From: Gammaproteobacteria bacterium HGW-Gammaproteobacteria-2
Lineage (GTDB): Bacteria > Pseudomonadota > Gammaproteobacteria > Xanthomonadales > Xanthomonadaceae
DNA: 64,000 bases
NCBI GenBank assembly: GCA_002840015.1
Contig: PGZE01000021.1
Location: 1-64,000 of the forward strand
Reading direction: 5' to 3'
The position numbers and the translations under genes were made by a program. The notes under the pieces are model-generated. The model saw nothing but the letters and a program-made list of their open reading frames with translations, was not told the DNA's origin and searched no databases. Shown piece after piece: positions 1-64,000 of this stretch (position 1 is the first letter of the stretch; every line of letters begins with the position of its first letter).

Positions 1-1
1 C

Positions 2-148
2 AATCGCAATACCCTGGTCAACCTGCGCCAGGTGCGCTCAATCGAACAATCGATCAGTGACGGCTATCTGCTTACGCTCAAGGATGGCAGCACCGTTGAC
101 GTTTCGCGCCGGCAGGCGCGTGAGCTGCGTGAACGTCTGGCGCTGTGA
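2..148 (+). CDS. C-terminal end of a LytTR-type DNA-binding response regulator (partial)
   Basis: Only the last 48 codons are present; the gene begins before the window. The translated tail carries the hallmarks of a LytTR DNA-binding domain: NTLVNLRQVRSI, then a DGYLLTLKDGS strand pair, then VSRRQARELRERL ending in TGA. In this family (AlgR, LytR, AgrA) the VSRR segment lies in the last DNA-contacting region. The missing N-terminus would normally be a receiver domain, but that cannot be seen. It converges on trpE with 12 bases between the stop codons. Confidence 0.75.
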   Translation, partial: NRNTLVNLRQVRSIEQSISDGYLLTLKDGSTVDVSRRQARELRERLAL

Positions 149-160
149 TCAATCGCGGCG

Positions 161-1651
161 CTACAAGCCACTCGCCGCCTGCGCCACGGCGTGGAACAGG
201 GCGCGGCCCTTGTTCATGGTTTCGTCCCACTCCTTGCCCGGGTCGGAGTCATAAACGATGCCGGCACCCGCCTGCACATGCAGGCGGCCGTCCTGGATGA
301 CGGCGGTACGAATGGCGATGGCGGTGTCGGCATCGCCGTGCCAGCCGATGTAGCCGACCGCGCCGGAATAGATATTGCGCTTGATCGGTTCGAGTTCGGC
401 GATCACTTCCAGCGCGCGGATCTTCGGTGCGCCGCTGACGGTGCCGGCGGGGAACGCGGCCTTGAGCACGTCGGCGTAACTCAGGCCGGCACGCAACTGG
501 CCGGTCACTTCACTGACGATGTGCATGACGTGGCTATAGCGCTCGATGCCGAACTGCTCGCCCACCTTCACCGTACCGGACTGCGCCACCCGGCCGACAT
601 CATTGCGGCCCAGATCGATCAGCATCAGATGCTCGGCGCGCTCCTTGGGGTCGGCCAGCAACTCCACTTCCAGCGCGGCATCCGCTTCGGCGGTTGCGCC
701 GCGCGGGCGGGTGCCGGCGATCGGGCGCACGGTCACTTCGCCACCCTGCATCCGCACCAGAATTTCCGGTGAACTGCCCACCACCTGGGTTGGGCCGAAA
801 TCGAGAAAATACATGTACGGCGAGGGATTGAGCGCGCGCAGGGCGCGATACACATCAATCGGGCGGGCGGCGAACGGCACACTCATGCGCTGGCTCAACA
901 CCACCTGAAAAATATCACCGGCGCGGATATATTCCTTGGCCTGCTCCACCGCCGCGATGAAACCCTCGCGGGTGAAGCCGGACACGAAGTCGGCCTCGTT
1001 CAACACCGCGCTGGCGGCCGCTTCGGGATAACTGCTGCCAGCATGGCGCAAACGGAACACCAGCTCATCGAGGCGGCGATGGGCGCTGGCAAACGCCTGC
1101 GGCTGGCTGGGGTCGGCGTGTACGATCAGGTACAACCGGCCTTTGAGGTTGTCGAATACCGCCAGCTCTTCGCTGAGCAGCAGCACGATGTCGGGGGTGC
1201 CGAGTTGATCGGGCTTGGCTTTGCCATTACCCGGCGCAACCGCCAGCCGTGGCTCGATATAGCCCACGCATTCAAAGCCGAAATAGCCGACCAGGCCGCC
1301 GGTGAAACCCGGCAGACCCGGCAATTGCGGCACCCGGTAACGCTGGCGCAGCGCTTCCACCTCGCCCAGCGGATCGGCCACCTCGCGGCAATCGACGGTT
1401 TCGCCGAGCACGGTTTCGGTCAGCGTGTGACCGCGAAACTCGAAGCGTCGCTGCGCCGGCAGGCCGATGATCGAATATCGGCCCCAGGTTTCGCCGCCTT
1501 CCACCGACTCGAACAAATACGTGTTGGCGCCATCGGCGAGTTTCAGGAACACCGACAGCGGCGTATCCAGATCGGCCAGCACTTCACGCACCAACGGGAT
1601 GCGGGTATGGCCCTGGTCGGCCAGTTGGGCAAAGGTTTCAGCGTCGATCAC
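161..1651 (-). CDS. trpE: Anthranilate synthase component I
   Basis: Catalyses chorismate plus glutamine (or ammonia) to anthranilate, the first committed step of tryptophan synthesis, with the TrpG amidotransferase. The 496-residue length is usual for the family. The C-terminal chorismate-binding domain is complete: [24 protein letters not shown], the PIAGTRPRG substrate loop, [10 protein letters not shown], the HIVSEVTG region, [11 protein letters not shown] and [11 protein letters not shown]. The N-terminal part carries the regulatory region, including a LLESxxGR-like stretch ([16 protein letters not shown]). The chosen start is GTG at 1651; no strong ribosome-binding site is seen, so the start may be off by some codons. 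TrpG, D and C are not in the window. In related genomes rpe is close to trpE; here HicAB and a two-component system lie between them. Confidence 0.96.
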
Positions 1652-1791
1652 GGCGATAGGTCGGGCGGGAATAGGCTAGCGAGTATGCCAGTGTGGCGCG
1701 ATGTGGCAAGGGTGGTGTGAAAGCACACAGTCCGCAAAGCGCGTCAAAAACGCGAGCGAGCCCGGCAACCGTCACGCGATGATCCTTGCAG

Positions 1792-2124
1792 TCAGCCAGC
1801 AACCCGCTCGCGCAATGCCTCCTGCGCCAGCGAGTTGATGCTCTTACCTTCGGCCTGTGCAGCAATCGCCAACTGCTCATGCAGCTCGGGCGATATTCTG
1901 AGATTGAACTTGCCCGAGAACTGGCGGCGAGGCTCGATATGTTTTTCTGCGCACACCGCAAGGAACACCGCAAGCGACTTCTTGAACTCGGCGCGCAGCT
2001 CCTTCGGGTTCTTGCCGTAAAAATCGGCGCCGCCATTCAAGCCAAGGATCTCGCCGCGAAACAGATCAAGCTCCGCGTCGTATTCGATCCTCGCGCTATA
2101 TCCATCGATCTTCATCATGTTCAT
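1792..2124 (-). CDS. hicB: HicB-family antitoxin
   Basis: A 110-residue antitoxin. The N-terminal half (YSARIEYDAELDLFRGEILGLN, then FYGKNPKELRAEFKKSLAVFL) is the degraded-RNase-H-like HicB fold that covers the toxin. The C-terminal half (FNLRISPELHEQLAIAAQAEGKSINSLAQEAL) is a ribbon-helix-helix DNA-binding module that would autoregulate the operon. The start at 2124 was chosen because its ATG overlaps the hicA stop in an ATGA arrangement, typical of coupled toxin-antitoxin genes. The toxin-first order is normal for HicAB. Confidence 0.88.
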   Translation of the reverse strand: MNMMKIDGYSARIEYDAELDLFRGEILGLNGGADFYGKNPKELRAEFKKSLAVFLAVCAEKHIEPRRQFSGKFNLRISPELHEQLAIAAQAEGKSINSLAQEALRERVAG

Positions 2125-2375
2125 GGCACCACTCCGTGCTGCTCCAGCCACCTGCGGACACTGGCAAGCGCGCCCTTGTCGGTGTTCGGCGAGGGATGCG
2201 GACGGTGAAAAACCCGCACCTCACCAAACAGCACGACCGTAACCCGGCTTCCTTCGCGTTGCGTGATCTCGGCCCCGAGCTCGGTGAAGAGTGCTTCGAT
2301 CGCACGCCACTTGACGTTGCCACTCGTGGGCTTGGCGAAAAGGAGTTCCAGGGTTCGCTGGCTGGCCCGCTTCAT
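2121..2375 (-). CDS. hicA: HicA/YcfA-type mRNA interferase toxin
   Basis: An 84-residue protein of the double-stranded-RNA-binding-like HicA fold: a lysine-rich start, NVKWRAIEALFTELGAEI, EGSRVTVVLFGEVRVFHRPHP, and SVRRWLEQHGV. HicA toxins cleave mRNA at ribosomes and are neutralised by HicB. In classical HicA the catalytic histidine sits in a GSH motif; here the motif is GSR with histidines further on (FHRPHP), as in the YcfA-like subfamily, so activity is probable but not certain. The start is the ATG at 2375. The stop overlaps the hicB start by four bases. Confidence 0.85.
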   Translation of the reverse strand: MKRASQRTLELLFAKPTSGNVKWRAIEALFTELGAEITQREGSRVTVVLFGEVRVFHRPHPSPNTDKGALASVRRWLEQHGVVP

Positions 2376-2519
2376 TGCCGAATGGTACTGCCTTGCGGTA
2401 CTACGAGCAAGCACCCGGAATCGCAAGCGCATCGTGATCATGCCGCATTTGGATCGAGTGTTCAGCCGCGTTACCAACGGCCGTTACACAGCGCTGTCCG
2501 CTGGGGCTGAATACAACAT

Positions 2520-4541
2520 TTATCGTCGGCCAAACCCGTGCAATTGCACGTCGAACTGCACACCCTCACCACTCGGCAGGTCGTGCGCATGCACGCAGCC
2601 GCGATGCAGTTCGGCGACGAGTTTGACCACGTGCAGGCCAAGGCCAAGGTGTACGCTGCCGTCGGCGCGGTTGCGGCTGCGCACGCTGACCAGCGAGTCG
2701 AACAGTTTGTCGCGCATCGCTGCGGGTAAGGCCGGGCCGCTGTTGGCGACGCTGAGTACGCTGCGCTCGGCGTCGTGGCTGAGCGCGATCCGCACCCAGC
2801 CATCGTCGGGGCAGAAGCTGCGCGCATTGTCGATCAGTTTGTCGAGCGCCTGCACGATCAGTTCGGGCGCGCCGTGCAATGACACTTCGGTGTCGGGCAG
2901 CACGATGTCGAGCCGGCGCGGTGCCAGCAGGCTGCGGTAGGCCTCGCCGCATTCGCGCAGCAGGCCGGCGAGGTCGAAGGGCTCGGGCTCGACGCTGGCA
3001 ATGGCCTGCTCGATGCGGGTGGCCTCGCTCATTGCCCGCACCAACAGGCCGAGCCGATCGACGCCGCTGCGGGCGCGCTCAAGATAGGTGCGGGCGTGCT
3101 CCGGCACATCTTCTGCCGGCAGGTTGTCGAGCGAGCTGCGCACGATCGCCAGCGGGGTGTTGATTTCGTGCGAGAGCTTGCTTGCCAGCGAGCGCAGGTA
3201 GGCAGTGTAGGCAGCCACTTCATCGAGCAACTGCGCAAAGCTGCGCGAAAGATCGCCAATCTCGTCGCGGCTGTCGGTACCCGGCAACGGCTGTGCCGGG
3301 CCATCGCGATCCATTGCGCGCTCAGCGGCATCGCGCAGGCGCCGTACCCGTGTACTCAGACGGCCGGCGAACACGAACACCACCGCGCCGGCACCGAGCA
3401 GGGCGAGCAAGGTGGCGCCGAGCAGGCCGGTGAGGGCGCGGTCGGTGAGCAGCAGCACCGATTCGCTTTCGCGCTCGATCAATACGGCGCCGTGATCGCT
3501 GGCTGCGCCGGGCAATGGCACGGCAACGCGCAGCAGCAGGCGCTCGCCATCGGGGTCCCGTCGCCACGTCGCAGCCGCTGTGCCGGCGAGTGCAGCTTCG
3601 GTTTCTGCGCTCTGGCTGCGCATCGCAGCAGCGGGCGTATCGGCAGCAGCCGGGTCGCTATCGAGCAGCAACCAGCGATAAACCCAGCGCCGCCATGGCG
3701 GCACTTGTTCGGCGACGCCGTCATCTTGCAATGCGCCGGCTTCGGCCAGCACCCAGCCCTGGGCATCGGTTACCCGCGCCCGGGCACCGCCCGGCAACAA
3801 CGGCGCCAGCGCTGCGGCGAGGCTGGCGCTGGTTTGGCGCAGCGGCCACGGCGTGTTGGCGGCGCTGCCCACGCGCTGCACCCTGCCGGCGCCATCGGCA
3901 TCGATCACCTGCACCGCCAGGGCGCGCACCGGGTAACCCTGCGGCAGGCGCAATTCGAGCTGATAACCGGTGCCGGTTTCGCGCCATACCCCGGCTACCC
4001 GCAGCGCTGGCGCACGACCGGCGTCATCGCTGACCACCAGCGTGCCGTCGGCGGCATTGGCAATGCGCAGGGCGGCGCGGCCGTTGCCACCATCCAGCAG
4101 CAGTTGCAGATGATCGCGCTGCGCGGCGTTGACCCAATGGGCATCAGCGCGTGCCGGGCTGGTATCGCGCACCTGCGCAAACAGGTACAGCGCATCACGC
4201 GCCTCGCCGAGCGCCAATGCCAACTCGGTGCCGGCCAGTACGGTGTTGGTGCTCGGATCGCTGAAACGACGCAGGCGCTGCGCCGGCAATGGCCAGTCGG
4301 CGTTGTCACCATCGAGCTGCGGCGGCGACGCCAGTTGCGGCACAAACCATGACGGCCCCGGCGCGGGTAAAGCACCGGGCTGCACTGCCAGCGCCCGCAC
4401 CACCGCTTCGGCGGTGGCGATCAGCGCCTGTTCCTGGCCCTGGCGCAACAGCGTTTCCATCTGCCGCACGAACTGCCAGCCGGCCCACGGCAGGGTCAGT
4501 ATCGACAACGCCACCAGCAGCAGTTTGGCGCGCAGTGACAT
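2520..4541 (-). CDS. pdsS: Sensor histidine kinase of the proteobacterial dedicated sortase system type
   Basis: A 673-residue membrane sensor kinase. An N-terminal membrane segment (residues 5-22, LLLVALSILTLPWAGW) precedes a long periplasmic sensor (about 25-370) and a second membrane helix (about 372-394). Then come a HAMP segment with GDLSRSFAQLL, the dimerisation box SKLSHEINTPLAIVRSS with phospho-acceptor His458, and an ATPase domain (LIDNARSF, then LGLGLHVVKLVAELH). The N-terminus and overall architecture match the kinase family that accompanies the dedicated sortase of marine Gammaproteobacteria. It follows its response regulator by 17 bases and is surely co-transcribed with it. No sortase gene is in the window. 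Confidence 0.85.
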   Translation of the reverse strand: MSLRAKLLLVALSILTLPWAGWQFVRQMETLLRQGQEQALIATAEAVVRALAVQPGALPAPGPSWFVPQLASPPQLDGDNADWPLPAQRLRRFSDPSTNTVLAGTELALALGEARDALYLFAQVRDTSPARADAHWVNAAQRDHLQLLLDGGNGRAALRIANAADGTLVVSDDAGRAPALRVAGVWRETGTGYQLELRLPQGYPVRALAVQVIDADGAGRVQRVGSAANTPWPLRQTSASLAAALAPLLPGGARARVTDAQGWVLAEAGALQDDGVAEQVPPWRRWVYRWLLLDSDPAAADTPAAAMRSQSAETEAALAGTAAATWRRDPDGERLLLRVAVPLPGAASDHGAVLIERESESVLLLTDRALTGLLGATLLALLGAGAVVFVFAGRLSTRVRRLRDAAERAMDRDGPAQPLPGTDSRDEIGDLSRSFAQLLDEVAAYTAYLRSLASKLSHEINTPLAIVRSSLDNLPAEDVPEHARTYLERARSGVDRLGLLVRAMSEATRIEQAIASVEPEPFDLAGLLRECGEAYRSLLAPRRLDIVLPDTEVSLHGAPELIVQALDKLIDNARSFCPDDGWVRIALSHDAERSVLSVANSGPALPAAMRDKLFDSLVSVRSRNRADGSVHLGLGLHVVKLVAELHRGCVHAHDLPSGEGVQFDVQLHGFGRR

Positions 4542-4558
4542 CGCTCAGGCCGCGCCGT

Positions 4559-5248
4559 TCATGGCCGCCAGCGATAGCCGGCACCGTGCAGGGTTTCGAT
4601 TTCGTCGAAGCTGGCGTCGATCTGCTCGAACTTGCGGCGGATGCGCTTGATGTGCGAGGTGACGGTGGCATCGTCCACCACCACCTGCGCCTCGCGCATC
4701 AGTTGTTCGCGGCTTTTCACGTGGCCCGGGTGCCGCAGCAGCGCGTGTACCATCCAGAACTCGGTGACGGTCAGCGGCACATCGACATCGTTGAGGGTGA
4801 CGTGCATGCGCTCCAGCTCCAGCTTGACCTGGCGCAGGGCGACCACGGTTTCGCGCGATGCCGGTTTGCGCAGCGCCTCGATACGGCGGAACAGCGCCTG
4901 CACCCGCGCGGTGAGTTGCGGCAGGCTGATCGACTTGCTGAGGTAATCATCGGCGCCCAGGCGCAGGCCAGAGACCACATCCAGATCGGAATCGCGGGCG
5001 GTAAGAAACAGGATCGGCAGACTCGCCGAACGCGCGCGCAGCTCGCGGCACAGATCAAACCCGCCTTCGGGTTCTTCGCCGAGGCCAACATCAATGATTA
5101 CCAGATCCGGCAATTGCAGGCTGAAGCTGAGCTGCGCCGATGCGCGATCGGCAAAGGCCAGCACCTGATAGCCATAGCGCGCCAGCGCATCGCTGTAATT
5201 GGCGCGAATGGCCGGTTCGTCTTCAACGATGGCAACGCGGTAGGCCAT
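4559..5248 (-). CDS. pdsR: OmpR-type response regulator of the proteobacterial dedicated sortase system
   Basis: A 229-residue regulator with a receiver domain (acidic pair E9/D10, phospho-acceptor Asp53 in LVIIDVGLGEEPEGGF, LTARDSD, then the switch lysine in DYLSKSISLPQL). A winged-helix DNA-binding domain follows (LTVTEFWMVHALLRHPGHVKSREQLM, VDDATVTSHIKRIRRKF, GAGYRW). The DVGLGEEPEGG insertion after the phospho-acceptor and the HPGHVKSREQLM stretch are characteristic of the sortase-associated regulator family. It is first in an operon with the kinase and is transcribed away from the VWA gene at 5529, so the 5249-5528 gap should contain both promoters. Confidence 0.88.
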   Translation of the reverse strand: MAYRVAIVEDEPAIRANYSDALARYGYQVLAFADRASAQLSFSLQLPDLVIIDVGLGEEPEGGFDLCRELRARSASLPILFLTARDSDLDVVSGLRLGADDYLSKSISLPQLTARVQALFRRIEALRKPASRETVVALRQVKLELERMHVTLNDVDVPLTVTEFWMVHALLRHPGHVKSREQLMREAQVVVDDATVTSHIKRIRRKFEQIDASFDEIETLHGAGYRWRP

Positions 5249-5528
5249 GGCTCACGGGCTCGCAGCAAACGGCGTAAACGCCTGACGATTGCAGCATAGG
5301 CCGGCAACGCACACGGCGGCAATGCGTTGCCCGCAATTCGCCACAAACCATCGCCTCGCCGCCATCGCCGGCCATGCGCACGCCCGTCGCCCGGGTTGAA
5401 CTGATGCCGTGAGCAAACGCGCCGATACGGACTCGGCAACGCTCGCAACTGACCCGGCAGCACCGGGTGCGCCGGCCCGCACGCCCCTCCCCTGGGTGCG
5501 GGCCGGCCCAGCAGCCAAGGTGTACGTC

Positions 5529-6125
5529 ATGCACGAGCGCGAAACCCGCAAACCCCGATTCTGGCCGCGCCATCGCAGCCATCGCCACGCCGGCAACCTG
5601 CTGTTGCTGCTGCTGTTGGCGATGCGTCTGGCCAATGCGCAGGCATTCATGCCGGCAGTCGATACCGCCGCTGCCGGTTGCGACAGCATGGCGGCAGCAA
5701 CCAGCACCCCAAGTGATCACATGCCGCGCGAGGTGATCGTGGTGATCGAGCGTTCGGCCAGCATGCGCGGCTGGCGCTTTCGCCGTGCGCTGCGGCAGGC
5801 GCAACGCGAGCTTGCCAAGCTGCGCGCAACGGATCGCTTCAATCTGGTGGTGTATGCCGACTCCACCGATGTGTTGTATGCGCGCCCGGCGCCAGCGCTC
5901 GCTGCGAACATTGCCGAAGCGCAGCAGTGGCTGCGCACGCTGCGCACCGGCGGCGATGCATCGCAGCGCGATTCCGCTTTGCAGTACGCCGCGTGGGTTC
6001 CGGGCGCGGCCGGTTATGGCCGCGAGATCGTGCTCGCAGATGCCGGATCGGCATTCGCTGCGGCAGCGGATTTGCAAGGCCCGAATCGGGATTATGGATT
6101 TGCCGGCGCCGACATACGGCTGTAA
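5529..6125 (+). CDS. Secreted VWA-domain protein with degenerate metal site, likely relic of a sortase target
   Basis: A 198-residue protein beginning with a basic stretch and a hydrophobic run (NLLLLLLLAMRLANAQA) that looks like a signal peptide cut after AQA. Residues about 65-180 have the order of a von Willebrand A domain: REVIVVIERSASM, a helix with QRELAKLRATDRFNLVVY, IAEAQQWLRTLRTGGDASQ and REIVLADAG. The metal-binding DxSxS motif reads ERSAS, and the usual GGT is GGD, so the MIDAS site is probably non-functional. It faces the sortase-type regulator and kinase, whose usual partner is a VIT-VWA protein with an LPxTG tail. Neither the VIT domain nor any sorting signal is present. The start at 5529 is preferred over 5409 because it gives a proper signal peptide. 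Confidence 0.6.
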   Translation: MHERETRKPRFWPRHRSHRHAGNLLLLLLLAMRLANAQAFMPAVDTAAAGCDSMAAATSTPSDHMPREVIVVIERSASMRGWRFRRALRQAQRELAKLRATDRFNLVVYADSTDVLYARPAPALAANIAEAQQWLRTLRTGGDASQRDSALQYAAWVPGAAGYGREIVLADAGSAFAAAADLQGPNRDYGFAGADIRL

Positions 6126-6214
6126 CAGCCGGCGCGCACGCTGTGCATGTCAGTCAGATGGCCAGTAACGAGCTCGACCAGGGATGATAGTCGGGGGCAG
6201 GGACGCCTCCACCA

Positions 6215-6889
6215 TCATTGCCTTGCCTTGACCAGCTCGGCGCGCATCTGGCGAATCACCTCGGCGTAGTCAGGTGCCGCAAAAATCGCCGAGCCGGCGA
6301 CAAAGGTATCAGCGCCAGCGCGGGCGATATCACCTATGTTGGCCACGTTCACGCCGCCGTCCACTTCCAGCCGGATATCGCGGCCACTGCGCTCGATCAG
6401 GGCGCGTGCCTGACGCAACTTGGCGAGGGTGCCGGGGATGAACTTCTGCCCACCAAAACCGGGGTTGACCGACATCAGCAACACCAAATCGACCTTGTCG
6501 AGCACGTATTCCAGGCAGCTCAGCGGCGTCGCCGGGTTGAACACCAGGCCGGCCTGACAACCCGAATCGTGAATCAATTGCAGGCTGCGGTCGATGTGCT
6601 CGCTGGCCTCGGGATGAAAGCTGATCAGGCTGGCGCCGGCGGCGGCGAAATCGGGAATGATGCGATCCACCGGTTTGACCATCAAATGCACATCAATCGG
6701 CGCGCGCACGCCGTGCTTGCGCAGGGCCTCGCAAACCAGCGGGCCGATGGTCAGATTGGGGACGTAGTGATTGTCCATCACATCGAAATGCACCCAGTCG
6801 GCGCCGGCAGCGAGCACCTTGTCCACTTCTTCGCCGAGCTTGGCGAAGTTGGCTGACAGGATGGATGGCGCGATGCGGTAATCGGACAT
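6215..6889 (-). CDS. rpe: Ribulose-phosphate 3-epimerase
   Basis: Interconverts ribulose 5-phosphate and xylulose 5-phosphate in the pentose phosphate pathway. The 224-residue TIM barrel is full length. It shows the expected motifs in order: [35 protein letters not shown] (metal-binding His and the catalytic Asp), [49 protein letters not shown] (second catalytic Asp) and the phosphate-binding FVAGSAIF. It starts two bases after the stop of the upstream J-domain gene and is the last gene of a three-gene operon. Confidence 0.97.
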
Positions 6890-6891
6890 GA

Positions 6892-7224
6892 TCAGCGGTT
6901 ACCTTTTTTGCGAAGCTTCTGGATTGCATCGTGGGCCGCGTTGATCGCACTCGCGCGGCGGCTGGCCAGCTCGCGCAGTTCCTCGCCGGCACCGGCGACA
7001 CGATCCGGGTGATATTGCGCCATCAGACGGCGATAGGCCTGTTCCACCTCGGCATCGCTGGCGCTGGCATCGATCCCGAGCACACGATATGGATCGTCTT
7101 TGCGCGTCTTCAACCAATCGGCATCCAGCATGTGCCCAATCAGCAGGCCAATCAGCAGGCCAAACGGACTGCGCAACAGCACCAACCCCAACACTGCGCC
7201 CAACGCCTTGCCATACCACCTCAT
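6892..7224 (-). CDS. Small membrane-anchored J-domain protein (DjlA-like)
   Basis: A 110-residue protein. The N-terminal third is hydrophobic and glycine-rich ([29 protein letters not shown]), as in the membrane anchor of DjlA. The rest is a J-domain: [33 protein letters not shown], carrying the invariant HPD, then a terminal helix. J-domains stimulate the ATPase of Hsp70 (DnaK-type) chaperones. The TerB-like middle domain of full DjlA is absent, so this is a short version. Its ATG overlaps the stop of the upstream cytochrome gene (ATGA), and rpe begins two bases after its own stop. Confidence 0.8.
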
Positions 7225-7520
7225 GGCTGCGGCCCGCAGGGGTTTTGTGCGGCATACCAGGCAACCAGTTCACTGACTTCCTCGGGCGTCAGTGAACGTA
7301 CCAATGCGTTCATGCCGTCGCCCTCTCGCTGGCCGGTGCGATAACGGTGTAGAGCGCGCTCCATGTAGGCAGCGTTCTGGCCGGCCAGGTTCGGTGCCAC
7401 CGGCGTTTTGGCGCGTCCGTCTTCACCGTGGCACAGGGCACAGATTTCCAGTTTGGCCGGACGTACCGGTGCGGATAGCGCTTCGGCGGCAGCGAGCAGG
7501 GTTATGTAAGCGGTCATCAT
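7221..7520 (-). CDS. Small monohaem c-type cytochrome
   Basis: A protein of about 99 residues with a short hydrophobic N-terminal export segment (MMTAYITLLAAAEALSA), one haem-attachment motif CALCH, and a distal methionine candidate in GDGMNALVRSLT. The C-terminal helix (SPEEV-like TPEEVSELVAWYAAQ) is typical of class I cytochromes c. It is expected to be exported and to carry electrons in the periplasm. The partner is unknown. Two adjacent ATG codons (7520 and 7517) could start it; an upstream ATG at 7550 would spoil the signal sequence. It is the first gene of the operon with the J-domain gene and rpe. Confidence 0.8.
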   Translation of the reverse strand: MMTAYITLLAAAEALSAPVRPAKLEICALCHGEDGRAKTPVAPNLAGQNAAYMERALHRYRTGQREGDGMNALVRSLTPEEVSELVAWYAAQNPCGPQP

Positions 7521-7615
7521 GGCCGCGATTGTAGCCTGAGCATCGGTCAAGGCCAGTAACTGGACGCACCCAACCCGCTACCGATTTACAATAAACGCTT
7601 TCCCGGAGCGCCGCC

Positions 7616-8515
7616 GTGACCCATACCCTGCATACCGCCGATCTGCCCGGACTGGAGCTGGTTCACCGTGGCAAGGTGCGCGATGTGTTTGCGTTGCCCG
7701 ATGCGCGCCTGCTGATGGTCGCCAGTGACCGGCTGTCGGCCTTCGATGTGGTGTTGCCCGACCCGATACCAGGCAAGGGCGAGTTGCTGTGCCAGATGTC
7801 GAACTTCTGGTTTGCGCGCACCGCCCACCTGATCGCCAACCACCTTACCGGCGACAGCGTGGCATCGGTGCTGCCGGCGGGTGTCGATACGGCACTTTAC
7901 GCACAGCGCAGCGTGGTGGTGAAACGCTTGCAGCCGTTGCCAGTGGAAGCCATTGCACGCGGCTATCTGATTGGTTCGGGCTGGAAGGACTATCTGGCCA
8001 GTGGCCAGCTGTGCGGCATCGAACTGCCTGCCGGGCTGCGCCAGGCCGAACGCCTGGCAGAACCAATCTTCACCCCGTCGAGCAAAGCGGCAATCGGCGA
8101 TCACGACGAAAACATCGGCTTCGATGCGATGGTGGCATTGATCGGGGGCGAGCTCGCCGAGCAGGTGCGTGCGACTACGTTGGCGATCTATCGCTTTGCC
8201 GCAGCGTACGCGGAAAAACGCGGCATCCTGATCGCCGATACCAAGCTCGAGTTCGGGCTTGACGCCGATGGCACGCTGACGGTGATGGACGAGATGCTGA
8301 CTCCGGATTCGTCGCGCTTCTGGCCGGTGGAAGACTATCGCGTCGGCAGCAGCCCGCCGAGCTACGACAAGCAATTCGTGCGCGATTATCTGGAGACGCT
8401 GGACTGGAACAAGACCGCGCCCGGCCCGCATCTGCCGGCGGAGGTGATCGAAGGCACCCGGCTGCGCTACGCCACAGCGTTGGCGCGATTGACCGATATG
8501 CCGATGGTTAGGTGA
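7616..8515 (+). CDS. purC: Phosphoribosylaminoimidazole-succinocarboxamide synthase
   Basis: ATP-dependent ligation of aspartate to CAIR, giving SAICAR, in purine biosynthesis. The 299 residues include the nucleotide-binding start [64 protein letters not shown], and the aspartate/ATP-binding [17 protein letters not shown]. All family signatures are intact. The start is GTG at 7616, since no ATG precedes the first conserved block. A GC-rich hairpin followed by a T-rich tract lies about 80 bases downstream. Confidence 0.97.
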
Positions 8516-8594
8516 ATTATTCCACTTGGTTCGGTCGCGACTGCCAATGCCAATTGCTGGCACCTGGCGTTAACTAGAGTCAAAAGCTGTTCCT

Positions 8595-8620
8595 CCCGCC
8601 TGCGGCGGCGGGTTCCATTT
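8595..8620 (+). terminator. Probable rho-independent terminator after purC
   Basis: A six-base stem (CCCGCC pairing with GGCGGG, loop TGCGGC) is followed by TTCCATTTTTA. It sits about 80 bases after the purC stop. The T-tract is interrupted, so it is a moderate candidate. Confidence 0.45.
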
Positions 8621-9024
8621 TTAGGGCGAAAAAAGGGGCGGTAAACGCCTGCGCCTGACACGTGCTTTATGACGCGTTGTCGCACTTGGGCCGCGCATCC
8701 ATGCGCTACTTGATGGCCTCTCCGTCTCCCGCTTCACCGCGTGCGAAAACGGTGGCCCACAGGGCTCTCACCAAACATCCGCCAAGTCTTTGATTTTGCT
8801 TTTGCGCTTCATGCTGCTTTCGGCACTCCTACGCGGGCATCGCGCACCAATGCAAACACGTCCTTGGGCCCAGCGCTCGTTGCTTTCATACCCCCATTTC
8901 CGCCGCAGCGCATCAGCTCGCCCCATGCTTGATGCGCGAATAAGCGCACCGAACCGGGGCGCTCTGGACTCCACACGCACTGCGCAGCCAATTTGTGGTC
9001 CGGTCGCGCCGACGCGCTCACGGA
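8621..9024. other. Gene-poor gap between purC and speA
   Basis: About 400 bases with no convincing gene. The minus strand has two short overlapping open frames (9021-8809 and 8980-8768) whose peptides (for example KDVFALVRDARVGVPKAA and MKRKSKIKDLADVW) are not recognised and share the same DNA in different frames, so neither is called. The stretch may be a degenerate repeat or gene remnant. Confidence 0.35.
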
Positions 9025-10911
9025 TTATCCCTGCGCCTCATCGGCGAGATAGGTATAACCCGTCAATCCGGCTTCGAGCTGTGCGGCGATATCGACAGCC
9101 TGCTCTGGCGCAAGCGATGCAGCGGCAATCAGCGATTGATAGCGTACACGCAGCTGAGCCAGGTCATAGCCGACGTAATCGAGCATCACATCCGAGGTGT
9201 CGCCAAGCCGCGAACGACTGAGCGTGAAACCCTCGCCGTGCAGACGCACGTTCACCGCCGAGGTGTCGCCGAACAGGTTGTGGATATCGCCCAGGGTGTC
9301 CTGATAGGCGCCAACCATGAAGAAACCGATGCGGTAGCTTTCACCGGCCAGCGGCGCATGCAACGCCAGCGAGGTGTCGAGCGCTTCCTCATCGACGTAG
9401 GTATCGATGCGGCCATCGGAATCGCAAGTGAGGTCGGCGATCACCCCGCGTCGCTCGGGCTTTTGGTCAAGCCGTGCAATCGGCATGATCGGAAACACCT
9501 GGTCGATGGCCCAGACATCGGGCACCGATTCAAAGACCGAAAAATTGACGAAGTATTTGTCGACCAGCCGCTGGTTCAGCTCATCGAGCACGATGCGGTG
9601 ACTGCGCTCCTCGCCGGTGAGCCGGCTGCGCACGGCGTGGGCGATGGCGTAGAACAAATCGTCGATGCGCGCACGCTGGGCCAGATCGATCTGCCCCAGC
9701 GCATACGATGCCTGGCCTTCGGCAAGATGATGCTGCGCTTCGTGAAACAGCTCCAGCGGCGGTCGCTGATCCAGCGCCTGATGCAACTCGCGCAGATGCC
9801 GCACCACTGCTGGCTCGCCGGCCAGCGGCGCGGGCACTGCGCCTTCCGGCGCACGCTCCACTTCGCTGACATTGGCCACCAGCACCGCATGATGCGCAGT
9901 GAGCGCACGCCCGGATTCGGTCAGCACCATCGGCGGGGTGAGGCCGTGCTCGGCGCAGGCATCGGCCAGCGGCTGCACGATATTGGCAGCGTACTGATGC
10001 AGGCCGTAGTTGATCGAACATTCGCTGCGCGAGCGCGTGCCCTCGTAATCCACGCCGAGGCCACCGCCGACATCCATGTAACGCACCTGACAGCCAAGCT
10101 TGCTGACTTCGACCAAGTAGCGCGTTGCTTCACGCATGCCGTTGGCGATGTCGCGCACATTGGAAATCTGCGAACCCATGTGGAAATGCAGCAGCTCCAG
10201 ACAATGCAGCAAATTAGCCGCCTTGAGCTGCTCCACCAGATCCAGCAACTGCCTCGGCGACAACCCGAACTTGGCGTTGTCACCGCCCGAGTTCTGCCAT
10301 TTGCCGGCACCCAGCGAAGCCAGCCGCATACGCACGCCAAGCCCCGGGGTGACCCCCAGCTCGCGTGCTGCCTCGATCACATGCGCCAGCTCTGAAGGCT
10401 TCTCGATGACGATGTAGGTGCGCAGCCCGAGCAGGCGGCCGATCAACGCGAGGCGAATGTACTCGCGATCCTTGTAGCCGTTGCAGATCACCAGCGCACC
10501 GGGCCGCGACAGCGCCAGCACCGCCATCAACTCTGGTTTGGAACCCGCTTCCAGGCCAAAACCTTCGTCGCCCTGCGCCGCGAGTTCTCCGGCCACACCA
10601 AAATGCTGGTTGACCTTGATCGGGTAGATCGCGGTGTAACCACCACCATAACCTTGTTCCGTCATTGCCTGCGCGAAAGCCTGCTGCAGGGCAGCGAGGC
10701 GATTACCGAGGATGTCGGAGAAACGCAGCAGCAGGGGCAATTTGAGGCCATCGGCCAGCGCCCGTTCAACCGCTTCGGGCAGTGCAATGGCCGGGCCGCC
10801 CGGCCCTTGCGGCTGCACTGCCACCCGGCCCCTGGCGTCGATATCGAAATAACCCTCGCCCCAGTGGGCAATGGCATAGGTGCGGCGGGCGCGGTCGAGG
10901 GACCAGGGCAT
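9025..10911 (-). CDS. speA: Biosynthetic arginine decarboxylase
   Basis: Decarboxylates arginine to agmatine, the entry to putrescine and spermidine synthesis; PLP-dependent, usually Mg-stimulated. The 628-residue fold-III decarboxylase shows the PLP lysine (Lys99) in YTAIYPIKVNQ, LEAGSKPELMAVL, ICNGYKDREYI, LLHFHMGSQI, the glycine loop VGGGLGVDYEG, and LTESGRALTAHHAV. The C-terminal LTCDSDGRIDTYV carries the substrate-binding cysteine/aspartate region. The start chosen is the ATG at 10911, just before the first conserved block; an upstream in-frame ATG at 10980 would overlap the speE promoter region. It is divergent from speE. Confidence 0.96.
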   Translation of the reverse strand: MPWSLDRARRTYAIAHWGEGYFDIDARGRVAVQPQGPGGPAIALPEAVERALADGLKLPLLLRFSDILGNRLAALQQAFAQAMTEQGYGGGYTAIYPIKVNQHFGVAGELAAQGDEGFGLEAGSKPELMAVLALSRPGALVICNGYKDREYIRLALIGRLLGLRTYIVIEKPSELAHVIEAARELGVTPGLGVRMRLASLGAGKWQNSGGDNAKFGLSPRQLLDLVEQLKAANLLHCLELLHFHMGSQISNVRDIANGMREATRYLVEVSKLGCQVRYMDVGGGLGVDYEGTRSRSECSINYGLHQYAANIVQPLADACAEHGLTPPMVLTESGRALTAHHAVLVANVSEVERAPEGAVPAPLAGEPAVVRHLRELHQALDQRPPLELFHEAQHHLAEGQASYALGQIDLAQRARIDDLFYAIAHAVRSRLTGEERSHRIVLDELNQRLVDKYFVNFSVFESVPDVWAIDQVFPIMPIARLDQKPERRGVIADLTCDSDGRIDTYVDEEALDTSLALHAPLAGESYRIGFFMVGAYQDTLGDIHNLFGDTSAVNVRLHGEGFTLSRSRLGDTSDVMLDYVGYDLAQLRVRYQSLIAAASLAPEQAVDIAAQLEAGLTGYTYLADEAQG

Positions 10912-11009
10912 TGCAGTCTCCGCTGATGCGTGGGTGGGCCACATTGTACCGTCGCGTTGATGCTCATCCGCTACAATCACCAGTCCGTCCTACATCGCAG
11001 CCGACGCCC

Positions 11010-11873
11010 ATGACCCACTCCGACGCCACCTGGTTTCATGAAAACTTCGCCGCCACCGGCTCCGCCGTGGGCTTTCGGGTGGTGCGCAAGCTCGACGAGG
11101 TACAGTCGCCGTTCCAGAAAATCGAGATCTATGAGACCACCGATTGGGGCAACTTGATGCTGATCGATGGCGCGATCATGTTGACCAGCCGCGACAACTT
11201 TCTGTATCACGAGATGATGTCGCATCCGGCGCTGTTCACCCATTCCAACCCCAAGAGGGTGGTGATCATCGGCGGCGGCGATTGCGGCACCCTGCGCGAG
11301 GTGCTCAAGCACAAGGAAGTGGAACACGTTACCCAGGTCGATATCGACGAGCAGGTGACACGCATGGCCGAGAAATATTTTCCCGAGCTATGCGATTGCA
11401 ACGCCGACCCGCGCGCCGAGTTGCTGTTCGACGACGGCATTGCCTACATGCAAAACGCAGCACCCGAAAGCCTGGACCTGGTGATCGTGGATTCCACCGA
11501 TCCGGTCGGCCCGGCCGAAGGCTTGTTCAATCAAGCGTTTTACCAAAGCTGCCTGAACGCACTGCGCCCTGGCGGCATCCTGGTGCAGCAGAGTGAATCG
11601 CCGCTGGCGCAGATCGCGCTGATCCGCGCCATGCGCAGCGCAATGAAAGATGCCGGTTTTCAGTCCTTGCGCACCATCAGCTTTCCGCAGCCGTGCTACC
11701 CCACCGGCTGGTGGAGCTGCACCATGGCGCGCAAACACGGCGAACTGAACGTGTTTCGTGAACGCGGCGCCGCCAGCAAAGCGTTTACCACGCGCTACTA
11801 CTCCCTCGACACACACCGCGCGGCAATCAGCCTGCCGCCATTCGTGTTTGAGGCGCTCGAACAAAAGCCGTAA
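11010..11873 (+). CDS. speE: Polyamine aminopropyltransferase (spermidine synthase)
   Basis: Transfers the aminopropyl group of decarboxylated S-adenosylmethionine to putrescine, making spermidine. Its 287 residues match the E. coli length. Visible motifs are the N-terminal beta-domain (IEIYETTDWGNLMLIDGAIMLTSRDNFLYHEMM), the cofactor loop GGGDCGTLREV (88-98), the acidic ribose-binding QVDIDEQV, and the catalytic DSTDPVGPAEGLF (Asp161, Asp164). Divergent from speA with 98 bases between the starts, consistent with joint control of one pathway. Confidence 0.97.
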   Translation: MTHSDATWFHENFAATGSAVGFRVVRKLDEVQSPFQKIEIYETTDWGNLMLIDGAIMLTSRDNFLYHEMMSHPALFTHSNPKRVVIIGGGDCGTLREVLKHKEVEHVTQVDIDEQVTRMAEKYFPELCDCNADPRAELLFDDGIAYMQNAAPESLDLVIVDSTDPVGPAEGLFNQAFYQSCLNALRPGGILVQQSESPLAQIALIRAMRSAMKDAGFQSLRTISFPQPCYPTGWWSCTMARKHGELNVFRERGAASKAFTTRYYSLDTHRAAISLPPFVFEALEQKP

Positions 11874-11921
11874 CGCGGCGGCGAACCACCATACTGTCCT
11901 TGGACCACATACCAGCAGACC

Positions 11922-12006
11922 GTCACCCCAGCGAAAGCTGGGGTCCATGTTGATCCTTCCTTGACCAATCAAAAGCAGACTGGATTCCAGCTTGCGCTGG
12001 AATGAC
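11922..12006. repeat. Pair of extragenic palindromes between speE and glnK
   Basis: Two imperfect hairpins lie head to tail: the first from ACCCCAGCGAAAGCTGGGGT, the second from CTGGATTCCAGC with TTGCGCTGGAATGAC. Such paired palindromes are a common dispersed repeat type of Xanthomonas-like genomes and may also terminate the converging speE and glnK transcripts. Confidence 0.6.
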
Positions 12007-12059
12007 GAAGTGAAGGCCAACCGCATTGCGCTCAACCGCCGCGTCCGGCCGTTGCCGCG

Positions 12060-12461
<402 letters not shown>

Positions 12462-13796
12462 TTAGAGGTTGTAACCGCGTTCGTCGTGCAAGCTCAGATC
12501 AAGACCTTCGGTCTCGCCCTCGGCATCCACCCGCAGCGGGCTGAACAGCGCAATCAAACGCAGCGACAGCCACGCCACCAATGCGCTCCAGACGATGGTT
12601 ACCGAAATCGCTGCCGCCTGCGCCAGCACCTGCTTGCCGATGCTGACCCCTTCGGCCAAACCAACGCCGCCCAAGGCGGCATCGGCGAATACGCCGGTCA
12701 GCAAGGCGCCGACGATGCCGCCGACACCGTGGACGCCGAATACATCCAGCGAATCGTCGTACCCCAGCCGCCGCTTGAGCCGCGCTGCCGCCAGAAAACA
12801 CAACACGCCACTGACGCCGCCGATCACGATCGCGCCCAACGGCCCGGCACTGCCAGCGGCCGGGGTGATCGCCACCAGGCCCGCGACCGCACCGGTGGCA
12901 ATACCGAGCACCGAGGCCTTGCCGTGCAGCCGCCATTCAATCGCCATCCACGCCAGCGCTGCGGCAGCCGTTGCAACTTGTGTGACCAGCAACGCCATCG
13001 CGGCGCTGCCGTTGGCGGCCAGTGCCGAACCGGCATTGAAGCCGAACCAACCGACCCACAGCAGGCTCGCACCAATCACCGTGTAACCCAGGTTGTGCGG
13101 TGGCATGGGCTGATGTGGCCAACCACGCCGCGCGCCGACCACCAGGCACGCCACCAGGCCGGCAACACCGGCATTGATATGCACCACGGTACCGCCGGCA
13201 AAATCCAGCACCCCCCAGTCCCAGAACACGCCGCCCGGCCCGGCCCAGGTCATGTGCGCCACCGGCAGGTAGGAAAAGGTGAACCAGAGCGTGACAAAGG
13301 CCAGCAACGGCCCGAACCGCATGCGCTCGGCAAAGGCACCCACGATCAGGGCCGGGGTGATCGCGGCAAAGGTGAGCTGAAACGCGGCAAACAGGGATTC
13401 GGGAATGGTGCCGGTGAGCGCGTCACGGCCAACCCCGATCAGGCCGAGCTTGGCCAGACCGCCGATCACCGAGGCCAGACCAAACTCACCCGCGACCATG
13501 CCGGTGGTATCGAACGCCAGGCTATAGCCGTAAAACACCCAGAGCAGGCTGACCAGCGCCGTAATCGCAAAACATTGCATCAACACCGACAGGATATTTT
13601 TGCTTCGCACCAATCCGCCGTAGAACAAGGCAAGACCGGGAATGATCATCATCAGGACGAACGCCGTAGCCACCAGAAGCCAGGCGGTATCGCCCGAATC
13701 GGGGCTCTGTGGCTGAGCCTGCGCCAGCGGCGCGATGAGCGCCAGCAGGCTGACGACAGGCAGGGTAAATCGAGGTAGAGCACGTGGACATCGCAT
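12462..13796 (-). CDS. amtB: Ammonium transporter
   Basis: A 444-residue inner-membrane channel for ammonium/ammonia. A signal peptide (MRCPRALPRFTLPVVSLLALIAPLAQAQ) precedes 11 membrane helices. Family motifs include FVLMMIIPGLALFYGGLVRSKN, the twin-histidine helices (FAGGTVVHINAG and VFGVHGVGGIVGALLTG), and the signature region LPVAHMTWAGPGG. Asp and Phe gate positions look normal. The start at 13796 gives a clean signal peptide. It precedes glnK, and a sequence resembling a sigma-54 promoter lies upstream at 13849-13864. Confidence 0.96.
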   Translation of the reverse strand: MRCPRALPRFTLPVVSLLALIAPLAQAQPQSPDSGDTAWLLVATAFVLMMIIPGLALFYGGLVRSKNILSVLMQCFAITALVSLLWVFYGYSLAFDTTGMVAGEFGLASVIGGLAKLGLIGVGRDALTGTIPESLFAAFQLTFAAITPALIVGAFAERMRFGPLLAFVTLWFTFSYLPVAHMTWAGPGGVFWDWGVLDFAGGTVVHINAGVAGLVACLVVGARRGWPHQPMPPHNLGYTVIGASLLWVGWFGFNAGSALAANGSAAMALLVTQVATAAAALAWMAIEWRLHGKASVLGIATGAVAGLVAITPAAGSAGPLGAIVIGGVSGVLCFLAAARLKRRLGYDDSLDVFGVHGVGGIVGALLTGVFADAALGGVGLAEGVSIGKQVLAQAAAISVTIVWSALVAWLSLRLIALFSPLRVDAEGETEGLDLSLHDERGYNL

Positions 13797-13848
13797 AAGT
13801 AATCCCCCCAAAGCAGTTCATGTTGCACTGCACCACGATATTCTCGGT

Positions 13849-13864
13849 TGCATGCTCGATGCCG
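13849..13864 (-). promoter_or_regulatory. Candidate sigma-54 (-24/-12) promoter of amtB-glnK
   Basis: Read on the minus strand, the site is CGGCATCGAGCATGCA, with the GGCA (-24) and TGCA (-12) cores at the right distance (GG, ten bases, GC). The predicted transcript would start about 40 bases before the amtB ATG. Sigma-54/NtrC control of amtB-glnK is standard in Proteobacteria, which supports the call, but several flanking positions deviate from consensus and no NtrC site was identified. Confidence 0.4.
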
Positions 13865-14013
13865 CCATGACTATATTTAGCGGCTTGATCGAGGCACTGC
13901 CTGCTGCACCGGCATCCAGGGGTAAGCATTTTCTTACAGCACAATGCGCATTTTTCTGACTGTGCACATGCTGCGCTGCGGCGATAATGGTTCCCCAACA
14001 CGGAGACCACGCC

Positions 14014-14280
14014 ATGATTGACCTCAAATCCATCGACGACCTTGCCCGCAAGCTCAGCGATATGGTGCCGCCCGATCTCAAGAACGCGCGCAGCGATCTG
14101 CAACAGCACTTTCGTGCCACCCTGCAATCGGGTCTGGGCAAGCTCGAACTGGTAACCCGCGAAGAGTTCGACGTGCAACGCGCGGTGTTGCTGCGCACCC
14201 GCGAAAAGCTCGACTTGCTCGAACGCGTGGTTGCCGTACTCGAATCGCGGGTCGATGCGCTGACCGGCCGCAGCCACTAG
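14014..14280 (+). CDS. ubiK: Ubiquinone biosynthesis accessory factor UbiK (BMFP domain)
   Basis: An 88-residue helical protein. The N-terminal helix (MIDLKSIDDLARKLSDMVPP) and the C-terminal coiled coil (REEFDVQRAVLLRTREKLDLLERVVAVLESRVDALTG) are typical of the YqiC/UbiK family, which assists the soluble Ubi complex together with UbiJ. The start at 14014 matches the family N-terminus. It sits directly before comM, as in related genomes. UbiJ and UbiB are also in this window at 39.7-42 kb. Confidence 0.9.
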   Translation: MIDLKSIDDLARKLSDMVPPDLKNARSDLQQHFRATLQSGLGKLELVTREEFDVQRAVLLRTREKLDLLERVVAVLESRVDALTGRSH

Positions 14281-14288
14281 GCCAGGCC

Positions 14289-15812
14289 ATGAGCCTGGCG
14301 CTGGTGCACAGCCGCGCCCGCGTTGGCGTCGACGCCCCGCATGTGCGCGTCGAAGTGCATCTCGCCGGCGGCCTGCCGGGCATGTCGATTGTCGGTCTGC
14401 CCGAGGCGGCGGTGCGCGAAAGCAAGGATCGGGTGCGCGCCGCCATCCAGTGTGCTCAGCTGGAGTTCCCCAATCGCCGCGTCACCGTCAACCTCGCGCC
14501 GGCCGATCTGCCCAAGGAAGGCGGCCGCTTCGACCTGCCGATCGCGCTGGGCATTCTCGCCGCCAGCGGGCAAATCCCACTGGATGCGTTGGCAAGCACC
14601 GAATGCCTTGGCGAATTGGCCCTTACCGGCGAGTTGCGTGCGGTAGATGGCGCGGTGCCGGCGGCCCTTGCCGCGCGCGCTGCCGGGCACAGCCTGATCC
14701 TGCCGCCCGCCAGCGCCGCCGAAGCAGCCTTGGTCGATGGCGTGGAAGTGCGGGTCGCACGCACCCTGCTGGAAGCCTGCGCCCATCTCAGCGGTGTGCG
14801 CACCCTGCCGCTGGCGCTTGCCCCTGAATGCGCACCCGTGCTCGCGACAAGCAATGACCTCGCCGATGTTCGCGGCCAGGCGCTGGCCCGCCGCGCACTT
14901 GAGATCGCCGCCGCTGGCAATCACCACCTGTTGCTGATTGGCCCGCCGGGCTGCGGCAAGACCATGCTCGCCTCGCGCCTTGCCGGCGTGCTGCCACCGG
15001 CCGAAGACGCTGAAGCGCTGGAAGTGGCAGCCATTGCCTCGGTCAGCGGCCGCCCGTTCGATCCTGCGCGCTGGCGCGAGCGGCCGTTTCGCTCACCGCA
15101 TCATACCGCCAGCGCTGTGGCGCTGGTCGGTGGTGGCGCCGAACCGCGTCCCGGCGAGATCAGCCTGGCGCATCGCGGCGTGCTGTTTCTTGATGAGTTG
15201 CCCGAATGGGATCGGCGTGCGCTGGAAGTGCTGCGCGAACCCTTGGAATCGGGCACCGTTACCATTTCCCGCGCCGCGCGGCAGGCCGAGTTTCCAGCGC
15301 GTTTTTTGCTGGTTGCGGCAATGAATCCCTGCCCCTGCGGCTGGGCCGGCGACCCGTCCGGGCGCTGCCATTGCAGCAGCGAGCATATCGCCCGCTATCG
15401 CGCCAAACTGTCCGGCCCCTTGCTCGATCGCATCGACCTGCACGTGGAAGTACCGCGCCCGGCACACAGTGAATTACGCCCGGATGCCGCACGCGGCGAA
15501 ACCAGCGCGCAGGTGCGCGATCGCGTGATTGCTGCGCGTGCCGTGCAACTGGCCCGTGCCGGCAAAGCCAACTCGGCACTGAGCCAACGTGAGACCGAGC
15601 AACACTGCCGGCTCAGCAATGCCGATCAACACCTTCTCGAACGCGCACTCGATGCCTTGCAACTCTCGGCGCGCGCCATGCAACGCATCCTGCGCATGGC
15701 GCGCACCATTGCCGACCTGGCAGGCAGCGCCAACATCAGCACGACGCACCTCACTGAAGCCATCGGCTATCGCCGTCTGGATCGTGGCCACGCAAACGGC
15801 GCGATGCCCTGA
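14289..15812 (+). CDS. comM: YifB/ComM family Mg-chelatase-like AAA+ ATPase
   Basis: A 507-residue protein of the ComM family, a hexameric helicase that drives branch migration during natural transformation. It has an N-terminal Lon-protease-like domain (GLPGMSIVGLPEAAVRESKDRVRAA), Walker A GPPGCGKT at 218-225, and Walker B with LFLDELPEW at about 299-307. A zinc-knuckle-like cysteine cluster (Cys348, 350, 360, 362 in MNPCPCG to RCHC) and a C-terminal helical bundle (QRETEQHCRLS, RILRMARTIADL, HLTEAIGYR) complete it. It starts eight bases after ubiK. Confidence 0.95.
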   Translation: MSLALVHSRARVGVDAPHVRVEVHLAGGLPGMSIVGLPEAAVRESKDRVRAAIQCAQLEFPNRRVTVNLAPADLPKEGGRFDLPIALGILAASGQIPLDALASTECLGELALTGELRAVDGAVPAALAARAAGHSLILPPASAAEAALVDGVEVRVARTLLEACAHLSGVRTLPLALAPECAPVLATSNDLADVRGQALARRALEIAAAGNHHLLLIGPPGCGKTMLASRLAGVLPPAEDAEALEVAAIASVSGRPFDPARWRERPFRSPHHTASAVALVGGGAEPRPGEISLAHRGVLFLDELPEWDRRALEVLREPLESGTVTISRAARQAEFPARFLLVAAMNPCPCGWAGDPSGRCHCSSEHIARYRAKLSGPLLDRIDLHVEVPRPAHSELRPDAARGETSAQVRDRVIAARAVQLARAGKANSALSQRETEQHCRLSNADQHLLERALDALQLSARAMQRILRMARTIADLAGSANISTTHLTEAIGYRRLDRGHANGAMP

Positions 15813-15882
15813 TCGACAGCAGGCAATGCCATTGCGCCGTGATGCCACCACGCAACATCCGCGCTCGCTATGATGGACTGCA

Positions 15883-17682
15883 ATGGACTACCTGCATTCC
15901 AGCAACCTCCCCCTGCTCGCCGGATCGCTACTGGTGCTGATCGGCATTGCCTCCAGCTTGCTGGCGCGCCGCTTCGGTGCCCCGCTGTTGCTGGTGTTTC
16001 TGGTGCTCGGCATGTTGCTTGGCGTCGATGGCCCAGGCGGAATCCGCTTCCACGATTATCGCGCCACCTACCTGGTGGGCTCGCTGGCTCTGGCGATCAT
16101 CCTGTTCGACGGCGGTCTGCGCACCCGTATCGCGGAAACCCGCCGCGCGCTGCTGCCGGCAAGTGTGCTGGCCAGCATCGGGGTATTGATCACTGCCGGC
16201 CTAACGGGTCTGGCAGCAATGTGGTTGTTCGATTTCAACACCACCCAGGGCATGTTGCTGGGTGCAATCGTTGCGTCCACCGATGCTGCCGCCGTGTTCT
16301 TCTTGCTGCGTGCGGGTGGGCTGCACCTGAACCGAAGGGTCGGCGCCACCTTGGAGCTCGAATCGGGCGGCAACGATCCGGTTGCGGTATTCCTGACCGT
16401 GTTGCTCACCGGCTGGCTGGCAGTGGAGAACAGCAATAGCGGCATCTCACTGGCCCACGAACTGCTGTCGCAGATCGGGCTGGGTCTGGGCTTTGGCGCG
16501 GCCGGCGGTATGCTGATTGCGTTTGCGCTCAATCGCCTGACCCTGCCTTCGGGCTTGCACCCGTTACTGGCGCTGGCTGGTGCAATCGTGGTGTTCGCTG
16601 TGACCAATCTGCTCGGCGGCAGTGGTTTTCTCGCTGCCTATCTGGCCGGCTTGGTGGTTGGCAATCGCCCGCTGCGCGCCTATGCCAATGTGCTGGCCGT
16701 CAATGATGCGGCCACCTGGCTTGGGCAAGGCGTCATGTTTTTGCTACTGGGTGTGCTGGTGGGCCCGCGCAGCCTGCTCGATGTGCTGTGGCCGGCGCTG
16801 GCGATTGCCGGCTTTCTGATGCTGGTGGCGCGGCCACTGGCAGTGATGCTGTGTCTGGCGCCATTTCGGTACCGCGCGCGCGAGATCGGCTTCATCTCCT
16901 GGGTTGGTCTGCGCGGAGCGGTCGGTATCTTTTTGGCATCGATCCCGATGTTGGCCAACCTGCCCAACGCGCTGATCTACTTCAATGTCGCATTCGTGGT
17001 GGTTTGCGTGTCCTTGCTGGTACAAGGCTGGACCATGCGCCCGGCAGCAGCACTGTTCCGCGTGGCCCTGCCACGCCGTGATCCGCCGATACGTCGCATC
17101 GAGCTCGATCTACCCGGCCAGTTGGAGTACGAGCTGGTCGGTTACCGGGTCGCCGAGGGCAGCGCCATTTTGCGCGGCGCGATACCGCCGGGCTGGGCTC
17201 GGCAGGCGATGGTAGTCCGCGCCGGCAGTATTACGCTCCCCGATCAGGCTGGCGCACTGCAAGCCGATGACTACGCCTATTATCTGGCGCCGCCGGGCCG
17301 GGTTTACCGCCTGGATTGGCTATTCGCCGCCGGGCAGGATGCCGCTGAAGCCGAGCGCGAGATGTTTGGTACTTTTACACTGGCCGGTGATGTGCCGCTG
17401 GGTGAGCTTGCCGAGTTCTACGGCCTGCCGATTCCCGAGCGCCACCATGCCAACACCGCCGCGCAACTGTTCGACAAGCGCTTCGACGGCAACCCGCAGA
17501 TCGGTGATCGCCTGACGCTTGGTCAAGCCATACTGATCGTTCGGCAATTACACGAAGAGCGCGCCAGCCAGGTCGGCCTGAAGTTTGTTGGCGTCGGCAG
17601 CCGTGTCTTTGGCGCCGAAGCAGGCGCCCACAACAAGCCCGGCCTGCTGCAACGCTTGCGCTCGCGTTGGCACAAACCGTAA
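15883..17682 (+). CDS. Potassium/proton antiporter, CPA1 type (CvrA/NhaP2-like)
   Basis: A 599-residue inner-membrane antiporter. About twelve membrane helices cover residues 1-390, with LESGGNDPVAVFLTVLL carrying the ND-type ion-binding acids and SWVGLRGAVGIFLASIPM the arginine-rich helix. A cytosolic tail follows: a TrkA-C-like domain near 400-480 and a CorC/HlyC-like domain at the end (FGTFTLAGDVPLGELAEFYGLP, QIGDRLTLGQAILIVRQL). This layout is that of NhaP2/CvrA, which exports K+ in exchange for protons. The substrate is inferred from the family. Another antiporter gene follows within 50 bases. Confidence 0.85.
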   Translation: MDYLHSSNLPLLAGSLLVLIGIASSLLARRFGAPLLLVFLVLGMLLGVDGPGGIRFHDYRATYLVGSLALAIILFDGGLRTRIAETRRALLPASVLASIGVLITAGLTGLAAMWLFDFNTTQGMLLGAIVASTDAAAVFFLLRAGGLHLNRRVGATLELESGGNDPVAVFLTVLLTGWLAVENSNSGISLAHELLSQIGLGLGFGAAGGMLIAFALNRLTLPSGLHPLLALAGAIVVFAVTNLLGGSGFLAAYLAGLVVGNRPLRAYANVLAVNDAATWLGQGVMFLLLGVLVGPRSLLDVLWPALAIAGFLMLVARPLAVMLCLAPFRYRAREIGFISWVGLRGAVGIFLASIPMLANLPNALIYFNVAFVVVCVSLLVQGWTMRPAAALFRVALPRRDPPIRRIELDLPGQLEYELVGYRVAEGSAILRGAIPPGWARQAMVVRAGSITLPDQAGALQADDYAYYLAPPGRVYRLDWLFAAGQDAAEAEREMFGTFTLAGDVPLGELAEFYGLPIPERHHANTAAQLFDKRFDGNPQIGDRLTLGQAILIVRQLHEERASQVGLKFVGVGSRVFGAEAGAHNKPGLLQRLRSRWHKP

Positions 17683-17731
17683 CCGACCCATCCAGAAAAA
17701 CACATACAATGGAGCGCCCAACAAGCATGTG

Positions 17732-19525
17732 ATGCCGATGAGTCTGGGATTGATGTTGGCCGCACTGTTGGCGCTAGGCCTCGCTTGTCAGTGGCTGGCG
17801 TGGCGACTGAAGCTGCCGGCGATTTTGTTCCTGCTGGTTGCAGGCCTGATGCTTGGCCCGGCAACGGGCCTGCTTGATCCCGACGTACTGCTCGGTGATC
17901 TGCTGTTTCCGTTCGTTTCACTCGGCGTTGCCATCATCCTGTTCGAAGGCAGCCTGACCCTGCGCCTGGGCGAGATTCGTGGCCTTGGCCCGTCGATCCT
18001 GCGTCTGGTCAGCGTCGGCGCGTTGATCACCATGCTTGGTCTGGCGTGGGTAGTGCATGCGGTTGCGGATCTGTCATGGCCGCTGTCGCTGCTGTTTGGC
18101 GCGCTGTGCAGCGTGACTGGCCCTACCGTGATCGTGCCGATGCTGCGCTCGGTAAGGCCCAACGAGCGCATTGCCAACGTGCTGCGCTGGGAAGGCATCG
18201 TCATCGATCCGATCGGTGCATTGCTGGCGGTGCTGGTGTTTGAAGCCCTGGCTCTGGGCCACGGCCATCAAGGGGTGGCGGTTTTTGTGTGGACGGTGGC
18301 GCTCGGCAGTGGCATTGGTCTGGCCGCGGCCTTCGCACTGGCCTACGTGCTGCGCCATCACCTGCTGCCCGAATACCTGCACAACTACGCCACGTTGGCG
18401 CTGGTGTTACTGACCTTCACGCTGACCAATGCGTTTGCAGACGAATCCGGGCTACTGGCAGTGACCGTGATGGGAATGACTCTGGCCAATTTGCGCGGCC
18501 TGCACATGGAGGACATCCTCGACTTCAAGGAAAACCTCTCCACCCTGGTCATCTCGATGCTGTTCATCATACTGGCAGCGCGGCTGGATTGGCCAAGCCC
18601 ACAAGTGTTTGGTGCCGGCCTGCTGGTGCTGGCGGCGGCCATCCTGGTGGTGCGGCCGCTGGCAGTGCTGGTTTCGACGCTCGGCGGAAAGTTGACCTGG
18701 CCAGAGCGCGCGTTGATTGCGTGGATCGCGCCACGCGGCATCGTTGCCGCCTCGGTATCGGCCTTGTTTGCGCTCAAACTGGAGGAGCGCGGCATCGCTG
18801 ATGCGCAAATGCTGGTTACCCTTACCTTTCTGATCATCATTGGCACCGTGTTGATCCAGAGCGCGACCGCACGCCGGCTGGCGCTGCGCCTGGGCGTTGC
18901 TGAACCCGAACCGCGCGGTGTGTTGATCGTGGGCAGCTCTGTAGTCGCCCGTGGCCTTGCTGAAGTGCTGCACAAACTCGGCTTTGCGCCCTTGCTCGCT
19001 GACGATTCCTGGCCCGGCATCCGTGCCGCACGGATGGCCGGCTTGCGTACTTTTCACGGCAACCCGATATCCGAGCACGCTGATCGTCGCCTTGATCTGA
19101 TTGGTATCGGCTGGCTGCTTGCGCTGTCAACGCGGGTGGAAACCAACACCCTTGCCTGTATTCGCTACCAGCCCGAGTTCGGCCGCGACCACGTCTATCG
19201 GCTGCGTGTGCTGGCACCCGGTGAAGCACCAAAACAAGCGCAATCCAACGTATTGCAAGCGCCGGCACTGTTTGGCGATGCCATCACCCATGCACAGATG
19301 GAGCGCCGGATGAACGACGGCTGGTCACTGAAAACCACCCGTCTCACCGACACTTTCAGCTGGACCGATTTCACCGCACGCTGTTCGCGCACCCCGATGC
19401 TGCTGTTCGCAGTCACCGAACGCGGTCAATTGCGTTTTGAAACCGAGCACATGGCATTGCAGCCCAAGGCGGGCTGGACTGCCTGTGTGCTGGCACCGCC
19501 AGAGAACGGCAGCAACGCAAGCTGA
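17732..19525 (+). CDS. Cation/proton antiporter with C-terminal nucleotide-binding region
   Basis: A protein of about 597 residues. The N-terminal antiporter domain (residues 1-390) has LAALLALGLACQWLAWRLKLPAILFLLVAG, ILFEGSLTLRLGEI, GALCSVTGPTVIVPMLRSV, EGIVIDPIGALLAVLVFE (ion-binding Asp) and RALIAWIAPRGIVAASVSALF. The tail begins with a Rossmann-like strand (RGVLIVGSSVVARGLAEVLHKLGF) resembling a TrkA-N/RCK domain without a perfect glycine motif. It probably exchanges Na+ or K+ for protons under nucleotide control. It is unlike the preceding antiporter in sequence, so the two are not a recent duplication. A GTG at 17729 or an ATG at 17738 are alternative starts. Confidence 0.82.
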   Translation: MPMSLGLMLAALLALGLACQWLAWRLKLPAILFLLVAGLMLGPATGLLDPDVLLGDLLFPFVSLGVAIILFEGSLTLRLGEIRGLGPSILRLVSVGALITMLGLAWVVHAVADLSWPLSLLFGALCSVTGPTVIVPMLRSVRPNERIANVLRWEGIVIDPIGALLAVLVFEALALGHGHQGVAVFVWTVALGSGIGLAAAFALAYVLRHHLLPEYLHNYATLALVLLTFTLTNAFADESGLLAVTVMGMTLANLRGLHMEDILDFKENLSTLVISMLFIILAARLDWPSPQVFGAGLLVLAAAILVVRPLAVLVSTLGGKLTWPERALIAWIAPRGIVAASVSALFALKLEERGIADAQMLVTLTFLIIIGTVLIQSATARRLALRLGVAEPEPRGVLIVGSSVVARGLAEVLHKLGFAPLLADDSWPGIRAARMAGLRTFHGNPISEHADRRLDLIGIGWLLALSTRVETNTLACIRYQPEFGRDHVYRLRVLAPGEAPKQAQSNVLQAPALFGDAITHAQMERRMNDGWSLKTTRLTDTFSWTDFTARCSRTPMLLFAVTERGQLRFETEHMALQPKAGWTACVLAPPENGSNAS

Positions 19526-19528
19526 TTG

Positions 19529-19987
19529 CTACAGCGCGCGCTGCATGCGCAATGCGGCCGCGCCATCATCGTAATAGCCCGGCCGTTGACCAAGCACGCA
19601 ATAACCGGCGCGCTGGTACAAGGCAATGGCGGCAGTGTTGTCGGTGCGCACTTCCAGCCGCAGCCACTGACAGTCGCGATCACGCGCCGCCTGCTCGGCA
19701 TCGCGCAACAATTGCCCACCCAGACCCCGTCCGCGCGCACTACTGGCCACAATCAGTGAATATAAACGGGCGCTGTCGCTGCCGGTGCGAAAAAACAGCA
19801 GGCTGGCGCCGACCAGCGCATCGCCACATTGCGCCACCTGCATGCGCGCGCTGGTACTGTGCAGATGCCGGCGAAACTGGCGTGCCGTCATCCGGTCGCC
19901 GGGAAACTGCGCTTCCAGCGCCAGCAGCGCTGGCACGTCTCCGCTGCATGCGCGGCGCAATACGATGGCATCCTGTTGCAGTTTCAC
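19529..19987 (-). CDS. GNAT-family N-acetyltransferase (RimI-like)
   Basis: A 152-residue acetyl-CoA-dependent transferase. The acetyl-CoA-binding loop reads SSARGRGLGGQLLRDAEQAA; the last strands are LRLEVRTDNTAAIALYQRAGY followed by PGYYDDGAAALRM, as in RimI-like enzymes that acetylate protein N-termini or small amines. The substrate is not known. The GTG at 19987 is chosen because GGGAG lies just upstream at good spacing and the conserved fold begins there; an in-frame ATG at 20071 would add 28 non-conserved residues. It converges on the antiporter with three bases between stops. Confidence 0.82.
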   Translation of the reverse strand: MKLQQDAIVLRRACSGDVPALLALEAQFPGDRMTARQFRRHLHSTSARMQVAQCGDALVGASLLFFRTGSDSARLYSLIVASSARGRGLGGQLLRDAEQAARDRDCQWLRLEVRTDNTAAIALYQRAGYCVLGQRPGYYDDGAAALRMQRAL

Positions 19988-20213
19988 CGGTGCTCCCAAG
20001 CCATGGCCTTGAATCAGCACGCCATGGTAGAACGCTGCGCAGGTTTCGTCATGGTACCGGCGCAGCGTCACCTGCCATCACGAAAAGTGTCGCTGATGAT
20101 CGAGCGCTATCTGCTCGCCTTCCCGGCTGGCTTCATCTTCGAATCATCGTTTATTTGCGCGTGTACCCGGCGAACGATCTGTTCGTGTATTCATCCTGTT
20201 ATCGTTTGTCGCC

Positions 20214-21890
20214 ATGACCTCACTCAGCGCCATCGACCGCCGCGAATTGCTGTGGTTTTTTATCTTCGCGCTGCTGGTGCTCGCAGCCGGCTATGGCCTG
20301 CGCGATCCGTGGCCGGCCGATGAGCCACGCTTTGTGCTGGTAGCCAGGCAGATGGTGGAAAGCGGTGATTGGTGGTTTCCTCGGCGCGGTCAGGAGCTGT
20401 ATGCCGACAAGCCGCCGCTGTATTTCTGGTTGCTGGCGCTGGCCTACCAACTGATCGGCAGTTGGCGCTGGAGCTTCCTGCTGCCCTCGCTGCTGGCGGC
20501 ACTGGGCACGCTGGCGCTGACCTGGGACCTTGGCCGGCGGTTGTACACACCGCGTATCGGCTTGTGGGCCGCAGGTGCGGTACTGATCTGCGTGCAATTC
20601 GTGTATCAGGCCAAGCGCGCGCAGATCGATCCGACCGTGGTGTTTCTGATTACGTTGAGTCTGTGGGGCCTGTTGCAGCATCTGTTGCTCGGCCCGAACC
20701 GGCGTGCGTATCTGCTCGGCTGCTTCGCGGCAGGGCTTGGCGTCATCACCAAGGGGGTGGGTTTTCTGCCGCTACTGCTGATCCCGGCGTTTGTCGCGTT
20801 GCGCCGGCTGGGTTTTCACGGCATGGCCGATATTGCACGCGGTCGGGGCCGCTGGTGGCAGGGCATGGCGCTGTTCTTTGTCGCGATTGCACTGTGGTTG
20901 CTGCCGATGACCACGATGGCGCTGGCCGATGGTGATCCAGCGCACCGGCAATATCTGCATGAGCTGCTGTTCCGGCAAACCGCCACACGCTATGCCAATG
21001 CCTGGGGCCACCAGCAACCGTGGTGGTATTTCGCTCAAGTGATTGCCAGCAGTTGGCTGCCGTTCGCGCTGGCGCTGCCGTGGTTGCTCACACCCTGGAA
21101 GCAGGCGTGGCAGGCGCGCGATGCGCGGGTCTGGCTACCGTTGCTGTGGGGCATCGCGGTACTGCTGTTCTTCAGCCTCAGCGCCGGCAAGCGCGACATG
21201 TACATCCTGCCGGCATTGCCGGCATTTGCGTTGGCGGCTGCGCCGTATTTGCCGGCACTGAGCGAACGCGCCGGGCTGCGCCGGCTGCTGTTCGCCTTCG
21301 TGTTGCTGCTCGGCACGCTGTTGGCTGTGGGCGGTGCTGCCGCATTGTGGGGCGAACCACACTTCGAGCTGAAGATCGAGTCCGAGCGCGGCCTGCCGCC
21401 GGCCGCCGATGCGCTGTGGTGGTTGCTGCTGGCGCTGGGTGGCGGCGTGCTGGCAGTAGCGAGCGTATTTCGCGTACGCCGTGCACTAAGCGGCGTAATT
21501 ATCGGTCTCGGCGTGCTGTGGCTGGGCTATGGTCTGGGCGTACATCCGCTGCTCGACCCGCAAAACTCGGCCAGTGCGTTGATGCGCGGCGCGCGCGAAC
21601 TGGCCGGGCCGCAAACCGAGATCGGGTTGGTGTTGTGGAAAGAACAAAACCTGTTGCAGGCGGTCGGTCCGGTCACCGAGTTTGGTTTCAAACGCAGCCC
21701 CGAGCAACAGTTCGCCGCCGGGCTGGATTGGCTGCGTCAGCAGCCGGCGCAGCGCCGCTTGCTGGTGGCGCAGGCCGCGCTGCCCGCCTGCGCGATCACA
21801 ACGCAGGCCGACGCCGTGGGCGACGCCAACCGACGCCGTTACTGGCTACTGGATGCCGATGCCTTGGCTGCCTGCCTTGCGCAACCCTGA
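20214..21890 (+). CDS. ArnT-like integral membrane glycosyltransferase (GT83/PMT superfamily)
   Basis: A 558-residue polytopic membrane protein. It starts with one membrane helix followed by a periplasmic loop containing the acidic motif DPWPADEPRFVLVARQMVESGDWWFPRRG. The E-PR pattern and the KPPLYFWLLAL motif are hallmarks of ArnT-type undecaprenyl-sugar transferases. GKRDMYILPALPAFALAAAPYL is the second signature. About 12 helices follow with a small periplasmic C-terminal domain. Such enzymes transfer sugars from polyprenyl phosphate to lipid A or other envelope glycans. The acceptor here is unknown. Convergent with oleC, seven bases between stops. Confidence 0.82.
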   Translation: MTSLSAIDRRELLWFFIFALLVLAAGYGLRDPWPADEPRFVLVARQMVESGDWWFPRRGQELYADKPPLYFWLLALAYQLIGSWRWSFLLPSLLAALGTLALTWDLGRRLYTPRIGLWAAGAVLICVQFVYQAKRAQIDPTVVFLITLSLWGLLQHLLLGPNRRAYLLGCFAAGLGVITKGVGFLPLLLIPAFVALRRLGFHGMADIARGRGRWWQGMALFFVAIALWLLPMTTMALADGDPAHRQYLHELLFRQTATRYANAWGHQQPWWYFAQVIASSWLPFALALPWLLTPWKQAWQARDARVWLPLLWGIAVLLFFSLSAGKRDMYILPALPAFALAAAPYLPALSERAGLRRLLFAFVLLLGTLLAVGGAAALWGEPHFELKIESERGLPPAADALWWLLLALGGGVLAVASVFRVRRALSGVIIGLGVLWLGYGLGVHPLLDPQNSASALMRGARELAGPQTEIGLVLWKEQNLLQAVGPVTEFGFKRSPEQQFAAGLDWLRQQPAQRRLLVAQAALPACAITTQADAVGDANRRRYWLLDADALAACLAQP

Positions 21891-21897
21891 ATCACGA

Positions 21898-23550
21898 TCA
21901 ATCGCGCTGCGTGGCCACCCAGCGCGCCAGCGCCTCACGGCCGATCTTGGCGTTATGGCGAATATCCACCGGAAAGCGCGGATGAAAGACGATGCGCTGC
22001 ACCCGTGCAGTGTGGACATACTGACCACCCATCGCCAGTAATTCGGCGCGAATACGTGCCTGCGCGCTGCGCCCCAGGCGCGCAAGCAGCTCGACGCACA
22101 GCACCGGCTGTTGCGCGCCGGCATTGCCGATGCCGACCAGCGCCGTGCGCAGTACCTCGGGATGGATGTTGAACACCGGCTCGACCTGTTCGGTGTACAG
22201 CGGGCCATCGACACACTGCACACGCTGCGTCTTGCGGCCACAAAACCACAGCCGGCCGTCGCGGTCGAACCAGCCCAGATCACCCATGCGATGCACCACG
22301 CGTTCGCTGCCATCGGCCAGGCGCTCGCGGATCTTGGCCAGCGCCGTCGCCTCGGGGCGATTGAAATAGCTATCGGTGACACTGGGGCCGGCGACGGTGA
22401 TTTCACCGACTTCACCGGGCTGCACCGGCTGCACCTCGGACCAGTCGATGATCGCGTCGTCGCGAATGCAGATCAAACGCACCACGTTTGGCGGAACCGG
22501 CCGGCCGACGCAGGTACCGGAACCGGTTTCGGTTGCGGCGCGGGTCGCTTGCAACTCGCCGCCTTCAATCACCGCTACCGGCAGGCATTCGGTGGCACCG
22601 TAGGGCGTCCATAACCTGGCATCCTCCGGCAGCAATTCACGCAGCCGCGCCACCACCGCAGCCGGCACCGGCGCACCGGCCGACATCAGCCGCTTAAGCC
22701 CAGGCAAGGGCTGGCCATGGCGCGCCAACACCGCCATCAGCGCCGGTGAACCGAACAAGTCGGTCACCGCGAAGCGGGCAACCGCATCGTGCAATTTGCG
22801 TGGATCAGCGCGCGCCGGCCGGGTCGGATCCATGTCCGGGATCACGCTGGTGCTGCCCAGTGCCGGGTCGAACAAGGCAAACGGTGGGAAGGTGGGCAGG
22901 TTGACCGCACCCGGTGCAATCCCGAATGCGTCGCCCAGCATCTGGATCTGCGCGAGAAAATGGCGGTGCCGATAAACCACGCCCTTGGGCACGCCGGTGG
23001 ACCCGGAGGTAAACAGGATCGCAGCGACTTCGTCGGGCATGGTATCGGCCAGTTGCGGCCCGGCGCCAGCGCCCCAGCGCTCCAGCGTGGCAAGGCTCGG
23101 GCCGGCGAAGCCGAAACGCCCGACGCTCACACACTGCCGCACATGACCGCGCCCCCAGCCCAGCATGCGCCGCGCCCACTGCGCCAATGCGATGCCGATG
23201 AACGCCTGCGGTTGCGCCTCGCCCAGGCATTGCTTGAGTGCGTGGCGTTCGATGCCCGGGTCCACCAGCACCGGCACTGCGCCAGCCTTGAACAGGGCGA
23301 ACATCAGCGCGAAAAAATCCGCCCCCGGCCGCACCATCACTACCGCACGGGTGCCGCGCACGATGCCAATCCGCGCCAGTCCCGCCGCGATCGCATCGGA
23401 ACGCGCATCGAGTTCGCGATAACTCACTGCAAGGTTGTAGCGCGCAAGGCCGCCGCGTCCGCGCCGGCCCGGGCAGCGCAAGGCAATGGCATCGGGCTGC
23501 TGGCGCGCCATGCGCACCAGCGCAGCGGCGATGTTGGCGGGTTCGCGCAT
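21898..23550 (-). CDS. oleC: Olefin biosynthesis AMP-dependent beta-lactone synthetase OleC
   Basis: A 550-residue member of the acyl-CoA-synthetase superfamily that in the ole pathway converts a beta-hydroxy acid into a beta-lactone. Motifs include the phosphate loop AAILFTSGSTGVPKGVVYRH, the TPYGATECLPVAVI region, the aspartate in VHRMGDLGWFDRDGRLWFCGRK, and the C-terminal lysine in DIRHNAKIGREAL. The length and local sequence match OleC of Stenotrophomonas/Xanthomonas rather than a fatty-acyl-CoA ligase. It lies four bases after oleB on the same strand. Confidence 0.92.
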   Translation of the reverse strand: MREPANIAAALVRMARQQPDAIALRCPGRRGRGGLARYNLAVSYRELDARSDAIAAGLARIGIVRGTRAVVMVRPGADFFALMFALFKAGAVPVLVDPGIERHALKQCLGEAQPQAFIGIALAQWARRMLGWGRGHVRQCVSVGRFGFAGPSLATLERWGAGAGPQLADTMPDEVAAILFTSGSTGVPKGVVYRHRHFLAQIQMLGDAFGIAPGAVNLPTFPPFALFDPALGSTSVIPDMDPTRPARADPRKLHDAVARFAVTDLFGSPALMAVLARHGQPLPGLKRLMSAGAPVPAAVVARLRELLPEDARLWTPYGATECLPVAVIEGGELQATRAATETGSGTCVGRPVPPNVVRLICIRDDAIIDWSEVQPVQPGEVGEITVAGPSVTDSYFNRPEATALAKIRERLADGSERVVHRMGDLGWFDRDGRLWFCGRKTQRVQCVDGPLYTEQVEPVFNIHPEVLRTALVGIGNAGAQQPVLCVELLARLGRSAQARIRAELLAMGGQYVHTARVQRIVFHPRFPVDIRHNAKIGREALARWVATQRD

Positions 23551-23553
23551 CGC

Positions 23554-24425
23554 TTACAGCGGATGCTGATCGAGGAAGGCGCGCATCGCCGGCATCAGTG
23601 CCTCGGCTTCATCTTCCAGAATATAGTGCCCGCCTTGTGCAAAACGCTGCACCTGCGCCTGCGGCCATGCCTCGATGAATTGCTCCAGAAAGTGGTGATC
23701 AAACACGAAATCGCGCATGCCCCAAGCGATGAAGCAGGGGCGATCGGCGAACTGCGGCAACTGCTTGCCGCTGGCTTCGACCAGCGCCCAGGCCGGGTCA
23801 GCCGGCGACAGCGGAATATCCTGCACGAAGCGCAAGGTGGCGATGCGATTGGCCCAGGAGTTGTACGGTGACACCAATGCGCGGCGCTCGTCGGGTGCCA
23901 TGCGCCGGCGCACACCAAAGCGTGCGGCGCCCTGCGCAAATGCGTTGAAGCCACGAATCAGCAACGCGCCAATGGCGAGATCACGGCCCAGCTTGAGCTG
24001 CCACGGCAGGCGCTTTTTTGTCGGCATCAGGAACGCCGCAGTATTGAGCACAACCAGCCGGCGCACGGCGGCGGCATGTTGCAACGCCCAGCCAAACCCG
24101 ATCATGCCGCCCCAGTCGTGTACCACCAGGGTGATGTTGTCGCGCACGCCCAAATGCTGCAGCAACGCAGCCAGGTCCTCTACCCGCGATTGCAGGGTGT
24201 AACGATAGTGTGCGTCATCAGGCTTGTCGGACAGGCCCATGCCGACATGATCGGGCACGATGCAGCGATAACGATCGCGCAAGCCGAGCACCGCGTGGCG
24301 CCAGTAATAACTCCACGACGGATTGCCATGCAGCATCACCAGCACCCTTCGTCGAGATAATGCATGGCGATGCCGGGGCGAACGTCGAAGCGGTGGCTGT
24401 CAAACGGGTAGTTGGGATAGCTCAT
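23554..24425 (-). pseudogene. oleB: Beta-lactone decarboxylase OleB, frameshifted near the N-terminus
   Basis: OleB is an alpha/beta-hydrolase of the haloalkane-dehalogenase group that decarboxylates the OleC beta-lactone to a cis-olefin. The N-terminus is encoded from the ATG at 24425 (MSYPNYPFDSHRFDVRPG, then MHYLDEG) but that frame stops at 24336. The rest continues in another frame from about 24345: VLVMLHGNPSWSYYW, the nucleophile elbow VVHDWGGMIGFGWAL, and the final HYILEDE containing the catalytic histidine. The junction falls at the turn before the oxyanion HGNP motif, where homologues have a few more residues, so roughly ten bases appear to be missing. The ATG overlaps the methyltransferase stop (ATGA). 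Either the gene is broken or the sequence has an error there. Confidence 0.85.
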
Positions 24426-25684
24426 AAGGTCGTCGGCTTCGGGAAGTTTTCAACATTATCGGGCAGGCGCGCCTGCGGCACACTGCCGGGATGATGTTTG
24501 CGGTTGAAGCAGCTCAAGTAAAGCTCCAGTGTCGCCAGATCCTGCATCGGATAGGGCAACAACTCGGGGCTGTATTCGATGCGATCCTCGCTGCGGATGG
24601 CAACACGCCACGGCTCGAAATCCAGCGCGCGCAACTCTTGCTCGAAACCGGCAACGCTGATCGGATTGAGCTCCTGATACCACTGCCAGTATTGCGCCGG
24701 GCTGGCGAACTCACCGCTGCGATCGATGTAATCCGGCGTGGTGCCGAGCACCAGTTCGCGCAGGGCTTCAGGGGTTTTTTTCAGGTGAAAATGCGGCTCG
24801 GAGCTGAACTCGCCCAGATGATGGCCGAAGTTGCTGTAATACAGACCCGGATGCACAAACAGCAGGCCATCGGGCCGCAACACGCGGCGCATCTCGCGCA
24901 GCGCCTGCTGGTAGCCGCCGGCGATATGTTCCAGCGAGCCCCACGACAACACCACATCAAAACTGTCATCGGCAAACGGCAAGCGGTTGGCATCGGCTGC
25001 CATGAAGCGCAGCGCATCGGGTATCACATCGGCTGACAGACCATTGCTGCGCACGATCTCGGGCAATCGCGCAAAGCCACCAAACGGGTCGATGCCGATC
25101 AATTGCTCGGGCTGGCAGCGCAAAGCGACACCCAGGGCGGTGATGCCATCGCCACAGCCGACATCAAGCACCCGGCCACGCAGCAAGGACGAATTGCCCA
25201 GCATATAGTCGGTAATCACACTGGCGGCGTGATCGAAGTGACGGAAAAACCAGTCAGCATGGCCGCGATGCCAGCTCAATTGATCCAGCGCTGGTGTATT
25301 GTCGATAGCTGCGATTTGCCAGTGACCTTGCAGGCCAGCCGACAGTGCAGCAATCCCGGGATCAGCGAATTGCAGTTCCGCCGCTGCAATGAACACTTCG
25401 TGCATCGCCCGCTGACAATGCACACTGGCACGAACACGTTGCGCAACCATGCCATCGGCACACAGCCAGCGCGCCCGGTAGCGACCGCGCGGCAACCAGC
25501 CCACATGCACCTGCGCCAGCAGGTTGGATCGATATGTGGGCTGTTCGCAACCAGCATCGAACAACTCGATCCCGACATCGGGCGCGAACACCAGTGCCTC
25601 GTCAACATGCAAAAGCAGCTCCAGCACGCAGGCCTGCCCTGCAAGTGGCGTGGCGGGCAGGCTGGTGAATGATTCGATATGCAT
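24422..25684 (-). CDS. Class I SAM-dependent methyltransferase with an N-terminal beta-rich domain
   Basis: A 420-residue protein. Residues about 1-110 are beta-strand-rich and unidentified (resembling a Wzt-type sandwich in composition only). Residues about 140-280 form a methyltransferase: motif I GRVLDVGCGDGITALGVAL, AADANRLPFADDSFDVVLSWGSLEHI and MRRVLRPDGLLFVHPG, so it binds S-adenosylmethionine. A C-terminal region (YWQWYQELNPISVAGFEQELR) is of unknown role. It probably methylates a glycan or lipid, which is an inference from the domain mix and the neighbours. It overlaps oleB by four bases and may be co-translated with it. The start at 25684 is one of several candidates. Confidence 0.78.
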   Translation of the reverse strand: MHIESFTSLPATPLAGQACVLELLLHVDEALVFAPDVGIELFDAGCEQPTYRSNLLAQVHVGWLPRGRYRARWLCADGMVAQRVRASVHCQRAMHEVFIAAAELQFADPGIAALSAGLQGHWQIAAIDNTPALDQLSWHRGHADWFFRHFDHAASVITDYMLGNSSLLRGRVLDVGCGDGITALGVALRCQPEQLIGIDPFGGFARLPEIVRSNGLSADVIPDALRFMAADANRLPFADDSFDVVLSWGSLEHIAGGYQQALREMRRVLRPDGLLFVHPGLYYSNFGHHLGEFSSEPHFHLKKTPEALRELVLGTTPDYIDRSGEFASPAQYWQWYQELNPISVAGFEQELRALDFEPWRVAIRSEDRIEYSPELLPYPMQDLATLELYLSCFNRKHHPGSVPQARLPDNVENFPKPTTL

Positions 25685-25805
25685 GCGTGGATCGGCGACG
25701 GCATCGGGGGCAGCAGTGTAGCGCACAGCCTTTGACGACGCTGCGCTCGGCCCGCCTGCCGGCAGGTCGTCCACAAGGTGGGCCTACAGGGAGCGTTCAC
25801 CGCTT

Positions 25806-25894
25806 TCGTGGGAGCGCGCCCCAGATCAAGTCTGGGGCAGGCTCTGCGCGCGAAGTCCTTTCGCCAGTTCGTTCGCCGCAGGCCGGCTCCCACA
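25806..25894. repeat. REP-like extragenic palindromes
   Basis: GTGGGAGCGCGCCCCAGATC at the left faces GCCGGCTCCCACAAAAGC at the right, with internal palindromic arms. The same GTGGGAGC... CTCCCAC family occurs again at 39.5, 42.3 and 60.6 kb, each in an intergenic gap. Related fragments continue to about 25990. The 25685-26040 gap holds nothing else recognisable. Confidence 0.7.
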
Positions 25895-26040
25895 AAAGCA
25901 CTGGCTCACACCGGCGTGCAACACAGTTGCTCCAGGCAAGCGTTACCGATTGTCTGTGGGAGCCCACCCTGTGGGCGACATGTGGCGCTACACCGCGACG
26001 TGCTGATCAAGCGCTGCGTTACCACTCGCTGCGGTCGGCC

Positions 26041-26082
26041 ACACACAAAACCCGCCTTGCGGCGGGTCTTGAGTGTTGGCTG
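26041..26082 (-). terminator. Second copy of the terminator flanking tRNA-Gln
   Basis: On the minus strand CCCGCC, loop GCAA, GGCGGG, then TTTTGTGTGT. About 40 bases, including the last bases of a tRNA-like CCAGCCA end, match the terminator at 26262-26307. Between the two copies (26083-26261) there is no recognisable gene. Confidence 0.65.
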
Positions 26083-26261
26083 GTTGACCAGGGCTACGGC
26101 GGGCTATCCTGCCCGCCGCCCTGTCGGGCCATCGCCGCGTTGCGGCGATGTTCGCCTCCGGCATCCTGCCTTCGGCGTCGAACCGGCGTGATATCCATCC
26201 CTGCAATGTCAACGACAACGCTGCGTCTGAAACGAGGTCGAACTTACCCTCCCCCCAGCCA

Positions 26262-26292
26262 GACACACAAAACCCGCCTTGCGGCGGGTTTC
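26262..26292 (-). terminator. Rho-independent terminator after tRNA-Gln
   Basis: On the minus strand the stem CCCGCC with loop GCAA and GGCGGG is followed by TTTTGTGTGTC. It begins about a dozen bases after the tRNA CCA end and would end the rplM-rpsI-tRNA transcript. Confidence 0.75.
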
Positions 26293-26298
26293 GGGTGT

Positions 26299-26360
26299 TG
26301 GCTGGGGGACTAGGATTCGAACCTAGATAGGCAGAGTCAGAGTCTGCAGTCCTACCATTA
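26299..26360 (-). tRNA. tRNA-Gln (anticodon CTG), 5' truncated
   Basis: On the minus strand the sequence from the D-arm to the CCA end is present: anticodon stem-loop GCAGA-CTCTGAC-TCTGC (anticodon CTG at the centre), T-arm with GGTTCGAATCC, and the acceptor end CCCCCAGCCA. The first dozen bases of the tRNA (the 5' acceptor strand and first part of the D-arm, expected to begin TGGGGGA) are missing. Instead the sequence runs directly into the rpsI reading frame. As it stands this could not fold a complete acceptor stem. Sixty-two bases remain of about 74. Confidence 0.85.
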
Positions 26361-26746
26361 GTGGAGAACTGGGTCGCGCGGCGAGCCTTGCGCAGGCCGA
26401 CCTTCTTGCGCTCGACTTCGCGCGCATCACGGGTCATGAACCCGGCGCGGCGCAGCTCGGTCTTGAGTGTTTCATCGTACTCGACCAGTGCGCGGGAAAT
26501 GCCCAGACGAATGGCGCCAGCCTGGCCGGTAGTACCACCGCCGGTAACCGTAACCATGATGTCGAACTTTTCGGTCAACTTGGTCAGCTCCAACGGCTGG
26601 CGCACGATCATGCTCGCGGTTTCGCGACCAAAGAACGTATCAATCACGCGATCATTGACCACGATGTTGCCATTGCCCGGGCGCAGGAATACGCGCGCGG
26701 TGGAGGATTTGCGACGGCCGGTGCCGTAGAACTGCTGATTGACCAT
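26361..26746 (-). CDS. rpsI: 30S ribosomal protein S9, 3' end lost at a junction with tRNA-Gln
   Basis: S9 sits in the small-subunit head, and its C-terminal tail reaches the P-site tRNA. The sequence is canonical from [24 protein letters not shown] through [30 protein letters not shown] and [22 protein letters not shown]. Homologues end with FSKR and a stop. Here the frame passes from FS into tRNA-Gln DNA with no stop and reads on to 25988. The last two residues and the stop codon are therefore lost, together with the spacer and the tRNA 5' end. Since rpsI is essential and the arginine-rich tail matters, an assembly deletion is a strong possibility. It follows rplM by 89 bases. Confidence 0.9.
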
Positions 26747-26835
26747 GGGTTTGAACCTGGGTTTTATTGAAAAGACCGTACAACGATGTACGTGATGTTA
26801 CGAGGGACTCGTGCTATTGCGAGGGACTCGCAAGA

Positions 26836-27264
26836 TCAGATGTCCAGCACCTGCGGCTGCTGCGCTTCATGCGGATGGCTGGGGCCGGCATACACCTTGA
26901 GCTTGCGGTACATCGCACGGCCCAGTGAGTTCTTCGGCAGCATGCCCTTGACCGCGATTTCGATGACGCGCTCCGGGTGGCTCTGCAACAGGTTCGACAG
27001 CGACTGTGTCTTGAGGTTGCCGATATAGCCGGTGAAACGGTGATATTTCTTGTCGGCGAGCTTGTTGCCGGTCACCGCAATCTTCTCGGCATTGACCACC
27101 ACCAGGTAGTCGCCGGTATCAACGTGCGGAGTAAAAACGGGCTTGTGCTTGCCGCGCAGGCGCAGCGCCAGCTCAGAGGACAGGCGGCCCAGCGTTTTGC
27201 CGGCGGCATCAACAACATACCAATCGCGCTGTACGGTTTCGCCTTTGGCGCTGAAAGTCTTCAT
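26836..27264 (-). CDS. rplM: 50S ribosomal protein L13
   Basis: A 142-residue early-assembly protein of the large subunit. It begins [20 protein letters not shown], followed by [52 protein letters not shown] and the signature [34 protein letters not shown]. It is complete and ends normally. The start at 27264 is the conserved N-terminus, not the upstream in-frame ATG at 27363. It forms the usual rplM-rpsI operon. Confidence 0.98.
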
Positions 27265-27378
27265 GGCGGTTCCCAGTATCGGGTCTGAAAAGAAAGGAGC
27301 GGAATGATAACGGGATTGGGGGCTTATGGCAAGCGCTGTGCTCGGCGCTGTGCTCAGAGCCACTTGTGCCTTGCAAGG

Positions 27379-27570
27379 TCAGCCATGCGTTTGTTTCAAG
27401 CGACCAATCCGCTTTAGCGCCACGACGGTTGCATCGGATGCCGTATCGAGGTCGTACTGTGCCTGCCGGTTGACCTAGTAGCTGGCACTCTGGCCCAGCG
27501 CCCGTTCCAGACGCAGTGCCAGATCGGCGCTTACCTGCCGCTGGCCGCGCAGCACCAACGACAGACGCAT
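27379..27570 (-). pseudogene. higA: Remnant of a HigA-type antitoxin gene
   Basis: On the minus strand, translation gives MRLSLVLRGQRQVSADLALR and LERALGQSASY, then a TAG stop, then VNRQAQYDLDTASDA and a tail ending at TGA (27379). This is the C-terminal half of a HigA (XRE-family) antitoxin. In homologues a tryptophan stands where the TAG is (SASYW), so the stop is a point mutation of TGG. The DNA-recognition helix at the N-terminus and any higB toxin are missing. The rest of the 27265-27618 gap holds only short repeats. Confidence 0.7.
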
Positions 27571-27579
27571 GGGCGTGGG

Positions 27580-27616
27580 GCGCGGAACCCGGACACCGGC
27601 GCGGAACCCGGACACC
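27580..27616. repeat. Tandem 19-bp repeat, two copies
   Basis: GCGCGGAACCCGGACACC occurs at 27580-27597 and again at 27599-27616, one base apart, between the HigA remnant and the end of the esterase gene. Confidence 0.8.
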
Positions 27617-27618
27617 CA

Positions 27619-29256
27619 CTAGAGCGGACGCGGGTGCGTCGCGAAGAAGTGTTGCAAAAAAACCTGCCGCGCGGCGTCGCGATCGACTTCGGTATGGGTG
27701 TGCGCGTCGATGCTCTGGCGCAGCAGGCCGCCGTCGGATTCACACACCGCCGGCCACGCGGGCAGGCCGGCGCCGTTAGGATCACCGGTTTTGATGAAGC
27801 GCGCGAAATAGCCTTGCATCACCGCCGACACCGCGTGATCGGCTGGCGTCCATGCATATACCGGGTTGCTGTCGAGGTTGCCCAGCGCGTATTCGATCTC
27901 GCCGCTGTGTACCGCGCCGGTGTCGGCTTGCTCGCCGGTTGTTGGCTGCCGCTTTGCCGGGCGCGGCTGGTCGAAGCGGTAGAAGTACACCGGCGCCTTG
28001 CCGCTGCGCCGATGCAGATCCATCCAGCGCCACGTGCTGTGGGCAATGAACAGATCGCCAGCCAGCGCCGTCGCCGAGCGTTTGATTTCGGCCGCATCGG
28101 AGCCCGGATACAGCGCCAGTGCGCGTGCGGCCTGTGCGCCGAATAGGCGCTCCAGCGCCGCGCGATAAATTGCCGGTGTCGGCGGCTGCTGATTCAAAAT
28201 GGCGGGGTAAAACCCTTCCTGCGAATTGGCGCCGAGCAACAGCGGCACCGGCGCCTGGGCACCGCGTGCGAATGTCACCGCTGGTGGTTCGCTGAGCAAC
28301 CAGCCATCGATAGCGATGCTGTGGCGCTGCTCGCTACTGGCCTGCAGCAACGCGGTGGCCGGTAGCGCGCGCAGTTCAGCCAGCGTCGCGGCACCAGCCT
28401 TTTCGGTGAACGCGATGCCCTGCTGCTGCGCTTGCGCCAATGTCAGCGGTGTGATTGGCGCGATCGCCGCACCGCTTTCACCGATCGCGCGCGCAAACAA
28501 GCCGCGCGTCTGTGGCGACGCCATCAGCACACTCACCGCAATCGCGCCCGCCGACTCGCCGGCGATCGTCACCTGGTTAGGGTCGCCGCCAAATTGCGCG
28601 ATGTTGTGCTGCACCCAGCGCAGGGCCGCAAGCTGATCGAGCAGGCCGTAGTTGCCGGCCGCGTGCACGGGTGATTCGGCCACCAGCGCCGGCAACGCGA
28701 GAAACCCGAACACGCCGAGCCGATAGTTCACCGTCACCGTGACCACGCCGCGCGTCGCCAGGCTGGCGCCGTCGTAACGCGGCTCGGAACCATCGCCAGC
28801 AACAAAGCCGCCGCCGTAGAAATACACCAGCACCGGCAATGCCGGCTCGCCGGGCGCGGGCAGTTGTGCAGGCGTCCACAGGTTGAGGTACAGGCAGTCC
28901 TCGCTCATGGCGTTTGCGCGGAACACCATGTCGCCGAACAGCGGCTGCTGCATGCAACGCGGCCCGAAGCCCTGTGCCAGGCGCGTACCATCCCAGCGCG
29001 CCAGCGGCTGCGGCGGCTTCCAGCGCAACGCGCCGAGCGGCGGCGCCGCATACGCAATGCCGTGAAATTCGTGCAGCGTCGTGCTTTCGACCTGCGCCAG
29101 CTTGCCCTCGATGACACCCGCCGCAAGCTGCACGCGCGGGGCAGCGGGCGCCGTGGCCGATGCGGCTACCGCTGTGCCATTGGCCAATGCCAGCGTCAGC
29201 ACTACGCCGAAAGCGCGAGGCACACGCCGCGCCGACGCACACGAAATCGAGTTCAT
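27619..29256 (-). CDS. Secreted type-B carboxylesterase
   Basis: A 545-residue serine esterase with a signal peptide (about residues 1-33, hydrophobic AFGVVLTLALANGTAVAA). The type-B triad is visible: nucleophile Ser235 in TIAGESAGA, acid Glu347 in GANSQEGFY and His450 in VHSGEIEYA. The oxyanion segment YFYGGGFVAGDG and the N-terminal signature EDCLYLNLW are also present. It should hydrolyse carboxylic esters in the periplasm or outside; the substrate is unknown. The ATG at 29256 overlaps the stop of the upstream helix-hairpin-helix gene (ATGA), so they are co-translated, although their functions look unrelated. Confidence 0.9.
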   Translation of the reverse strand: MNSISCASARRVPRAFGVVLTLALANGTAVAASATAPAAPRVQLAAGVIEGKLAQVESTTLHEFHGIAYAAPPLGALRWKPPQPLARWDGTRLAQGFGPRCMQQPLFGDMVFRANAMSEDCLYLNLWTPAQLPAPGEPALPVLVYFYGGGFVAGDGSEPRYDGASLATRGVVTVTVNYRLGVFGFLALPALVAESPVHAAGNYGLLDQLAALRWVQHNIAQFGGDPNQVTIAGESAGAIAVSVLMASPQTRGLFARAIGESGAAIAPITPLTLAQAQQQGIAFTEKAGAATLAELRALPATALLQASSEQRHSIAIDGWLLSEPPAVTFARGAQAPVPLLLGANSQEGFYPAILNQQPPTPAIYRAALERLFGAQAARALALYPGSDAAEIKRSATALAGDLFIAHSTWRWMDLHRRSGKAPVYFYRFDQPRPAKRQPTTGEQADTGAVHSGEIEYALGNLDSNPVYAWTPADHAVSAVMQGYFARFIKTGDPNGAGLPAWPAVCESDGGLLRQSIDAHTHTEVDRDAARQVFLQHFFATHPRPL

Positions 29257-29579
29257 GATGACGAATCCTCGACGTTCACGCCTTGCGCGCGCGCATCGGC
29301 AAGCATGCGCTTGCGCGCATCGGTGTAGGCCCACCACGGCTGCGGCGGCTCACCGTTGATGAATCCGGTGATCGACATGAACACATCGATCACGCACGGG
29401 TCCTGCCGCTGCCCGGTGATCCGGCACAGGCGGTGATACATCTCCAGCGGGCACTGACCAAGCAGTTGCGCGGGTGTGCGAATGCCGAGCAACACCAGAT
29501 CGTCGGCAGTCGCCTTGCCGACATTGGGCAAGTCGGTGAGTTGGACAACCCGTTCGCGGTCAACTTTGTCCGGGTGCAT
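29253..29579 (-). CDS. Helix-hairpin-helix protein, Cdd1 family
   Basis: A 108-residue protein. The N-terminal part (RERVVQLTDLPNVGKATADDLVLLGIRTPAQLLGQ) is a helix-hairpin-helix motif with the NVGK hairpin; the middle (PLEMYHRLCRITGQRQDPCVIDVFMSITGFINGEPPQPWW) matches the small 'pathogenicity locus' Cdd1 family. Helix-hairpin-helix motifs usually bind DNA non-specifically; no function is established for this family. It lies immediately upstream of the esterase with a four-base overlap. Confidence 0.75.
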   Translation of the reverse strand: MHPDKVDRERVVQLTDLPNVGKATADDLVLLGIRTPAQLLGQCPLEMYHRLCRITGQRQDPCVIDVFMSITGFINGEPPQPWWAYTDARKRMLADARAQGVNVEDSSS

Positions 29580-29649
29580 GGGTCAGCTCCGTGCCGTGGT
29601 TTGGGTGGCTTTGTCGGGCGCATCGTCCCCCGCAACAATAAGGGTGCGC

Positions 29650-29730
29650 GACGTGATGATGTGAGCCTTTGACGCGTTTGAGCTGCCAACCATCCGCTTC
29701 GAGCATCCCAATCACGTCCGCACTCTACAT
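29650..29730 (-). pseudogene. Remnant of a second HicA-like toxin gene
   Basis: On the minus strand an ATG at 29730 is followed at once by TAG, then SADVIGMLEADGWQLKRVKG and SHHHV. This is the N-terminal half of a HicA toxin (the usual pattern is a lysine start, EADGW, and the catalytic GSHH). The second codon is an amber stop and the C-terminal half is not recognisable, so it is inactive. It is unlike the intact hicA at 2.1 kb. Confidence 0.65.
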
Positions 29731-29790
29731 GGTGCGTGTTATAGCCACCAACATGCACCGCCACCATACCCATCGCTGTTCCCGGCAACG

Positions 29791-29872
29791 CTACATCGCC
29801 GCCTTGACCCGCTCCGCCACCCGGAACGCATTGGCGTAGATGGTCCAGGTATAGGGCACGCTGCCGCAGATC
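29791..29872 (-). pseudogene. Detached duplicate of the 3' end of the GMC oxidoreductase gene
   Basis: About 80 bases on the minus strand encode GSVPYTWTIYANAFRVAERV and KAAM and stop with TAG. They are nearly identical to the last codons of the GMC oxidoreductase at 30625-30705, with a few substitutions. Homology ends abruptly at both sides. Together with the intact copy it brackets the Phd/PIN module as a direct repeat about 830 bases apart. Confidence 0.85.
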
Positions 29873-29932
29873 TGCATCCGTCCTGATTACGCGCCATTCC
29901 GACCGTTTCCTCGCCCACTCAGAAGGCGAGGC

Positions 29933-29961
29933 TTGTCAGCCTAAGCTTGACCAACTAGACT
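29933..29961 (+). promoter_or_regulatory. Candidate sigma-70 promoter of the Phd/PIN operon
   Basis: TTGTCA (-35) at 29933-29938 and TAGACT (-10) at 29956-29961 are separated by 17 bases. The small palindrome GACTAAGTC at 29958-29966 overlaps the -10 box and could be the antitoxin operator. The start codon follows about 27 bases later. Confidence 0.45.
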
Positions 29962-29988
29962 AAGTCGAATCGAGCCGCTGGAGGCCGC

Positions 29989-30231
29989 ATGAAACACGTC
30001 ATCAACATCTACGAGGCCAAGACGCACCTGTCGCGTCTGGTCGATGAAGCAGGTCAAGGTGCGGATATCGTCATCGCCCGTGCCGGCAAACCGATTGCGC
30101 GTTTATGCCGCATCCAGCCAAAGGCCAGGAAACGCAAGCTCGGCATACTCGATGGACGGTTCAAGATTCCGGATGATTTCAATGCGCCCTTGCCCGATGA
30201 CGTGCTGGCCGCGTTTACGGGCACCGACTGA
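29989..30231 (+). CDS. Phd/YefM-family antitoxin
   Basis: An 80-residue antitoxin. The N-terminal DNA-binding and dimerisation domain reads INIYEAKTHLSRLVDEAGQGADIVIARAGKPIARLCRI, typical of Phd/VapB-type antitoxins. The C-terminal tail (GILDGRFKIPDDFNAPLPDDVLAAF) is the flexible region that wraps the toxin. A GGAGG ribosome-binding site precedes the ATG. The gene overlaps the toxin start by one base (TGATG), which couples their translation. Confidence 0.92.
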   Translation: MKHVINIYEAKTHLSRLVDEAGQGADIVIARAGKPIARLCRIQPKARKRKLGILDGRFKIPDDFNAPLPDDVLAAFTGTD

Positions 30232-30617
30232 TGCGCATTCTGCTGGACACGCATATCGTGCTATGGGCGGTAGCGCAAAGCAGTCAAATCAGCGCCGAGG
30301 CGAGGCCTTTGTTGGAGGACACAGACAACCTGCTGTATTGCAGCACCGCCAGCCTGTGGGAAATTGCCATCAAGAGTGGTTTGCGTCGCCCAGACTTTGA
30401 GGTTTCGCTGCCCGCCTTGCGCGAAGCGCTTGCGCAAATGGACATCGAAGAATTACCCGTGCTGGGAAAGCACACGGAACAATTGCTCAAGCTGCCCCCG
30501 CTGCACAAAGACCCGTTTGATCGAATGCTGGTTGCGCAAAGCATGGCTGAACCCCTGGTGCTGTTGACCAACGACAGCGTGCTTGCACAGTATTGGGATG
30601 GGGTGCGGCTGGTTTGA
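30231..30617 (+). CDS. PIN-domain ribonuclease toxin (VapC-like)
   Basis: A 128-residue PIN-domain protein: LLDTHIVLWAVA (first acidic residue), a central NLLYCSTASLWEIAIKSGL (conserved Ser and Glu), HKDPFDRMLVAQSMA (third acidic cluster) and PLVLLTNDSVLAQY (fourth). The acidic residues form the metal site of an RNase, usually acting on tRNA or rRNA. The length and WEIAIK signature fit the type found with Phd antitoxins. The stop is seven bases from the end of the GMC oxidoreductase gene on the other strand. Confidence 0.92.
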   Translation: MRILLDTHIVLWAVAQSSQISAEARPLLEDTDNLLYCSTASLWEIAIKSGLRRPDFEVSLPALREALAQMDIEELPVLGKHTEQLLKLPPLHKDPFDRMLVAQSMAEPLVLLTNDSVLAQYWDGVRLV

Positions 30618-30624
30618 CTCTGGC

Positions 30625-32245
30625 CTACATCGCCGCCTTGATCCGCTCCGCCACCCGGAACGCGTTGGCGTAGATGGTCCAGGTATAGGGGACGCTACCG
30701 CCGGTGGGCATGAAGCTGCCGTCGCTGACGTACAGGTTGTCGACATCGTGTACGCGGCAATCGCGGTCGAGCACCGAGGTGTGTGGGTCGCTGCCGAAGC
30801 GGCAGCCGCCGGCCACCAGGTTCGGCGGCGGGCTGCCGCTGATATCGGAACTGATGTCGGTGGCGCCCATGCGCTCGAGCACCTTGAGCGCGTGGCTGTT
30901 GAGGTAGCTGCCAACCTTCAGGTCGTGCGGGTGATAGCCGATGCGCACCTTGGCCACCGCCGAGCCCCAGCGATCAGTCACGTCCGGGTCGAGCGCCACG
31001 AAGCAGTCGTCGGTGGGCAGCCAATCGCAGAAAATTTCGTAGCGCAGCGCCTGGCTGCCGGTGAATGCCGAGCGCAGGCGCTTTTGCAGGCGCGTACCCC
31101 AGACCAGATCATCGCCGGCCCAGCGATTGCGGCTGCGCGCCGCCGAATGCCGGATCAGAAAAGGTGTACCAATCCTGCAGGCCACGATTGACGAACGGGC
31201 CGCGTTGTTTGAGCCGCGCGGCATCGGCCGCGCTCATGGCGTCGTATTCGAAATAGCCGGTACCCGAACCGCCGGCCGAGAACAACAGGTTGCGGCCGAG
31301 CTGGGCAAAGCGATTGCCGATGCCATTGGGGTGCTTCGGGCCAACCGATGCCAGCAGCAGGCGGCTGGATTCGATCGCCTGACACGCCACCACGTAGGCT
31401 TTTGCCGTGACCTGTTGCGCAATGCCGTCGGCATCGATGTATTCCACCGCGCTGACCTTGCCCTTGGCGTCGCTGCGCAGGCGGGTGACCTTGGCGTTGG
31501 CGCGGATTTCGCAGTTCCCCGTAGCTACCGCACGATCGAGCAGGGCGGCACGGGCGCTGCCCTTGGCGCCGGACGAGCAGCCATAGCTACCGCAGTAACC
31601 GGAGTATTCGCAACTGCGTCGCAGACCCGAGGGCTGCGACAAAATCGCACGCGGCGTCGGCAGCGAATGCAGACCGAGCGCGGCGCAGGCGGCATCGATG
31701 CGTTCGACCACCGGATGTTCCAGGGTTGGCGGCTGCGGAAAATCGGCGGTTGAACGCGGTTCGGCCTGCGGGTGGCTGACCACCCGCCCGGAAATGCCAA
31801 CCTCGGTTTCCACCATCGTGTAATACGGCTCCAACTCGTCGTAGCTGATCGGCCAATCGGCCACGTTGGCACCCTTGATCGGCCCGAACGCGGAGCGCAG
31901 GCGAAAATCCACCGGCTTGAGCCGGTAGAAAAAACCGCTCATGAAGTTGGACGAACCGCCGACCACATTACCGTTCCAGAAATCCACACCCGAGCGCGAA
32001 GTCGGCACGCCGCGCCACTGATCGTCGCTGTCGCGATCCTCGATGACGTGTTGCTCGTCGCTCAACTTGGGCGTGTAGACGCTGCGCCGGCAGCAGGCCA
32101 GCTCGTCCTTGAAAAAATCCTTCTCGGTCAACCATGGGCCTTTTTCCAGCACCAGCACCGAGCAACCCGCTTGCGCCAGACGCAGCGCCACCGGGCCACC
32201 GCCAGCGCCGCTGCCGATCACGCAAACATCGTAGTCGTGGCTCAT
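30625..32245 (-). pseudogene. GMC-family FAD oxidoreductase, interrupted by a deletion and frameshift
   Basis: The N-terminal part, from the ATG at 32245, carries the FAD loop CVIGSGAGGGPVALRLAQAG, GPWLTEKDFF, VVGGSSNFMSGFFYRLKP and the cysteine-rich CEYSGYCGSYGCSSGAKGS, and runs to QDWYTFSDPAFGG near 31140. The remainder (AGDDLVWGTRLQKRL through AGGCRFGSDP and NLYVSDGSFMPTGGSVPYTW) is in another frame. The homologous stretch normally lying between AFGG and GDDLVW is absent. The enzyme would oxidise an alcohol or sugar with its small subunit (next gene). The lost region lies between the FAD and substrate domains, so the sequence as given encodes no functional enzyme. Confidence 0.85.
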
Positions 32246-32838
32246 GTCGCTTTGCTCCGACGTTGAATCGGCGGGGTCAACTGATACCAAACCTTGTCCG
32301 CCGGCGGCCGTGGGTAACCGGGCTGGTGCTGCAACCAGGTCCAGCCGATACCATCGGGGTTGCCACCGTATACCGGGTCGGCAAGCAAGGCTTCAAGCAC
32401 GAAGTTCAGCAGCCACGACAGCCAGCGCTGACCGCCGCTCTGGCCTTCGAGTTTGCGCAACACCGCCTCGCGCTGCTCGCCATCGAGCAATTGAAAGAGT
32501 TTGCCGTAATCGGCTTGCGCCAGTGCGCTGACCCGCTCGGCACCGGCCAGCATCCGCTCGCGCTGGCCATCATCCGCGCCCGGCGTGGTCAGCGTGTTGT
32601 GCAGATAGATGATGGCGTGAATCTGTTCGGCGCCGGGGATACCCTCGCCCGCCGGCAGCAGATGCGCCATCACCGCGTTCAAGGTGGACCACGGCTGCTG
32701 CGCCAGCCACGCCGGCGCGCTTGCGGCAACATCAGCCGCCGGCAAGGCCCAGCCCACACCGCCGCGCGCGAGCAACCCGAGCGCGGCCACGGTGGCGATG
32801 AATTCGCGGCGATCCAGCAGGTACGGGGGCTGGTTCAT
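32242..32838 (-). CDS. Small subunit of a membrane/periplasmic GMC dehydrogenase (gluconate 2-dehydrogenase subunit 3 family)
   Basis: A 198-residue protein with a twin-arginine-type signal (LLDRREFIATVAALGLLARGG). The mature part (TLNAVMAHLLPAGEGIPGAEQIHAIIYLHNTL, FEQLLDGEQREAVLRKLE-like, WLLNFVLEALLADPVYGGNPDGIGWTWL) is typical of the gluconate 2-dehydrogenase gamma subunit family, which escorts the FAD subunit through the Tat pathway. Its stop overlaps the ATG of the GMC gene by four bases. Start chosen at 32838 to give the Tat signal at the N-terminus. Confidence 0.88.
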   Translation of the reverse strand: MNQPPYLLDRREFIATVAALGLLARGGVGWALPAADVAASAPAWLAQQPWSTLNAVMAHLLPAGEGIPGAEQIHAIIYLHNTLTTPGADDGQRERMLAGAERVSALAQADYGKLFQLLDGEQREAVLRKLEGQSGGQRWLSWLLNFVLEALLADPVYGGNPDGIGWTWLQHQPGYPRPPADKVWYQLTPPIQRRSKAT

Positions 32839-33029
32839 GGTTGGCTCCGAGTGGGCACCCCGCTGCGCACCGGCGCAAGCGGGCAAGATCGATGCCCGCA
32901 CCATAAGACGCTCACCGCCATCGGCGCTTGATCCGAATCAAGCGCCTGCTGATTGCGGTTCATGACGACGAGCACACAAGCGCACGATCACCACCATGCA
33001 CTGCATCATGGCGTGCTATAAAGCGCGCC

Positions 33030-33941
33030 ATGAATCCCGCCCCTGCCATCGATCGCAAAGGTCTGCTCGCCGCCAGCGGCGCGTTTTTCATGTGGGGCTT
33101 GTTCCCGCTGTTCTGGGTGCTGCTCAAGGCGGTGCCGGCGCTGGAAATCATTGCCCATCGCGTGGTGTGGTGCGCGCTGTTCGTGGTGAGTTATCTGCTC
33201 TGGCGCGATGGCATCGGCTGGCTGCGGGTAGCGCTGGCCGGGCCGAAGGTGCTGCTAACGCTGATCGCCAGCAGCATCCTTATCAGTATCAATTGGGGCC
33301 TGTACATCTGGGCAGTTACCCATGGCCATGTGGTTGAGGCGAGCCTTGGCTATTTCATCAACCCGCTGGTGAATGTGCTGATCGGCGTGCTGCTGTTGCA
33401 CGAACGCCTGAACCGCGCGCAGTGGGCCTCGGTAGCGCTCGCGGCCATCGGTGTGCTGTGGCTGACGGTGCAACATGGCGGCCTGCCGTGGATCGCGCTG
33501 ACCCTGGCATTCAGCTTTGCCTTTTACGGGCTGCTGCGCAAACAGGTGGCAGTGGAATCGGTGCCGGGCCTCGGTATCGAGAGCCTGTTGCTGACCGCGC
33601 CGGCATTGCTGTTCCTGTTCTGGCGCGAGGCACAAGGGCTGGGCCAGTTCGGCCACGCACCGCTGCGGATCGACCTGCTGCTGGTGGTTGGCGGCGCGCT
33701 GACCGCGCTGCCGTTGATCGGCTTTGCCTACGGCGCACGACGCATCCCGTACTCGCTGGTGGGTATCTTGCAATACCTCGCACCCACCTTGCAGTTGCTG
33801 GCCGGGGTGTTTGTACTCCACGAAGCCTTTCCACTGTCGCAGCTCATCGGTTTCAGCTTCATCTGGGCGGCACTGGGCATCTATGCCGGCAACAGCCTGT
33901 ACGCGATGCGCCGCTATCGCCAGGCCGAGAACCGAGCATGA
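33030..33941 (+). CDS. rarD: RarD/EamA-family permease
   Basis: A 303-residue inner-membrane protein with ten predicted helices in two EamA repeats. Motifs include GLLAASGAFFMWGLFPLFWVLL, EIIAHRVVWCALFV, the diagnostic EASLGYFINPLVNVLIG, and YGARRIPYSLVGILQYLAPTLQLLAGVF. RarD is called a chloramphenicol-sensitivity protein in some species, but its physiological substrate is not known. ATG at 33030 is the only start giving a normal N-terminus. Confidence 0.92.
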   Translation: MNPAPAIDRKGLLAASGAFFMWGLFPLFWVLLKAVPALEIIAHRVVWCALFVVSYLLWRDGIGWLRVALAGPKVLLTLIASSILISINWGLYIWAVTHGHVVEASLGYFINPLVNVLIGVLLLHERLNRAQWASVALAAIGVLWLTVQHGGLPWIALTLAFSFAFYGLLRKQVAVESVPGLGIESLLLTAPALLFLFWREAQGLGQFGHAPLRIDLLLVVGGALTALPLIGFAYGARRIPYSLVGILQYLAPTLQLLAGVFVLHEAFPLSQLIGFSFIWAALGIYAGNSLYAMRRYRQAENRA

Positions 33942-34002
33942 CGAGAGACAGCGGCTTTTCGCTGCGCGAACTACGCTGCCAGTTCGTATTGCGATGCAGC
34001 AA

Positions 34003-34794
34003 TCAGCCCAACAAAAGCGAACTACCCACCAGCACCAAAAACCCGGCAAACACGCGTTTTAGTACATGGCCACTGAGCCAATGCGCCAGCCGCACACCCA
34101 GAGGCGCAACGCTGACCGACGCCAGCGCAATCACCAGCGCCGCCGGCACGAACACGTAGCCGACGCTGCCGGCGGGTAACACCGTATCGGCTGCGTGCAG
34201 CCCATAACCGGCCGCACTGGCGATCGCGATGGCGACACCGCAGGCGCTGGAGGTGCCGATCGCGCGCACCGCATCCACACCGCGCCAGACCAGCAAGGGC
34301 ACGGTCATGCTGCCGCCGCCGATACCCACCACCGCCGACACCGCGCCAATACCCACGCCGGCCAGACTGAGGCTGGCACCATGCGGATCATCATCATGCG
34401 CGCGCAATGGCTGTGGCCTTGAGAACGCCAATTGCGCGGCGGCGGGATAGCAATAGCCCGCCACCAGCCAGCGCAAGGTGTCGCCGGTTAGCGCCACCGC
34501 CAGATCCACCCCAAACCACGCGCCCAGCAACAGGCCCGGAACCAACCACGCCACCATGCCCCAGCCAACGCTGCCACGGCGATGGTGCGCGCGCGCCGAT
34601 GACAATCCGGTGAGGATGATGCTGGCCAGCGAGGTGGCCAGCGCAACATGCATCACCGCGTCGGCGGCGAAGCCCTGGTAGGGCAACACCCAAGCCAGCG
34701 CCGCCACCAGCACCAGCCCGCCGCCAACGCCCAGCAATCCGGCGAGCACACCAGCAGCGGCACCGAGCGCAAGGTAGATCAGCCAGAACGTCAT
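34003..34794 (-). CDS. TauE/SafE-family sulfite/sulfonate exporter-like permease
   Basis: A 263-residue membrane protein of eight or so helices in two repeats, each with the glycine-rich signature: AGLLGVGGGLVLVAALAWVLP near the N-terminus and SAVVGIGGGSMTVPLLVWRG in the middle. The family exports organosulfur anions, but substrates vary widely. ATG at 34794 lies 10 bases after the trkH stop, so it is likely in the trkA-trkH operon. Confidence 0.88.
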   Translation of the reverse strand: MTFWLIYLALGAAAGVLAGLLGVGGGLVLVAALAWVLPYQGFAADAVMHVALATSLASIILTGLSSARAHHRRGSVGWGMVAWLVPGLLLGAWFGVDLAVALTGDTLRWLVAGYCYPAAAQLAFSRPQPLRAHDDDPHGASLSLAGVGIGAVSAVVGIGGGSMTVPLLVWRGVDAVRAIGTSSACGVAIAIASAAGYGLHAADTVLPAGSVGYVFVPAALVIALASVSVAPLGVRLAHWLSGHVLKRVFAGFLVLVGSSLLLG

Positions 34795-34804
34795 CGCGGC
34801 TGCG

Positions 34805-36274
34805 TTACTCGCGCCAGAATTGCGGGCTGAACAATACCAGCACGCTGAACACTTCCAGCCGACCGAGCACCATCGCAAAACTACTGACCCAGATACTCAG
34901 GTCGCTCATGTCGCGGAAGTTTGCCGCCACGCCACCAAGGCCAGGGCCCAGATTGTTCATGGTCGCGGCCGTTGCTGAAAAGGCAGTTACCACATCGACA
35001 CCGGTTGCCGCAAACAGCAAGGTCATCAGCAGAAAACTCAAGATGTACAAAGTGCAAAATCCGCTGACCGAAAGCACGATGCTTTCGCTGACCCGTTTGC
35101 CGCCGATCTTGACCAGAAACTGGCCTTTGGGATGCACCAGTTGCTTTACTTCACGCAAGCCCTGACGCACCACCATCATCACCCGCGCCACTTTCATTCC
35201 GCCCGCCGTCGAACCGGCCGAGCCGCCAACAAAACTGACCATTATCAACAACAGCGGCGCATACAGCGGCCAACCGGAAAACCCGGTGGTGCCAAAGCCA
35301 GTGGTGGTCATGTTGGATACGGTTTGAAACACGCCATGACGCAGCGCAGTAGGGAAACTGTCAAATGCATTGCCAAACAACAACGCAGCGGTCACTGCCA
35401 ACGACACAACAAGCATGATCGTCAGATAGGAACGCAACTCCGAATCGGTTACATAGTGCGCGGTGGTGGCGCGCTTCCAGGCATAGAAATGCAGGCCGAA
35501 GTTGATGCCGCCCATCATCATGAACACGATCGCAATGACATCGAGAACGGGCGAATTCCAGTAGCCAAAACTGGCGTCATGGGTGGAAAAACCACCGGTG
35601 GCCATGGTCGCCATGGCATGGCCGACCGCATCAAAAAAACTCATACCGGCAGCCCAGTAGGCCAGTGCGCACAGCACATTGAGCGCCGCATACACCGCCC
35701 ACAGCGCCTTGGCGGTGTCAGCAATGCGCGGGGTGAGTTTGGAGTCCTTCTGCGGGCCGGTGCTCTCGGCGCGAAACAATTGCATGCCGCCGACGCGCAG
35801 CATCGGCAGGATCGCTACCGCCAGAATCACGATACCCATGCCGCCAATGAAGTTCAGCGACTGGCGAAAAAACAGTACGCTGCGCGGTAACTCGTCAAGA
35901 CCAACGATGACCGTGGCGCCGGTAGTGGTGATGCCGGATACCGCCTCGAACACCGCATCGGTGTAGGACAGGTGCGGCGCGGTCAGCACAAACGGGATGG
36001 CGGCAACCAACCCAACCACCACCCAGGTCATGGTGACGATGAAAAAGCCATCGCGCAGGCGCAGCTCGTAATCGACATGGCGCACCGGAAACCACATGGC
36101 AAAGCCGATCGCCAGCGCCAACAAAAAGCTGTCGAGAAATGCCGTCGCACTGGGTTCGGCGAGTACCAGTGCAATCAGCAACGGCGGCACTGAAATCAGC
36201 GAAGTCAGGCCCACCAGCGCGCCCAGAATCCGCTGGATCGCCTGAAAGCGCCGTGCAGCGCGCTTCAAAGCCAC
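34805..36274 (-). CDS. trkH: Potassium uptake channel subunit TrkH
   Basis: A 489-residue inner-membrane potassium translocator with the four-fold pore-loop architecture. Each pore loop is visible: SGITTTGATV, ATMATGGFSTHDAS, QTVSNMTTTGFGTTGF and SATAATMNNLGPGLG. RQSLNFIGGMGIVILAVAILP and SFVGGSAGSTAGGMKVARV are family signatures. The length is normal. It begins with GTG at 36274, overlapping the 3' end of trkA by ten bases. It would need the TrkA ring for gating. Confidence 0.95.
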   Translation of the reverse strand: MALKRAARRFQAIQRILGALVGLTSLISVPPLLIALVLAEPSATAFLDSFLLALAIGFAMWFPVRHVDYELRLRDGFFIVTMTWVVVGLVAAIPFVLTAPHLSYTDAVFEAVSGITTTGATVIVGLDELPRSVLFFRQSLNFIGGMGIVILAVAILPMLRVGGMQLFRAESTGPQKDSKLTPRIADTAKALWAVYAALNVLCALAYWAAGMSFFDAVGHAMATMATGGFSTHDASFGYWNSPVLDVIAIVFMMMGGINFGLHFYAWKRATTAHYVTDSELRSYLTIMLVVSLAVTAALLFGNAFDSFPTALRHGVFQTVSNMTTTGFGTTGFSGWPLYAPLLLIMVSFVGGSAGSTAGGMKVARVMMVVRQGLREVKQLVHPKGQFLVKIGGKRVSESIVLSVSGFCTLYILSFLLMTLLFAATGVDVVTAFSATAATMNNLGPGLGGVAANFRDMSDLSIWVSSFAMVLGRLEVFSVLVLFSPQFWRE

Positions 36275-37485
36275 GTCGCACCGGCCTGAAACAGCGCGTT
36301 CACTTCCGGCAACTGGCGTTTGTCCATCAGGAACACGATCAAATGATCTTCGGGCTCGATCACCACATCGTGATGCGCGATCAGCAGCTTTTCACCACGC
36401 ACAATGCCACCGATGGTAGCGGTTTCAGGCAGATCGAGCTCATCCACGGTTCGGCCAATAATGCGCGAGGTGCGGCCGTCGCCGCGCGCCACCGCTTCGA
36501 TCGCCTCGGCGGCGCCGCGCCGCAGTGAATGCACACGCGCCGGCGAACCTTCGCGGATATGCGCCAGCAAGGCGCCCAAGGTGACCTGCTGCGGGCTCAC
36601 CGCAATATCGATCGGGCCACCCTGCACCAGATCGGCGTATGCGGGCCGATTGATCAACGCGATCACCCGCGAACAACCCAGGCGCTTGGCCAGCATCGCC
36701 GACAGGATGTTGGCCTCATCATCATTGGTCAGCGCGCAATAGACATCGGTCTGATCGATGTTCTCCTCGCGCAGCAAATCCTCGTCGGCGGCATCGAGCT
36801 CAACCCGGCGCAGTTCGTTCATCACCGTCAAGATGTCGCGCCGGTCAGCAAGGAAAAACACCTCGTCGTTGGCCTCGATCACCGTGGTGCCTTCCGGCTT
36901 CACCGCGCGGTTGCCACGATAGATTGCCGCCACCCGGGCATCGACCCCAGTCGGCAGATGATTGCGCAGCTCCTTGATCTGATGCCCGACCAAAGCACCG
37001 CCGGGCACCGCGCGTACCGCCACCAGCTGTGCCCGACCTTCAGCAAAATCGAGCACCTGCAGTGCGCCGGGATGTTCGATCAGGCGTTCAACATGACGGC
37101 ACACCAGGTGCTCGGGGCTGATTGCCGCGCTGACCGCCGCGTTCTCGCCCTGGGTCAAGCCATCGAGCTGCAAATATTCGGCCTCGCGCACCCGCGCCAC
37201 CCGCGCCGGGGTGCGATAACGGCGGCGGGCAACATCGCAGGCAACCAGATTCACTTCATCGCTGGAAGTGACCGCCACCAGTAATTCCGCATCTTCGGCA
37301 CCGGCCTGGCCGAGCACACTGGGCAACGAGGCGTGCCCGACGACTGTACGAATATCCAGCCGTTCAGAGAGCTCGCGCAAACGTGCGGCATCGGTATCGA
37401 CCACGGTGATGTCGTTGTTTTCCGAGGCCAGCGCTGCGGCGACTGACGAACCGACCTGCCCTGCGCCAAGAATCAAAATCTTCAT
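36265..37485 (-). CDS. trkA: Trk potassium uptake regulatory subunit TrkA, with an internal deletion
   Basis: TrkA is a cytosolic NAD(H)-binding protein that gates TrkH. Normal TrkA has two RCK repeats of about 225 residues (about 458 total). This one is 406 residues. The first half is normal (MKILILGAGQVGSSVAAAL, AVTSSDEVNLVACDVAR). The second half resumes at DAADEDLLREENIDQTDVYCALTNDDEANILSAML and ends normally. The second Rossmann nucleotide-binding loop (expected between ELRRVE and GDAAD) is missing in frame, about 50 residues. This would abolish nucleotide binding in the second repeat. The junction is near 36798. Confidence 0.9.
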   Translation of the reverse strand: MKILILGAGQVGSSVAAALASENNDITVVDTDAARLRELSERLDIRTVVGHASLPSVLGQAGAEDAELLVAVTSSDEVNLVACDVARRRYRTPARVARVREAEYLQLDGLTQGENAAVSAAISPEHLVCRHVERLIEHPGALQVLDFAEGRAQLVAVRAVPGGALVGHQIKELRNHLPTGVDARVAAIYRGNRAVKPEGTTVIEANDEVFFLADRRDILTVMNELRRVELDAADEDLLREENIDQTDVYCALTNDDEANILSAMLAKRLGCSRVIALINRPAYADLVQGGPIDIAVSPQQVTLGALLAHIREGSPARVHSLRRGAAEAIEAVARGDGRTSRIIGRTVDELDLPETATIGGIVRGEKLLIAHHDVVIEPEDHLIVFLMDKRQLPEVNALFQAGATWL

Positions 37486-37602
37486 GCGTTCCCCTGTGAA
37501 CCAACAGACATTGCCGGGCCAGACCCCTATGTGTGCGCTATTCTAAGCCGCTCGGACACGCGCTGCTGAGTTCTGCGCTGCACCGGCCACTTCGGAGTGT
37601 TT

Positions 37603-38409
37603 ATGGGTGTCACGGGCACGGAGCGACCACTACCCATTTCTGGTGTGGTGATCGCCAAAAATGAAGCGGACCGCATCGAGCGCTGTGTGCGTTCGCTGAT
37701 CGGCCTGTGCGCTGAAGTGGTGGTGCTCGACTCCGGCTCCAGCGACGATACGGTGGCGCGCGCGCTCGCAGCCGGTGCGCGTGTGGAACATCAGGAGTGG
37801 CTCGGTTTTTCCAGCCAGAAAAATGTCGCGGTATCGCGTGCCACCCAGCCATGGGTGCTGCTGCTCGATGCCGATGAGTGGTTGGTACCCAGCGGCGCAC
37901 GGCGGGTGCGTGAATTGTTCGAACGCCGCCCGGACGGCAACGCGTTGATCGAGCGTGCCGATATCTGGCGCTTGCTACGACGCACCCGCTTTCTTGGTCG
38001 CAGCCTGCGTCATGGCGGCTGGGGCAACGAGGCGGTCGAGCGGCTGTTCCGCGTCAATTGCCGCTACCTGCCGGCGCGTGTGCATGAAAGCCTGGATCGA
38101 CGTGGCAAGAAAGTGCTGCGCCTGCCGGCACGCATCGAACACGATACCGCGCGCAATCAGGCGGAGTATGAAGCCAAGCTCGATAGTTACGCCGAGTTGT
38201 TCGCGCGGCAACGCCACGCCCAGGGTATTCGCGGCTATTGGATCGACGCATGGCTGCATGCCGGCGCTTATTGGCTGAAGAATTATTGGTTTCGTGCTGG
38301 ATTTCTCGATGGCCGCGCGGGCGCGATCTACCATTACCTGCACAGCCGCTACGTGTTCCGCAAGTACCGGCGGTTGTGGCAGTTGCGCGATGCAGCCATC
38401 GAACCGTAA
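37603..38409 (+). CDS. Family 2 glycosyltransferase, KdtX/WaaE-like
   Basis: A 268-residue cytoplasmic transferase. The nucleotide-binding fold starts ISGVVIAKNEADRIERCVRSL, then VVVLDSGSSDDTVARA, and the metal-binding DADEWLVP. The middle (RADIWRLLRRTRFLGRSLRHGGW, VERLFRVNCRYLPARVHE) is characteristic of KdtX/WaaE, which add sugars to the lipopolysaccharide inner core or related envelope glycans. CGGAG stands five bases before the ATG at 37603. It is followed by oleD within 20 bases. Confidence 0.85.
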   Translation: MGVTGTERPLPISGVVIAKNEADRIERCVRSLIGLCAEVVVLDSGSSDDTVARALAAGARVEHQEWLGFSSQKNVAVSRATQPWVLLLDADEWLVPSGARRVRELFERRPDGNALIERADIWRLLRRTRFLGRSLRHGGWGNEAVERLFRVNCRYLPARVHESLDRRGKKVLRLPARIEHDTARNQAEYEAKLDSYAELFARQRHAQGIRGYWIDAWLHAGAYWLKNYWFRAGFLDGRAGAIYHYLHSRYVFRKYRRLWQLRDAAIEP

Positions 38410-38428
38410 CCACGGGTAACGACACACC

Positions 38429-39390
38429 ATGGACATTCTTGTTACCGGCGGCGGTGGTTTTCTCGGCCAGGCGATCTGTCGGCTGTTGGTCGCACGTGGC
38501 TACCGTGTCAGCAGTTTTTCGCGGCAAGCGCACCCGGCGCTGGACACGATCGGCGTCATCCAGATTCGCGGTGACCTTGCCGATGCGGTCGCGGTGGGTG
38601 CCGCATGTGCCGGCCGCGACGCGGTGTTCCACAACGCCGCCAAGGCCGGTGCCTGGGGCGCGTATGCGGATTATCATCGCGCCAATGTCAGCGGCACACA
38701 GAACGTGCTCGATGCCTGCCGGGCACAGGGCATTGCACGTTTGGTGTACACCTCCACACCTAGCGTCACCCATCGTGCCGGACATGCAGTGGAAGGCGGT
38801 AACGAATTCGACACGCCGTACGGCGATCCCTTTCGCGCCGCGTATCCGACCACCAAGGCAATTGCCGAACGCGCCGTGCTCGCCGCCAATGACGCAACGT
38901 TGGCGAGGGGCCGGGCGATCCGCACCTGCTACCCGGCCTCATTGCCCGCGCCCGCGCCGGCCGCTTGCGCCTGATTGATGGCGGTAACAATCGCATCGAT
39001 ACCACGTATGTCGACAATGCCGCGCAGGCGCATGTCGATGCTTTCGATCACCTGTGGCCCGGCAGTGCCTGCTCCGGCAAGGCCTACTTCATTTCCAACG
39101 GTGAACCACGGCCATTGCGCGAGATCGTCAATGCCCTGTTGTGCGCCGCCGACGCCCCACAGGTGAGCGCAGCTATTCCATATCGCCTCGCGTATGGCAT
39201 CGGTGCGGCATGTGAATTGGCCTGGCGCAGCCTGCCACTACGCGGTGAACCGCCGCTGACCCGGTTCCTCACTGAGCAATTGGCGACACCGCACTGGTAC
39301 GACATCAGCGCTGCCGAACGCGATTTTGGCTATCGGCCACGTATTTCCCTTGATGAGGGGCTTGACCGGTTGGCACGGATGCTGCGTTGA
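38429..39390 (+). pseudogene. oleD: Olefin biosynthesis NADPH-dependent reductase OleD, split by a 28-base deletion
   Basis: OleD is a short-chain (extended) dehydrogenase that reduces the beta-keto acid made by OleA to a beta-hydroxy acid, the substrate of OleC. The first frame (38429-38974) has the nucleotide loop [47 protein letters not shown] and [21 protein letters not shown], then leaves frame. The rest ([62 protein letters not shown]) is in the next frame. Homologues have about ten residues (pattern TVALRPHLIW) exactly where the junction falls (between 38906 and 38907), so 28 bases are missing. oleB and oleC are 14 kb away on the opposite strand. Confidence 0.92.
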
Positions 39391-39483
39391 GTCGGCCGGT
39401 CGCTCGCAAGGTGAGCTCCCACAGGGCAGGTCGTGGTTTTTGTGGGGCAACTGTGTTACTCGCTGGTGCCAATTCGCACAGTT

Positions 39484-39548
39484 GTGGGAGCCGGCCTGCC
39501 GGCGAACAATCTTGCGACAACTTCGCGCGCAAGGCGCGCTCCCACAAA
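39484..39548. repeat. REP-like palindrome pair
   Basis: GTGGGAGCCGGCCTGCCGGCG at one side and GCGCGCAAGGCGCGCTCCCAC at the other form nested inverted arms. It is nearly identical to the element at 42332-42397. The 39391-39684 gap also contains related partial copies but no gene. Confidence 0.8.
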
Positions 39549-39684
39549 CGCCTTGAAGCACCCCTGTATCCCACCCTGCGGGCGATCCGCCTGCCGGCAG
39601 GCAGGCCGCGCGAAGCAACCGACCGTCAGCCACGGACTTCCGACATGACAAAGTCAGCGCGATTCGGTGCATTACAATAGGCAC

Positions 39685-40335
39685 ATGACCGATACCCGCA
39701 GCTCGCCACTGGACCGCATCAAGCCCCTCGCCGGCCTCGCCCTGGAACGCGCGCTTGCGCATATGCTGGCACTCGACCCCGATACCCAGGCGGCCTTGCG
39801 CAAGCTCGATGGCCGCCGTATCACCCTGAGTTTGCAGGCGCCCGCCGTTGCCTTGACGCTGACGGTGATCGATGGCGGCTTGAAAGTCGGGCCGGCGCAG
39901 CACGATCCCGAGCCCGATCTAGCGGTGAAGGCCACCCTTGCCGGCCTGCTGGCGCAGCTGCCGTTTGCGCACAGCGGCGCAACCGCAACCGGCCGCCTGA
40001 AGCTTGCCGGCGATGCCGAACTGGCGCGCGAGTTGCAACAACTGGCACAGCGCTTCGACCCCGATTGGGACAAACCCTTTGCCGAGATGTTCGGCGAGGT
40101 GCTGGGGGTGCAGATCGCACGCATCCTGCGCGAGGGCCTGCGCGCCGGCTTGGCGCACGCCAAGACACTGGCCCGCGACAGCGCCGAATACCTCACCGAA
40201 GAATCGCGCGACATCGCCTCGAAGATGGAGCTGGACAGCTTTCACGACGATGTCGATAGCGTGCGCGAACAGGTGGATCGCATTACTGCACGGATCGAGC
40301 GACTGCAATCCAGGGTGCCGGGGGCCGATTCGTGA
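39685..40335 (+). CDS. ubiJ: Ubiquinone biosynthesis accessory factor UbiJ
   Basis: A 216-residue protein with an SCP2 sterol-carrier-like N-terminal half (LERALAHMLALDPDTQAALRKLDGRRITLSLQAPAVALTLTVIDGG) and a C-terminal coiled coil (SFHDDVDSVREQVDRITARIERLQ). UbiJ binds hydrophobic ubiquinone intermediates in the soluble Ubi complex and partners UbiK, which is also in this window. The ATG at 39685 is preferred to 39667. The stop overlaps ubiB by four bases (GTGA). Confidence 0.9.
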   Translation: MTDTRSSPLDRIKPLAGLALERALAHMLALDPDTQAALRKLDGRRITLSLQAPAVALTLTVIDGGLKVGPAQHDPEPDLAVKATLAGLLAQLPFAHSGATATGRLKLAGDAELARELQQLAQRFDPDWDKPFAEMFGEVLGVQIARILREGLRAGLAHAKTLARDSAEYLTEESRDIASKMELDSFHDDVDSVREQVDRITARIERLQSRVPGADS

Positions 40336-41984
40336 GCACGCTATCGCGCGCGTTTCGCATCGCCCGAATCGCTCGGCGTCATCGGCTTGATACCTTTCTC
40401 GAACACACCGCGCTGGCGCCGGTAACCCGGCTGTTACGGCCGTTCGTGTCCGCACGCCCAGGCGAAGCCGATGCTTCGCGCGGTGAGCGCCTGCGCCTGG
40501 CGTTGCAGGAACTTGGCCCGCTGTTCGTGAAGTTCGGCCAAGTGCTCTCGACCCGCCGCGATCTGTTGCCGCCCGACATCGCCGACGCGCTGGCATTGTT
40601 GCAGGATCGGGTTGCGCCGTTCCCCGGCGAGCAAGCTGAAGCCGAGGTACAAGCGGCGCTGGGCAAACCGGTGGCAGAATTGTTTGCGCGCTTCGAACGC
40701 ACTCCGCTGGCATCAGCCTCTATCGCACAGGTCCATGCGGCTACCCTGCACGATGGCCGCGATGTGGTGGTGAAGGTGCTGCGCCCTGGCGTGGCCAAAC
40801 GCATCAGCGAGGATCTGGACCTGCTGCGCTTGCTGGCGCGCGCGGTGGATCGGGTACACCCCGATGCGGCCCGCATTCGCCCGCTCGATGTGGTTGCCGA
40901 ACTCGAGCGCGCGCTGCGCCACGAGATCGACCTGCAGCGCGAAGGCGCCAATGCCAGTTTGCTGCGACGCAATTTCGCGGATTCACCCGATCTGTACGTG
41001 CCCGAGGTGTTCTGGAGCCACAGCAGCGAGCGCGTACTCACCCTGGAACGCGTACATGGCATCCGCGCCGATGATGTTGCCGCCATCCGCGCCGCCGGCA
41101 TCGACCCGCACCGGCTTGCCACCAAGGGCGTGCGTGTGTTCTACACCCAGGTCTTTCGCGACAACTTTTTCCATGCCGATGCGCATCCGGGCAATATCTG
41201 GATCGATACCAGCCAGATTGAAAACCCGCGTTTCATTGCGCTTGATTTCGGCATCGTCGGCTCACTGTCGGAGACCGATCGGTTCTATCTGGCGGAAAAC
41301 TTCACCGCGATGTTCGCGCGCGACTATCAGCGCATCGCGCAGTTGCATATCGATGCCGGCTGGATGCCGGCCTCACTCGACCTGGAAGAACTCACAGCCG
41401 ACGTGCGCACCGTGTGCGAGCCGTACTTCAGCCGGCCACTAAGCGAGATCGCGCTGGGCGAGGTGTTGTTGAAAATCTTCCAGATGGCGCGCAAGAACCA
41501 GCTCACCATCCAGCCGCAGTTGATCTTGCTGCAAAAGACGTTGCTCAACATCGAAGGGCTGGGCCGCACGCTCGATCCGCAACTGGATCTGTGGGCGGTG
41601 GCGCAGCCGGTGCTGGCCGACATCCTGCGTGAACAGCGGCGGCCGCGCGCCATCGCCAAGCGTCTGCGTGCGCAGTTGCCGGGCTGGTTGAAAGCCGCAC
41701 CGCACATGCCCGAGTTGGTACACAGTTATTTGCAGCAGGCCGTGCGTGGCGACGCCACCTTGCGCCTGCGCTCGGAAGACCTGGCCGAACTGGCCAGCGT
41801 TACCCGCAGCGGCCAACGGCGCACGGTTTTTGCCATCCTCGGCGCCGCACTGGGCATCATGGCGACGGTGTTGCATGGGCTGGAAGCGGGCGGTGTGCGC
41901 TATGCCGGCGTGCCGCTAGCGGCATGGCTGCTCGGTGCTGGTGCATTCGCAGCGTTCATCGCCGCCTGGCCACGGCAGCGCTGA
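40332..41984 (+). CDS. ubiB: Ubiquinone biosynthesis kinase-like protein UbiB
   Basis: A 550-residue atypical protein kinase/ATPase (ABC1/ADCK family) that supports ubiquinone biosynthesis, probably by extracting lipid intermediates from the membrane. The KxGQ-type motif appears as FVKFGQVLSTRRDLLP; the alanine-rich loop as PLASASIAQVHAATL; then VVVKVLRPGV (Lys), FYTQVFRDNFFHADAHPGNIW and LDFGIVGSLS. Two C-terminal membrane helices (TVFAILGAALGIMATVL, VPLAAWLLGAGAFAAFIAAW) anchor it. Start codon is GTG, overlapping ubiJ. Confidence 0.96.
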   Translation: MSTLSRAFRIARIARRHRLDTFLEHTALAPVTRLLRPFVSARPGEADASRGERLRLALQELGPLFVKFGQVLSTRRDLLPPDIADALALLQDRVAPFPGEQAEAEVQAALGKPVAELFARFERTPLASASIAQVHAATLHDGRDVVVKVLRPGVAKRISEDLDLLRLLARAVDRVHPDAARIRPLDVVAELERALRHEIDLQREGANASLLRRNFADSPDLYVPEVFWSHSSERVLTLERVHGIRADDVAAIRAAGIDPHRLATKGVRVFYTQVFRDNFFHADAHPGNIWIDTSQIENPRFIALDFGIVGSLSETDRFYLAENFTAMFARDYQRIAQLHIDAGWMPASLDLEELTADVRTVCEPYFSRPLSEIALGEVLLKIFQMARKNQLTIQPQLILLQKTLLNIEGLGRTLDPQLDLWAVAQPVLADILREQRRPRAIAKRLRAQLPGWLKAAPHMPELVHSYLQQAVRGDATLRLRSEDLAELASVTRSGQRRTVFAILGAALGIMATVLHGLEAGGVRYAGVPLAAWLLGAGAFAAFIAAWPRQR

Positions 41985-41985
41985 G

Positions 41986-42180
41986 ATGCTGTTCGTCTAT
42001 TTGTTGTCATGTGCTCTGACCGCCTATGTGGTGTTCGGCGATGGTGGCGAAATCCTGGCAGAGCATCTGCTGCCGCTGCTGTTGCCGCATATCGCGCACG
42101 ATATCCAGCGGGTACGGCGCACTACCGGCCTGCTGTGGATGGGGTTTACCGTCATCGCGTTCTGGCGGGGTTGGTTGTAA
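41986..42180 (+). CDS. Small hydrophobic protein of unknown function
   Basis: A 64-residue open frame that starts one base after the ubiB stop. It has one or two hydrophobic segments (MLFVYLLSCALTAYVVFGDG and GLLWMGFTVIAFWRGWL) around an acidic/basic middle (EILAEHLLPLLLPHIAHDIQRVRRTTG). No family is recognised. The close coupling to ubiB and clean coding frame support a real gene, perhaps a membrane-associated helper. Confidence 0.5.
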   Translation: MLFVYLLSCALTAYVVFGDGGEILAEHLLPLLLPHIAHDIQRVRRTTGLLWMGFTVIAFWRGWL

Positions 42181-42233
42181 TTGCCGGTGGTGATGGGATT
42201 GCTGACCTGATCGCGTAACCACGATCCCCACGC

Positions 42234-42306
42234 AGGATGGGTAGAGCGCAGCGAAACCCATCGCTGTTGCAGGGTGTGATGGGTTTCGCTGCGCTCTACC
42301 CATCCT
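42234..42306. repeat. Perfect 29-bp inverted repeat
   Basis: The left arm 42234-42262 (starting AGGATGGGTAGAGCG) and right arm 42278-42306 (ending CGCTCTACCCATCCT) are exact reverse complements with a 15-base loop. The type GGGTAGAGCGCAGCGAAACCC is a known kind of dispersed palindromic element in Gammaproteobacteria. The gap 42181-42532 holds this, a REP-like element and no gene. Confidence 0.9.
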
Positions 42307-42331
42307 ACTTAATGGTGCCAAGCCGTGCTGC

Positions 42332-42397
42332 TGTGGGAGCCGGCCTGCCGGCGAACAACCGTGCGACAGTTTCGCGCGCAAGGCGCGCTCCCACAAA
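42332..42397. repeat. REP-like palindrome pair, second copy
   Basis: TGTGGGAGCCGGCCTGCCGG to CGCGCTCCCACA with the same internal arms as the element at 39484-39548. Confidence 0.8.
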
Positions 42398-42532
42398 CGC
42401 CATCAAGCATTACTGTGGAGCCCAGCCCGTGGGCGACCACGCGCGGCTTTGCGTATCCCCGCCATACCCGGATAATGCAAACGCGGTTGCCGCTCGCAAC
42501 GAATGGCATCGTGTACCTACCGGGAGCCGGGA

Positions 42533-43869
42533 ATGGCCGAAGCCATCCGCCACGACAAGACCACACGCCAGCTCAAGCTACTGTCGCAGGCGCTGGATTC
42601 CGGTCGTCTTGGCCCGGTACGGCGTTTGGTCAACACTCTGTCACCGGCAGAGATCGGCAACCTGCTCGAATCGCTGCCACCGGCGCGGCGCGCGGTGGTG
42701 TGGGGTCTGGTGGATGCCGAAGACGACGGCGAGGTGCTGCTGCATGTCGGCGAAGAAGTCCGTGAAAGCCTGCTGGCCGACATGGATCCCGATGAAATCA
42801 TCGCGGCGGTAGAAGACCTCGACATCGATGATCTCGCCGATCTGGTCGAGGACTTGCCCGACACCGTGATCGAGGAAGTGCTCAAGTCGATGGATCGCGA
42901 GAATCGCGAACGGCTTGAGCAGGCGTTGTCCTGATGAACCCGGACGTAATCACGGTGCGCGCCGATGTCACCCTCGATGTGGTGCTGCGCTACCTGCGCC
43001 TGCGCGGTGAAATGCCGGAGCATACCGATCATTTATTCGTGGTCAGCCGTCGTCACCAGTACATCGGCCGCTTGGCGGTCACTGCGTTGCTGACGCATGA
43101 ACCTACCACACCGATCAACGAATTGATCGACGACGAACAACCGGCGTTTTCTGCAGGCACATCCGCCAACGAAGTAGCCAATCAGTTTTCCGACCACGAC
43201 TGGGTCAGTGCGCCAGTGGTGGATGCCAACAACATCCTGCTCGGCCGCATCACCATCGACGACGTGGTCGATATCATCCGTGAACAGGCCGAGCACCAGA
43301 CCCTTGGCGCCGCCGGCCTGGACGAAGACGAGGACATGTTCAGCCCGGTGCGGCGCGCAGTGAAACGCCGCGCATTGTGGCTCGGCATCAACCTGATCAC
43401 TGCCTTCCTCGCGGCGGCGGTTATCGGCCGGTTCGAAGCCACGTTGCAGCAGGTGGTTGCGCTGGCGGTGCTGATGCCGATCGTCGCCGGCATGGGTGGC
43501 AACGCCGGCACCCAGGTGCTCACCCTGATGGTGCGCGGTCTTGCGCTGGGTCAGATCGGCAGCTCCAACCTGCGCGCGCTGTTGACCAAGGAGTTGCTGG
43601 TCGCGCTGTTCAACGGCCTGCTCTGGGGCGCGGTAACCGGTATCGCCGCAGCGATCTGGTTTCAGGGCATCGCCATTGGCCTGGTTATCTTCGCGGCGCT
43701 GGTCATCAACCTGGTTGCTGCCGCCGGTGCCGGCGTGCTGGTACCGCTCACCCTCAAGCGCATGGGCATCGACCCGGCCCTGGCCGGCACCGTGGTGCTG
43801 ACCACCGTCACCGATGTGATCGGGTTTCTCGCATTTCTCGGCCTTGGGACGTTGCTGCTGTTGGGGTGA
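42533..43869 (+). pseudogene. mgtE: Magnesium transporter MgtE, split by a 25-base deletion
   Basis: MgtE is a dimeric inner-membrane Mg2+ channel with a cytosolic N-domain, two CBS domains and five membrane helices. The N-domain (42533-42934) ends ...RENRERLEQALS and a TGA. The rest begins with an overlapping ATG at 42934: MNPDVITVRADVTLDVVLRYL, CBS domains, GRITIDDVVDIIREQ, then helices including VLMPIVAGMGGNAGTQVLTL (pore). In homologues, the segment YPEDSAGGL (or YPEDTAGGL) stands exactly between LS and MN. Nine codons with a frame change correspond to 25 missing bases. The RBS GGGAG before 42533 is good. A two-gene split is less likely because that linker is a conserved part of the protein. 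Confidence 0.9.
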
Positions 43870-43889
43870 TTGTCAGCCACAACACGTCA

Positions 43890-44576
43890 CTACGCAGCCG
43901 GCGTGACATGCTGTCTAAAATATCGATGATGTTGCAGATAATCGATCGACTGATCCGCCAACAAATAGGCCTTCCCACCGCGTCTTCCGACCTGCAGACA
44001 GGGTAGCTCATGCAATGCATCTGGGTTGTTGGTGTAATGCACGGGGTACTTGTCGCGAAACGGCGCAAGAAGTTTGGCATCACATTTCACGCCTTTGTAC
44101 TCGTCATAACCGAACCGTGGATGGCCGATATCAAAGTCGTCAACACAAATAATGCCACGCTTGATCAGGCTTAACTCACGCTCCAGCGGCCACGGTTCGT
44201 ACCAGTGCGCATCAAGGAAAAAAAGCGGGCAACGAAAAACATCTGCGTACTTGGCGATCATTTCGGGGGAGTCTGCCTTTAGCACGGTGCAGTGCGGCAG
44301 GTGGCCGACGCGACGACGGGTGATTTCAACATATTTGTCAACCACATCACAGGTAATAATCGATAGGTGCGGGTAGACGCGCGCGAAATATTCGGTGCTA
44401 TCACCGCAATTACTGCCTGTCTCGATGATGGCATCACACTGGTAACGCTGGATGATGTAATCAAACTCCAGTGCGGTGGTGATGTCGAACCCCAGCGGGC
44501 CGCCGCCATCACTCAACTCCGATGCGCCGATGCGGGCGATACGGTAAAACACGTCATATAACTTCTCAGTAGACAC
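43890..44576 (-). CDS. SAM-dependent methyltransferase-like protein
   Basis: A 228-residue protein starting with GTG at 44576, which has GGAG six bases upstream; an upstream ATG at 44789 would add 71 unlikely residues. It has a methyltransferase-like order: CDAIIETGSNCGDSTEYFARVYP (motif I), LSIITCDVVDKYVEITRRRV, CTVLKADSPEMIAKY, CPLFFLDAHWYEPWPLERELSLI and GIICVDDFDIG. The DAHW and CVDDF blocks suggest binding of an acidic cluster or metal near the active site. It resembles enzymes acting on sugars or natural products, but no specific family is assigned. Converges with mgtE. Confidence 0.6.
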   Translation of the reverse strand: MSTEKLYDVFYRIARIGASELSDGGGPLGFDITTALEFDYIIQRYQCDAIIETGSNCGDSTEYFARVYPHLSIITCDVVDKYVEITRRRVGHLPHCTVLKADSPEMIAKYADVFRCPLFFLDAHWYEPWPLERELSLIKRGIICVDDFDIGHPRFGYDEYKGVKCDAKLLAPFRDKYPVHYTNNPDALHELPCLQVGRRGGKAYLLADQSIDYLQHHRYFRQHVTPAA

Positions 44577-44735
44577 AGGGCTCTCCGCCAGGCATGCCGC
44601 CCGGTTGTTGGCGTGCGTAACGCACCGAATAAACAGTCCATAGACTATCGCAGGGTTCTGCTTTCTTGCAGTGCCGCTTGCATTGTTTGTTCTGATTAGC
44701 GCCCCTGTATGCTGTCCTGGGGCGTTCATTGTGCG

Positions 44736-44766
44736 AAAAAAAGGGCCGCAGCTTGCGCTGCGGCCC
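44736..44766 (-). terminator. Strong rho-independent terminator of the TonB receptor gene
   Basis: On the minus strand GGGCCGCAG, loop CGCAAG, CTGCGGCCC is followed by TTTTTTT. It begins about 44 bases after the receptor stop codon. Confidence 0.9.
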
Positions 44767-44809
44767 TCAATTATCGCTCTATCAAGCAACGATCCCGTTT
44801 AGCTGAGGA

Positions 44810-47692
44810 TCAGAAGTCTTGACGGTACTGCACAAACCAGAACGCACCATTGGGCAGATCGTAAGCCGCATCGAAGCTGCCCGCAAACGCATTGGCCACA
44901 ATTGGCGGCTCGCGGCTGAATACGTTCCGAGCACCCACCGAGATCTTGGCCTTCCACGGCGCATTCCAGCCTACCGTCACGTCATGATAGGTGGTTGAAG
45001 CAACGTTGTGTGTACCGGTCTCTTCGTTGGAGCAGATGTTGATCGTTGCATCCTGGAAGCAATCTTCCGTCAACTTTGACGTAAACCGCATCGTCCAGCT
45101 GGCGTCAAAGTCGCCCTTGCTCCAGGTGGTGACGAAGTTCGAGCGCCACTCCCAATTCGGGCTGCCTGTGTAAAGGCCAACAAACTGAACCGGTGCCGAC
45201 TGGAAGTCGTTCTGGGTGGTCAGATCGCTAACCCAAGTGGTCTCTGACGAGAAGGAGAAGCGACCCCAGTTCTCGGTTTCGAACCGGTAGTTCAGGTTGA
45301 AGTCGATACCATCGGTCTTGAACGCGCTCGCATTGAATGAACCAACACGCAGATCGATAATCTCGCCGGTGACTGGCGCGCGGGTAATGAACGAGCAGAA
45401 GCTGTCAATACCGTTGCCATTGTCGCCGGTGATGCACTGGTTTACGATGAAGTTGGCGCTGAACTGGGTAAGCGCATCGGCGATGCGGATACGCCAGTAG
45501 TCCACCGACAGATCGAAGCCGGGCAACCAACTCGGGTTGTAGACGAGGCCGATATTGACGTTCTCGCCGCCTTCCGGAGTCAGATCCGGGTTACCGCCAA
45601 ACAGCGAGCGCTGCTGGGAGTTGACCTGGTTCCAACCGCCTTGCGGCACACCCAACGCAACGCAACGCGCTTGCTGATCCGGGGTCAAGGCATCAAAGAA
45701 TACTGCACCCTGACGGCATGGGTCAGACACACCGGGGAAGCCTTCACCACCGCCCGAGAACAGATCGCTTGCCGACGGCGCACGGAAGCTCTCGCCCCAT
45801 GACGCACGAATCAACAGGTCGTCGATCGGCTTCCAACGCAGCGCGACGCTGTAATTGGTGGTGCTACCCAGATCGGTGCTGACGAAGCCACTGCCGACGT
45901 CACCTTCCGACTCGAAGCTGGTGTTGCGCGCAGCCAAGGTGATGTTGAGCTCCTTGGCCAACATCATGTCGCTGAGCAACGGCAATGACAACTCGCCGTA
46001 GAACTCCTCAATGATGGTTTGGCCTCTGGTCGGTTCAGTGAAATTGGTTGATGAACCACCACCAACGATCAACGAGTCGGGCTGGTCGAAAGTACTGTCT
46101 TTGCGATACTCGTAGCCGGCAGCGAACTGCACCATGCCACCGGGCAGGCTGAACAAGTCACCCGACAGGTTGGCATAGTAGTTGTTGGTGGTGTTGCCCT
46201 GGAACGAATTGGCGGTGTGGGTGACGAAATCCAGCATCCGCTGCTGCTCTGCCGCACTGATCACGCCCGCGCCAACACCCAGATCCGGGCCACCAAACAG
46301 GTTGAACGGAGTACAGCCAGCGACCACTGCACCCGGAGTACCGCAGCGCAGCACGCCATTGCCATCACGGAATGACGGGCCCAGAGCCTGGCGCAGGTTG
46401 AACAGATTGACCAGGTTATCCTGCTGCTGATCGTTCTGGGTGTCGTTGTAGGACAAGCCCACATCCCAGTTGAAACCACGATCACCGATGTTGAACGCGC
46501 CTTCCAAGCCCACGTTTGTGGCGTAGGTATCGACGTCGGCCCGGTTGAAGCGACCACCGGCGGCAACCATGCGGAAGCCACCCGATTCGATCTGCGCGCC
46601 AAACGGGTTGAACACGTTGTTGGCGGTGATCGGAATCGTCCACTGCGGGCCGCTGGCACCATTGGTGTTCAGCGTCAGCGGAACCTCGGCAATCTGGTTG
46701 TCCGAGGTGCGCTTGGTGTAGTTGAACTTGGCCACCGCACGGATGTTGTCGGTGATATCGTGCGTCGCCGATGCGAACAGGTTTTGGGTGTCGCCCGGCA
46801 GTTGCAGGAAGTTGACTGGCGAGAAGTTGAAGCGATCCGCCGCAGTGAACGGGCGGAAATCCGACACGCTGGTACCCGGGCGGCCGGGGATCAGGGATTG
46901 GTTGCCCAAGCCCGGAACCACGAAACGGCCACCGGCCGGCGAAGCGGAACCGCAAAAGCCAGAGTTGGCTGCAGTCGGGGGATCGATACAGCCGATCACC
47001 GGCACCTTGGTGCGCTCACGTGAGCCTTGGCTGATTCCGTCACGGCCCTGGAAGCCGATGTTCATGACGACATTGGTGCGCTCGCTGCTGGCACCCCAGG
47101 TGAGGTTGTACTGCTCCTGTGCACCGTCGCCTTCTTCAGTTTCGCCATACTGGGCGCGGAACTGCATGCCTTCGAAGTTGCGACGGGTGATGATGTTGAT
47201 CACGCCAGCGATGGCATCCGAACCGTAGATCGCCGATGCGCCGTCTTTCAGCACTTCGACGCGCTCGACAATGGCCGTCGGGATGCTGGTCAGGTCAACC
47301 GTGCCGTTTACGTCGGTTGCCCAACGATGGCCGTCCACCAACACCAGTGTGCGCGACGAGCCGAGGCCACGCAGCGAAATTGATTGCGTACCGTCATTGC
47401 CATTGGTCTGGGTTGACACCGTGCTCAAGCCACCGCCATCCGACGAGGTCAGACGGTCAAGGACGTCACGGATATCCGTCAGGCCGGTGCGTTCGATGTC
47501 TGCACGGGTCAGCAGGGTAACCGGGCTGGTGGTTTCGGTGTCAACGCGCTTGATGCGCGAACCGGTTACTTCAACGCGATCCAGCGTCTTGGCTTGATCC
47601 TGGGCGAAGGCATTGCCTCCCACCGCAGCAGCCGAGGCGCCAGCAAACAACGCGAAACGGATCGCGTTGGGCAGATGCTTCATATTAGTCAT
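44810..47692 (-). CDS. TonB-dependent outer-membrane receptor
   Basis: A 960-residue protein. Signal peptide about 1-26 (LFAGASAAAVGGNAFA). TonB box-like LDRVEVTGSRIKRV, plug domain (TSPVTLLTRADIERTGLTDIRDVLDRLTSS, SISLRGLGSSRTLVLVDGHRW, VDLTSIPTAIVERVEVLKDGASAIYGSDAIAGVINIIT), then a beta barrel. The barrel ends with aromatic GAFWFVQYRQDF. The family imports large substrates (peptides, siderophores, glycans) in a TonB-energised way; this sequence alone does not tell which. The ATG at 47692 has GGAGAG six bases upstream. It lies downstream of a TPR-sulfotransferase gene, separated by about 390 bases with its own likely promoter. Confidence 0.95.
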   Translation of the reverse strand: MTNMKHLPNAIRFALFAGASAAAVGGNAFAQDQAKTLDRVEVTGSRIKRVDTETTSPVTLLTRADIERTGLTDIRDVLDRLTSSDGGGLSTVSTQTNGNDGTQSISLRGLGSSRTLVLVDGHRWATDVNGTVDLTSIPTAIVERVEVLKDGASAIYGSDAIAGVINIITRRNFEGMQFRAQYGETEEGDGAQEQYNLTWGASSERTNVVMNIGFQGRDGISQGSRERTKVPVIGCIDPPTAANSGFCGSASPAGGRFVVPGLGNQSLIPGRPGTSVSDFRPFTAADRFNFSPVNFLQLPGDTQNLFASATHDITDNIRAVAKFNYTKRTSDNQIAEVPLTLNTNGASGPQWTIPITANNVFNPFGAQIESGGFRMVAAGGRFNRADVDTYATNVGLEGAFNIGDRGFNWDVGLSYNDTQNDQQQDNLVNLFNLRQALGPSFRDGNGVLRCGTPGAVVAGCTPFNLFGGPDLGVGAGVISAAEQQRMLDFVTHTANSFQGNTTNNYYANLSGDLFSLPGGMVQFAAGYEYRKDSTFDQPDSLIVGGGSSTNFTEPTRGQTIIEEFYGELSLPLLSDMMLAKELNITLAARNTSFESEGDVGSGFVSTDLGSTTNYSVALRWKPIDDLLIRASWGESFRAPSASDLFSGGGEGFPGVSDPCRQGAVFFDALTPDQQARCVALGVPQGGWNQVNSQQRSLFGGNPDLTPEGGENVNIGLVYNPSWLPGFDLSVDYWRIRIADALTQFSANFIVNQCITGDNGNGIDSFCSFITRAPVTGEIIDLRVGSFNASAFKTDGIDFNLNYRFETENWGRFSFSSETTWVSDLTTQNDFQSAPVQFVGLYTGSPNWEWRSNFVTTWSKGDFDASWTMRFTSKLTEDCFQDATINICSNEETGTHNVASTTYHDVTVGWNAPWKAKISVGARNVFSREPPIVANAFAGSFDAAYDLPNGAFWFVQYRQDF

Positions 47693-48084
47693 TACGTTCT
47701 CTCCAACGTTCAGAGTGGAAACTCTCGATTTCGGGACAAGCCGTGAGGCAGTGGAGCGATTGCTCCAGACAGCCCGGCCCGGCGAGGATAACGCAATTTT
47801 TACGGTCATGGGAAGTGCTTTATCCGCGCCCCGGCTGTCAAACCGTCTGATCAGGTGATTGCAGGCACATCGCCATCGCACGAAATGCGCGACTTTTCTG
47901 CCATAAAATCCTTCGGGATCAATCGTCTACTGGTCGCATCGTGCCCGCTGTGGCGCGCGACGGGGAACGCTTTGATCGTTTCAGCAAACTTGCCGGCACC
48001 GGCTGGGGCAGTAGAAGCCCCAATGTCCGGTCACAGCCCAGCGACACACACTGCTGCTTGCATGCTCGAAGCCAGCGCGACCGA
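47693..48084. other. Regulatory gap upstream of the TonB receptor
   Basis: About 390 bases without a credible gene on either strand. It should contain the promoter for the receptor. I see no convincing operator or riboswitch. Confidence 0.5.
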
Positions 48085-50250
48085 TCACGCAGCGGAATGG
48101 GTAGCGCCGCCATCACCAACCACAGCGCGTTGCGCGGTTGCCAATCGTGGGTCAAGTGAATAACCCAGCATCTGAGAAGCATCGGCCAGCACCGGCAGCA
48201 GCGGTCTCAAGGCATCGGCGTAGTGAGCCCACCGACCCAAGCCGCGCGTGTTGATAGCCTCGGCAACCTGATGGTAGCTGTTGGTTCGAATACGGTCTCG
48301 CTGCAAAAGCGCATCGCGATGGTCAAGCATGGCTGCATCAAAGTCGAGGTTTAGCCAGGCACATAAGGCCTGCATCGTCTGTCGCGGGTCGGCAAGCAGT
48401 GTTTCGTAACGCAGCATGTGATGCGGCACAGCAAGTTGTTGCACCGTCAATTGCCATAACTCAAGCACAGCCCGGTAGATGTTTGCGCTATCGCTGAGAG
48501 TGTAGAAGTGGCAGTAGATTTCCGACAGGGTGTAGTTCTGCATGAAGTTGCTGAGCACCACGTCGGCTGGATGCCGAGCTGCAAACACGATGCGCGCCCC
48601 AGGAAACAAACGATGGATCAATGCGACATGTGGGGTGCGCATTGGCATCTTGTCGACAATCAACCGCCCCGTGCCGGCGGGTACGGCGTGGCGCCGCAAG
48701 GCATCACGATAAATCCTCCGGCAATCTTCACGCTCACTGCGTCCCATCGCTTCGAGCGCGCCAGGGTAGCCTTGCTTCGTCTGCCCCAGGTAATTCCAGA
48801 CGTATTCAATCGTCGGGCGCTCTTCCAGAGATATAACCTGCGGGTGCGCAGCAAGCATGACGTCAAGCAATGTCGTCCCGGAACGGGCAAAACCCAGCAA
48901 GAAACACAGGTCGGCGCCCCGATCCTCGTCTTGATCCGATGCTGGCATGGGCGCCCCGCGCCGTACCCAATCGCTTATCGCCGCAATTTGTTTGGGGAAG
49001 TAGCCATGATCCAACCCGCGCGCACGCGGGCTACTGGCCGCCATGGCGTTACCCTTGGCAAAGGCAGCCAGGGCAGCGCCGTAATCACCTGTTCTATCCA
49101 GCACTTGCCCCAGCTCAAACTGGTATAACTGGCACCGCTGCGGCGGGAGCTTTGCAGTATCAACTTTGCGCAACAGCGCCAGTGCACCGGGCTCGTCACC
49201 GCGACGCCGTGCGAGGCGCGCAGCCTCAAGCTCCAGGATGGGGTGATTGGCGCAAGCAACATTGGCTTGCGTCAACGCTGCTTCGGCTTCTTCGATGCGA
49301 TTGCTTTGTTCGAGCGAGGCGATCAGGTCACCCCAGGTTTGGGCGTCGCTCGTATCCACTGCCAATGCTTTGCGAAACCAACCCACAGCGAGGTCAGTAT
49401 CCGAATCTTCTTCGCCAAGCAAGCCGAGAAAACGCATCGCCTGTATGTTTTTGGGGTCAGCGGCGTGTGCGGCCTCATAGCGCGCACGCGCGGTACTTGT
49501 ATCGCGCATGGCATGGGCGCACATTCCGGCATGGATTAGTGCCTGGATATCGGCCGGCGCGTCTTCAAGCACCGCGTTGAAGCATGCCGACGCACGCTCC
49601 AGCTGGCCTTGCGCAAACAAGATTGTGCCGAGCCCCGATTGCGCAGCGCGATAACGTGGCGCCAACGCCAGCGCAGCCGCAAAAGCCCGTTCAGCGAGTT
49701 CCGCCTGCCCTTCAGCCCGCAAGACATGGCCGAGATTGCATTGCGCCTGCGCGTAACTCGGATCGTTGCTCAGTGCCGCCGCAAACGCTGCCTTGGCCTC
49801 TTCCACTCTACCGAGGTTGAACAGGGCACGGCCGCGATGGTTATGGGCGCTCGCTTCGTTTGGCACCAACGCCAGCGCTCGCTCGCAGGCATCGAGTGCG
49901 CCAAGGAAATCACGGGAATAATGTTTGCGGATTGCCAGATCAATCCACGCCGACGCCGACGCAGTTTGTTGGCGCATGACGATCAGACTCATTGCTTGCT
50001 CATCAAGGCGTTCGCCGATCAAATATTCACGCAACGCATCGCCACAGGCGCGATCCTGCAAGCAGCGGCCATGCAGCAGCTTGGTGGCATCCAGTGGATA
50101 ACCTGCTTGAAAATGCGTTTTCGCCAACTCAAGCGCAACATCATGTCGCTCAGGGTTTGCCTCCAGCACTGCCAGCAAAGCATCAATTCGCGCCTCGTTG
50201 TTTGCACGGGAAATGCTGCTTGAATCGGCGGGCGCAGCAGTGGTCGACAT
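48085..50250 (-). CDS. TPR-repeat sulfotransferase
   Basis: A 721-residue protein. Residues about 20-430 are tetratricopeptide repeats (pattern GRALFNLGRVEEAKAAFAAAL, CNLGHVLRAEGQAELAERAF). Residues about 448-690 are a sulfotransferase: PAPS 5'-phosphosulfate loop LLGFARSGTTLLDVMLAAHP (452-471), the nearby acidic SLEERPTIE as in tyrosylprotein sulfotransferases, and the 3'-phosphate motif FAARHPADVVLSNF (Arg559, Ser567). This suggests transfer of sulfate to a protein, peptide or glycan held by the repeats. The substrate is unknown. The protein has no clear signal peptide, so it probably acts in the cytoplasm. Neighbouring 2OG oxygenases and the TonB receptor suggest a joint pathway. Confidence 0.82.
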   Translation of the reverse strand: MSTTAAPADSSSISRANNEARIDALLAVLEANPERHDVALELAKTHFQAGYPLDATKLLHGRCLQDRACGDALREYLIGERLDEQAMSLIVMRQQTASASAWIDLAIRKHYSRDFLGALDACERALALVPNEASAHNHRGRALFNLGRVEEAKAAFAAALSNDPSYAQAQCNLGHVLRAEGQAELAERAFAAALALAPRYRAAQSGLGTILFAQGQLERASACFNAVLEDAPADIQALIHAGMCAHAMRDTSTARARYEAAHAADPKNIQAMRFLGLLGEEDSDTDLAVGWFRKALAVDTSDAQTWGDLIASLEQSNRIEEAEAALTQANVACANHPILELEAARLARRRGDEPGALALLRKVDTAKLPPQRCQLYQFELGQVLDRTGDYGAALAAFAKGNAMAASSPRARGLDHGYFPKQIAAISDWVRRGAPMPASDQDEDRGADLCFLLGFARSGTTLLDVMLAAHPQVISLEERPTIEYVWNYLGQTKQGYPGALEAMGRSEREDCRRIYRDALRRHAVPAGTGRLIVDKMPMRTPHVALIHRLFPGARIVFAARHPADVVLSNFMQNYTLSEIYCHFYTLSDSANIYRAVLELWQLTVQQLAVPHHMLRYETLLADPRQTMQALCAWLNLDFDAAMLDHRDALLQRDRIRTNSYHQVAEAINTRGLGRWAHYADALRPLLPVLADASQMLGYSLDPRLATAQRAVVGDGGATHSAA

Positions 50251-50301
50251 CGCAAACTCCTCTCAAATGACATGGCGCACAAGCGCCACAATGCGAACAA
50301 A

Positions 50302-50913
50302 TCAGGCGCGAACGGGCACCCGCTCCCATTTGATCGCAAAGGTATAACGCACCTCGAAACAGGTGCGGCTTGGCGTTCTGCCAGCATGTGTGATGGCGCC
50401 ATCAAAGAGCACCAATCGCCCGGGCCGCGGGGGCACAGCGAGAGCAACACCGGTGTCGCCATCATAAAACAACGTCTCTCCACCCCAGTCGGGCTCCCAG
50501 CGCTCGCACAAATACCATAGGCTGGTCAGCTCATTGCTGCCAGGTGCGCCATCGGTGTGAGTAAGTTGTACGTCACCAAAGCTCACTGCGTTGGTATAAG
50601 CCCGATAGGGTCGATAAGGCAGGCCCTCAGCAAAATCCTGGATAGTGCGCGCAGTCAGCGTGTAAATCGGGTCACGAAGCAAACCCTGGATCGGCAATTC
50701 ACTGACGAGATGACGAAAGCTCGGATTGACGTCATCGCGCGCCCGTTCGGTGCGTGTGTAAGAGGCGCCATCAAGTGCCTTTACGTAGGATACGACTTCA
50801 ATCGGCAGATCATCGATGATACGCAAACGCCTGCCACCGACTGAGGCATTGGTGACTCTCGCACGACCATAATCAACCAATACGGGAGATTTGACGGGAA
50901 TTTCTATCGCCAT
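50302..50913 (-). CDS. 2OG-Fe(II) oxygenase (prolyl-hydroxylase-like)
   Basis: A 203-residue protein with a double-stranded beta-helix core: iron ligands His119 and Asp121 in QLTHTDGAPG, distal His176 in DGAITHAGRTPS, and 2-oxoglutarate-binding Arg183 (SRTCFEVRYTFA). The strand LTSLWYLCERWEPDWGGETLFY between them is typical of prolyl 4-hydroxylase-like enzymes. It should hydroxylate a protein or peptide side chain. The start at 50913 (MAIEIPVKS) was chosen. It lies 51 bases upstream of the TPR-sulfotransferase and is probably in its operon. Confidence 0.85.
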   Translation of the reverse strand: MAIEIPVKSPVLVDYGRARVTNASVGGRRLRIIDDLPIEVVSYVKALDGASYTRTERARDDVNPSFRHLVSELPIQGLLRDPIYTLTARTIQDFAEGLPYRPYRAYTNAVSFGDVQLTHTDGAPGSNELTSLWYLCERWEPDWGGETLFYDGDTGVALAVPPRPGRLVLFDGAITHAGRTPSRTCFEVRYTFAIKWERVPVRA

Positions 50914-51111
50914 GGTTGATACCTGTCCAAAGTGGCAATGGGTCATTGCCTGCGTGATTTACTCGCGATGCTGGGCATAGTGCTCCCGAAGACGCGACCC
51001 GACTCAACACTGAGCCAGGTAAACAGCCGGTGAATACTTCCCGGCCGTTGCTCATGCCGCAACGCGGCTTGCTCGGCAACACCATGGCATGGTCACGTTT
51101 CGATAGCCGCA

Positions 51112-53166
51112 TCATTCACAGGCAAATCCCAAGGCATCTGCCAATGCCGCCAGTCCTTCAAATGCCGGTGCCAAAACTTCACCGTATACGCGCCAATGTC
51201 CCGGCGCAAAACCGGACCGTACACGGCCGCTGGCATAGGCCAACGAACGTGCAGCGGTTGCCTCCTCACGAAACTCAATGGCGGCAAAGGCACTGATTCT
51301 TGCCAATGCGCCGCTGCGATCAGATGCCACGTCGTGACTACTCAGCAGCAACAGCCGCTCGGGGCAAGCTTGGCGGAAAGCAACAAGCGGCTGCAATACA
51401 TGGTGCAACCACAATGCGGCTTGCTCCACGTCAACCACGCCGTATTGCTGTGGGCAGCCAAACGCGAGCCAGTTGAGAAGCATGTCGCGCGGATCGGCGA
51501 GCAGCGCTACCAATTTTGAATGGGTGAACTGCGCCTGCAATGCTGCGTCCCAATGCGGCACCCAATCAATAATGCGGTTTGGATCATAACCCAGCGCCTC
51601 TACACCCGCCTTCCATGCAGCATACGATCCTGACGCGACCTCATTCGACGGCACCTGTTTGAAGGGATCGATGCCATCAAGGCGCGGCGCATCGGAAAAT
51701 CGATCCGTCATCACCACATGCGACGCGGTAAAAGCCATTGGCGTGATCAACAGTTCGGCTGGAGTTCCCGGCAAGGTCCAAACCAGGGTAACCGGTGACT
51801 GCCCGGCATCAATGGCTTCGGCCGGCGCGAGCCGCGAGCTTGGCAGCGGTAACGCCGAAGTATGCGTCCACATGTCACGCCACGCCTGCAGCGCCTGCTT
51901 GTGCTTGCCACAGGCATCCAGTGCCAGGCCGTGCCAATGCAGCACGCTGCGCCGCGCATCGGGTTGCGTCGCCTGCTCCAGCATCCGGGTGGTTCGCTTG
52001 ATCGCTTGATCGGGGCTATGTCGCAACTCGGCACGCAGCTTTACCAATTGAGCGGCAGTTTGATCCGGGTTACTTTGCAATGCCTGATCCGCATAATGCT
52101 CGGCCTGTTCGGCCTGGCCACGCAATTCAACCAATTGCGCCATTGCCTCCAGTGCCGCCGCGCTGTAGGGCTTGGCTGCAAACCAACGCTCGGTGATACC
52201 TGCAGCTACGTCAAGGTCAAACTCCTCAATGCCAAGACGCAACGCCCACAGATCATCGCGATCAGGCTGGTTGGACAAACGCTGCTCCAGCAAGTCAACG
52301 GCATCTTGCTGCCGCCCCAGCGCCACATAGGCCTGCACCGCCTTCGTGATGGCGAGCGGGTGATCTGGCACCAGATACAACAGCGCCGTATATGCTGCCG
52401 CTGCTTCTTCGGCGCGACCTGCCTGCATCAGTGCTTCGCCGCGCAAGTTGAGTGCCACCGGATCGGTGGGTACCTGCTCCACCAGAATATCCAGTTGCTC
52501 CAATGCCTGCTTGGCATGGCCCTGTTCGGTCAGCGCTCGCAGCAGCGCCCAGCGCAAGCCGCGATTGCGCGGCTGCATTTGCACGGCGGTTTGCAATGAT
52601 CGCTCGGCAAAAGCGTGATAACCCTGCGCCAGAAAACACAGGCCCAGGCTGGCGTGCGCGAGTGCGCTGGACGGGGCTTTGCGCACCGCCGCTGAATACA
52701 AACCTGAGGCCTCATCCAGATTGCCGCGGCTTTGCGCTTCGATGCCACGCAAAATCAGCACATCTGCGGCTTCGTCGTCGATTCGCTCGGCGCGAATAAT
52801 GTGCTGATGCGCATCGGCAAAGTCGCCGCGCGAGATTGCCAGATGCGCCAGGCTGATGTAAGCAGCAAATGCGTTAGGGTCGTTGTGAATCACCCCGCGC
52901 AAGGTTGCCTCGGCAGCATCGATGCCACTGCTGCGCGCCTGGATCGAACCCTTGGTGACATGAAACACGGTATTGTCGGGTGCCAGCACTATGGCCTGTT
53001 CGACGCTCGCCAGAGCCTGGTCAAGACGGCCCAGCGCGCCATGGCCCACCGCCAACAGATGATGGGCTTCAGCCATCTCCGGATAGCGATTCAATAGCTC
53101 GGTTGCCTGCGCAACCGCCGTTTCAAATTCACCGTGCGCCAACGATTGCAGTACCTGTTGCAACAT
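51112..53166 (-). CDS. TPR-repeat protein with a degenerate sulfotransferase-like C-terminus
   Basis: A 684-residue protein. Residues 1-430 are TPR repeats (HHLLAVGHGALGRLDQALASVEQAIVLAP, LALDACGKHKQALQAWR). The C-terminal third keeps the order of a sulfotransferase (LVWTLPGTPAELLITPMAF, then LVALLADPRDMLLNWLAFG, GYGVVD-like, and EVLAPAF), but the SGTT phosphosulfate loop is replaced by PGTPAEL and the conserved RxP becomes ADPRD. It is probably catalytically inactive and may serve as a scaffold. I cannot confirm the fold from sequence alone. It lies in tandem with the active TPR-sulfotransferase. Confidence 0.7.
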   Translation of the reverse strand: MLQQVLQSLAHGEFETAVAQATELLNRYPEMAEAHHLLAVGHGALGRLDQALASVEQAIVLAPDNTVFHVTKGSIQARSSGIDAAEATLRGVIHNDPNAFAAYISLAHLAISRGDFADAHQHIIRAERIDDEAADVLILRGIEAQSRGNLDEASGLYSAAVRKAPSSALAHASLGLCFLAQGYHAFAERSLQTAVQMQPRNRGLRWALLRALTEQGHAKQALEQLDILVEQVPTDPVALNLRGEALMQAGRAEEAAAAYTALLYLVPDHPLAITKAVQAYVALGRQQDAVDLLEQRLSNQPDRDDLWALRLGIEEFDLDVAAGITERWFAAKPYSAAALEAMAQLVELRGQAEQAEHYADQALQSNPDQTAAQLVKLRAELRHSPDQAIKRTTRMLEQATQPDARRSVLHWHGLALDACGKHKQALQAWRDMWTHTSALPLPSSRLAPAEAIDAGQSPVTLVWTLPGTPAELLITPMAFTASHVVMTDRFSDAPRLDGIDPFKQVPSNEVASGSYAAWKAGVEALGYDPNRIIDWVPHWDAALQAQFTHSKLVALLADPRDMLLNWLAFGCPQQYGVVDVEQAALWLHHVLQPLVAFRQACPERLLLLSSHDVASDRSGALARISAFAAIEFREEATAARSLAYASGRVRSGFAPGHWRVYGEVLAPAFEGLAALADALGFACE

Positions 53167-53339
53167 GAGTTCAACCGCCTGTATTCAAGGTGTGAGCGAG
53201 CCCAAGTCAGCGCTGGCAATGCGATGGCACCAAAGGCACCTCTCGCGGCAGGCCAACACGGGCAAACGAGTATTGTACCCGCAGGCAACGCCTGCGGCCC
53301 AATCTGGAATGGTCAGCCCGACCCCGGTCGTTCAGGTCA

Positions 53340-54047
53340 TTATTTGGCGCGCAAAAACCAGCCGGTGATCGCCAAGCGCGGCTGGCCGGCCCATGGCGCC
53401 ACCAGCGATACGCTGTGTGGCTGCGGCACGTGGAATACCGAAAACGAGTTCCAGCGCGGCAGCAAGGTTTCGCAAATGCCGCCGGATGCATCGTGGAACT
53501 GCAGTAATCCGCCCCAATCGGGATTCCAGTCCTTGCTCAGGTTGATCACGAATGCCGCCGCGCGATTTTCCTCTCGATTCTCGTCTTCGTGCCGGGTAAG
53601 AAACTGCCCCGGAAGGTAGCGTGTGGCCTGGGCGTTGGCGGCAACAATACCGGGCACGCCGATAAACCAGCTGGCGAAATCCAGCACTTCTGCGGAGTTC
53701 AGGAAGTCGAGCACGACATGCAGCATCAGTCCTGGATCACGCCCCTCCTTTTGCGCCCGCACCAGCATGTAGCTGTCATATAAAAACTGGAACTCGCTAC
53801 CGGCGCGCGCGTACGCGAGACGATGTACCTCCTGCCGCTGTGCTTCGGACATGCTTGCATACGCGTCGGCAGCGGTGGTCTTGGGCTTGCCGTCGATGCG
53901 CTCGGCAAGCGTCCAGCGCACCTCCTCACGCAGACATTGATGAATTCGCTCGGCAGCAGCGGCCTGCAAAAACCCCGGCACCTGCACCCGGCCGTGGCGG
54001 GCCAGGTGCTGGCGATATGATTCAAAATCGACATCGTTACTGATCAT
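53340..54047 (-). CDS. 2OG-Fe(II) oxygenase with an N-terminal helical region
   Basis: A 235-residue protein: helical N-terminus to about 140, then the iron-binding core with His153 and Asp155 (TRHEDENREENRAAAFVINLSKDWNPDWGGLLQFHD), distal His211 (VPQPHSVSLV) and Arg224 (QPRLAITGWF). It resembles the prolyl-4-hydroxylase-like 2OG family but is distinct from the other three oxygenases here. The start at 54047 removes 41 unconserved residues from the long open frame. Close to the TPR protein with 173 bases between. Confidence 0.85.
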   Translation of the reverse strand: MISNDVDFESYRQHLARHGRVQVPGFLQAAAAERIHQCLREEVRWTLAERIDGKPKTTAADAYASMSEAQRQEVHRLAYARAGSEFQFLYDSYMLVRAQKEGRDPGLMLHVVLDFLNSAEVLDFASWFIGVPGIVAANAQATRYLPGQFLTRHEDENREENRAAAFVINLSKDWNPDWGGLLQFHDASGGICETLLPRWNSFSVFHVPQPHSVSLVAPWAGQPRLAITGWFLRAK

Positions 54048-54170
54048 GCGGTGTGCCGCGGAAGTTGCTGAGTGACGTATCGTGCTACGGCGCGACGCCA
54101 CACTGCAACTCTCATCATGTCGCCACGCCGCAGGCTGCTTCCTTGCAACTGCAACAAAGCAAGGCCGCAA

Positions 54171-55031
54171 TCATTGGCACGCCTCGTGGGTTTGTTTTGC
54201 CACTACAGGCTGCCAATGCTCATGCTTGATCACGTTTCCACCCAAATGAAAGCGTGCGGCAATTTGGTAGGTGGTATCGGGTTGCACGTCGATCTCGATG
54301 GTCTTGTAGTGATCCTCGCGACGGAACTGCCGTTGCCGTTGCTGCACGGCGTTGAAGCGAACCGGCTCGATGGTTTCAGCCACGGTGAGCACTCGTTTGC
54401 CGGGTTTGACGCGCCAACTGGGCGTGTTGAGTAGCGGGGTCTTGCCATCGATGTAAATGATCCTGGCTGGATACAAGTCATCGCTGCGCGATGCGGTAAA
54501 AAAGACACTGATACGCCCGCAATTGCCGGTGGAGGCGCTGCCGCTGATCGTCATTACGTAGGCCGGCACCACCAAGGCATCGGCCCTTCCATTCAAAGCC
54601 AGCCGCTGGTCAGCGCGCCCCACGTCCAACGCCAGCTCACCGCGCTCGCGCACCATTGCGGCACGAATCACATCAAGCGGTTGTTGCACTTGCGAAATCG
54701 CATCACCATTGATCGCAAGCAAGCGATCACCGACCTGTAAACCCATTCGTTCCGCAGGCCCGCCCGGCGTCAGCGCGAGCACTGCCGGGCCAGTTGCAGG
54801 CGCCGGATCAATCACTGCGCCCAACTCGTAACGAATGCTCTCAGGTGTTGTGATCTGCAGCGGCGCTTCATCGGGGCCGGGTAACACACCAAGGTCTGCA
54901 GCGCGCAGCAACGCCAGCTCAACCTCGCCTGCCACGGCTGTCTGCGCGGTCTCTTGCGCCTGTGCAACGCCACCCGCCAGCACGCAGGCAATCATCATCG
55001 CCATCATTTTCATGTCAGTTCTCTTTTTCAT
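54171..55031 (-). CDS. Secreted PDZ-domain protein of unknown function
   Basis: A 286-residue protein with an N-terminal signal (MKMMAMMIACVLAGGVAQA). A PDZ domain is visible at about 75-145 (ALTPGGPAERMGLQVGDRLLAINGDAI, VIRAAMVRERGELALDV). The C-terminal part (IYIDGKTPLLNTPSWRVKPGKRVLTVAETI, YKTIEIDVQPDTTYQIAARF) is beta-rich and has no identified function. Third gene of a sigma/anti-sigma operon, so it may sense an envelope signal. The start at 55031 leaves 11 bases from the anti-sigma stop. Confidence 0.7.
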   Translation of the reverse strand: MKKRTDMKMMAMMIACVLAGGVAQAQETAQTAVAGEVELALLRAADLGVLPGPDEAPLQITTPESIRYELGAVIDPAPATGPAVLALTPGGPAERMGLQVGDRLLAINGDAISQVQQPLDVIRAAMVRERGELALDVGRADQRLALNGRADALVVPAYVMTISGSASTGNCGRISVFFTASRSDDLYPARIIYIDGKTPLLNTPSWRVKPGKRVLTVAETIEPVRFNAVQQRQRQFRREDHYKTIEIDVQPDTTYQIAARFHLGGNVIKHEHWQPVVAKQTHEACQ

Positions 55032-55042
55032 GTCATCACTCC

Positions 55043-55471
55043 TCACATCCGCACCGGAGCCGCCGGTATCGGTGAATCCAATTGCATCACCACTGCCTCG
55101 CGCTCAGCCCATAGAACGGCCACGTGACCTTGCTCGGCGCCGCGTTGCAACGCCATCTGCAACTCACGATCAAGTGCCCGCAATTGCGCTTGCGCAGGCG
55201 CGTTGGCGTATGCCGGCGGTGTTACCTCAGGCGCAATGACCCGATTATCGCGTGCGGCAAACAGCGCCACTGCCGACAATCCCGCAGCCACCATCACCCC
55301 TGCCCACGTTGCAACTCGCGGTGTACGCCAGCGCTGTGAGTTTGCCCACGCCACTGACAACACACGTCGCTGCAAAGCAGCCGGCGGCTCGGCATCAGGC
55401 AGTCCGTGCAGGTATGCACTTACCTGCTGCCGCTCTGCCGCAGTGGGCAACTTGTCAAAATCAGTGGTCAT
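55043..55471 (-). CDS. Probable anti-sigma factor
   Basis: A 142-residue protein. A cytosolic N-terminal part (DKLPTAAERQQVSAYLHGLPDAEPPAALQRRVLS) is followed by one membrane segment (VATWAGVMVAAGLSAVALFAA) and an external C-terminal region (QLRALDRELQMALQRGAEQGHVAVLW). Position directly behind a sigma factor with an ATGA overlap and this topology are the reasons for the call; no zinc-binding anti-sigma motif is seen. Confidence 0.65.
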   Translation of the reverse strand: MTTDFDKLPTAAERQQVSAYLHGLPDAEPPAALQRRVLSVAWANSQRWRTPRVATWAGVMVAAGLSAVALFAARDNRVIAPEVTPPAYANAPAQAQLRALDRELQMALQRGAEQGHVAVLWAEREAVVMQLDSPIPAAPVRM

Positions 55472-56004
55472 GACTCTTCCTCCAACCAGGTGTGCAAGCG
55501 CGCGATACTGCGCGCGAGTAAGGTTTTCGACCAACTTGCGGTTTTACCAAACATGGCTGCAATTTCCGGATGTGAATATCCTTCCATTTCATGCAGCAAC
55601 ACGACGCTGCGAGCATCCGGCGCAAGCCTGCGCAAAAGGCCCACGGCATCCAGAGATGTGCCTGGTTCGATGGCGACCGCCGCCATGGTGTCGATCACTT
55701 CGGCCGCAACCTGAGGCCGTTGTTTACGCATGTGGTCGATCACGGCATTGGCCACCAGCCGCTTGAGCCAGGCCGCCACCGGGGCGTCACCACGAAACCC
55801 AGGCAATGCTCGGGCAGCCCGTAAAAATGCTTCCTGCACCATGTCTTCTGCTGTGGCAGGGTGCGCGGTCATGCGCAATGCCAGCGTGTAAAGCGTACGT
55901 GCGTGGCGTTGATACAGCCCCGCCAATGCCTCGGACTCGCCAGCTTTGGCGCGAGCAACCAATGCCGTATCGTCGAGTTCCATAGTCACGGTTATTGTGT
56001 TCAT
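55468..56004 (-). CDS. ECF-type RNA polymerase sigma factor
   Basis: A 178-residue group-IV sigma factor. Region 2 is visible as DDTALVARAKAGESEALAGLYQRHARTLYTLALRM with DMVQEAFLRAARAL, region 4 as LRRLAPDARSVVLLHEMEGYSHPEIAAMFGKTASWSKTLLARSIARLHTWL. It directs polymerase to a dedicated set of promoters, probably under control of the next two genes. The ATG at 56004 (MNTITVTMELDD) is one of two plausible starts; an ATG at 56034 would add ten residues. Confidence 0.92.
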   Translation of the reverse strand: MNTITVTMELDDTALVARAKAGESEALAGLYQRHARTLYTLALRMTAHPATAEDMVQEAFLRAARALPGFRGDAPVAAWLKRLVANAVIDHMRKQRPQVAAEVIDTMAAVAIEPGTSLDAVGLLRRLAPDARSVVLLHEMEGYSHPEIAAMFGKTASWSKTLLARSIARLHTWLEEES

Positions 56005-56143
56005 TACCCTGACTAGACGGATCAAGGTGCGCATCCGTCGCAGCGCAACGCATCATCCGATGAGTCAAACCGCTTGATGGCAGCAACCTGGATGGGGCAT
56101 CGTACGCTCAGCATGCCGGCGATGCCGTGTGGAGAATACCGCG

Positions 56144-56800
56144 ATGACACCCATTTCCACCTTGTTTGCAGTCCCATGCGTTTCGGTAATACACCCCGAT
56201 CCGCACGAGCTCAATCGACAATTACGCGAACTGTTCATTGCGCGCGAAGGCGAGGGCCAGCGCTATGCCAACCCCAATCCACTGGTGCTGCGCAATAATG
56301 CATTGTTTGAGAGCAATTTTGACCTGTTTTCCTGGCCAGAACCCTGCGTACAGGAGCTCAAGTCCTATTGCTGGCAACACTTGCAATCGATCATCGCGCA
56401 ACTCAATCGCTATGATGAAATCACCATGGCACGCTTGCGTATCCATGCCGATTGCTGGTATCACGTCACCCGAAAGGGCGGTTACTTCACCACCCACAAT
56501 CATCCGATGGCCAGTTGGTCTGGCGTTTATTGCGTAGCATCAGGGGCGGATGTCAGCGAACCGGCCGACAGTGGCATCCTGTCGTTTCCCAACCCCAACA
56601 CCGCGGCCTCGATGTTCAATGATGCCGGCAACTCGGCAATGGCGCCGCCCTATTCGTTTGGCGCGATGAACTTCAAACTCAAGCCCGGACAGTTGGTGCT
56701 GTTCCCATCCTGGGTGCTGCATGAAGTGAAACCGTACCTTGGGCCACGCGAGCGGATCACGGTTGCCTTCAATACCTGGTTCAGCCTCGCTGAGAAATGA
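56144..56800 (+). CDS. Putative 2OG-Fe(II) oxygenase (PF13759-like)
   Basis: A 218-residue protein. Candidate iron ligands His118 and His120 lie in YFTTHNHPMASWSGVYCV, with distal His193 in PSWVLHEVKPYLGPRERITVAFNTWF and Arg204 for 2-oxoglutarate. The H-x-H rather than H-x-D pair matches this small family (TIGR02466-type). No other domains. It is transcribed oppositely to the sigma factor operon, which has its start 140 bases away. ATG at 56144 follows GGAG at a distance of nine bases. Confidence 0.82.
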   Translation: MTPISTLFAVPCVSVIHPDPHELNRQLRELFIAREGEGQRYANPNPLVLRNNALFESNFDLFSWPEPCVQELKSYCWQHLQSIIAQLNRYDEITMARLRIHADCWYHVTRKGGYFTTHNHPMASWSGVYCVASGADVSEPADSGILSFPNPNTAASMFNDAGNSAMAPPYSFGAMNFKLKPGQLVLFPSWVLHEVKPYLGPRERITVAFNTWFSLAEK

Positions 56801-56827
56801 ATGCCACGCCCTGGCAGCTGAGCGGAT

Positions 56828-58006
56828 TCAGAACGCGCGAATCGGCCCTTGCCGGATCCACGAAGTCGCCAGCCATTTTTCGCCGAAACCTACCGGCTCG
56901 CCGGCGTGCAAGCTGTTCGGATCGGGTTGACCCTCAGGGCCCAGGTTGGCGAACACCACCGCGCTGCCCTGCCGGGGCTGAACACGCACACCCACTTTGG
57001 GGAAAACCGTCGCGCCACCTTGCATGCCCTCGTTGAGGTAGCAACACACGGTAGTCACCCGTTGCCGACCAGGGCCGGCAAGGCCCGGGTCGTTGGGCGA
57101 GAGGTAATCGCGGTGCGGCCGGTATTGTTCGCCAGGGGCATAATGCAACACCACCAGCGGCTCGAAATACGATAGCGGCGGATTGCCCGCAGCTGCTGCG
57201 AAACGCAACTGGATCAGCCGCAGGCTGACATCTTCCAGCGACGGAACAAAATTGGCATCGCGGCTGGTGCGTAAACCAGCGCTCAGCGGCTCACCTGTCA
57301 ACGGGTCTACCACCAGTGAGCGCTTCAAGTGCCGTGAGCCACAATAACGCAGCAAACGGCACTCCTCGACGTTGAGCAAATTATCCACCCGGCAGATTGC
57401 CGGGCTTTCGCACAACAGTGTTGCTGTGCCCATAGTCGGCGTCAGCGACAAAGGCAATCGTGCCCAGTCTGGCTCAGCGCGTGCAATGCCCGGCGTCGAT
57501 GCGTCGTCACTATGTCTGCCTTTAGTTCCGGTGACGCTTTCCACCGCGATGCCTGCTCGGACGGCCAGCTTTACCAATTGCTGGGCGCGCACGGGGTCGC
57601 GGCCGGCACCGTACCCTTGCTGCAAACGGTGCGCCAGTAACGCGGCCGCAACGGCATCACCCTGTTCTACCGCACGTTCCAGGCACCACACCGCAGCAGC
57701 TTGCGCGCCGTCGAGCTCGCTGCGGCCAAATGCCACTGCCGCGCTGCGCAACGCAGGACTGAAGCCTCGTTGCGCACTGCGTACCAGCCAGCGATGGATC
57801 GATGCCGCATCAACAGGCAACAGCACATTGCCCAGTGCAATCATTGCCAGCGCATAATCGGCATCGGGTGCGCCACCCAATGCATCGGCCTCGCGCAACA
57901 GATCCAAAGCGGAGCATGGCTCTGCGGGCACCCCAATGCCAAACAGCAGCTCGATGCCACGTCTGGCAAGTCCGCCGGCACGCGATGCAGGGTCAGGAAT
58001 GGACAT
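56828..58006 (-). CDS. Prolyl 4-hydroxylase-like 2OG-Fe(II) oxygenase with N-terminal Sel1-like repeats
   Basis: A 392-residue protein. Residues about 1-160 are helical Sel1/TPR-like repeats (ARRGIELLFGIG, SIHRWLVRSAQRGFSPALRSAAVAFG, WCLERAVEQGDAVAAALLAHRLQQGYGAG). From about 200 it is a P4H domain: VLHYAPGEQYRPHRDYLS with iron ligands His298 and Asp300, distal His367 in SLHAGEPV, and Lys377 (GEKWLATSWIRQ) for 2-oxoglutarate, as in prolyl 4-hydroxylases. It ends with a terminal IRQGPI motif. The fourth oxygenase of the region. It converges with the 56144 gene with 27 bases between stops. Confidence 0.88.
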   Translation of the reverse strand: MSIPDPASRAGGLARRGIELLFGIGVPAEPCSALDLLREADALGGAPDADYALAMIALGNVLLPVDAASIHRWLVRSAQRGFSPALRSAAVAFGRSELDGAQAAAVWCLERAVEQGDAVAAALLAHRLQQGYGAGRDPVRAQQLVKLAVRAGIAVESVTGTKGRHSDDASTPGIARAEPDWARLPLSLTPTMGTATLLCESPAICRVDNLLNVEECRLLRYCGSRHLKRSLVVDPLTGEPLSAGLRTSRDANFVPSLEDVSLRLIQLRFAAAAGNPPLSYFEPLVVLHYAPGEQYRPHRDYLSPNDPGLAGPGRQRVTTVCCYLNEGMQGGATVFPKVGVRVQPRQGSAVVFANLGPEGQPDPNSLHAGEPVGFGEKWLATSWIRQGPIRAF

Positions 58007-58145
58007 GACTTGGCAAGACCGAACCTCGGAATTGATCTCGGGAAATCATAACGTAGCGCACAGCCAGGCTACGATTACAGCCTGACCGGTGACAACGGCC
58101 AATTACCTTCAGCTGTTAGATGTTACGCCGACCCACGGCCGATAC

Positions 58146-59897
58146 TCAGCCACCCAACGCCGCCTCCACCCGATCCAGCTCCGCCGTCAGTGCGGCTGGC
58201 AGGCGCTCGCCGAAGGTTTGCAGGTAGTCGCGCACCGCAGCGATCTCGGCTTTCCAGGCGTCACGATCCACCGCCAGCAGCTGCCCGAGTTGATCGGGGT
58301 TGCAATCGAGCCCGTCGCAGTTGAGGTCTTGCGCATGCGGCAGCAGGCCGATCGGCGTATCCACTGCGTCGGCATCACCCTGGATACGACGAATCATCCA
58401 CTCCAGCACGCGCAGGTTGTCGCCGAAGCCCGGCCACAGGAATTGGCCATCAGCATCCTTGCGGAACCAGTTGACGTGGAAAATCTTCGGCAACTTGGTC
58501 TCGGGCTGCTCGAAGCTGAGCCAATGCGCGAAGTAGTCGGCGAAGTTGTAGCCGCAGAACGGCTTCATTGCCATCGGGTCGCGGCGCACCACGCCCACCG
58601 CGCCGGTGGCAGCGGCGGTGGTCTCCGACGCCATCGCTGCACCCAGCAGCACGCCATGGCACCAGTCGCGTGCTTCAAACACCAGTGGCACCAGCGATTC
58701 GCGGCGGCCACCGAACACGATTGCCGAGATCGGCACGCCGTGTGCATCTTCCATGCGCGGCGAATAGCTGGGGCATTGCCGGGCACTGACGGTGAAGCGT
58801 GAGTTGGGATGCGCCGCCGCACCGTTGCCCGGATCAAAGGGCCGGCCACGCCAGTCGAATGCCGGTACCCGTTTGTCCAGCCCTTCCCACCACGGCTGGT
58901 TGTCGTCGGTGAGCGCGACATTGGTGAAGATGGCATCGTGATGCAACATCTCGACGGCATTGCGATTGGTCTTGTTGCCGGTGCCGGGCGCGACGCCAAA
59001 AAACCCGGCTTCGGGATTGATCGCCCACAGTCGGCCATCGGCGCCGGGCTGCATCCAGCAAATGTCATCGCCCAGGGTCCACACCTTCCAGCCGGCTTCG
59101 CGGTAGGCCTGCGGCGGAATCAGCATGGCCAGATTGGTTTTGCCGCAGGCGGAGGGAAACGCGGCGGCAATATAATGCGTTTCGCCGGCCGGGGTCTGGA
59201 TGCCGACGATCAGCATGTGCTCGGCCAACCAGCCCTCGTTACGCGCCTGCCACGAGGCAATACGCAGGGCATGGCATTTTTTGCCGAGCAGGGCGTTGCC
59301 GCCGTAGCCCGAACCGTAGCTCTTGATCGTGAGTTCTTCGGGGAAGTGCATGATGTAGCGGCGCTCGGGGTCGAGCTCGCCGATCGAGTGCAGGCCTTTG
59401 ACAAAATGCCCGTCGCGCTCGATCCGCGCCAGCGCCGCAGCGCCCATGCGGGTCATGATCCGCATGTTGGCCACCACATACGGGCTGTCGGTGATTTCGA
59501 CCCCGCAGCGTGCCAGCGGTGAGTCGATCGGGCCCATGCAGTACGGCACCACATACAGGGTGCGGCCACGCATGCAGCCGGCAAACAACGCATCGATGCG
59601 GGTATGGCCTTCATCCGGGGCCAGCCACAAGTTGTTGGGGCCAGCGTCGTCGCGGTTTTCGGTGCAGATGAAAGTGAGGTGCTCGACCCTGGCCACATCA
59701 TCCGGGTGTGAACGATGCAGGTAGCAATCCGGGTGGGTTTGCGGGTTCAGCGGCAGCAGGTCACCGTTATCGAGCATGCCGGCCGTGAGCGCGCGGCGTT
59801 CGTCATCGGAGCCGTCGCACCAGTGAATGTGCGCGGGTTGGGTGAGGCGGGCAACGGTTTCGACCCAGTGGGTCAGTGCAGGCAACGAACTGGGCAT
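58146..59897 (-). CDS. pckG: Phosphoenolpyruvate carboxykinase (GTP)
   Basis: Interconverts oxaloacetate and PEP with GTP/GDP for gluconeogenesis. The 583 residues contain the PEPCK P-loop AAFPSACGKTNLAM (245-258) with the reactive Cys251 typical of the GTP form, the metal-binding DICWM region, EAGFFGVAPGT, TNVALTDD, and the guanine-binding segment with FCGYNFADYFAHW. The family length is 590-620, so it is close to full size. The start at 59897 lies at the only ATG before the first conserved block. Confidence 0.95.
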   Translation of the reverse strand: MPSSLPALTHWVETVARLTQPAHIHWCDGSDDERRALTAGMLDNGDLLPLNPQTHPDCYLHRSHPDDVARVEHLTFICTENRDDAGPNNLWLAPDEGHTRIDALFAGCMRGRTLYVVPYCMGPIDSPLARCGVEITDSPYVVANMRIMTRMGAAALARIERDGHFVKGLHSIGELDPERRYIMHFPEELTIKSYGSGYGGNALLGKKCHALRIASWQARNEGWLAEHMLIVGIQTPAGETHYIAAAFPSACGKTNLAMLIPPQAYREAGWKVWTLGDDICWMQPGADGRLWAINPEAGFFGVAPGTGNKTNRNAVEMLHHDAIFTNVALTDDNQPWWEGLDKRVPAFDWRGRPFDPGNGAAAHPNSRFTVSARQCPSYSPRMEDAHGVPISAIVFGGRRESLVPLVFEARDWCHGVLLGAAMASETTAAATGAVGVVRRDPMAMKPFCGYNFADYFAHWLSFEQPETKLPKIFHVNWFRKDADGQFLWPGFGDNLRVLEWMIRRIQGDADAVDTPIGLLPHAQDLNCDGLDCNPDQLGQLLAVDRDAWKAEIAAVRDYLQTFGERLPAALTAELDRVEAALGG

Positions 59898-59933
59898 GAA
59901 CGAACCTTGTCGGTTTAAAGGAAATGGGTCAGG

Positions 59934-60527
59934 TTATGTCGCTGCAACCGGAATCAAGGTTGTCATCACATGCTCGACGTAGGCGTCGTATTCATCGTGA
60001 TGCAGGCGCGCTTGCTGAGATTGCAGGCTCAGTTGCAGGAATCCGACGTAGGCAGCATAGGTGAGGCGCGCGCGATGTTGCGCCTCGACCCGGCCCATGC
60101 CGGCCTGACGATAGGACGCGGTGAGGTAATCCAGGCGGCGTTTGGACACCCGCTCGATCACCGGCTGCACCACCGGATGGTCCAATGCCTTGAGCAGTTC
60201 GGAATAGATAATGTGTGAGCGGGCTTCGTGCGCCACCAGTTTGAACAGTGCGCGCATCCGCTCGCGCGGGTCGGAAATGGCCTCAAGGGTGCCGAATACC
60301 GCTTCCTGCTCGTAGGCCTCCCAACGGCTGAGCGCGGCCTCCAGCAAGGCTTCGCGCGATGGGTAGTGCCAGTAGAAGCTGCCCTTGGTGACACTGAGCC
60401 GGCGCGCCAAAGGCTCCACCGCGACCGCTGCAATGCCGCTTTCGGCAACCACGTCGAGCGCAGCGCGGGCCCAGTCCTCGGCGCTCAGGCGCGCGGGCTT
60501 GTCAGTCTTGGTCATCGTTTTAGCCAT
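59934..60527 (-). CDS. TetR-family transcriptional regulator
   Basis: A 197-residue repressor. N-terminal helix-turn-helix ARAALDVVAESGIAAVAVEPLARRLSVTKGSFYWHYPSREALLEAAL is standard TetR. The C-terminal ligand-binding domain (about 70-197) is not assigned to a known effector. The start at 60527 is preferred because the upstream in-frame DNA is a REP-like element. It is divergent from the hydrolase/fadE pair, with a 24-bp palindrome at 60768-60791 as its probable operator, so it likely represses fatty-acid degradation genes and itself may or may not be autoregulated. Confidence 0.9.
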   Translation of the reverse strand: MAKTMTKTDKPARLSAEDWARAALDVVAESGIAAVAVEPLARRLSVTKGSFYWHYPSREALLEAALSRWEAYEQEAVFGTLEAISDPRERMRALFKLVAHEARSHIIYSELLKALDHPVVQPVIERVSKRRLDYLTASYRQAGMGRVEAQHRARLTYAAYVGFLQLSLQSQQARLHHDEYDAYVEHVMTTLIPVAAT

Positions 60528-60589
60528 CGGCGCAGTGTAACCATATGTTGGGCACTGGCAAGCCGTCGTGAGTGTCGCCCTCAGGCTGG

Positions 60590-60700
60590 GCTCCCACAAA
60601 GGCGCTCGTGTGGGAGTCGGCCTGCCGGCGAACAACGTCGCGAAAGCTTCGCGCGCAGAGCCCGCCCCAGACTTGATCTGGGGCGCGCTCCCACAAAAGC
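60590..60700. repeat. REP-like palindromes between tetR and the hydrolase gene
   Basis: CTCCCACAAAGGCGCTCGTGTGGGAG and GGGGCGCGCTCCCACAAAAG are joined with internal inverted arms of the same family as at 25.8, 39.5 and 42.3 kb. The repeat separates the regulator from its likely operator. Confidence 0.75.
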
Positions 60701-60748
60701 AAGTATGGCTGTCGCCCACAGGGCGGCCTCTCCCACAGGCACGTCGAA

Positions 60749-60777
60749 TTGACAAGCAACGCCCGCCTTACCATACT
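60749..60777 (+). promoter_or_regulatory. Sigma-70 promoter for the hydrolase-fadE operon
   Basis: A perfect TTGACA (-35) at 60749-60754 and CATACT (-10) at 60772-60777 are separated by 17 bases. The -10 box lies inside the 24-bp palindrome, so a bound repressor would block polymerase. Confidence 0.7.
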
Positions 60778-60791
60778 GCGCAGTATGGTAA
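60768..60791. promoter_or_regulatory. Perfect 24-bp palindromic operator, probable TetR binding site
   Basis: The left half is TTACCATACTGC and the right half GCAGTATGGTAA, exact reverse complements with no spacer. It overlaps the -10 box of the hydrolase promoter and lies in the gap divergent from the TetR gene. TetR proteins bind such palindromes as dimers. Confidence 0.82.
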
Positions 60792-60811
60792 AGTCGGATA
60801 CTGCCGCTGGG

Positions 60812-61687
60812 ATGCACGCCACCTCGCAAGCGCTGCGGATACCAAGCGCCGACGGTTTGCTGCTGGCCGCCGAGCGCTGGCCAACGCACGGGCCCGAGGT
60901 GCTGCTGGCACATGGCTTCGGGCAGACCCGGCAATCGTGGCAGGGCACCGCCGGCAGCCTGGTTGCCAGTGGCTATTCGGCGCTGAGTTTTGATGCCCGC
61001 GGCCACGGCGAAAGCGGCCGCAATGCGCCGATGCTGCGCTATCAGCCCGAACAATGGGTCGCTGATCTGCGCGCAATCGCCACCCAGATGCCCGCACCAC
61101 GGCTGCTGATTGGCGCTTCGATGGGTGGCCTGACCGGGTTGATGGCACAGGCCGAGCACGCGCTGTTTGATGCGATGGTGCTGGTGGACATCACTCCGCG
61201 CTGGGAGTCGGAGGGCTTCGCCCGCATCGTCGCGTTCATGAGCGCGCACCCGGACGGGTTTGATGACACTGAACATGCCGCCGACGCGATTGCCGGCTAC
61301 CTGCCGCAACAGCGTGTACGCAAGCGTCCGGAACAGCTTGCCTCGCTGCTGGTGAAGCGCGACGATGGGCGTCTGGTTTGGCATTGGGATCCGCGCATGC
61401 TGACCGACCTACCCATTCAGAGCGAACCGATCCAGCGCCGCGTGGTCGAAGCTGCGCGGCAGATCACCGTTCCGTTGTTGCTGATCAGCGGTGGCCAAAG
61501 CGATCTGGTGTCCGAGCAGACCGTGGCCGAGTTTCTGCAACTGGTGCCACACGCCCAGCACCAGCGTATCGACAAGGCCAGCCATATGGTGGCTGGCGAC
61601 GACAATGCGGCCTTCACGGCCGCCATTCACGCTTTTCTTACGTCCCCTGCGGCTCGCGCCGCGCTGTGTACCGGAGAACACCGATGA
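60812..61687 (+). CDS. Alpha/beta-hydrolase, probable lipid-related esterase or thioesterase
   Basis: A 291-residue enzyme. Oxyanion region VLLAHGFGQTRQSWQG, GYSALSFDARGHGESGR, nucleophile Ser in IGASMGGLTGLMAQ, acid candidate in LISGGQSDLVSEQT and the final histidine in IDKASHMVAGDDN complete the triad. The substrate is unknown, but the operon with fadE and a TetR regulator suggests acyl-CoA or lipid metabolism. The ATG at 60812 is chosen because an upstream ATG at 60785 lies inside the operator. The stop overlaps the fadE start (ATGA). Confidence 0.85.
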   Translation: MHATSQALRIPSADGLLLAAERWPTHGPEVLLAHGFGQTRQSWQGTAGSLVASGYSALSFDARGHGESGRNAPMLRYQPEQWVADLRAIATQMPAPRLLIGASMGGLTGLMAQAEHALFDAMVLVDITPRWESEGFARIVAFMSAHPDGFDDTEHAADAIAGYLPQQRVRKRPEQLASLLVKRDDGRLVWHWDPRMLTDLPIQSEPIQRRVVEAARQITVPLLLISGGQSDLVSEQTVAEFLQLVPHAQHQRIDKASHMVAGDDNAAFTAAIHAFLTSPAARAALCTGEHR

Positions 61688-64000
61688 GCATCGTGCTTCC
61701 GTTTCTTGCTATTGCCGTGGCCGGCGCGTTGGCCGCCTATCACCGCATGCCGCTGCTGTTCTGGGCGCTGCTTTCAGCCGCGCTGCTGACCGGCTCGGCA
61801 TTTGCCGGCGCCAACCCGGTCGCGCTCTGGATCGCGGTGATTGGCCTGGTCTTGATTACCGTGCCGCTGTTGATCGCGCCGTTTCGGCGCAGCGCGATCA
61901 CCACGCCGCTGCTGAAGTTTTACACCCGCATCCTGCCGCCACTGTCGGCTACCGAGCGCACTGCACTGGAGGCAGGCACGGTCGGCTTTGAGGGCGAGCT
62001 GTTTTCCGGCAAGCCCAAATGGCGTGATCTGCTCGATCAGCCCAAGCCGCAACTGAGTGCGGAAGAACAGGCATTCCTCGATGGCCCGTGCGAGCAGGTG
62101 TGCGCCTTGATCGATGATTGGGAAATCACCCACGAGCGCGCCGACCTGCCGCCGAAGGTGTGGGAATACCTGAAGCAGCACAAATTCTTTGGCATGATCA
62201 TTCCCAAGCAGTACGGGGGCCTGCAGTTCTCGGCGCTGGCGCATTCGCGGGTGCTGCAAAAGCTGGCGTCGATCTCGACCACGGTCAGCTCGACGGTGGC
62301 GGTACCCAACTCGCTGGGCCCGGCCGAATTGCTGCTGCACTACGGCACCGAGGAGCAGAAAAACCATTACCTGCCGCGCCTGGCCGATGGCCGTGACATC
62401 CCCTGCTTCGCGCTGACCGGCCCGCATGCCGGCTCGGACGCCACCTCGATCCCTGATTACGGCATCGTCTGCACCGGCAAGTGGAACGGCGCTGAAGTGG
62501 TCGGCATCCGCCTGACCTTCGACAAGCGTTACATCACCCTGGCACCGGTTGCGAGCGTGGTCGGCCTGGCGTTCCGCATGTACGACCCGGACGGCCTGCT
62601 CGGCGAGACCAAGGACATCGGCATCAGCCTGGCGCTGATTCCGCGCGACACCCCCGGGCTGGAAATCGGCCGTCGCCACTTCCCGCTCAATGTGCCGTTC
62701 CAGAATGGCCCGGTGCGCGGCAAGGACGTGTTCGTGCCGCTGTCGGCATTGATCGGCGGCCCGGACATGGCCGGCCAGGGCTGGCGGATGCTGGTTGAGG
62801 TGCTGTCGGTGGGCCGCGCAATTTCGCTGCCATCCAATGCCACCGGCGCGATGAAGATCGGTGCGCTGGTCACCGGCGCCTATTCGCGCATCCGCAAGCA
62901 ATTTGGCATTTCGATTGGTCGCTTCGAGGGCGTCGAGGAAGCACTGGCGCGCATCGCCGGCCACACCTACGCAATGAGCGCGCTGACCTTGTCCACGGCG
63001 GCAGCGGTGGATCGCGGCGAGAAGCCGTCGGTGCCGTCGGCGATCGCCAAATATCACGCCACCGAAATCAGCCGCGAAGTGGTCAAGGACGCGATGGACG
63101 TACACGGCGGCAAGGGCGTCATCCTCGGCCCGCGCAACTACCTTGGCCGCGCCTGGCAGGGTTCGCCAATTGCAATCACAGTGGAGGGTGCCAATATCCT
63201 CACCCGCAGCATGATGATCTTCGGCCAGGGCGCCATCCGCTGCCATCCGTGGGTGCTCAAGGAAATGCAGGCGGCACAAGACCCGGATCGCGCTGCCGGC
63301 CTGCGCGCATTCGACCATGCCCTGTTCAGCCATATCGGCTTTGCCATTTCCAATGCCGTGCGCAGCTTCTGGCTCGGGCTCACCTTCGCCAATTACGGCA
63401 GCGCGCCGGGCGACAAATACACCGCCCGCTACTACCGCAAGCTCAACCGCTATTCGGCCAATCTGGCGCTGGTTGCCGACACCTCGATGCTGCTGCTCGG
63501 CGGCAAGCTCAAGTTCAAGGAAAGCCTGTCGGCGCGTCTGGGCGACGTGCTCAGCGGCCTGTATATCGCCAGCGCCATGCTCAAGCGCTACGAGGATGAA
63601 GGCCGGCCAACCGACGAGCAGCCATTGCTGGCATGGGCCTTCCATGATCGCGCCCATCGCATCGAACTGGCGTTGTCGGCGGCGCTGCGCAATTTCCCGA
63701 TCCGCCCGGTCGGCTGGTTGCTGTGGCTGCTGGTGTTCCCGTTCGGTCGGCGTGCGCAGGCACCGTCGGATCGCCTCGGCCACCGTGCGGCGGCGTTGCT
63801 GATGTCACCCTCGGCAGTGCGCGATCGCCTCGGCGAAGGGGTGTATCTGACCCCAGGCGCGCACCACCCGGCTGGCCGCATCAATGCCGCATTGGCAAAA
63901 GCCATTCTGGCCGAGCCGGTCGAGCGCAAATTCCTCAAGGCGCTGAAAAACAGCGATATCGAGGCGCTGGAGTTTGAGGATCAACTGAGCGAAGGCGTCA
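61684..64000 (+). CDS. fadE: Acyl-CoA dehydrogenase FadE (3' end outside window)
   Basis: Catalyses the first step of fatty-acid beta-oxidation with FAD. The first 772 codons are present and the reading frame continues past the window. An N-terminal pair of membrane helices (LPFLAIAVAGALAAYHRMPLLFWALLSAALLTG) is typical of the large FadE type. Motifs include LTGPHAGSDATSIPDYG, LTFDKRYITLAPVASVVGLAF, FPLNVPFQNGPVRGKDVFVPL, GQGWRMLVEVLSVGR, FGISIGRFEGVEEALARIAG, AMDVHGGKGVILGPRNYLGRAWQG and VEGANILTRSMMIFGQG. Expected total length about 815-830 residues. Translation is coupled to the hydrolase by an ATGA overlap. Confidence 0.95.
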   Translation, partial: MSIVLPFLAIAVAGALAAYHRMPLLFWALLSAALLTGSAFAGANPVALWIAVIGLVLITVPLLIAPFRRSAITTPLLKFYTRILPPLSATERTALEAGTVGFEGELFSGKPKWRDLLDQPKPQLSAEEQAFLDGPCEQVCALIDDWEITHERADLPPKVWEYLKQHKFFGMIIPKQYGGLQFSALAHSRVLQKLASISTTVSSTVAVPNSLGPAELLLHYGTEEQKNHYLPRLADGRDIPCFALTGPHAGSDATSIPDYGIVCTGKWNGAEVVGIRLTFDKRYITLAPVASVVGLAFRMYDPDGLLGETKDIGISLALIPRDTPGLEIGRRHFPLNVPFQNGPVRGKDVFVPLSALIGGPDMAGQGWRMLVEVLSVGRAISLPSNATGAMKIGALVTGAYSRIRKQFGISIGRFEGVEEALARIAGHTYAMSALTLSTAAAVDRGEKPSVPSAIAKYHATEISREVVKDAMDVHGGKGVILGPRNYLGRAWQGSPIAITVEGANILTRSMMIFGQGAIRCHPWVLKEMQAAQDPDRAAGLRAFDHALFSHIGFAISNAVRSFWLGLTFANYGSAPGDKYTARYYRKLNRYSANLALVADTSMLLLGGKLKFKESLSARLGDVLSGLYIASAMLKRYEDEGRPTDEQPLLAWAFHDRAHRIELALSAALRNFPIRPVGWLLWLLVFPFGRRAQAPSDRLGHRAAALLMSPSAVRDRLGEGVYLTPGAHHPAGRINAALAKAILAEPVERKFLKALKNSDIEALEFEDQLSEGV

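Follow-up and report, generated by a model that had tools for sequence, protein, structure and literature searches.

What brings a gene for a TonB-dependent receptor together with genes for sulfotransferase-like proteins and four Fe(II)/2OG oxygenases, and on what would such enzymes act? Pairs of a TonB receptor and a cytoplasmic dioxygenase are widespread and matter for the uptake of siderophore antibiotics. The locus considered here occupies 43.9-58.0 kb of a 64,000-nucleotide stretch of DNA (the window) from a Lysobacteraceae MAG.

Gene content and predicted enzymes

The original prediction placed a receptor, a TPR-sulfotransferase, a pseudo-sulfotransferase and four oxygenases in one region, and their coordinates and identities were confirmed by Pfam, PDB and profile matches (Table 1). 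Methyltransferase-like, PDZ and ECF sigma genes are further members of the cassette. Methyltransferase homologues adjoin related receptors in G002, G047, G056 and G093, a PDZ homologue lies close to a related receptor at locus L148, and ECF genes recur in sister cassettes. The 163-aa protein has no Pfam match, and the predicted structure of the methyltransferase was unusable as a model. The N-terminus of the receptor is signal-peptide-like; by a crude measure of hydrophobicity no clear signal peptide is present on the window enzymes, the TPR-sulfotransferase included, and OxyC has a mild N-terminal hydrophobic stretch. The receptor consists of Plug and barrel only, and the STN domain plus FecR anti-sigma factor of the FecI-FecR type were not found. 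No match to the 19-bp Fur consensus with three or fewer mismatches occurs in the window; this consensus is of the E. coli type, and sites in the host family may look different.

Table 1. Features of the cassette and its conserved edges (positions in the window)
Feature	Coordinates	Strand	Evidence and remarks
mgtE-like gene, other conserved edge	42934..43869	+	PF01769; seen in G001, G002, G003 of the genus
Class-I SAM methyltransferase-like protein	43890..44789	-	likely start near 44576; 5-homologue profile matches SAM methyltransferases, best E 2.4e-6
TonB-dependent receptor	44810..47881	-	Plug + beta-barrel; PF00593 117.6 bits, PF07715 90.4 bits; likely start 47692
TPR-sulfotransferase	48085..50250	-	TPR + Sulfotransfer_3; PF13469 113 bits
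OxyA, Fe(II)/2OG oxygenase (FlmC-like)	50302..50946	-	PF13640; NF052475 111 bits, below cut-off 240
TPR pseudo-sulfotransferase	51112..53166	-	TPR by Pfam; hhalign to sulfotransferase family
OxyB, Fe(II)/2OG oxygenase	53340..54170	-	PF13661 82.6 bits; likely start near 54047
PDZ-domain protein	54171..55046	-	PF17820/PF00595; hydrophobic, signal-like N-terminus
163-aa protein, one hydrophobic stretch	55043..55534	-	anti-sigma-like by position only
ECF sigma factor	55468..56034	-	PF04542/PF08281
OxyC, PF13759-type 2OG oxygenase	56129..56800	+	PF13759 74.5 bits; TIGR02466 63.3 bits, just above cut-off 62.5
OxyD, Sel1-like repeats + prolyl-4-hydroxylase-like 2OG domain	56828..58006	-	PDB prolyl-4-hydroxylases 1e-26
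pckG (GTP-type PEPCK), conserved edge of variable site	58146..59897	-	PF00821 530 bits

The nearest solved relatives of the sulfotransferase domain are tyrosine-protein sulfotransferases, TPSTs (phmmer against the PDB, best E 5.2e-12), which make up 7 of the 9 PDB matches at E ≤ 0.1 (query residues 43-294). A TPST-like active site can be read as R456, E477, K534, R559, S567 and S658, the presumably catalytic Arg, Glu, Lys, Arg, Ser and Ser being placed by human TPST2 numbering. These residues are conserved in 45, 44, 45, 45, 45 and 44 rows, respectively, of an alignment of 46 (44 distinct sequences, with the window sequence entered twice). Judged by its TPST relation and catalytic residues, the TPR-sulfotransferase is predicted to be a tyrosine-protein sulfotransferase-like enzyme. 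It also weakly matches NoeE (41.7 bits, cut-off 500), a nodulation protein that is a sugar sulfotransferase. The predicted structure has a good TPR superhelix over about residues 130-370 and a pLDDT of about 30 across the sulfotransferase domain. Seven Azospirillum plasmid records match that domain, none over 80% of the query, and in a sample of the phylum, scored for presence and not for neighbourhoods, matches at E ≤ 1e-40 were detected in 19 of 398 genomes.

The second TPR protein has no sulfotransferase Pfam match at E ≤ 0.001. An hhalign comparison matches its C-terminal domain to the sulfotransferase family across 229 columns (probability 98.8, E 7.5e-17). The domain lacks the 5'-PAPS loop and catalytic Lys of an active sulfotransferase; the earlier designation as a pseudo-sulfotransferase is upheld. 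In most of 30 aligned rows PGS-V-E replaces RSGTT in the loop, and in 28 of them the lysine site is Trp; the window protein has TLPGTPAELL and Trp. The TPR repeats are best matched by an engineered TPR protein, then by the protein O-GlcNAc transferase OGT. Relatives are widespread in the family, with matches at E ≤ 1e-25 in 87 of 299 genomes, but at other loci, and no TonB gene was detected by profile in the 20 neighbourhoods read (at one, L139, the gene caller missed the pseudo-sulfotransferase gene). With its relatives elsewhere and no TonB gene alongside those read, this protein was rejected as the cassette core.

The oxygenases had been assigned three ligand sets (H-x-D with Arg, H-x-H with Arg, H-x-D with Lys), and these map to alignment positions shared by 85% or more of the homologues (24 for OxyA, 9 for OxyB, 25 for OxyC and 29 for OxyD). 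The putative ligands, taken from the motif, are H130-x-D132/H187/R200 in OxyA, H194-x-D196/H252/R265 in OxyB, H123-x-H125/H198/R209 in OxyC and H298-x-D300/H367/K377 in OxyD. Since the columns are conserved among OxyC homologues, H-x-H is a trait of that family and not a quirk of the window gene. Given their differing ligand sets, the oxygenases are not duplicates of one another, as had been claimed. OxyB has weaker matches to the solved relative 4iw3 (PDB, E 1e-6) and to OGFOD1. Sel1 repeat proteins in the PDB match OxyD from 5e-6; by its H-x-D...H...K arrangement and its similarity to prolyl-4-hydroxylases, OxyD is predicted to be an enzyme of that type.

One allele of an exchangeable cassette 3' of pckG

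A lack of co-occurrence between receptor and enzyme genes had been named at the outset as grounds for refuting a link between them; co-occurrence is found in neighbourhoods examined within the order. In 14 of 26 related loci the TPR-sulfotransferase gene has a TonB gene no more than 1 kb away, and at 9 of the 26 the profile detects none within 8 kb. At least 8 of the 14 close pairs lie away from pckG, either in a genome without pckG or on another contig (L038, L039, L041, L042, L047, L058, L060, L062). Receptor and enzyme genes are genuinely and repeatedly associated, more than chance would give. Loci L043, L156, L158 and L159 had no gene calls in early neighbourhood reads, and raw ORFs were used afterwards; in one association count, contigs that were too short were counted as absent (L195, L203 and L204 on the near side, L227 on the far side).

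A sulfotransferase gene occurs within 18 kb on the 3' side of pckG in at least 21 of the 27 family genomes with pckG (0.45 expected) and, among the matches listed, in none of the 27 within 18 kb on the 5' side; matches near pckG were listed down to about 103 bits, weaker sulfotransferases on either side may escape the count, and some contigs end within 18 kb of pckG. Of the six sites without a counted sulfotransferase, one is at a contig end (G016) and one is split over contigs (G002); the others are G006, G011, G024 and G020, the last with one weaker match outside the listing. The 3' side of pckG is thus a site shared across the family, occupied in most of the Lysobacteraceae genomes examined with pckG. 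Every one of the 19 sulfotransferase sites read has a TonB-type receptor, 16 by profile and 3 of another receptor class by Pfam. By four profiles an oxygenase is lacking at 5 of the 19, and an XOO1806-type small barrel is detected at 8. One cassette, in G027, has three TPR-sulfotransferases.

The set is replaced from one species to another. For example, in G003, of the same genus, the flanking mgtE, pckG and tetR are 92-98% identical to those of the window, and mgtE, 94-98% identical, adjoins a different cassette. The G003 receptor and sulfotransferase share about 26% identity with those of the window by tblastn, or 33% and 30% when aligned locally, and match two other genera. Receptor similarity is correlated with sulfotransferase similarity (r 0.62 controlling for PEPCK, p 0.0002) and with OxyC similarity (0.89, 12 sites); because physical linkage alone makes neighbours co-vary, these correlations indicate block exchange and not need. 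The receptor class is swapped to CarboxypepD_reg + Plug in G010, G018 and G034, and the G033 cassette has a TPR-Asp/Asn hydroxylase (TPR + PF05118). Gene roles persist while families change, in receptor class as in oxygenase family. The window set is shown to be an allele of a cassette that can be exchanged; flanked by conserved genes just 3' of pckG, this cassette is made up of a TonB-type receptor, at least one TPR-sulfotransferase and usually at least one Fe(II)/2OG oxygenase. Some alleles also carry a methyltransferase gene, a small barrel of the XOO1806 type or a gene for an ECF sigma factor.

What the enzymes may modify

The shared site, the swapped sets and the constant gene types suggest that the enzymes finish or tailor the receptor, and the predicted enzyme classes, with their likeness to TPSTs, prolyl 4-hydroxylases and 4iw3/OGFOD1, point to protein substrates. 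Hydroxylation and sulfation of a peptide or surface protein had been predicted. The resemblance to protein modifiers favours the general idea, and the peptide has lost ground, there being no conserved small ORF: no intergenic ORF of 18-125 aa recurs within a cassette type except in the near-identical pair of the window and G002, and the remaining small-ORF matches are few and either outside cassettes or weak. A 64-aa ORF beside OxyA in L151 and L152 was considered as a peptide precursor and rejected; it matched no family, and SURF1 and COX15 come next in L151.

The reading we prefer, at somewhat less than an even chance, is an exchangeable cassette of receptor and modifiers, in which TPR-guided enzymes of the cytoplasm would alter the receptor, the substrate we infer, before its export. 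Guided by TPR or Sel1 repeats, the enzymes would act on the unfolded receptor precursor ahead of Sec export; the small-barrel partner of the receptor could be an alternative target. With PAPS as donor, the sulfotransferase would sulfate tyrosine (or another hydroxyl), while proline, aspartate or asparagine would be hydroxylated by the oxygenases. On the finished receptor, modified extracellular loops might set ligand binding or hide the protein from phages and bacteriocins. Receptor and enzymes would then travel together because they must match.

A modification site was sought by comparing tyrosine columns in 27 sulfotransferase-linked and 28 unlinked receptors; L195, L203, L204, L227 and four long-branch receptors were left out of this and the proline comparison. 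No Tyr column is common to both main linked clades and rare elsewhere, and a conserved receptor sulfation site was rejected on that ground. Tyr column 490 alone passed the threshold over all linked receptors, and the window residue there is not Tyr. Tyr 795 is a marker of the 6 receptors in the window clade, and the second clade, of 8 receptors, is marked by two further Tyr columns. Counts of Tyr in an acidic context are similar (3.9 linked, 4.1 unlinked). Pro at residue 716 (counted from 47881), in the loop FRAPS..DLF.GGEGFP.VSDPC, is enriched in linked receptors. It ranks fourth of 1862 column-residue tests (phi 0.51), with Gly columns scoring higher, and is not significant on independent pairs of the receptor tree, which includes receptors fetched for a nearby sulfotransferase, its label counts not being a random sample. 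The loop Pro is a lead only.

It is unlikely that the enzymes instead make a sulfated and hydroxylated product (small molecule or non-ribosomal peptide) that serves as a self-produced ligand for the receptor to take up again. In the available part of PMC12004947, Model 1 for CciT-CciO is likewise a role in synthesizing the substrate of the receptor, and receptor and enzymes do vary together; but no biosynthetic core enzyme was found among the Pfam-scanned genes of the window cassette, no conserved small precursor ORF was found in the cassettes, and the enzymes are protein-modifier-like and carry TPR/Sel1 repeats. Quite unlikely is modification of another surface protein or a glycan, the receptor being a mere neighbour under shared ECF sigma control. 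The small barrels often adjoin the receptor, ECF genes recur, a glycosyltransferase lies within the region read in G023, and there is the weak NoeE match, all of which would fit; the receptor, however, is at every sulfotransferase site read and the small barrel at fewer than half. Processing or detoxification of the ligand after import, suggested for PiuC/YbiX and CciO in the available parts of PMC12004943 and PMC12004947, is decidedly improbable here, as enzymes in the cytoplasm would depend on an importer in the inner membrane, which Pfam did not reveal in the window cassette, and several TPR-sulfotransferases per cassette would be hard to explain. A chromosomal hot spot gathering functionally unlinked envelope genes would account for the high turnover and the exchange of blocks at a single site, but is very improbable when the recurring genes are of the same classes though unrelated in sequence, and receptor-sulfotransferase pairs also occur away from pckG.

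Modification of the receptor by the enzymes beside it, if true, would place the sulfation of tyrosine and the hydroxylation of proteins among the regular means by which bacteria vary their surface. A broader version is doubtful: outer-membrane receptors would exist as exchangeable types, and each type would bring a TPR-guided sulfotransferase and hydroxylases of its own, which write sulfotyrosine and hydroxylated residues into it before export. Such a receptor-maturation system, akin to serotype switching, would change receptor binding and the phages and bacteriocins that can use the receptor, and the need of CciT for CciO would follow the same principle.

Comparison with known systems

A literature search, with most subscription journals outside its coverage, found no paper about a receptor-sulfotransferase-oxygenase cassette. 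OxyD resembles prolyl-4-hydroxylases, and the G033 enzyme resembles TPR-aspartyl/asparaginyl hydroxylases; unlike those hydroxylases, the cassette enzymes stand beside a receptor and a sulfotransferase. TPST1/2 share with the window enzyme its aligned, conserved catalytic residues, but the latter is bacterial, apparently cytoplasmic and TPR-fused. RaxST of the Xanthomonas RaxST-RaxX system, a bacterial protein sulfotransferase according to the text available, is one that we take to belong to the same broad family; in contrast to that system, the window cassette has no small peptide precursor or export genes detected (the latter by Pfam), and the partner is a TonB receptor.

The nearest precedent is CciT-CciO of Caulobacter, and PiuA-PiuC and Fiu-YbiX are likewise a TonB receptor with a cytoplasmic Fe(II)/2OG dioxygenase. 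As far as the available parts of PMC12004947 and PMC12004943 go, the receptor gene there, too, adjoins a cytoplasmic 2OG oxygenase in a partnership stable across genomes. The window cassette differs in adding TPR-sulfotransferases, several oxygenase families, a methyltransferase and a pseudo-enzyme, and in occupying a fixed variable site; the likeness is one of gene pairing. CciT strictly requires CciO, and the models for CciO given in the available portion of PMC12004947 act on ligand or inhibitor, none on the receptor. Should the oxygenase act on the receptor protein and not on the ligand, the dependence of CciT on CciO would be accounted for.

Composition of the cassette

The window, part of a 3.3-Mb MAG, carries a receptor-plus-modifier cassette. 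Every gene named in the original prediction was found at its coordinates, and further cassette genes encode a methyltransferase-like protein, a protein with a PDZ domain, and an ECF sigma factor whose neighbour is anti-sigma-like. The TPR-sulfotransferase matches PF13469 (113 bits, Pfam), and among solved structures the top match to its catalytic domain is the tyrosine-protein sulfotransferases (TPSTs; 5.2e-12). Residues aligned with the TPST active site are conserved in 44-45 of 46 rows (44 rows distinct). A 98% identical TPR-sulfotransferase is in the record of a Lysobacteraceae bacterium MAG, and the family of the window is accordingly called Lysobacteraceae here. The pseudo-sulfotransferase has a sulfotransferase-like C-terminus (hhalign 98.8%, 229 columns) from which the PAPS loop and lysine are absent; the lysine site is Trp in 28 of 30 family rows. 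The differing ligand sets ascribed to the four Fe(II)/2OG oxygenases (OxyA-OxyD) also held, and their positions are conserved columns in all four. OxyD is prolyl-4-hydroxylase-like (1e-26) with Sel1-like repeats, OxyB has matches to solved protein 4iw3 (1e-6) and to OGFOD1 (5e-5), and OxyC is a PF13759 member whose H-x-H is a conserved feature among 25 aligned homologues. By crude hydrophobicity the window's enzymes have no clear signal peptide and the PDZ protein has one; the receptor N-terminus is signal-like.

Several of these elements recur elsewhere. The pseudo-sulfotransferase family (window and L065-L093) has matches at E<=1e-25, mostly full-length, in 87 of 299 genomes searched from the order, and no TonB gene was detected by receptor profile in 20 neighbourhoods read. 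Its neighbours by Pfam include phospholipase-D-like, acyltransferase and BacA genes (L131) and a phosphatidylethanolamine-binding protein (L128); in G003, of the window's genus, it adjoins an OxyB homologue (L247). OxyD and OxyA may act jointly outside the cassette: they are paired at three loci with no TonB gene by receptor profile in the stretch read, one pair (L151) adjoining SURF1 and COX15 genes. A trio of ECF sigma, small putative anti-sigma and exported-looking protein (DUF4097 by Pfam in L142 only) recurs inside cassettes where the window carries its ECF, 163-aa and PDZ proteins. A REP-like 93-nt element with a strong predicted hairpin matches four places in the window and recurs many times in genomes of the same genus.

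Coordinates of cassette genes and recurring elements (L, homologue neighbourhoods; G000, own genome)
Feature	Sequence	Positions
TPR-sulfotransferase	window	48085-50250
Pseudo-sulfotransferase	window	51112-53166
OxyA	window	50302-50946
OxyB	window	53340-54170
OxyC	window	56129-56800
OxyD	window	56828-58006
XOO1806-family (NF052276) protein	L040	5007-5924
XOO1806-family (NF052276) protein	L063	13433-14284
XOO1806-family (NF052276) protein	L154	9653-10639
XOO1806-family (NF052276) protein	L157	4193-5182
XOO1806-family (NF052276) protein	G000:C1	21994-22980
OxyD-OxyA pair	L151	6009-7734
OxyD-OxyA pair	L152	162-1893
OxyD-OxyA pair	L155	5759-7484
ECF trio	L142	3286-5337
ECF trio	L050	14097-16052
REP-like element	window	60609-60701; 25802-25894; 39483-39542; 42332-42391

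A variable site 3' of pckG

OxyA homologues in other genera adjoin the flanking genes of the window cluster, namely pckG and the genes for a TetR protein and an acyl-CoA dehydrogenase, and pckG was therefore surveyed in 60 relatives. It was located in 46 genomes, in which PF13469 matches were listed down to about 103 bits. Among the matches listed, a sulfotransferase lies within 18 kb 3' of pckG in 21 of the 27 family (Lysobacteraceae) genomes with pckG (0.45 expected, given how many sulfotransferases each genome has) and 5' of pckG in none of the 27. G002, whose cassette is that of the window, is scored as missing because its contigs break at the site; the G016 sequence stops 1.5 kb beyond pckG; G006, G011 and G024 have no sulfotransferase 3' of pckG among the matches listed; and G020 has one PF13469 match, weaker than those listed. 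In other families a sulfotransferase is found 3' of pckG in at least four of 19 genomes (G039, G043, G046, G053). Seven family sites had been chosen earlier for their sulfotransferase or OxyA gene; in the set chosen by pckG alone, which escapes this bias, a sulfotransferase is present at 10 of 12 family sites and at none of 8 other-family sites (the G057 stretch being short). In G001, where pckG was not found, the TetR gene has a TonB receptor and a methyltransferase as neighbours (G001:C241, L248), and the mgtE edge adjoins a TPR-sulfotransferase on a separate contig (L048).

Nineteen of the 21 sulfotransferase-bearing sites were read as DNA (G002, G006, G020, G024, G025 and G028 were left out of the 27 pckG sites). 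A TonB-type receptor is present at all 19, 16 by profile and three of a CarboxypepD_reg plus Plug class, and an oxygenase of the four profiles at 14.

The content of the site is exchanged. For example, the G003 flanks are close to those of the window (mgtE 94-98%, pckG 94% and TetR 92% identical; the acyl-CoA dehydrogenase beyond TetR 83% over 230 residues), and inside them is a different set. Its receptor and one TPR-sulfotransferase are about 26% identical to those of the window (tblastn), and it also includes another TPR-sulfotransferase, a TPR-PF13759 oxygenase and a methyltransferase. This set resembles those of G033 and G014, of other genera (receptor 57-61%, sulfotransferase 63-65% among the three). 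Compared pairwise over 16 sites, PEPCK has a median identity of 79%, the receptor 35% and the sulfotransferase 36%. At these sites the similarity of the receptor is correlated with that of the sulfotransferase (r 0.63; 0.62 controlling for PEPCK; p 0.0002), and at 12 sites with that of OxyC (0.90; 0.89 controlling for PEPCK). Physical linkage alone gives such correlations, so they show block exchange. Linkage does not explain the return of the same roles in unrelated families: G010, G018 and G034 have a receptor of a different class, and G033 has a TPR-aspartyl/asparaginyl hydroxylase. The GC content of the window at 44-56 kb (0.58-0.60, versus 0.61-0.65 in its remaining 4-kb blocks) fits exchange.

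Association of receptors with the enzymes

TPR-sulfotransferase homologues (E<=1e-40) occur in 21 of 60 relatives, own genome counted, giving 26 loci besides the window. Co-occurrence with the receptor across genomes, proposed as a check in the original prediction, was observed: 14 of the 26 loci have a TonB receptor at most 1 kb away and 17 have one at most 5 kb away, the remaining nine having none within 8 kb by receptor profile. Five of the 14 close pairs are at the pckG site (L040, L044, L050, L056, L063) and at least eight elsewhere. With 22 Plug-domain matches in the own genome, a receptor would fall within 1 kb by chance in an estimated few percent of places.

Starting from the receptor, a sulfotransferase or one of these oxygenase families lies within 8 kb in 11 of the 18 nearest neighbourhoods (window excluded). 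A sample spaced by hand over lower ranks gives 2 of 19 (one-sided Fisher test, p 0.0016). With the nearest set widened to 27, the count is 12 (p 0.014 against the same sample); for oxygenases alone the wider difference (9 of 27 versus 2 of 19, p 0.073) is not significant. The sulfotransferase label requires 7 changes on a receptor tree that includes receptors selected for a nearby sulfotransferase; 200 shuffles of the label average 22.8 changes, with a minimum of 15.

Candidate substrates and known systems

TPSTs, P4Hs and TPR-Asp/Asn hydroxylases have protein substrates, and TPR repeats bind proteins. In the mechanism proposed, the co-encoded receptor would be the substrate of the enzymes, modified in the cytoplasm prior to export. 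The receptor is the leading candidate because it is the sole non-enzyme present at every sulfotransferase site read, because a search for a conserved peptide gene in the cassettes found none, and because the Caulobacter pair CciT-CciO already shows a receptor strictly needing a cytoplasmic oxygenase. Against it, no Tyr signature is common to the sulfotransferase-linked receptors. A loop Pro at receptor residue 716 (from 47881; FRAPS..DLF.GGEGFP.VSDPC) is commoner where the receptor gene has a sulfotransferase or oxygenase gene linked to it; that this enrichment lacks significance on independent tree pairs also counts against the receptor.

An alternative substrate would be the XOO1806-type small barrel, present at 8 of the 19 sites read. 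At its C-terminal end it is homologous to the receptor's final strands, and it adjoins many of these receptors, often directly. These proteins are about 300 aa long with signal-like N-termini and end in PYVRYxQDL or near variants. The L040 protein, which has no Pfam match, scores above the NF052276 cut-off and the own-genome copy below it; a literature search found no paper on the family.

The nearest precedent for the system is CciT, which on genetic evidence strictly requires the cytoplasmic oxygenase CciO (PMC12004947). The pairing of a TonB receptor with an oxygenase is already known. The literature search found no account of an exchangeable, sulfotransferase-containing form at a fixed site, and receptor modification, if shown, would make this a new kind of system.
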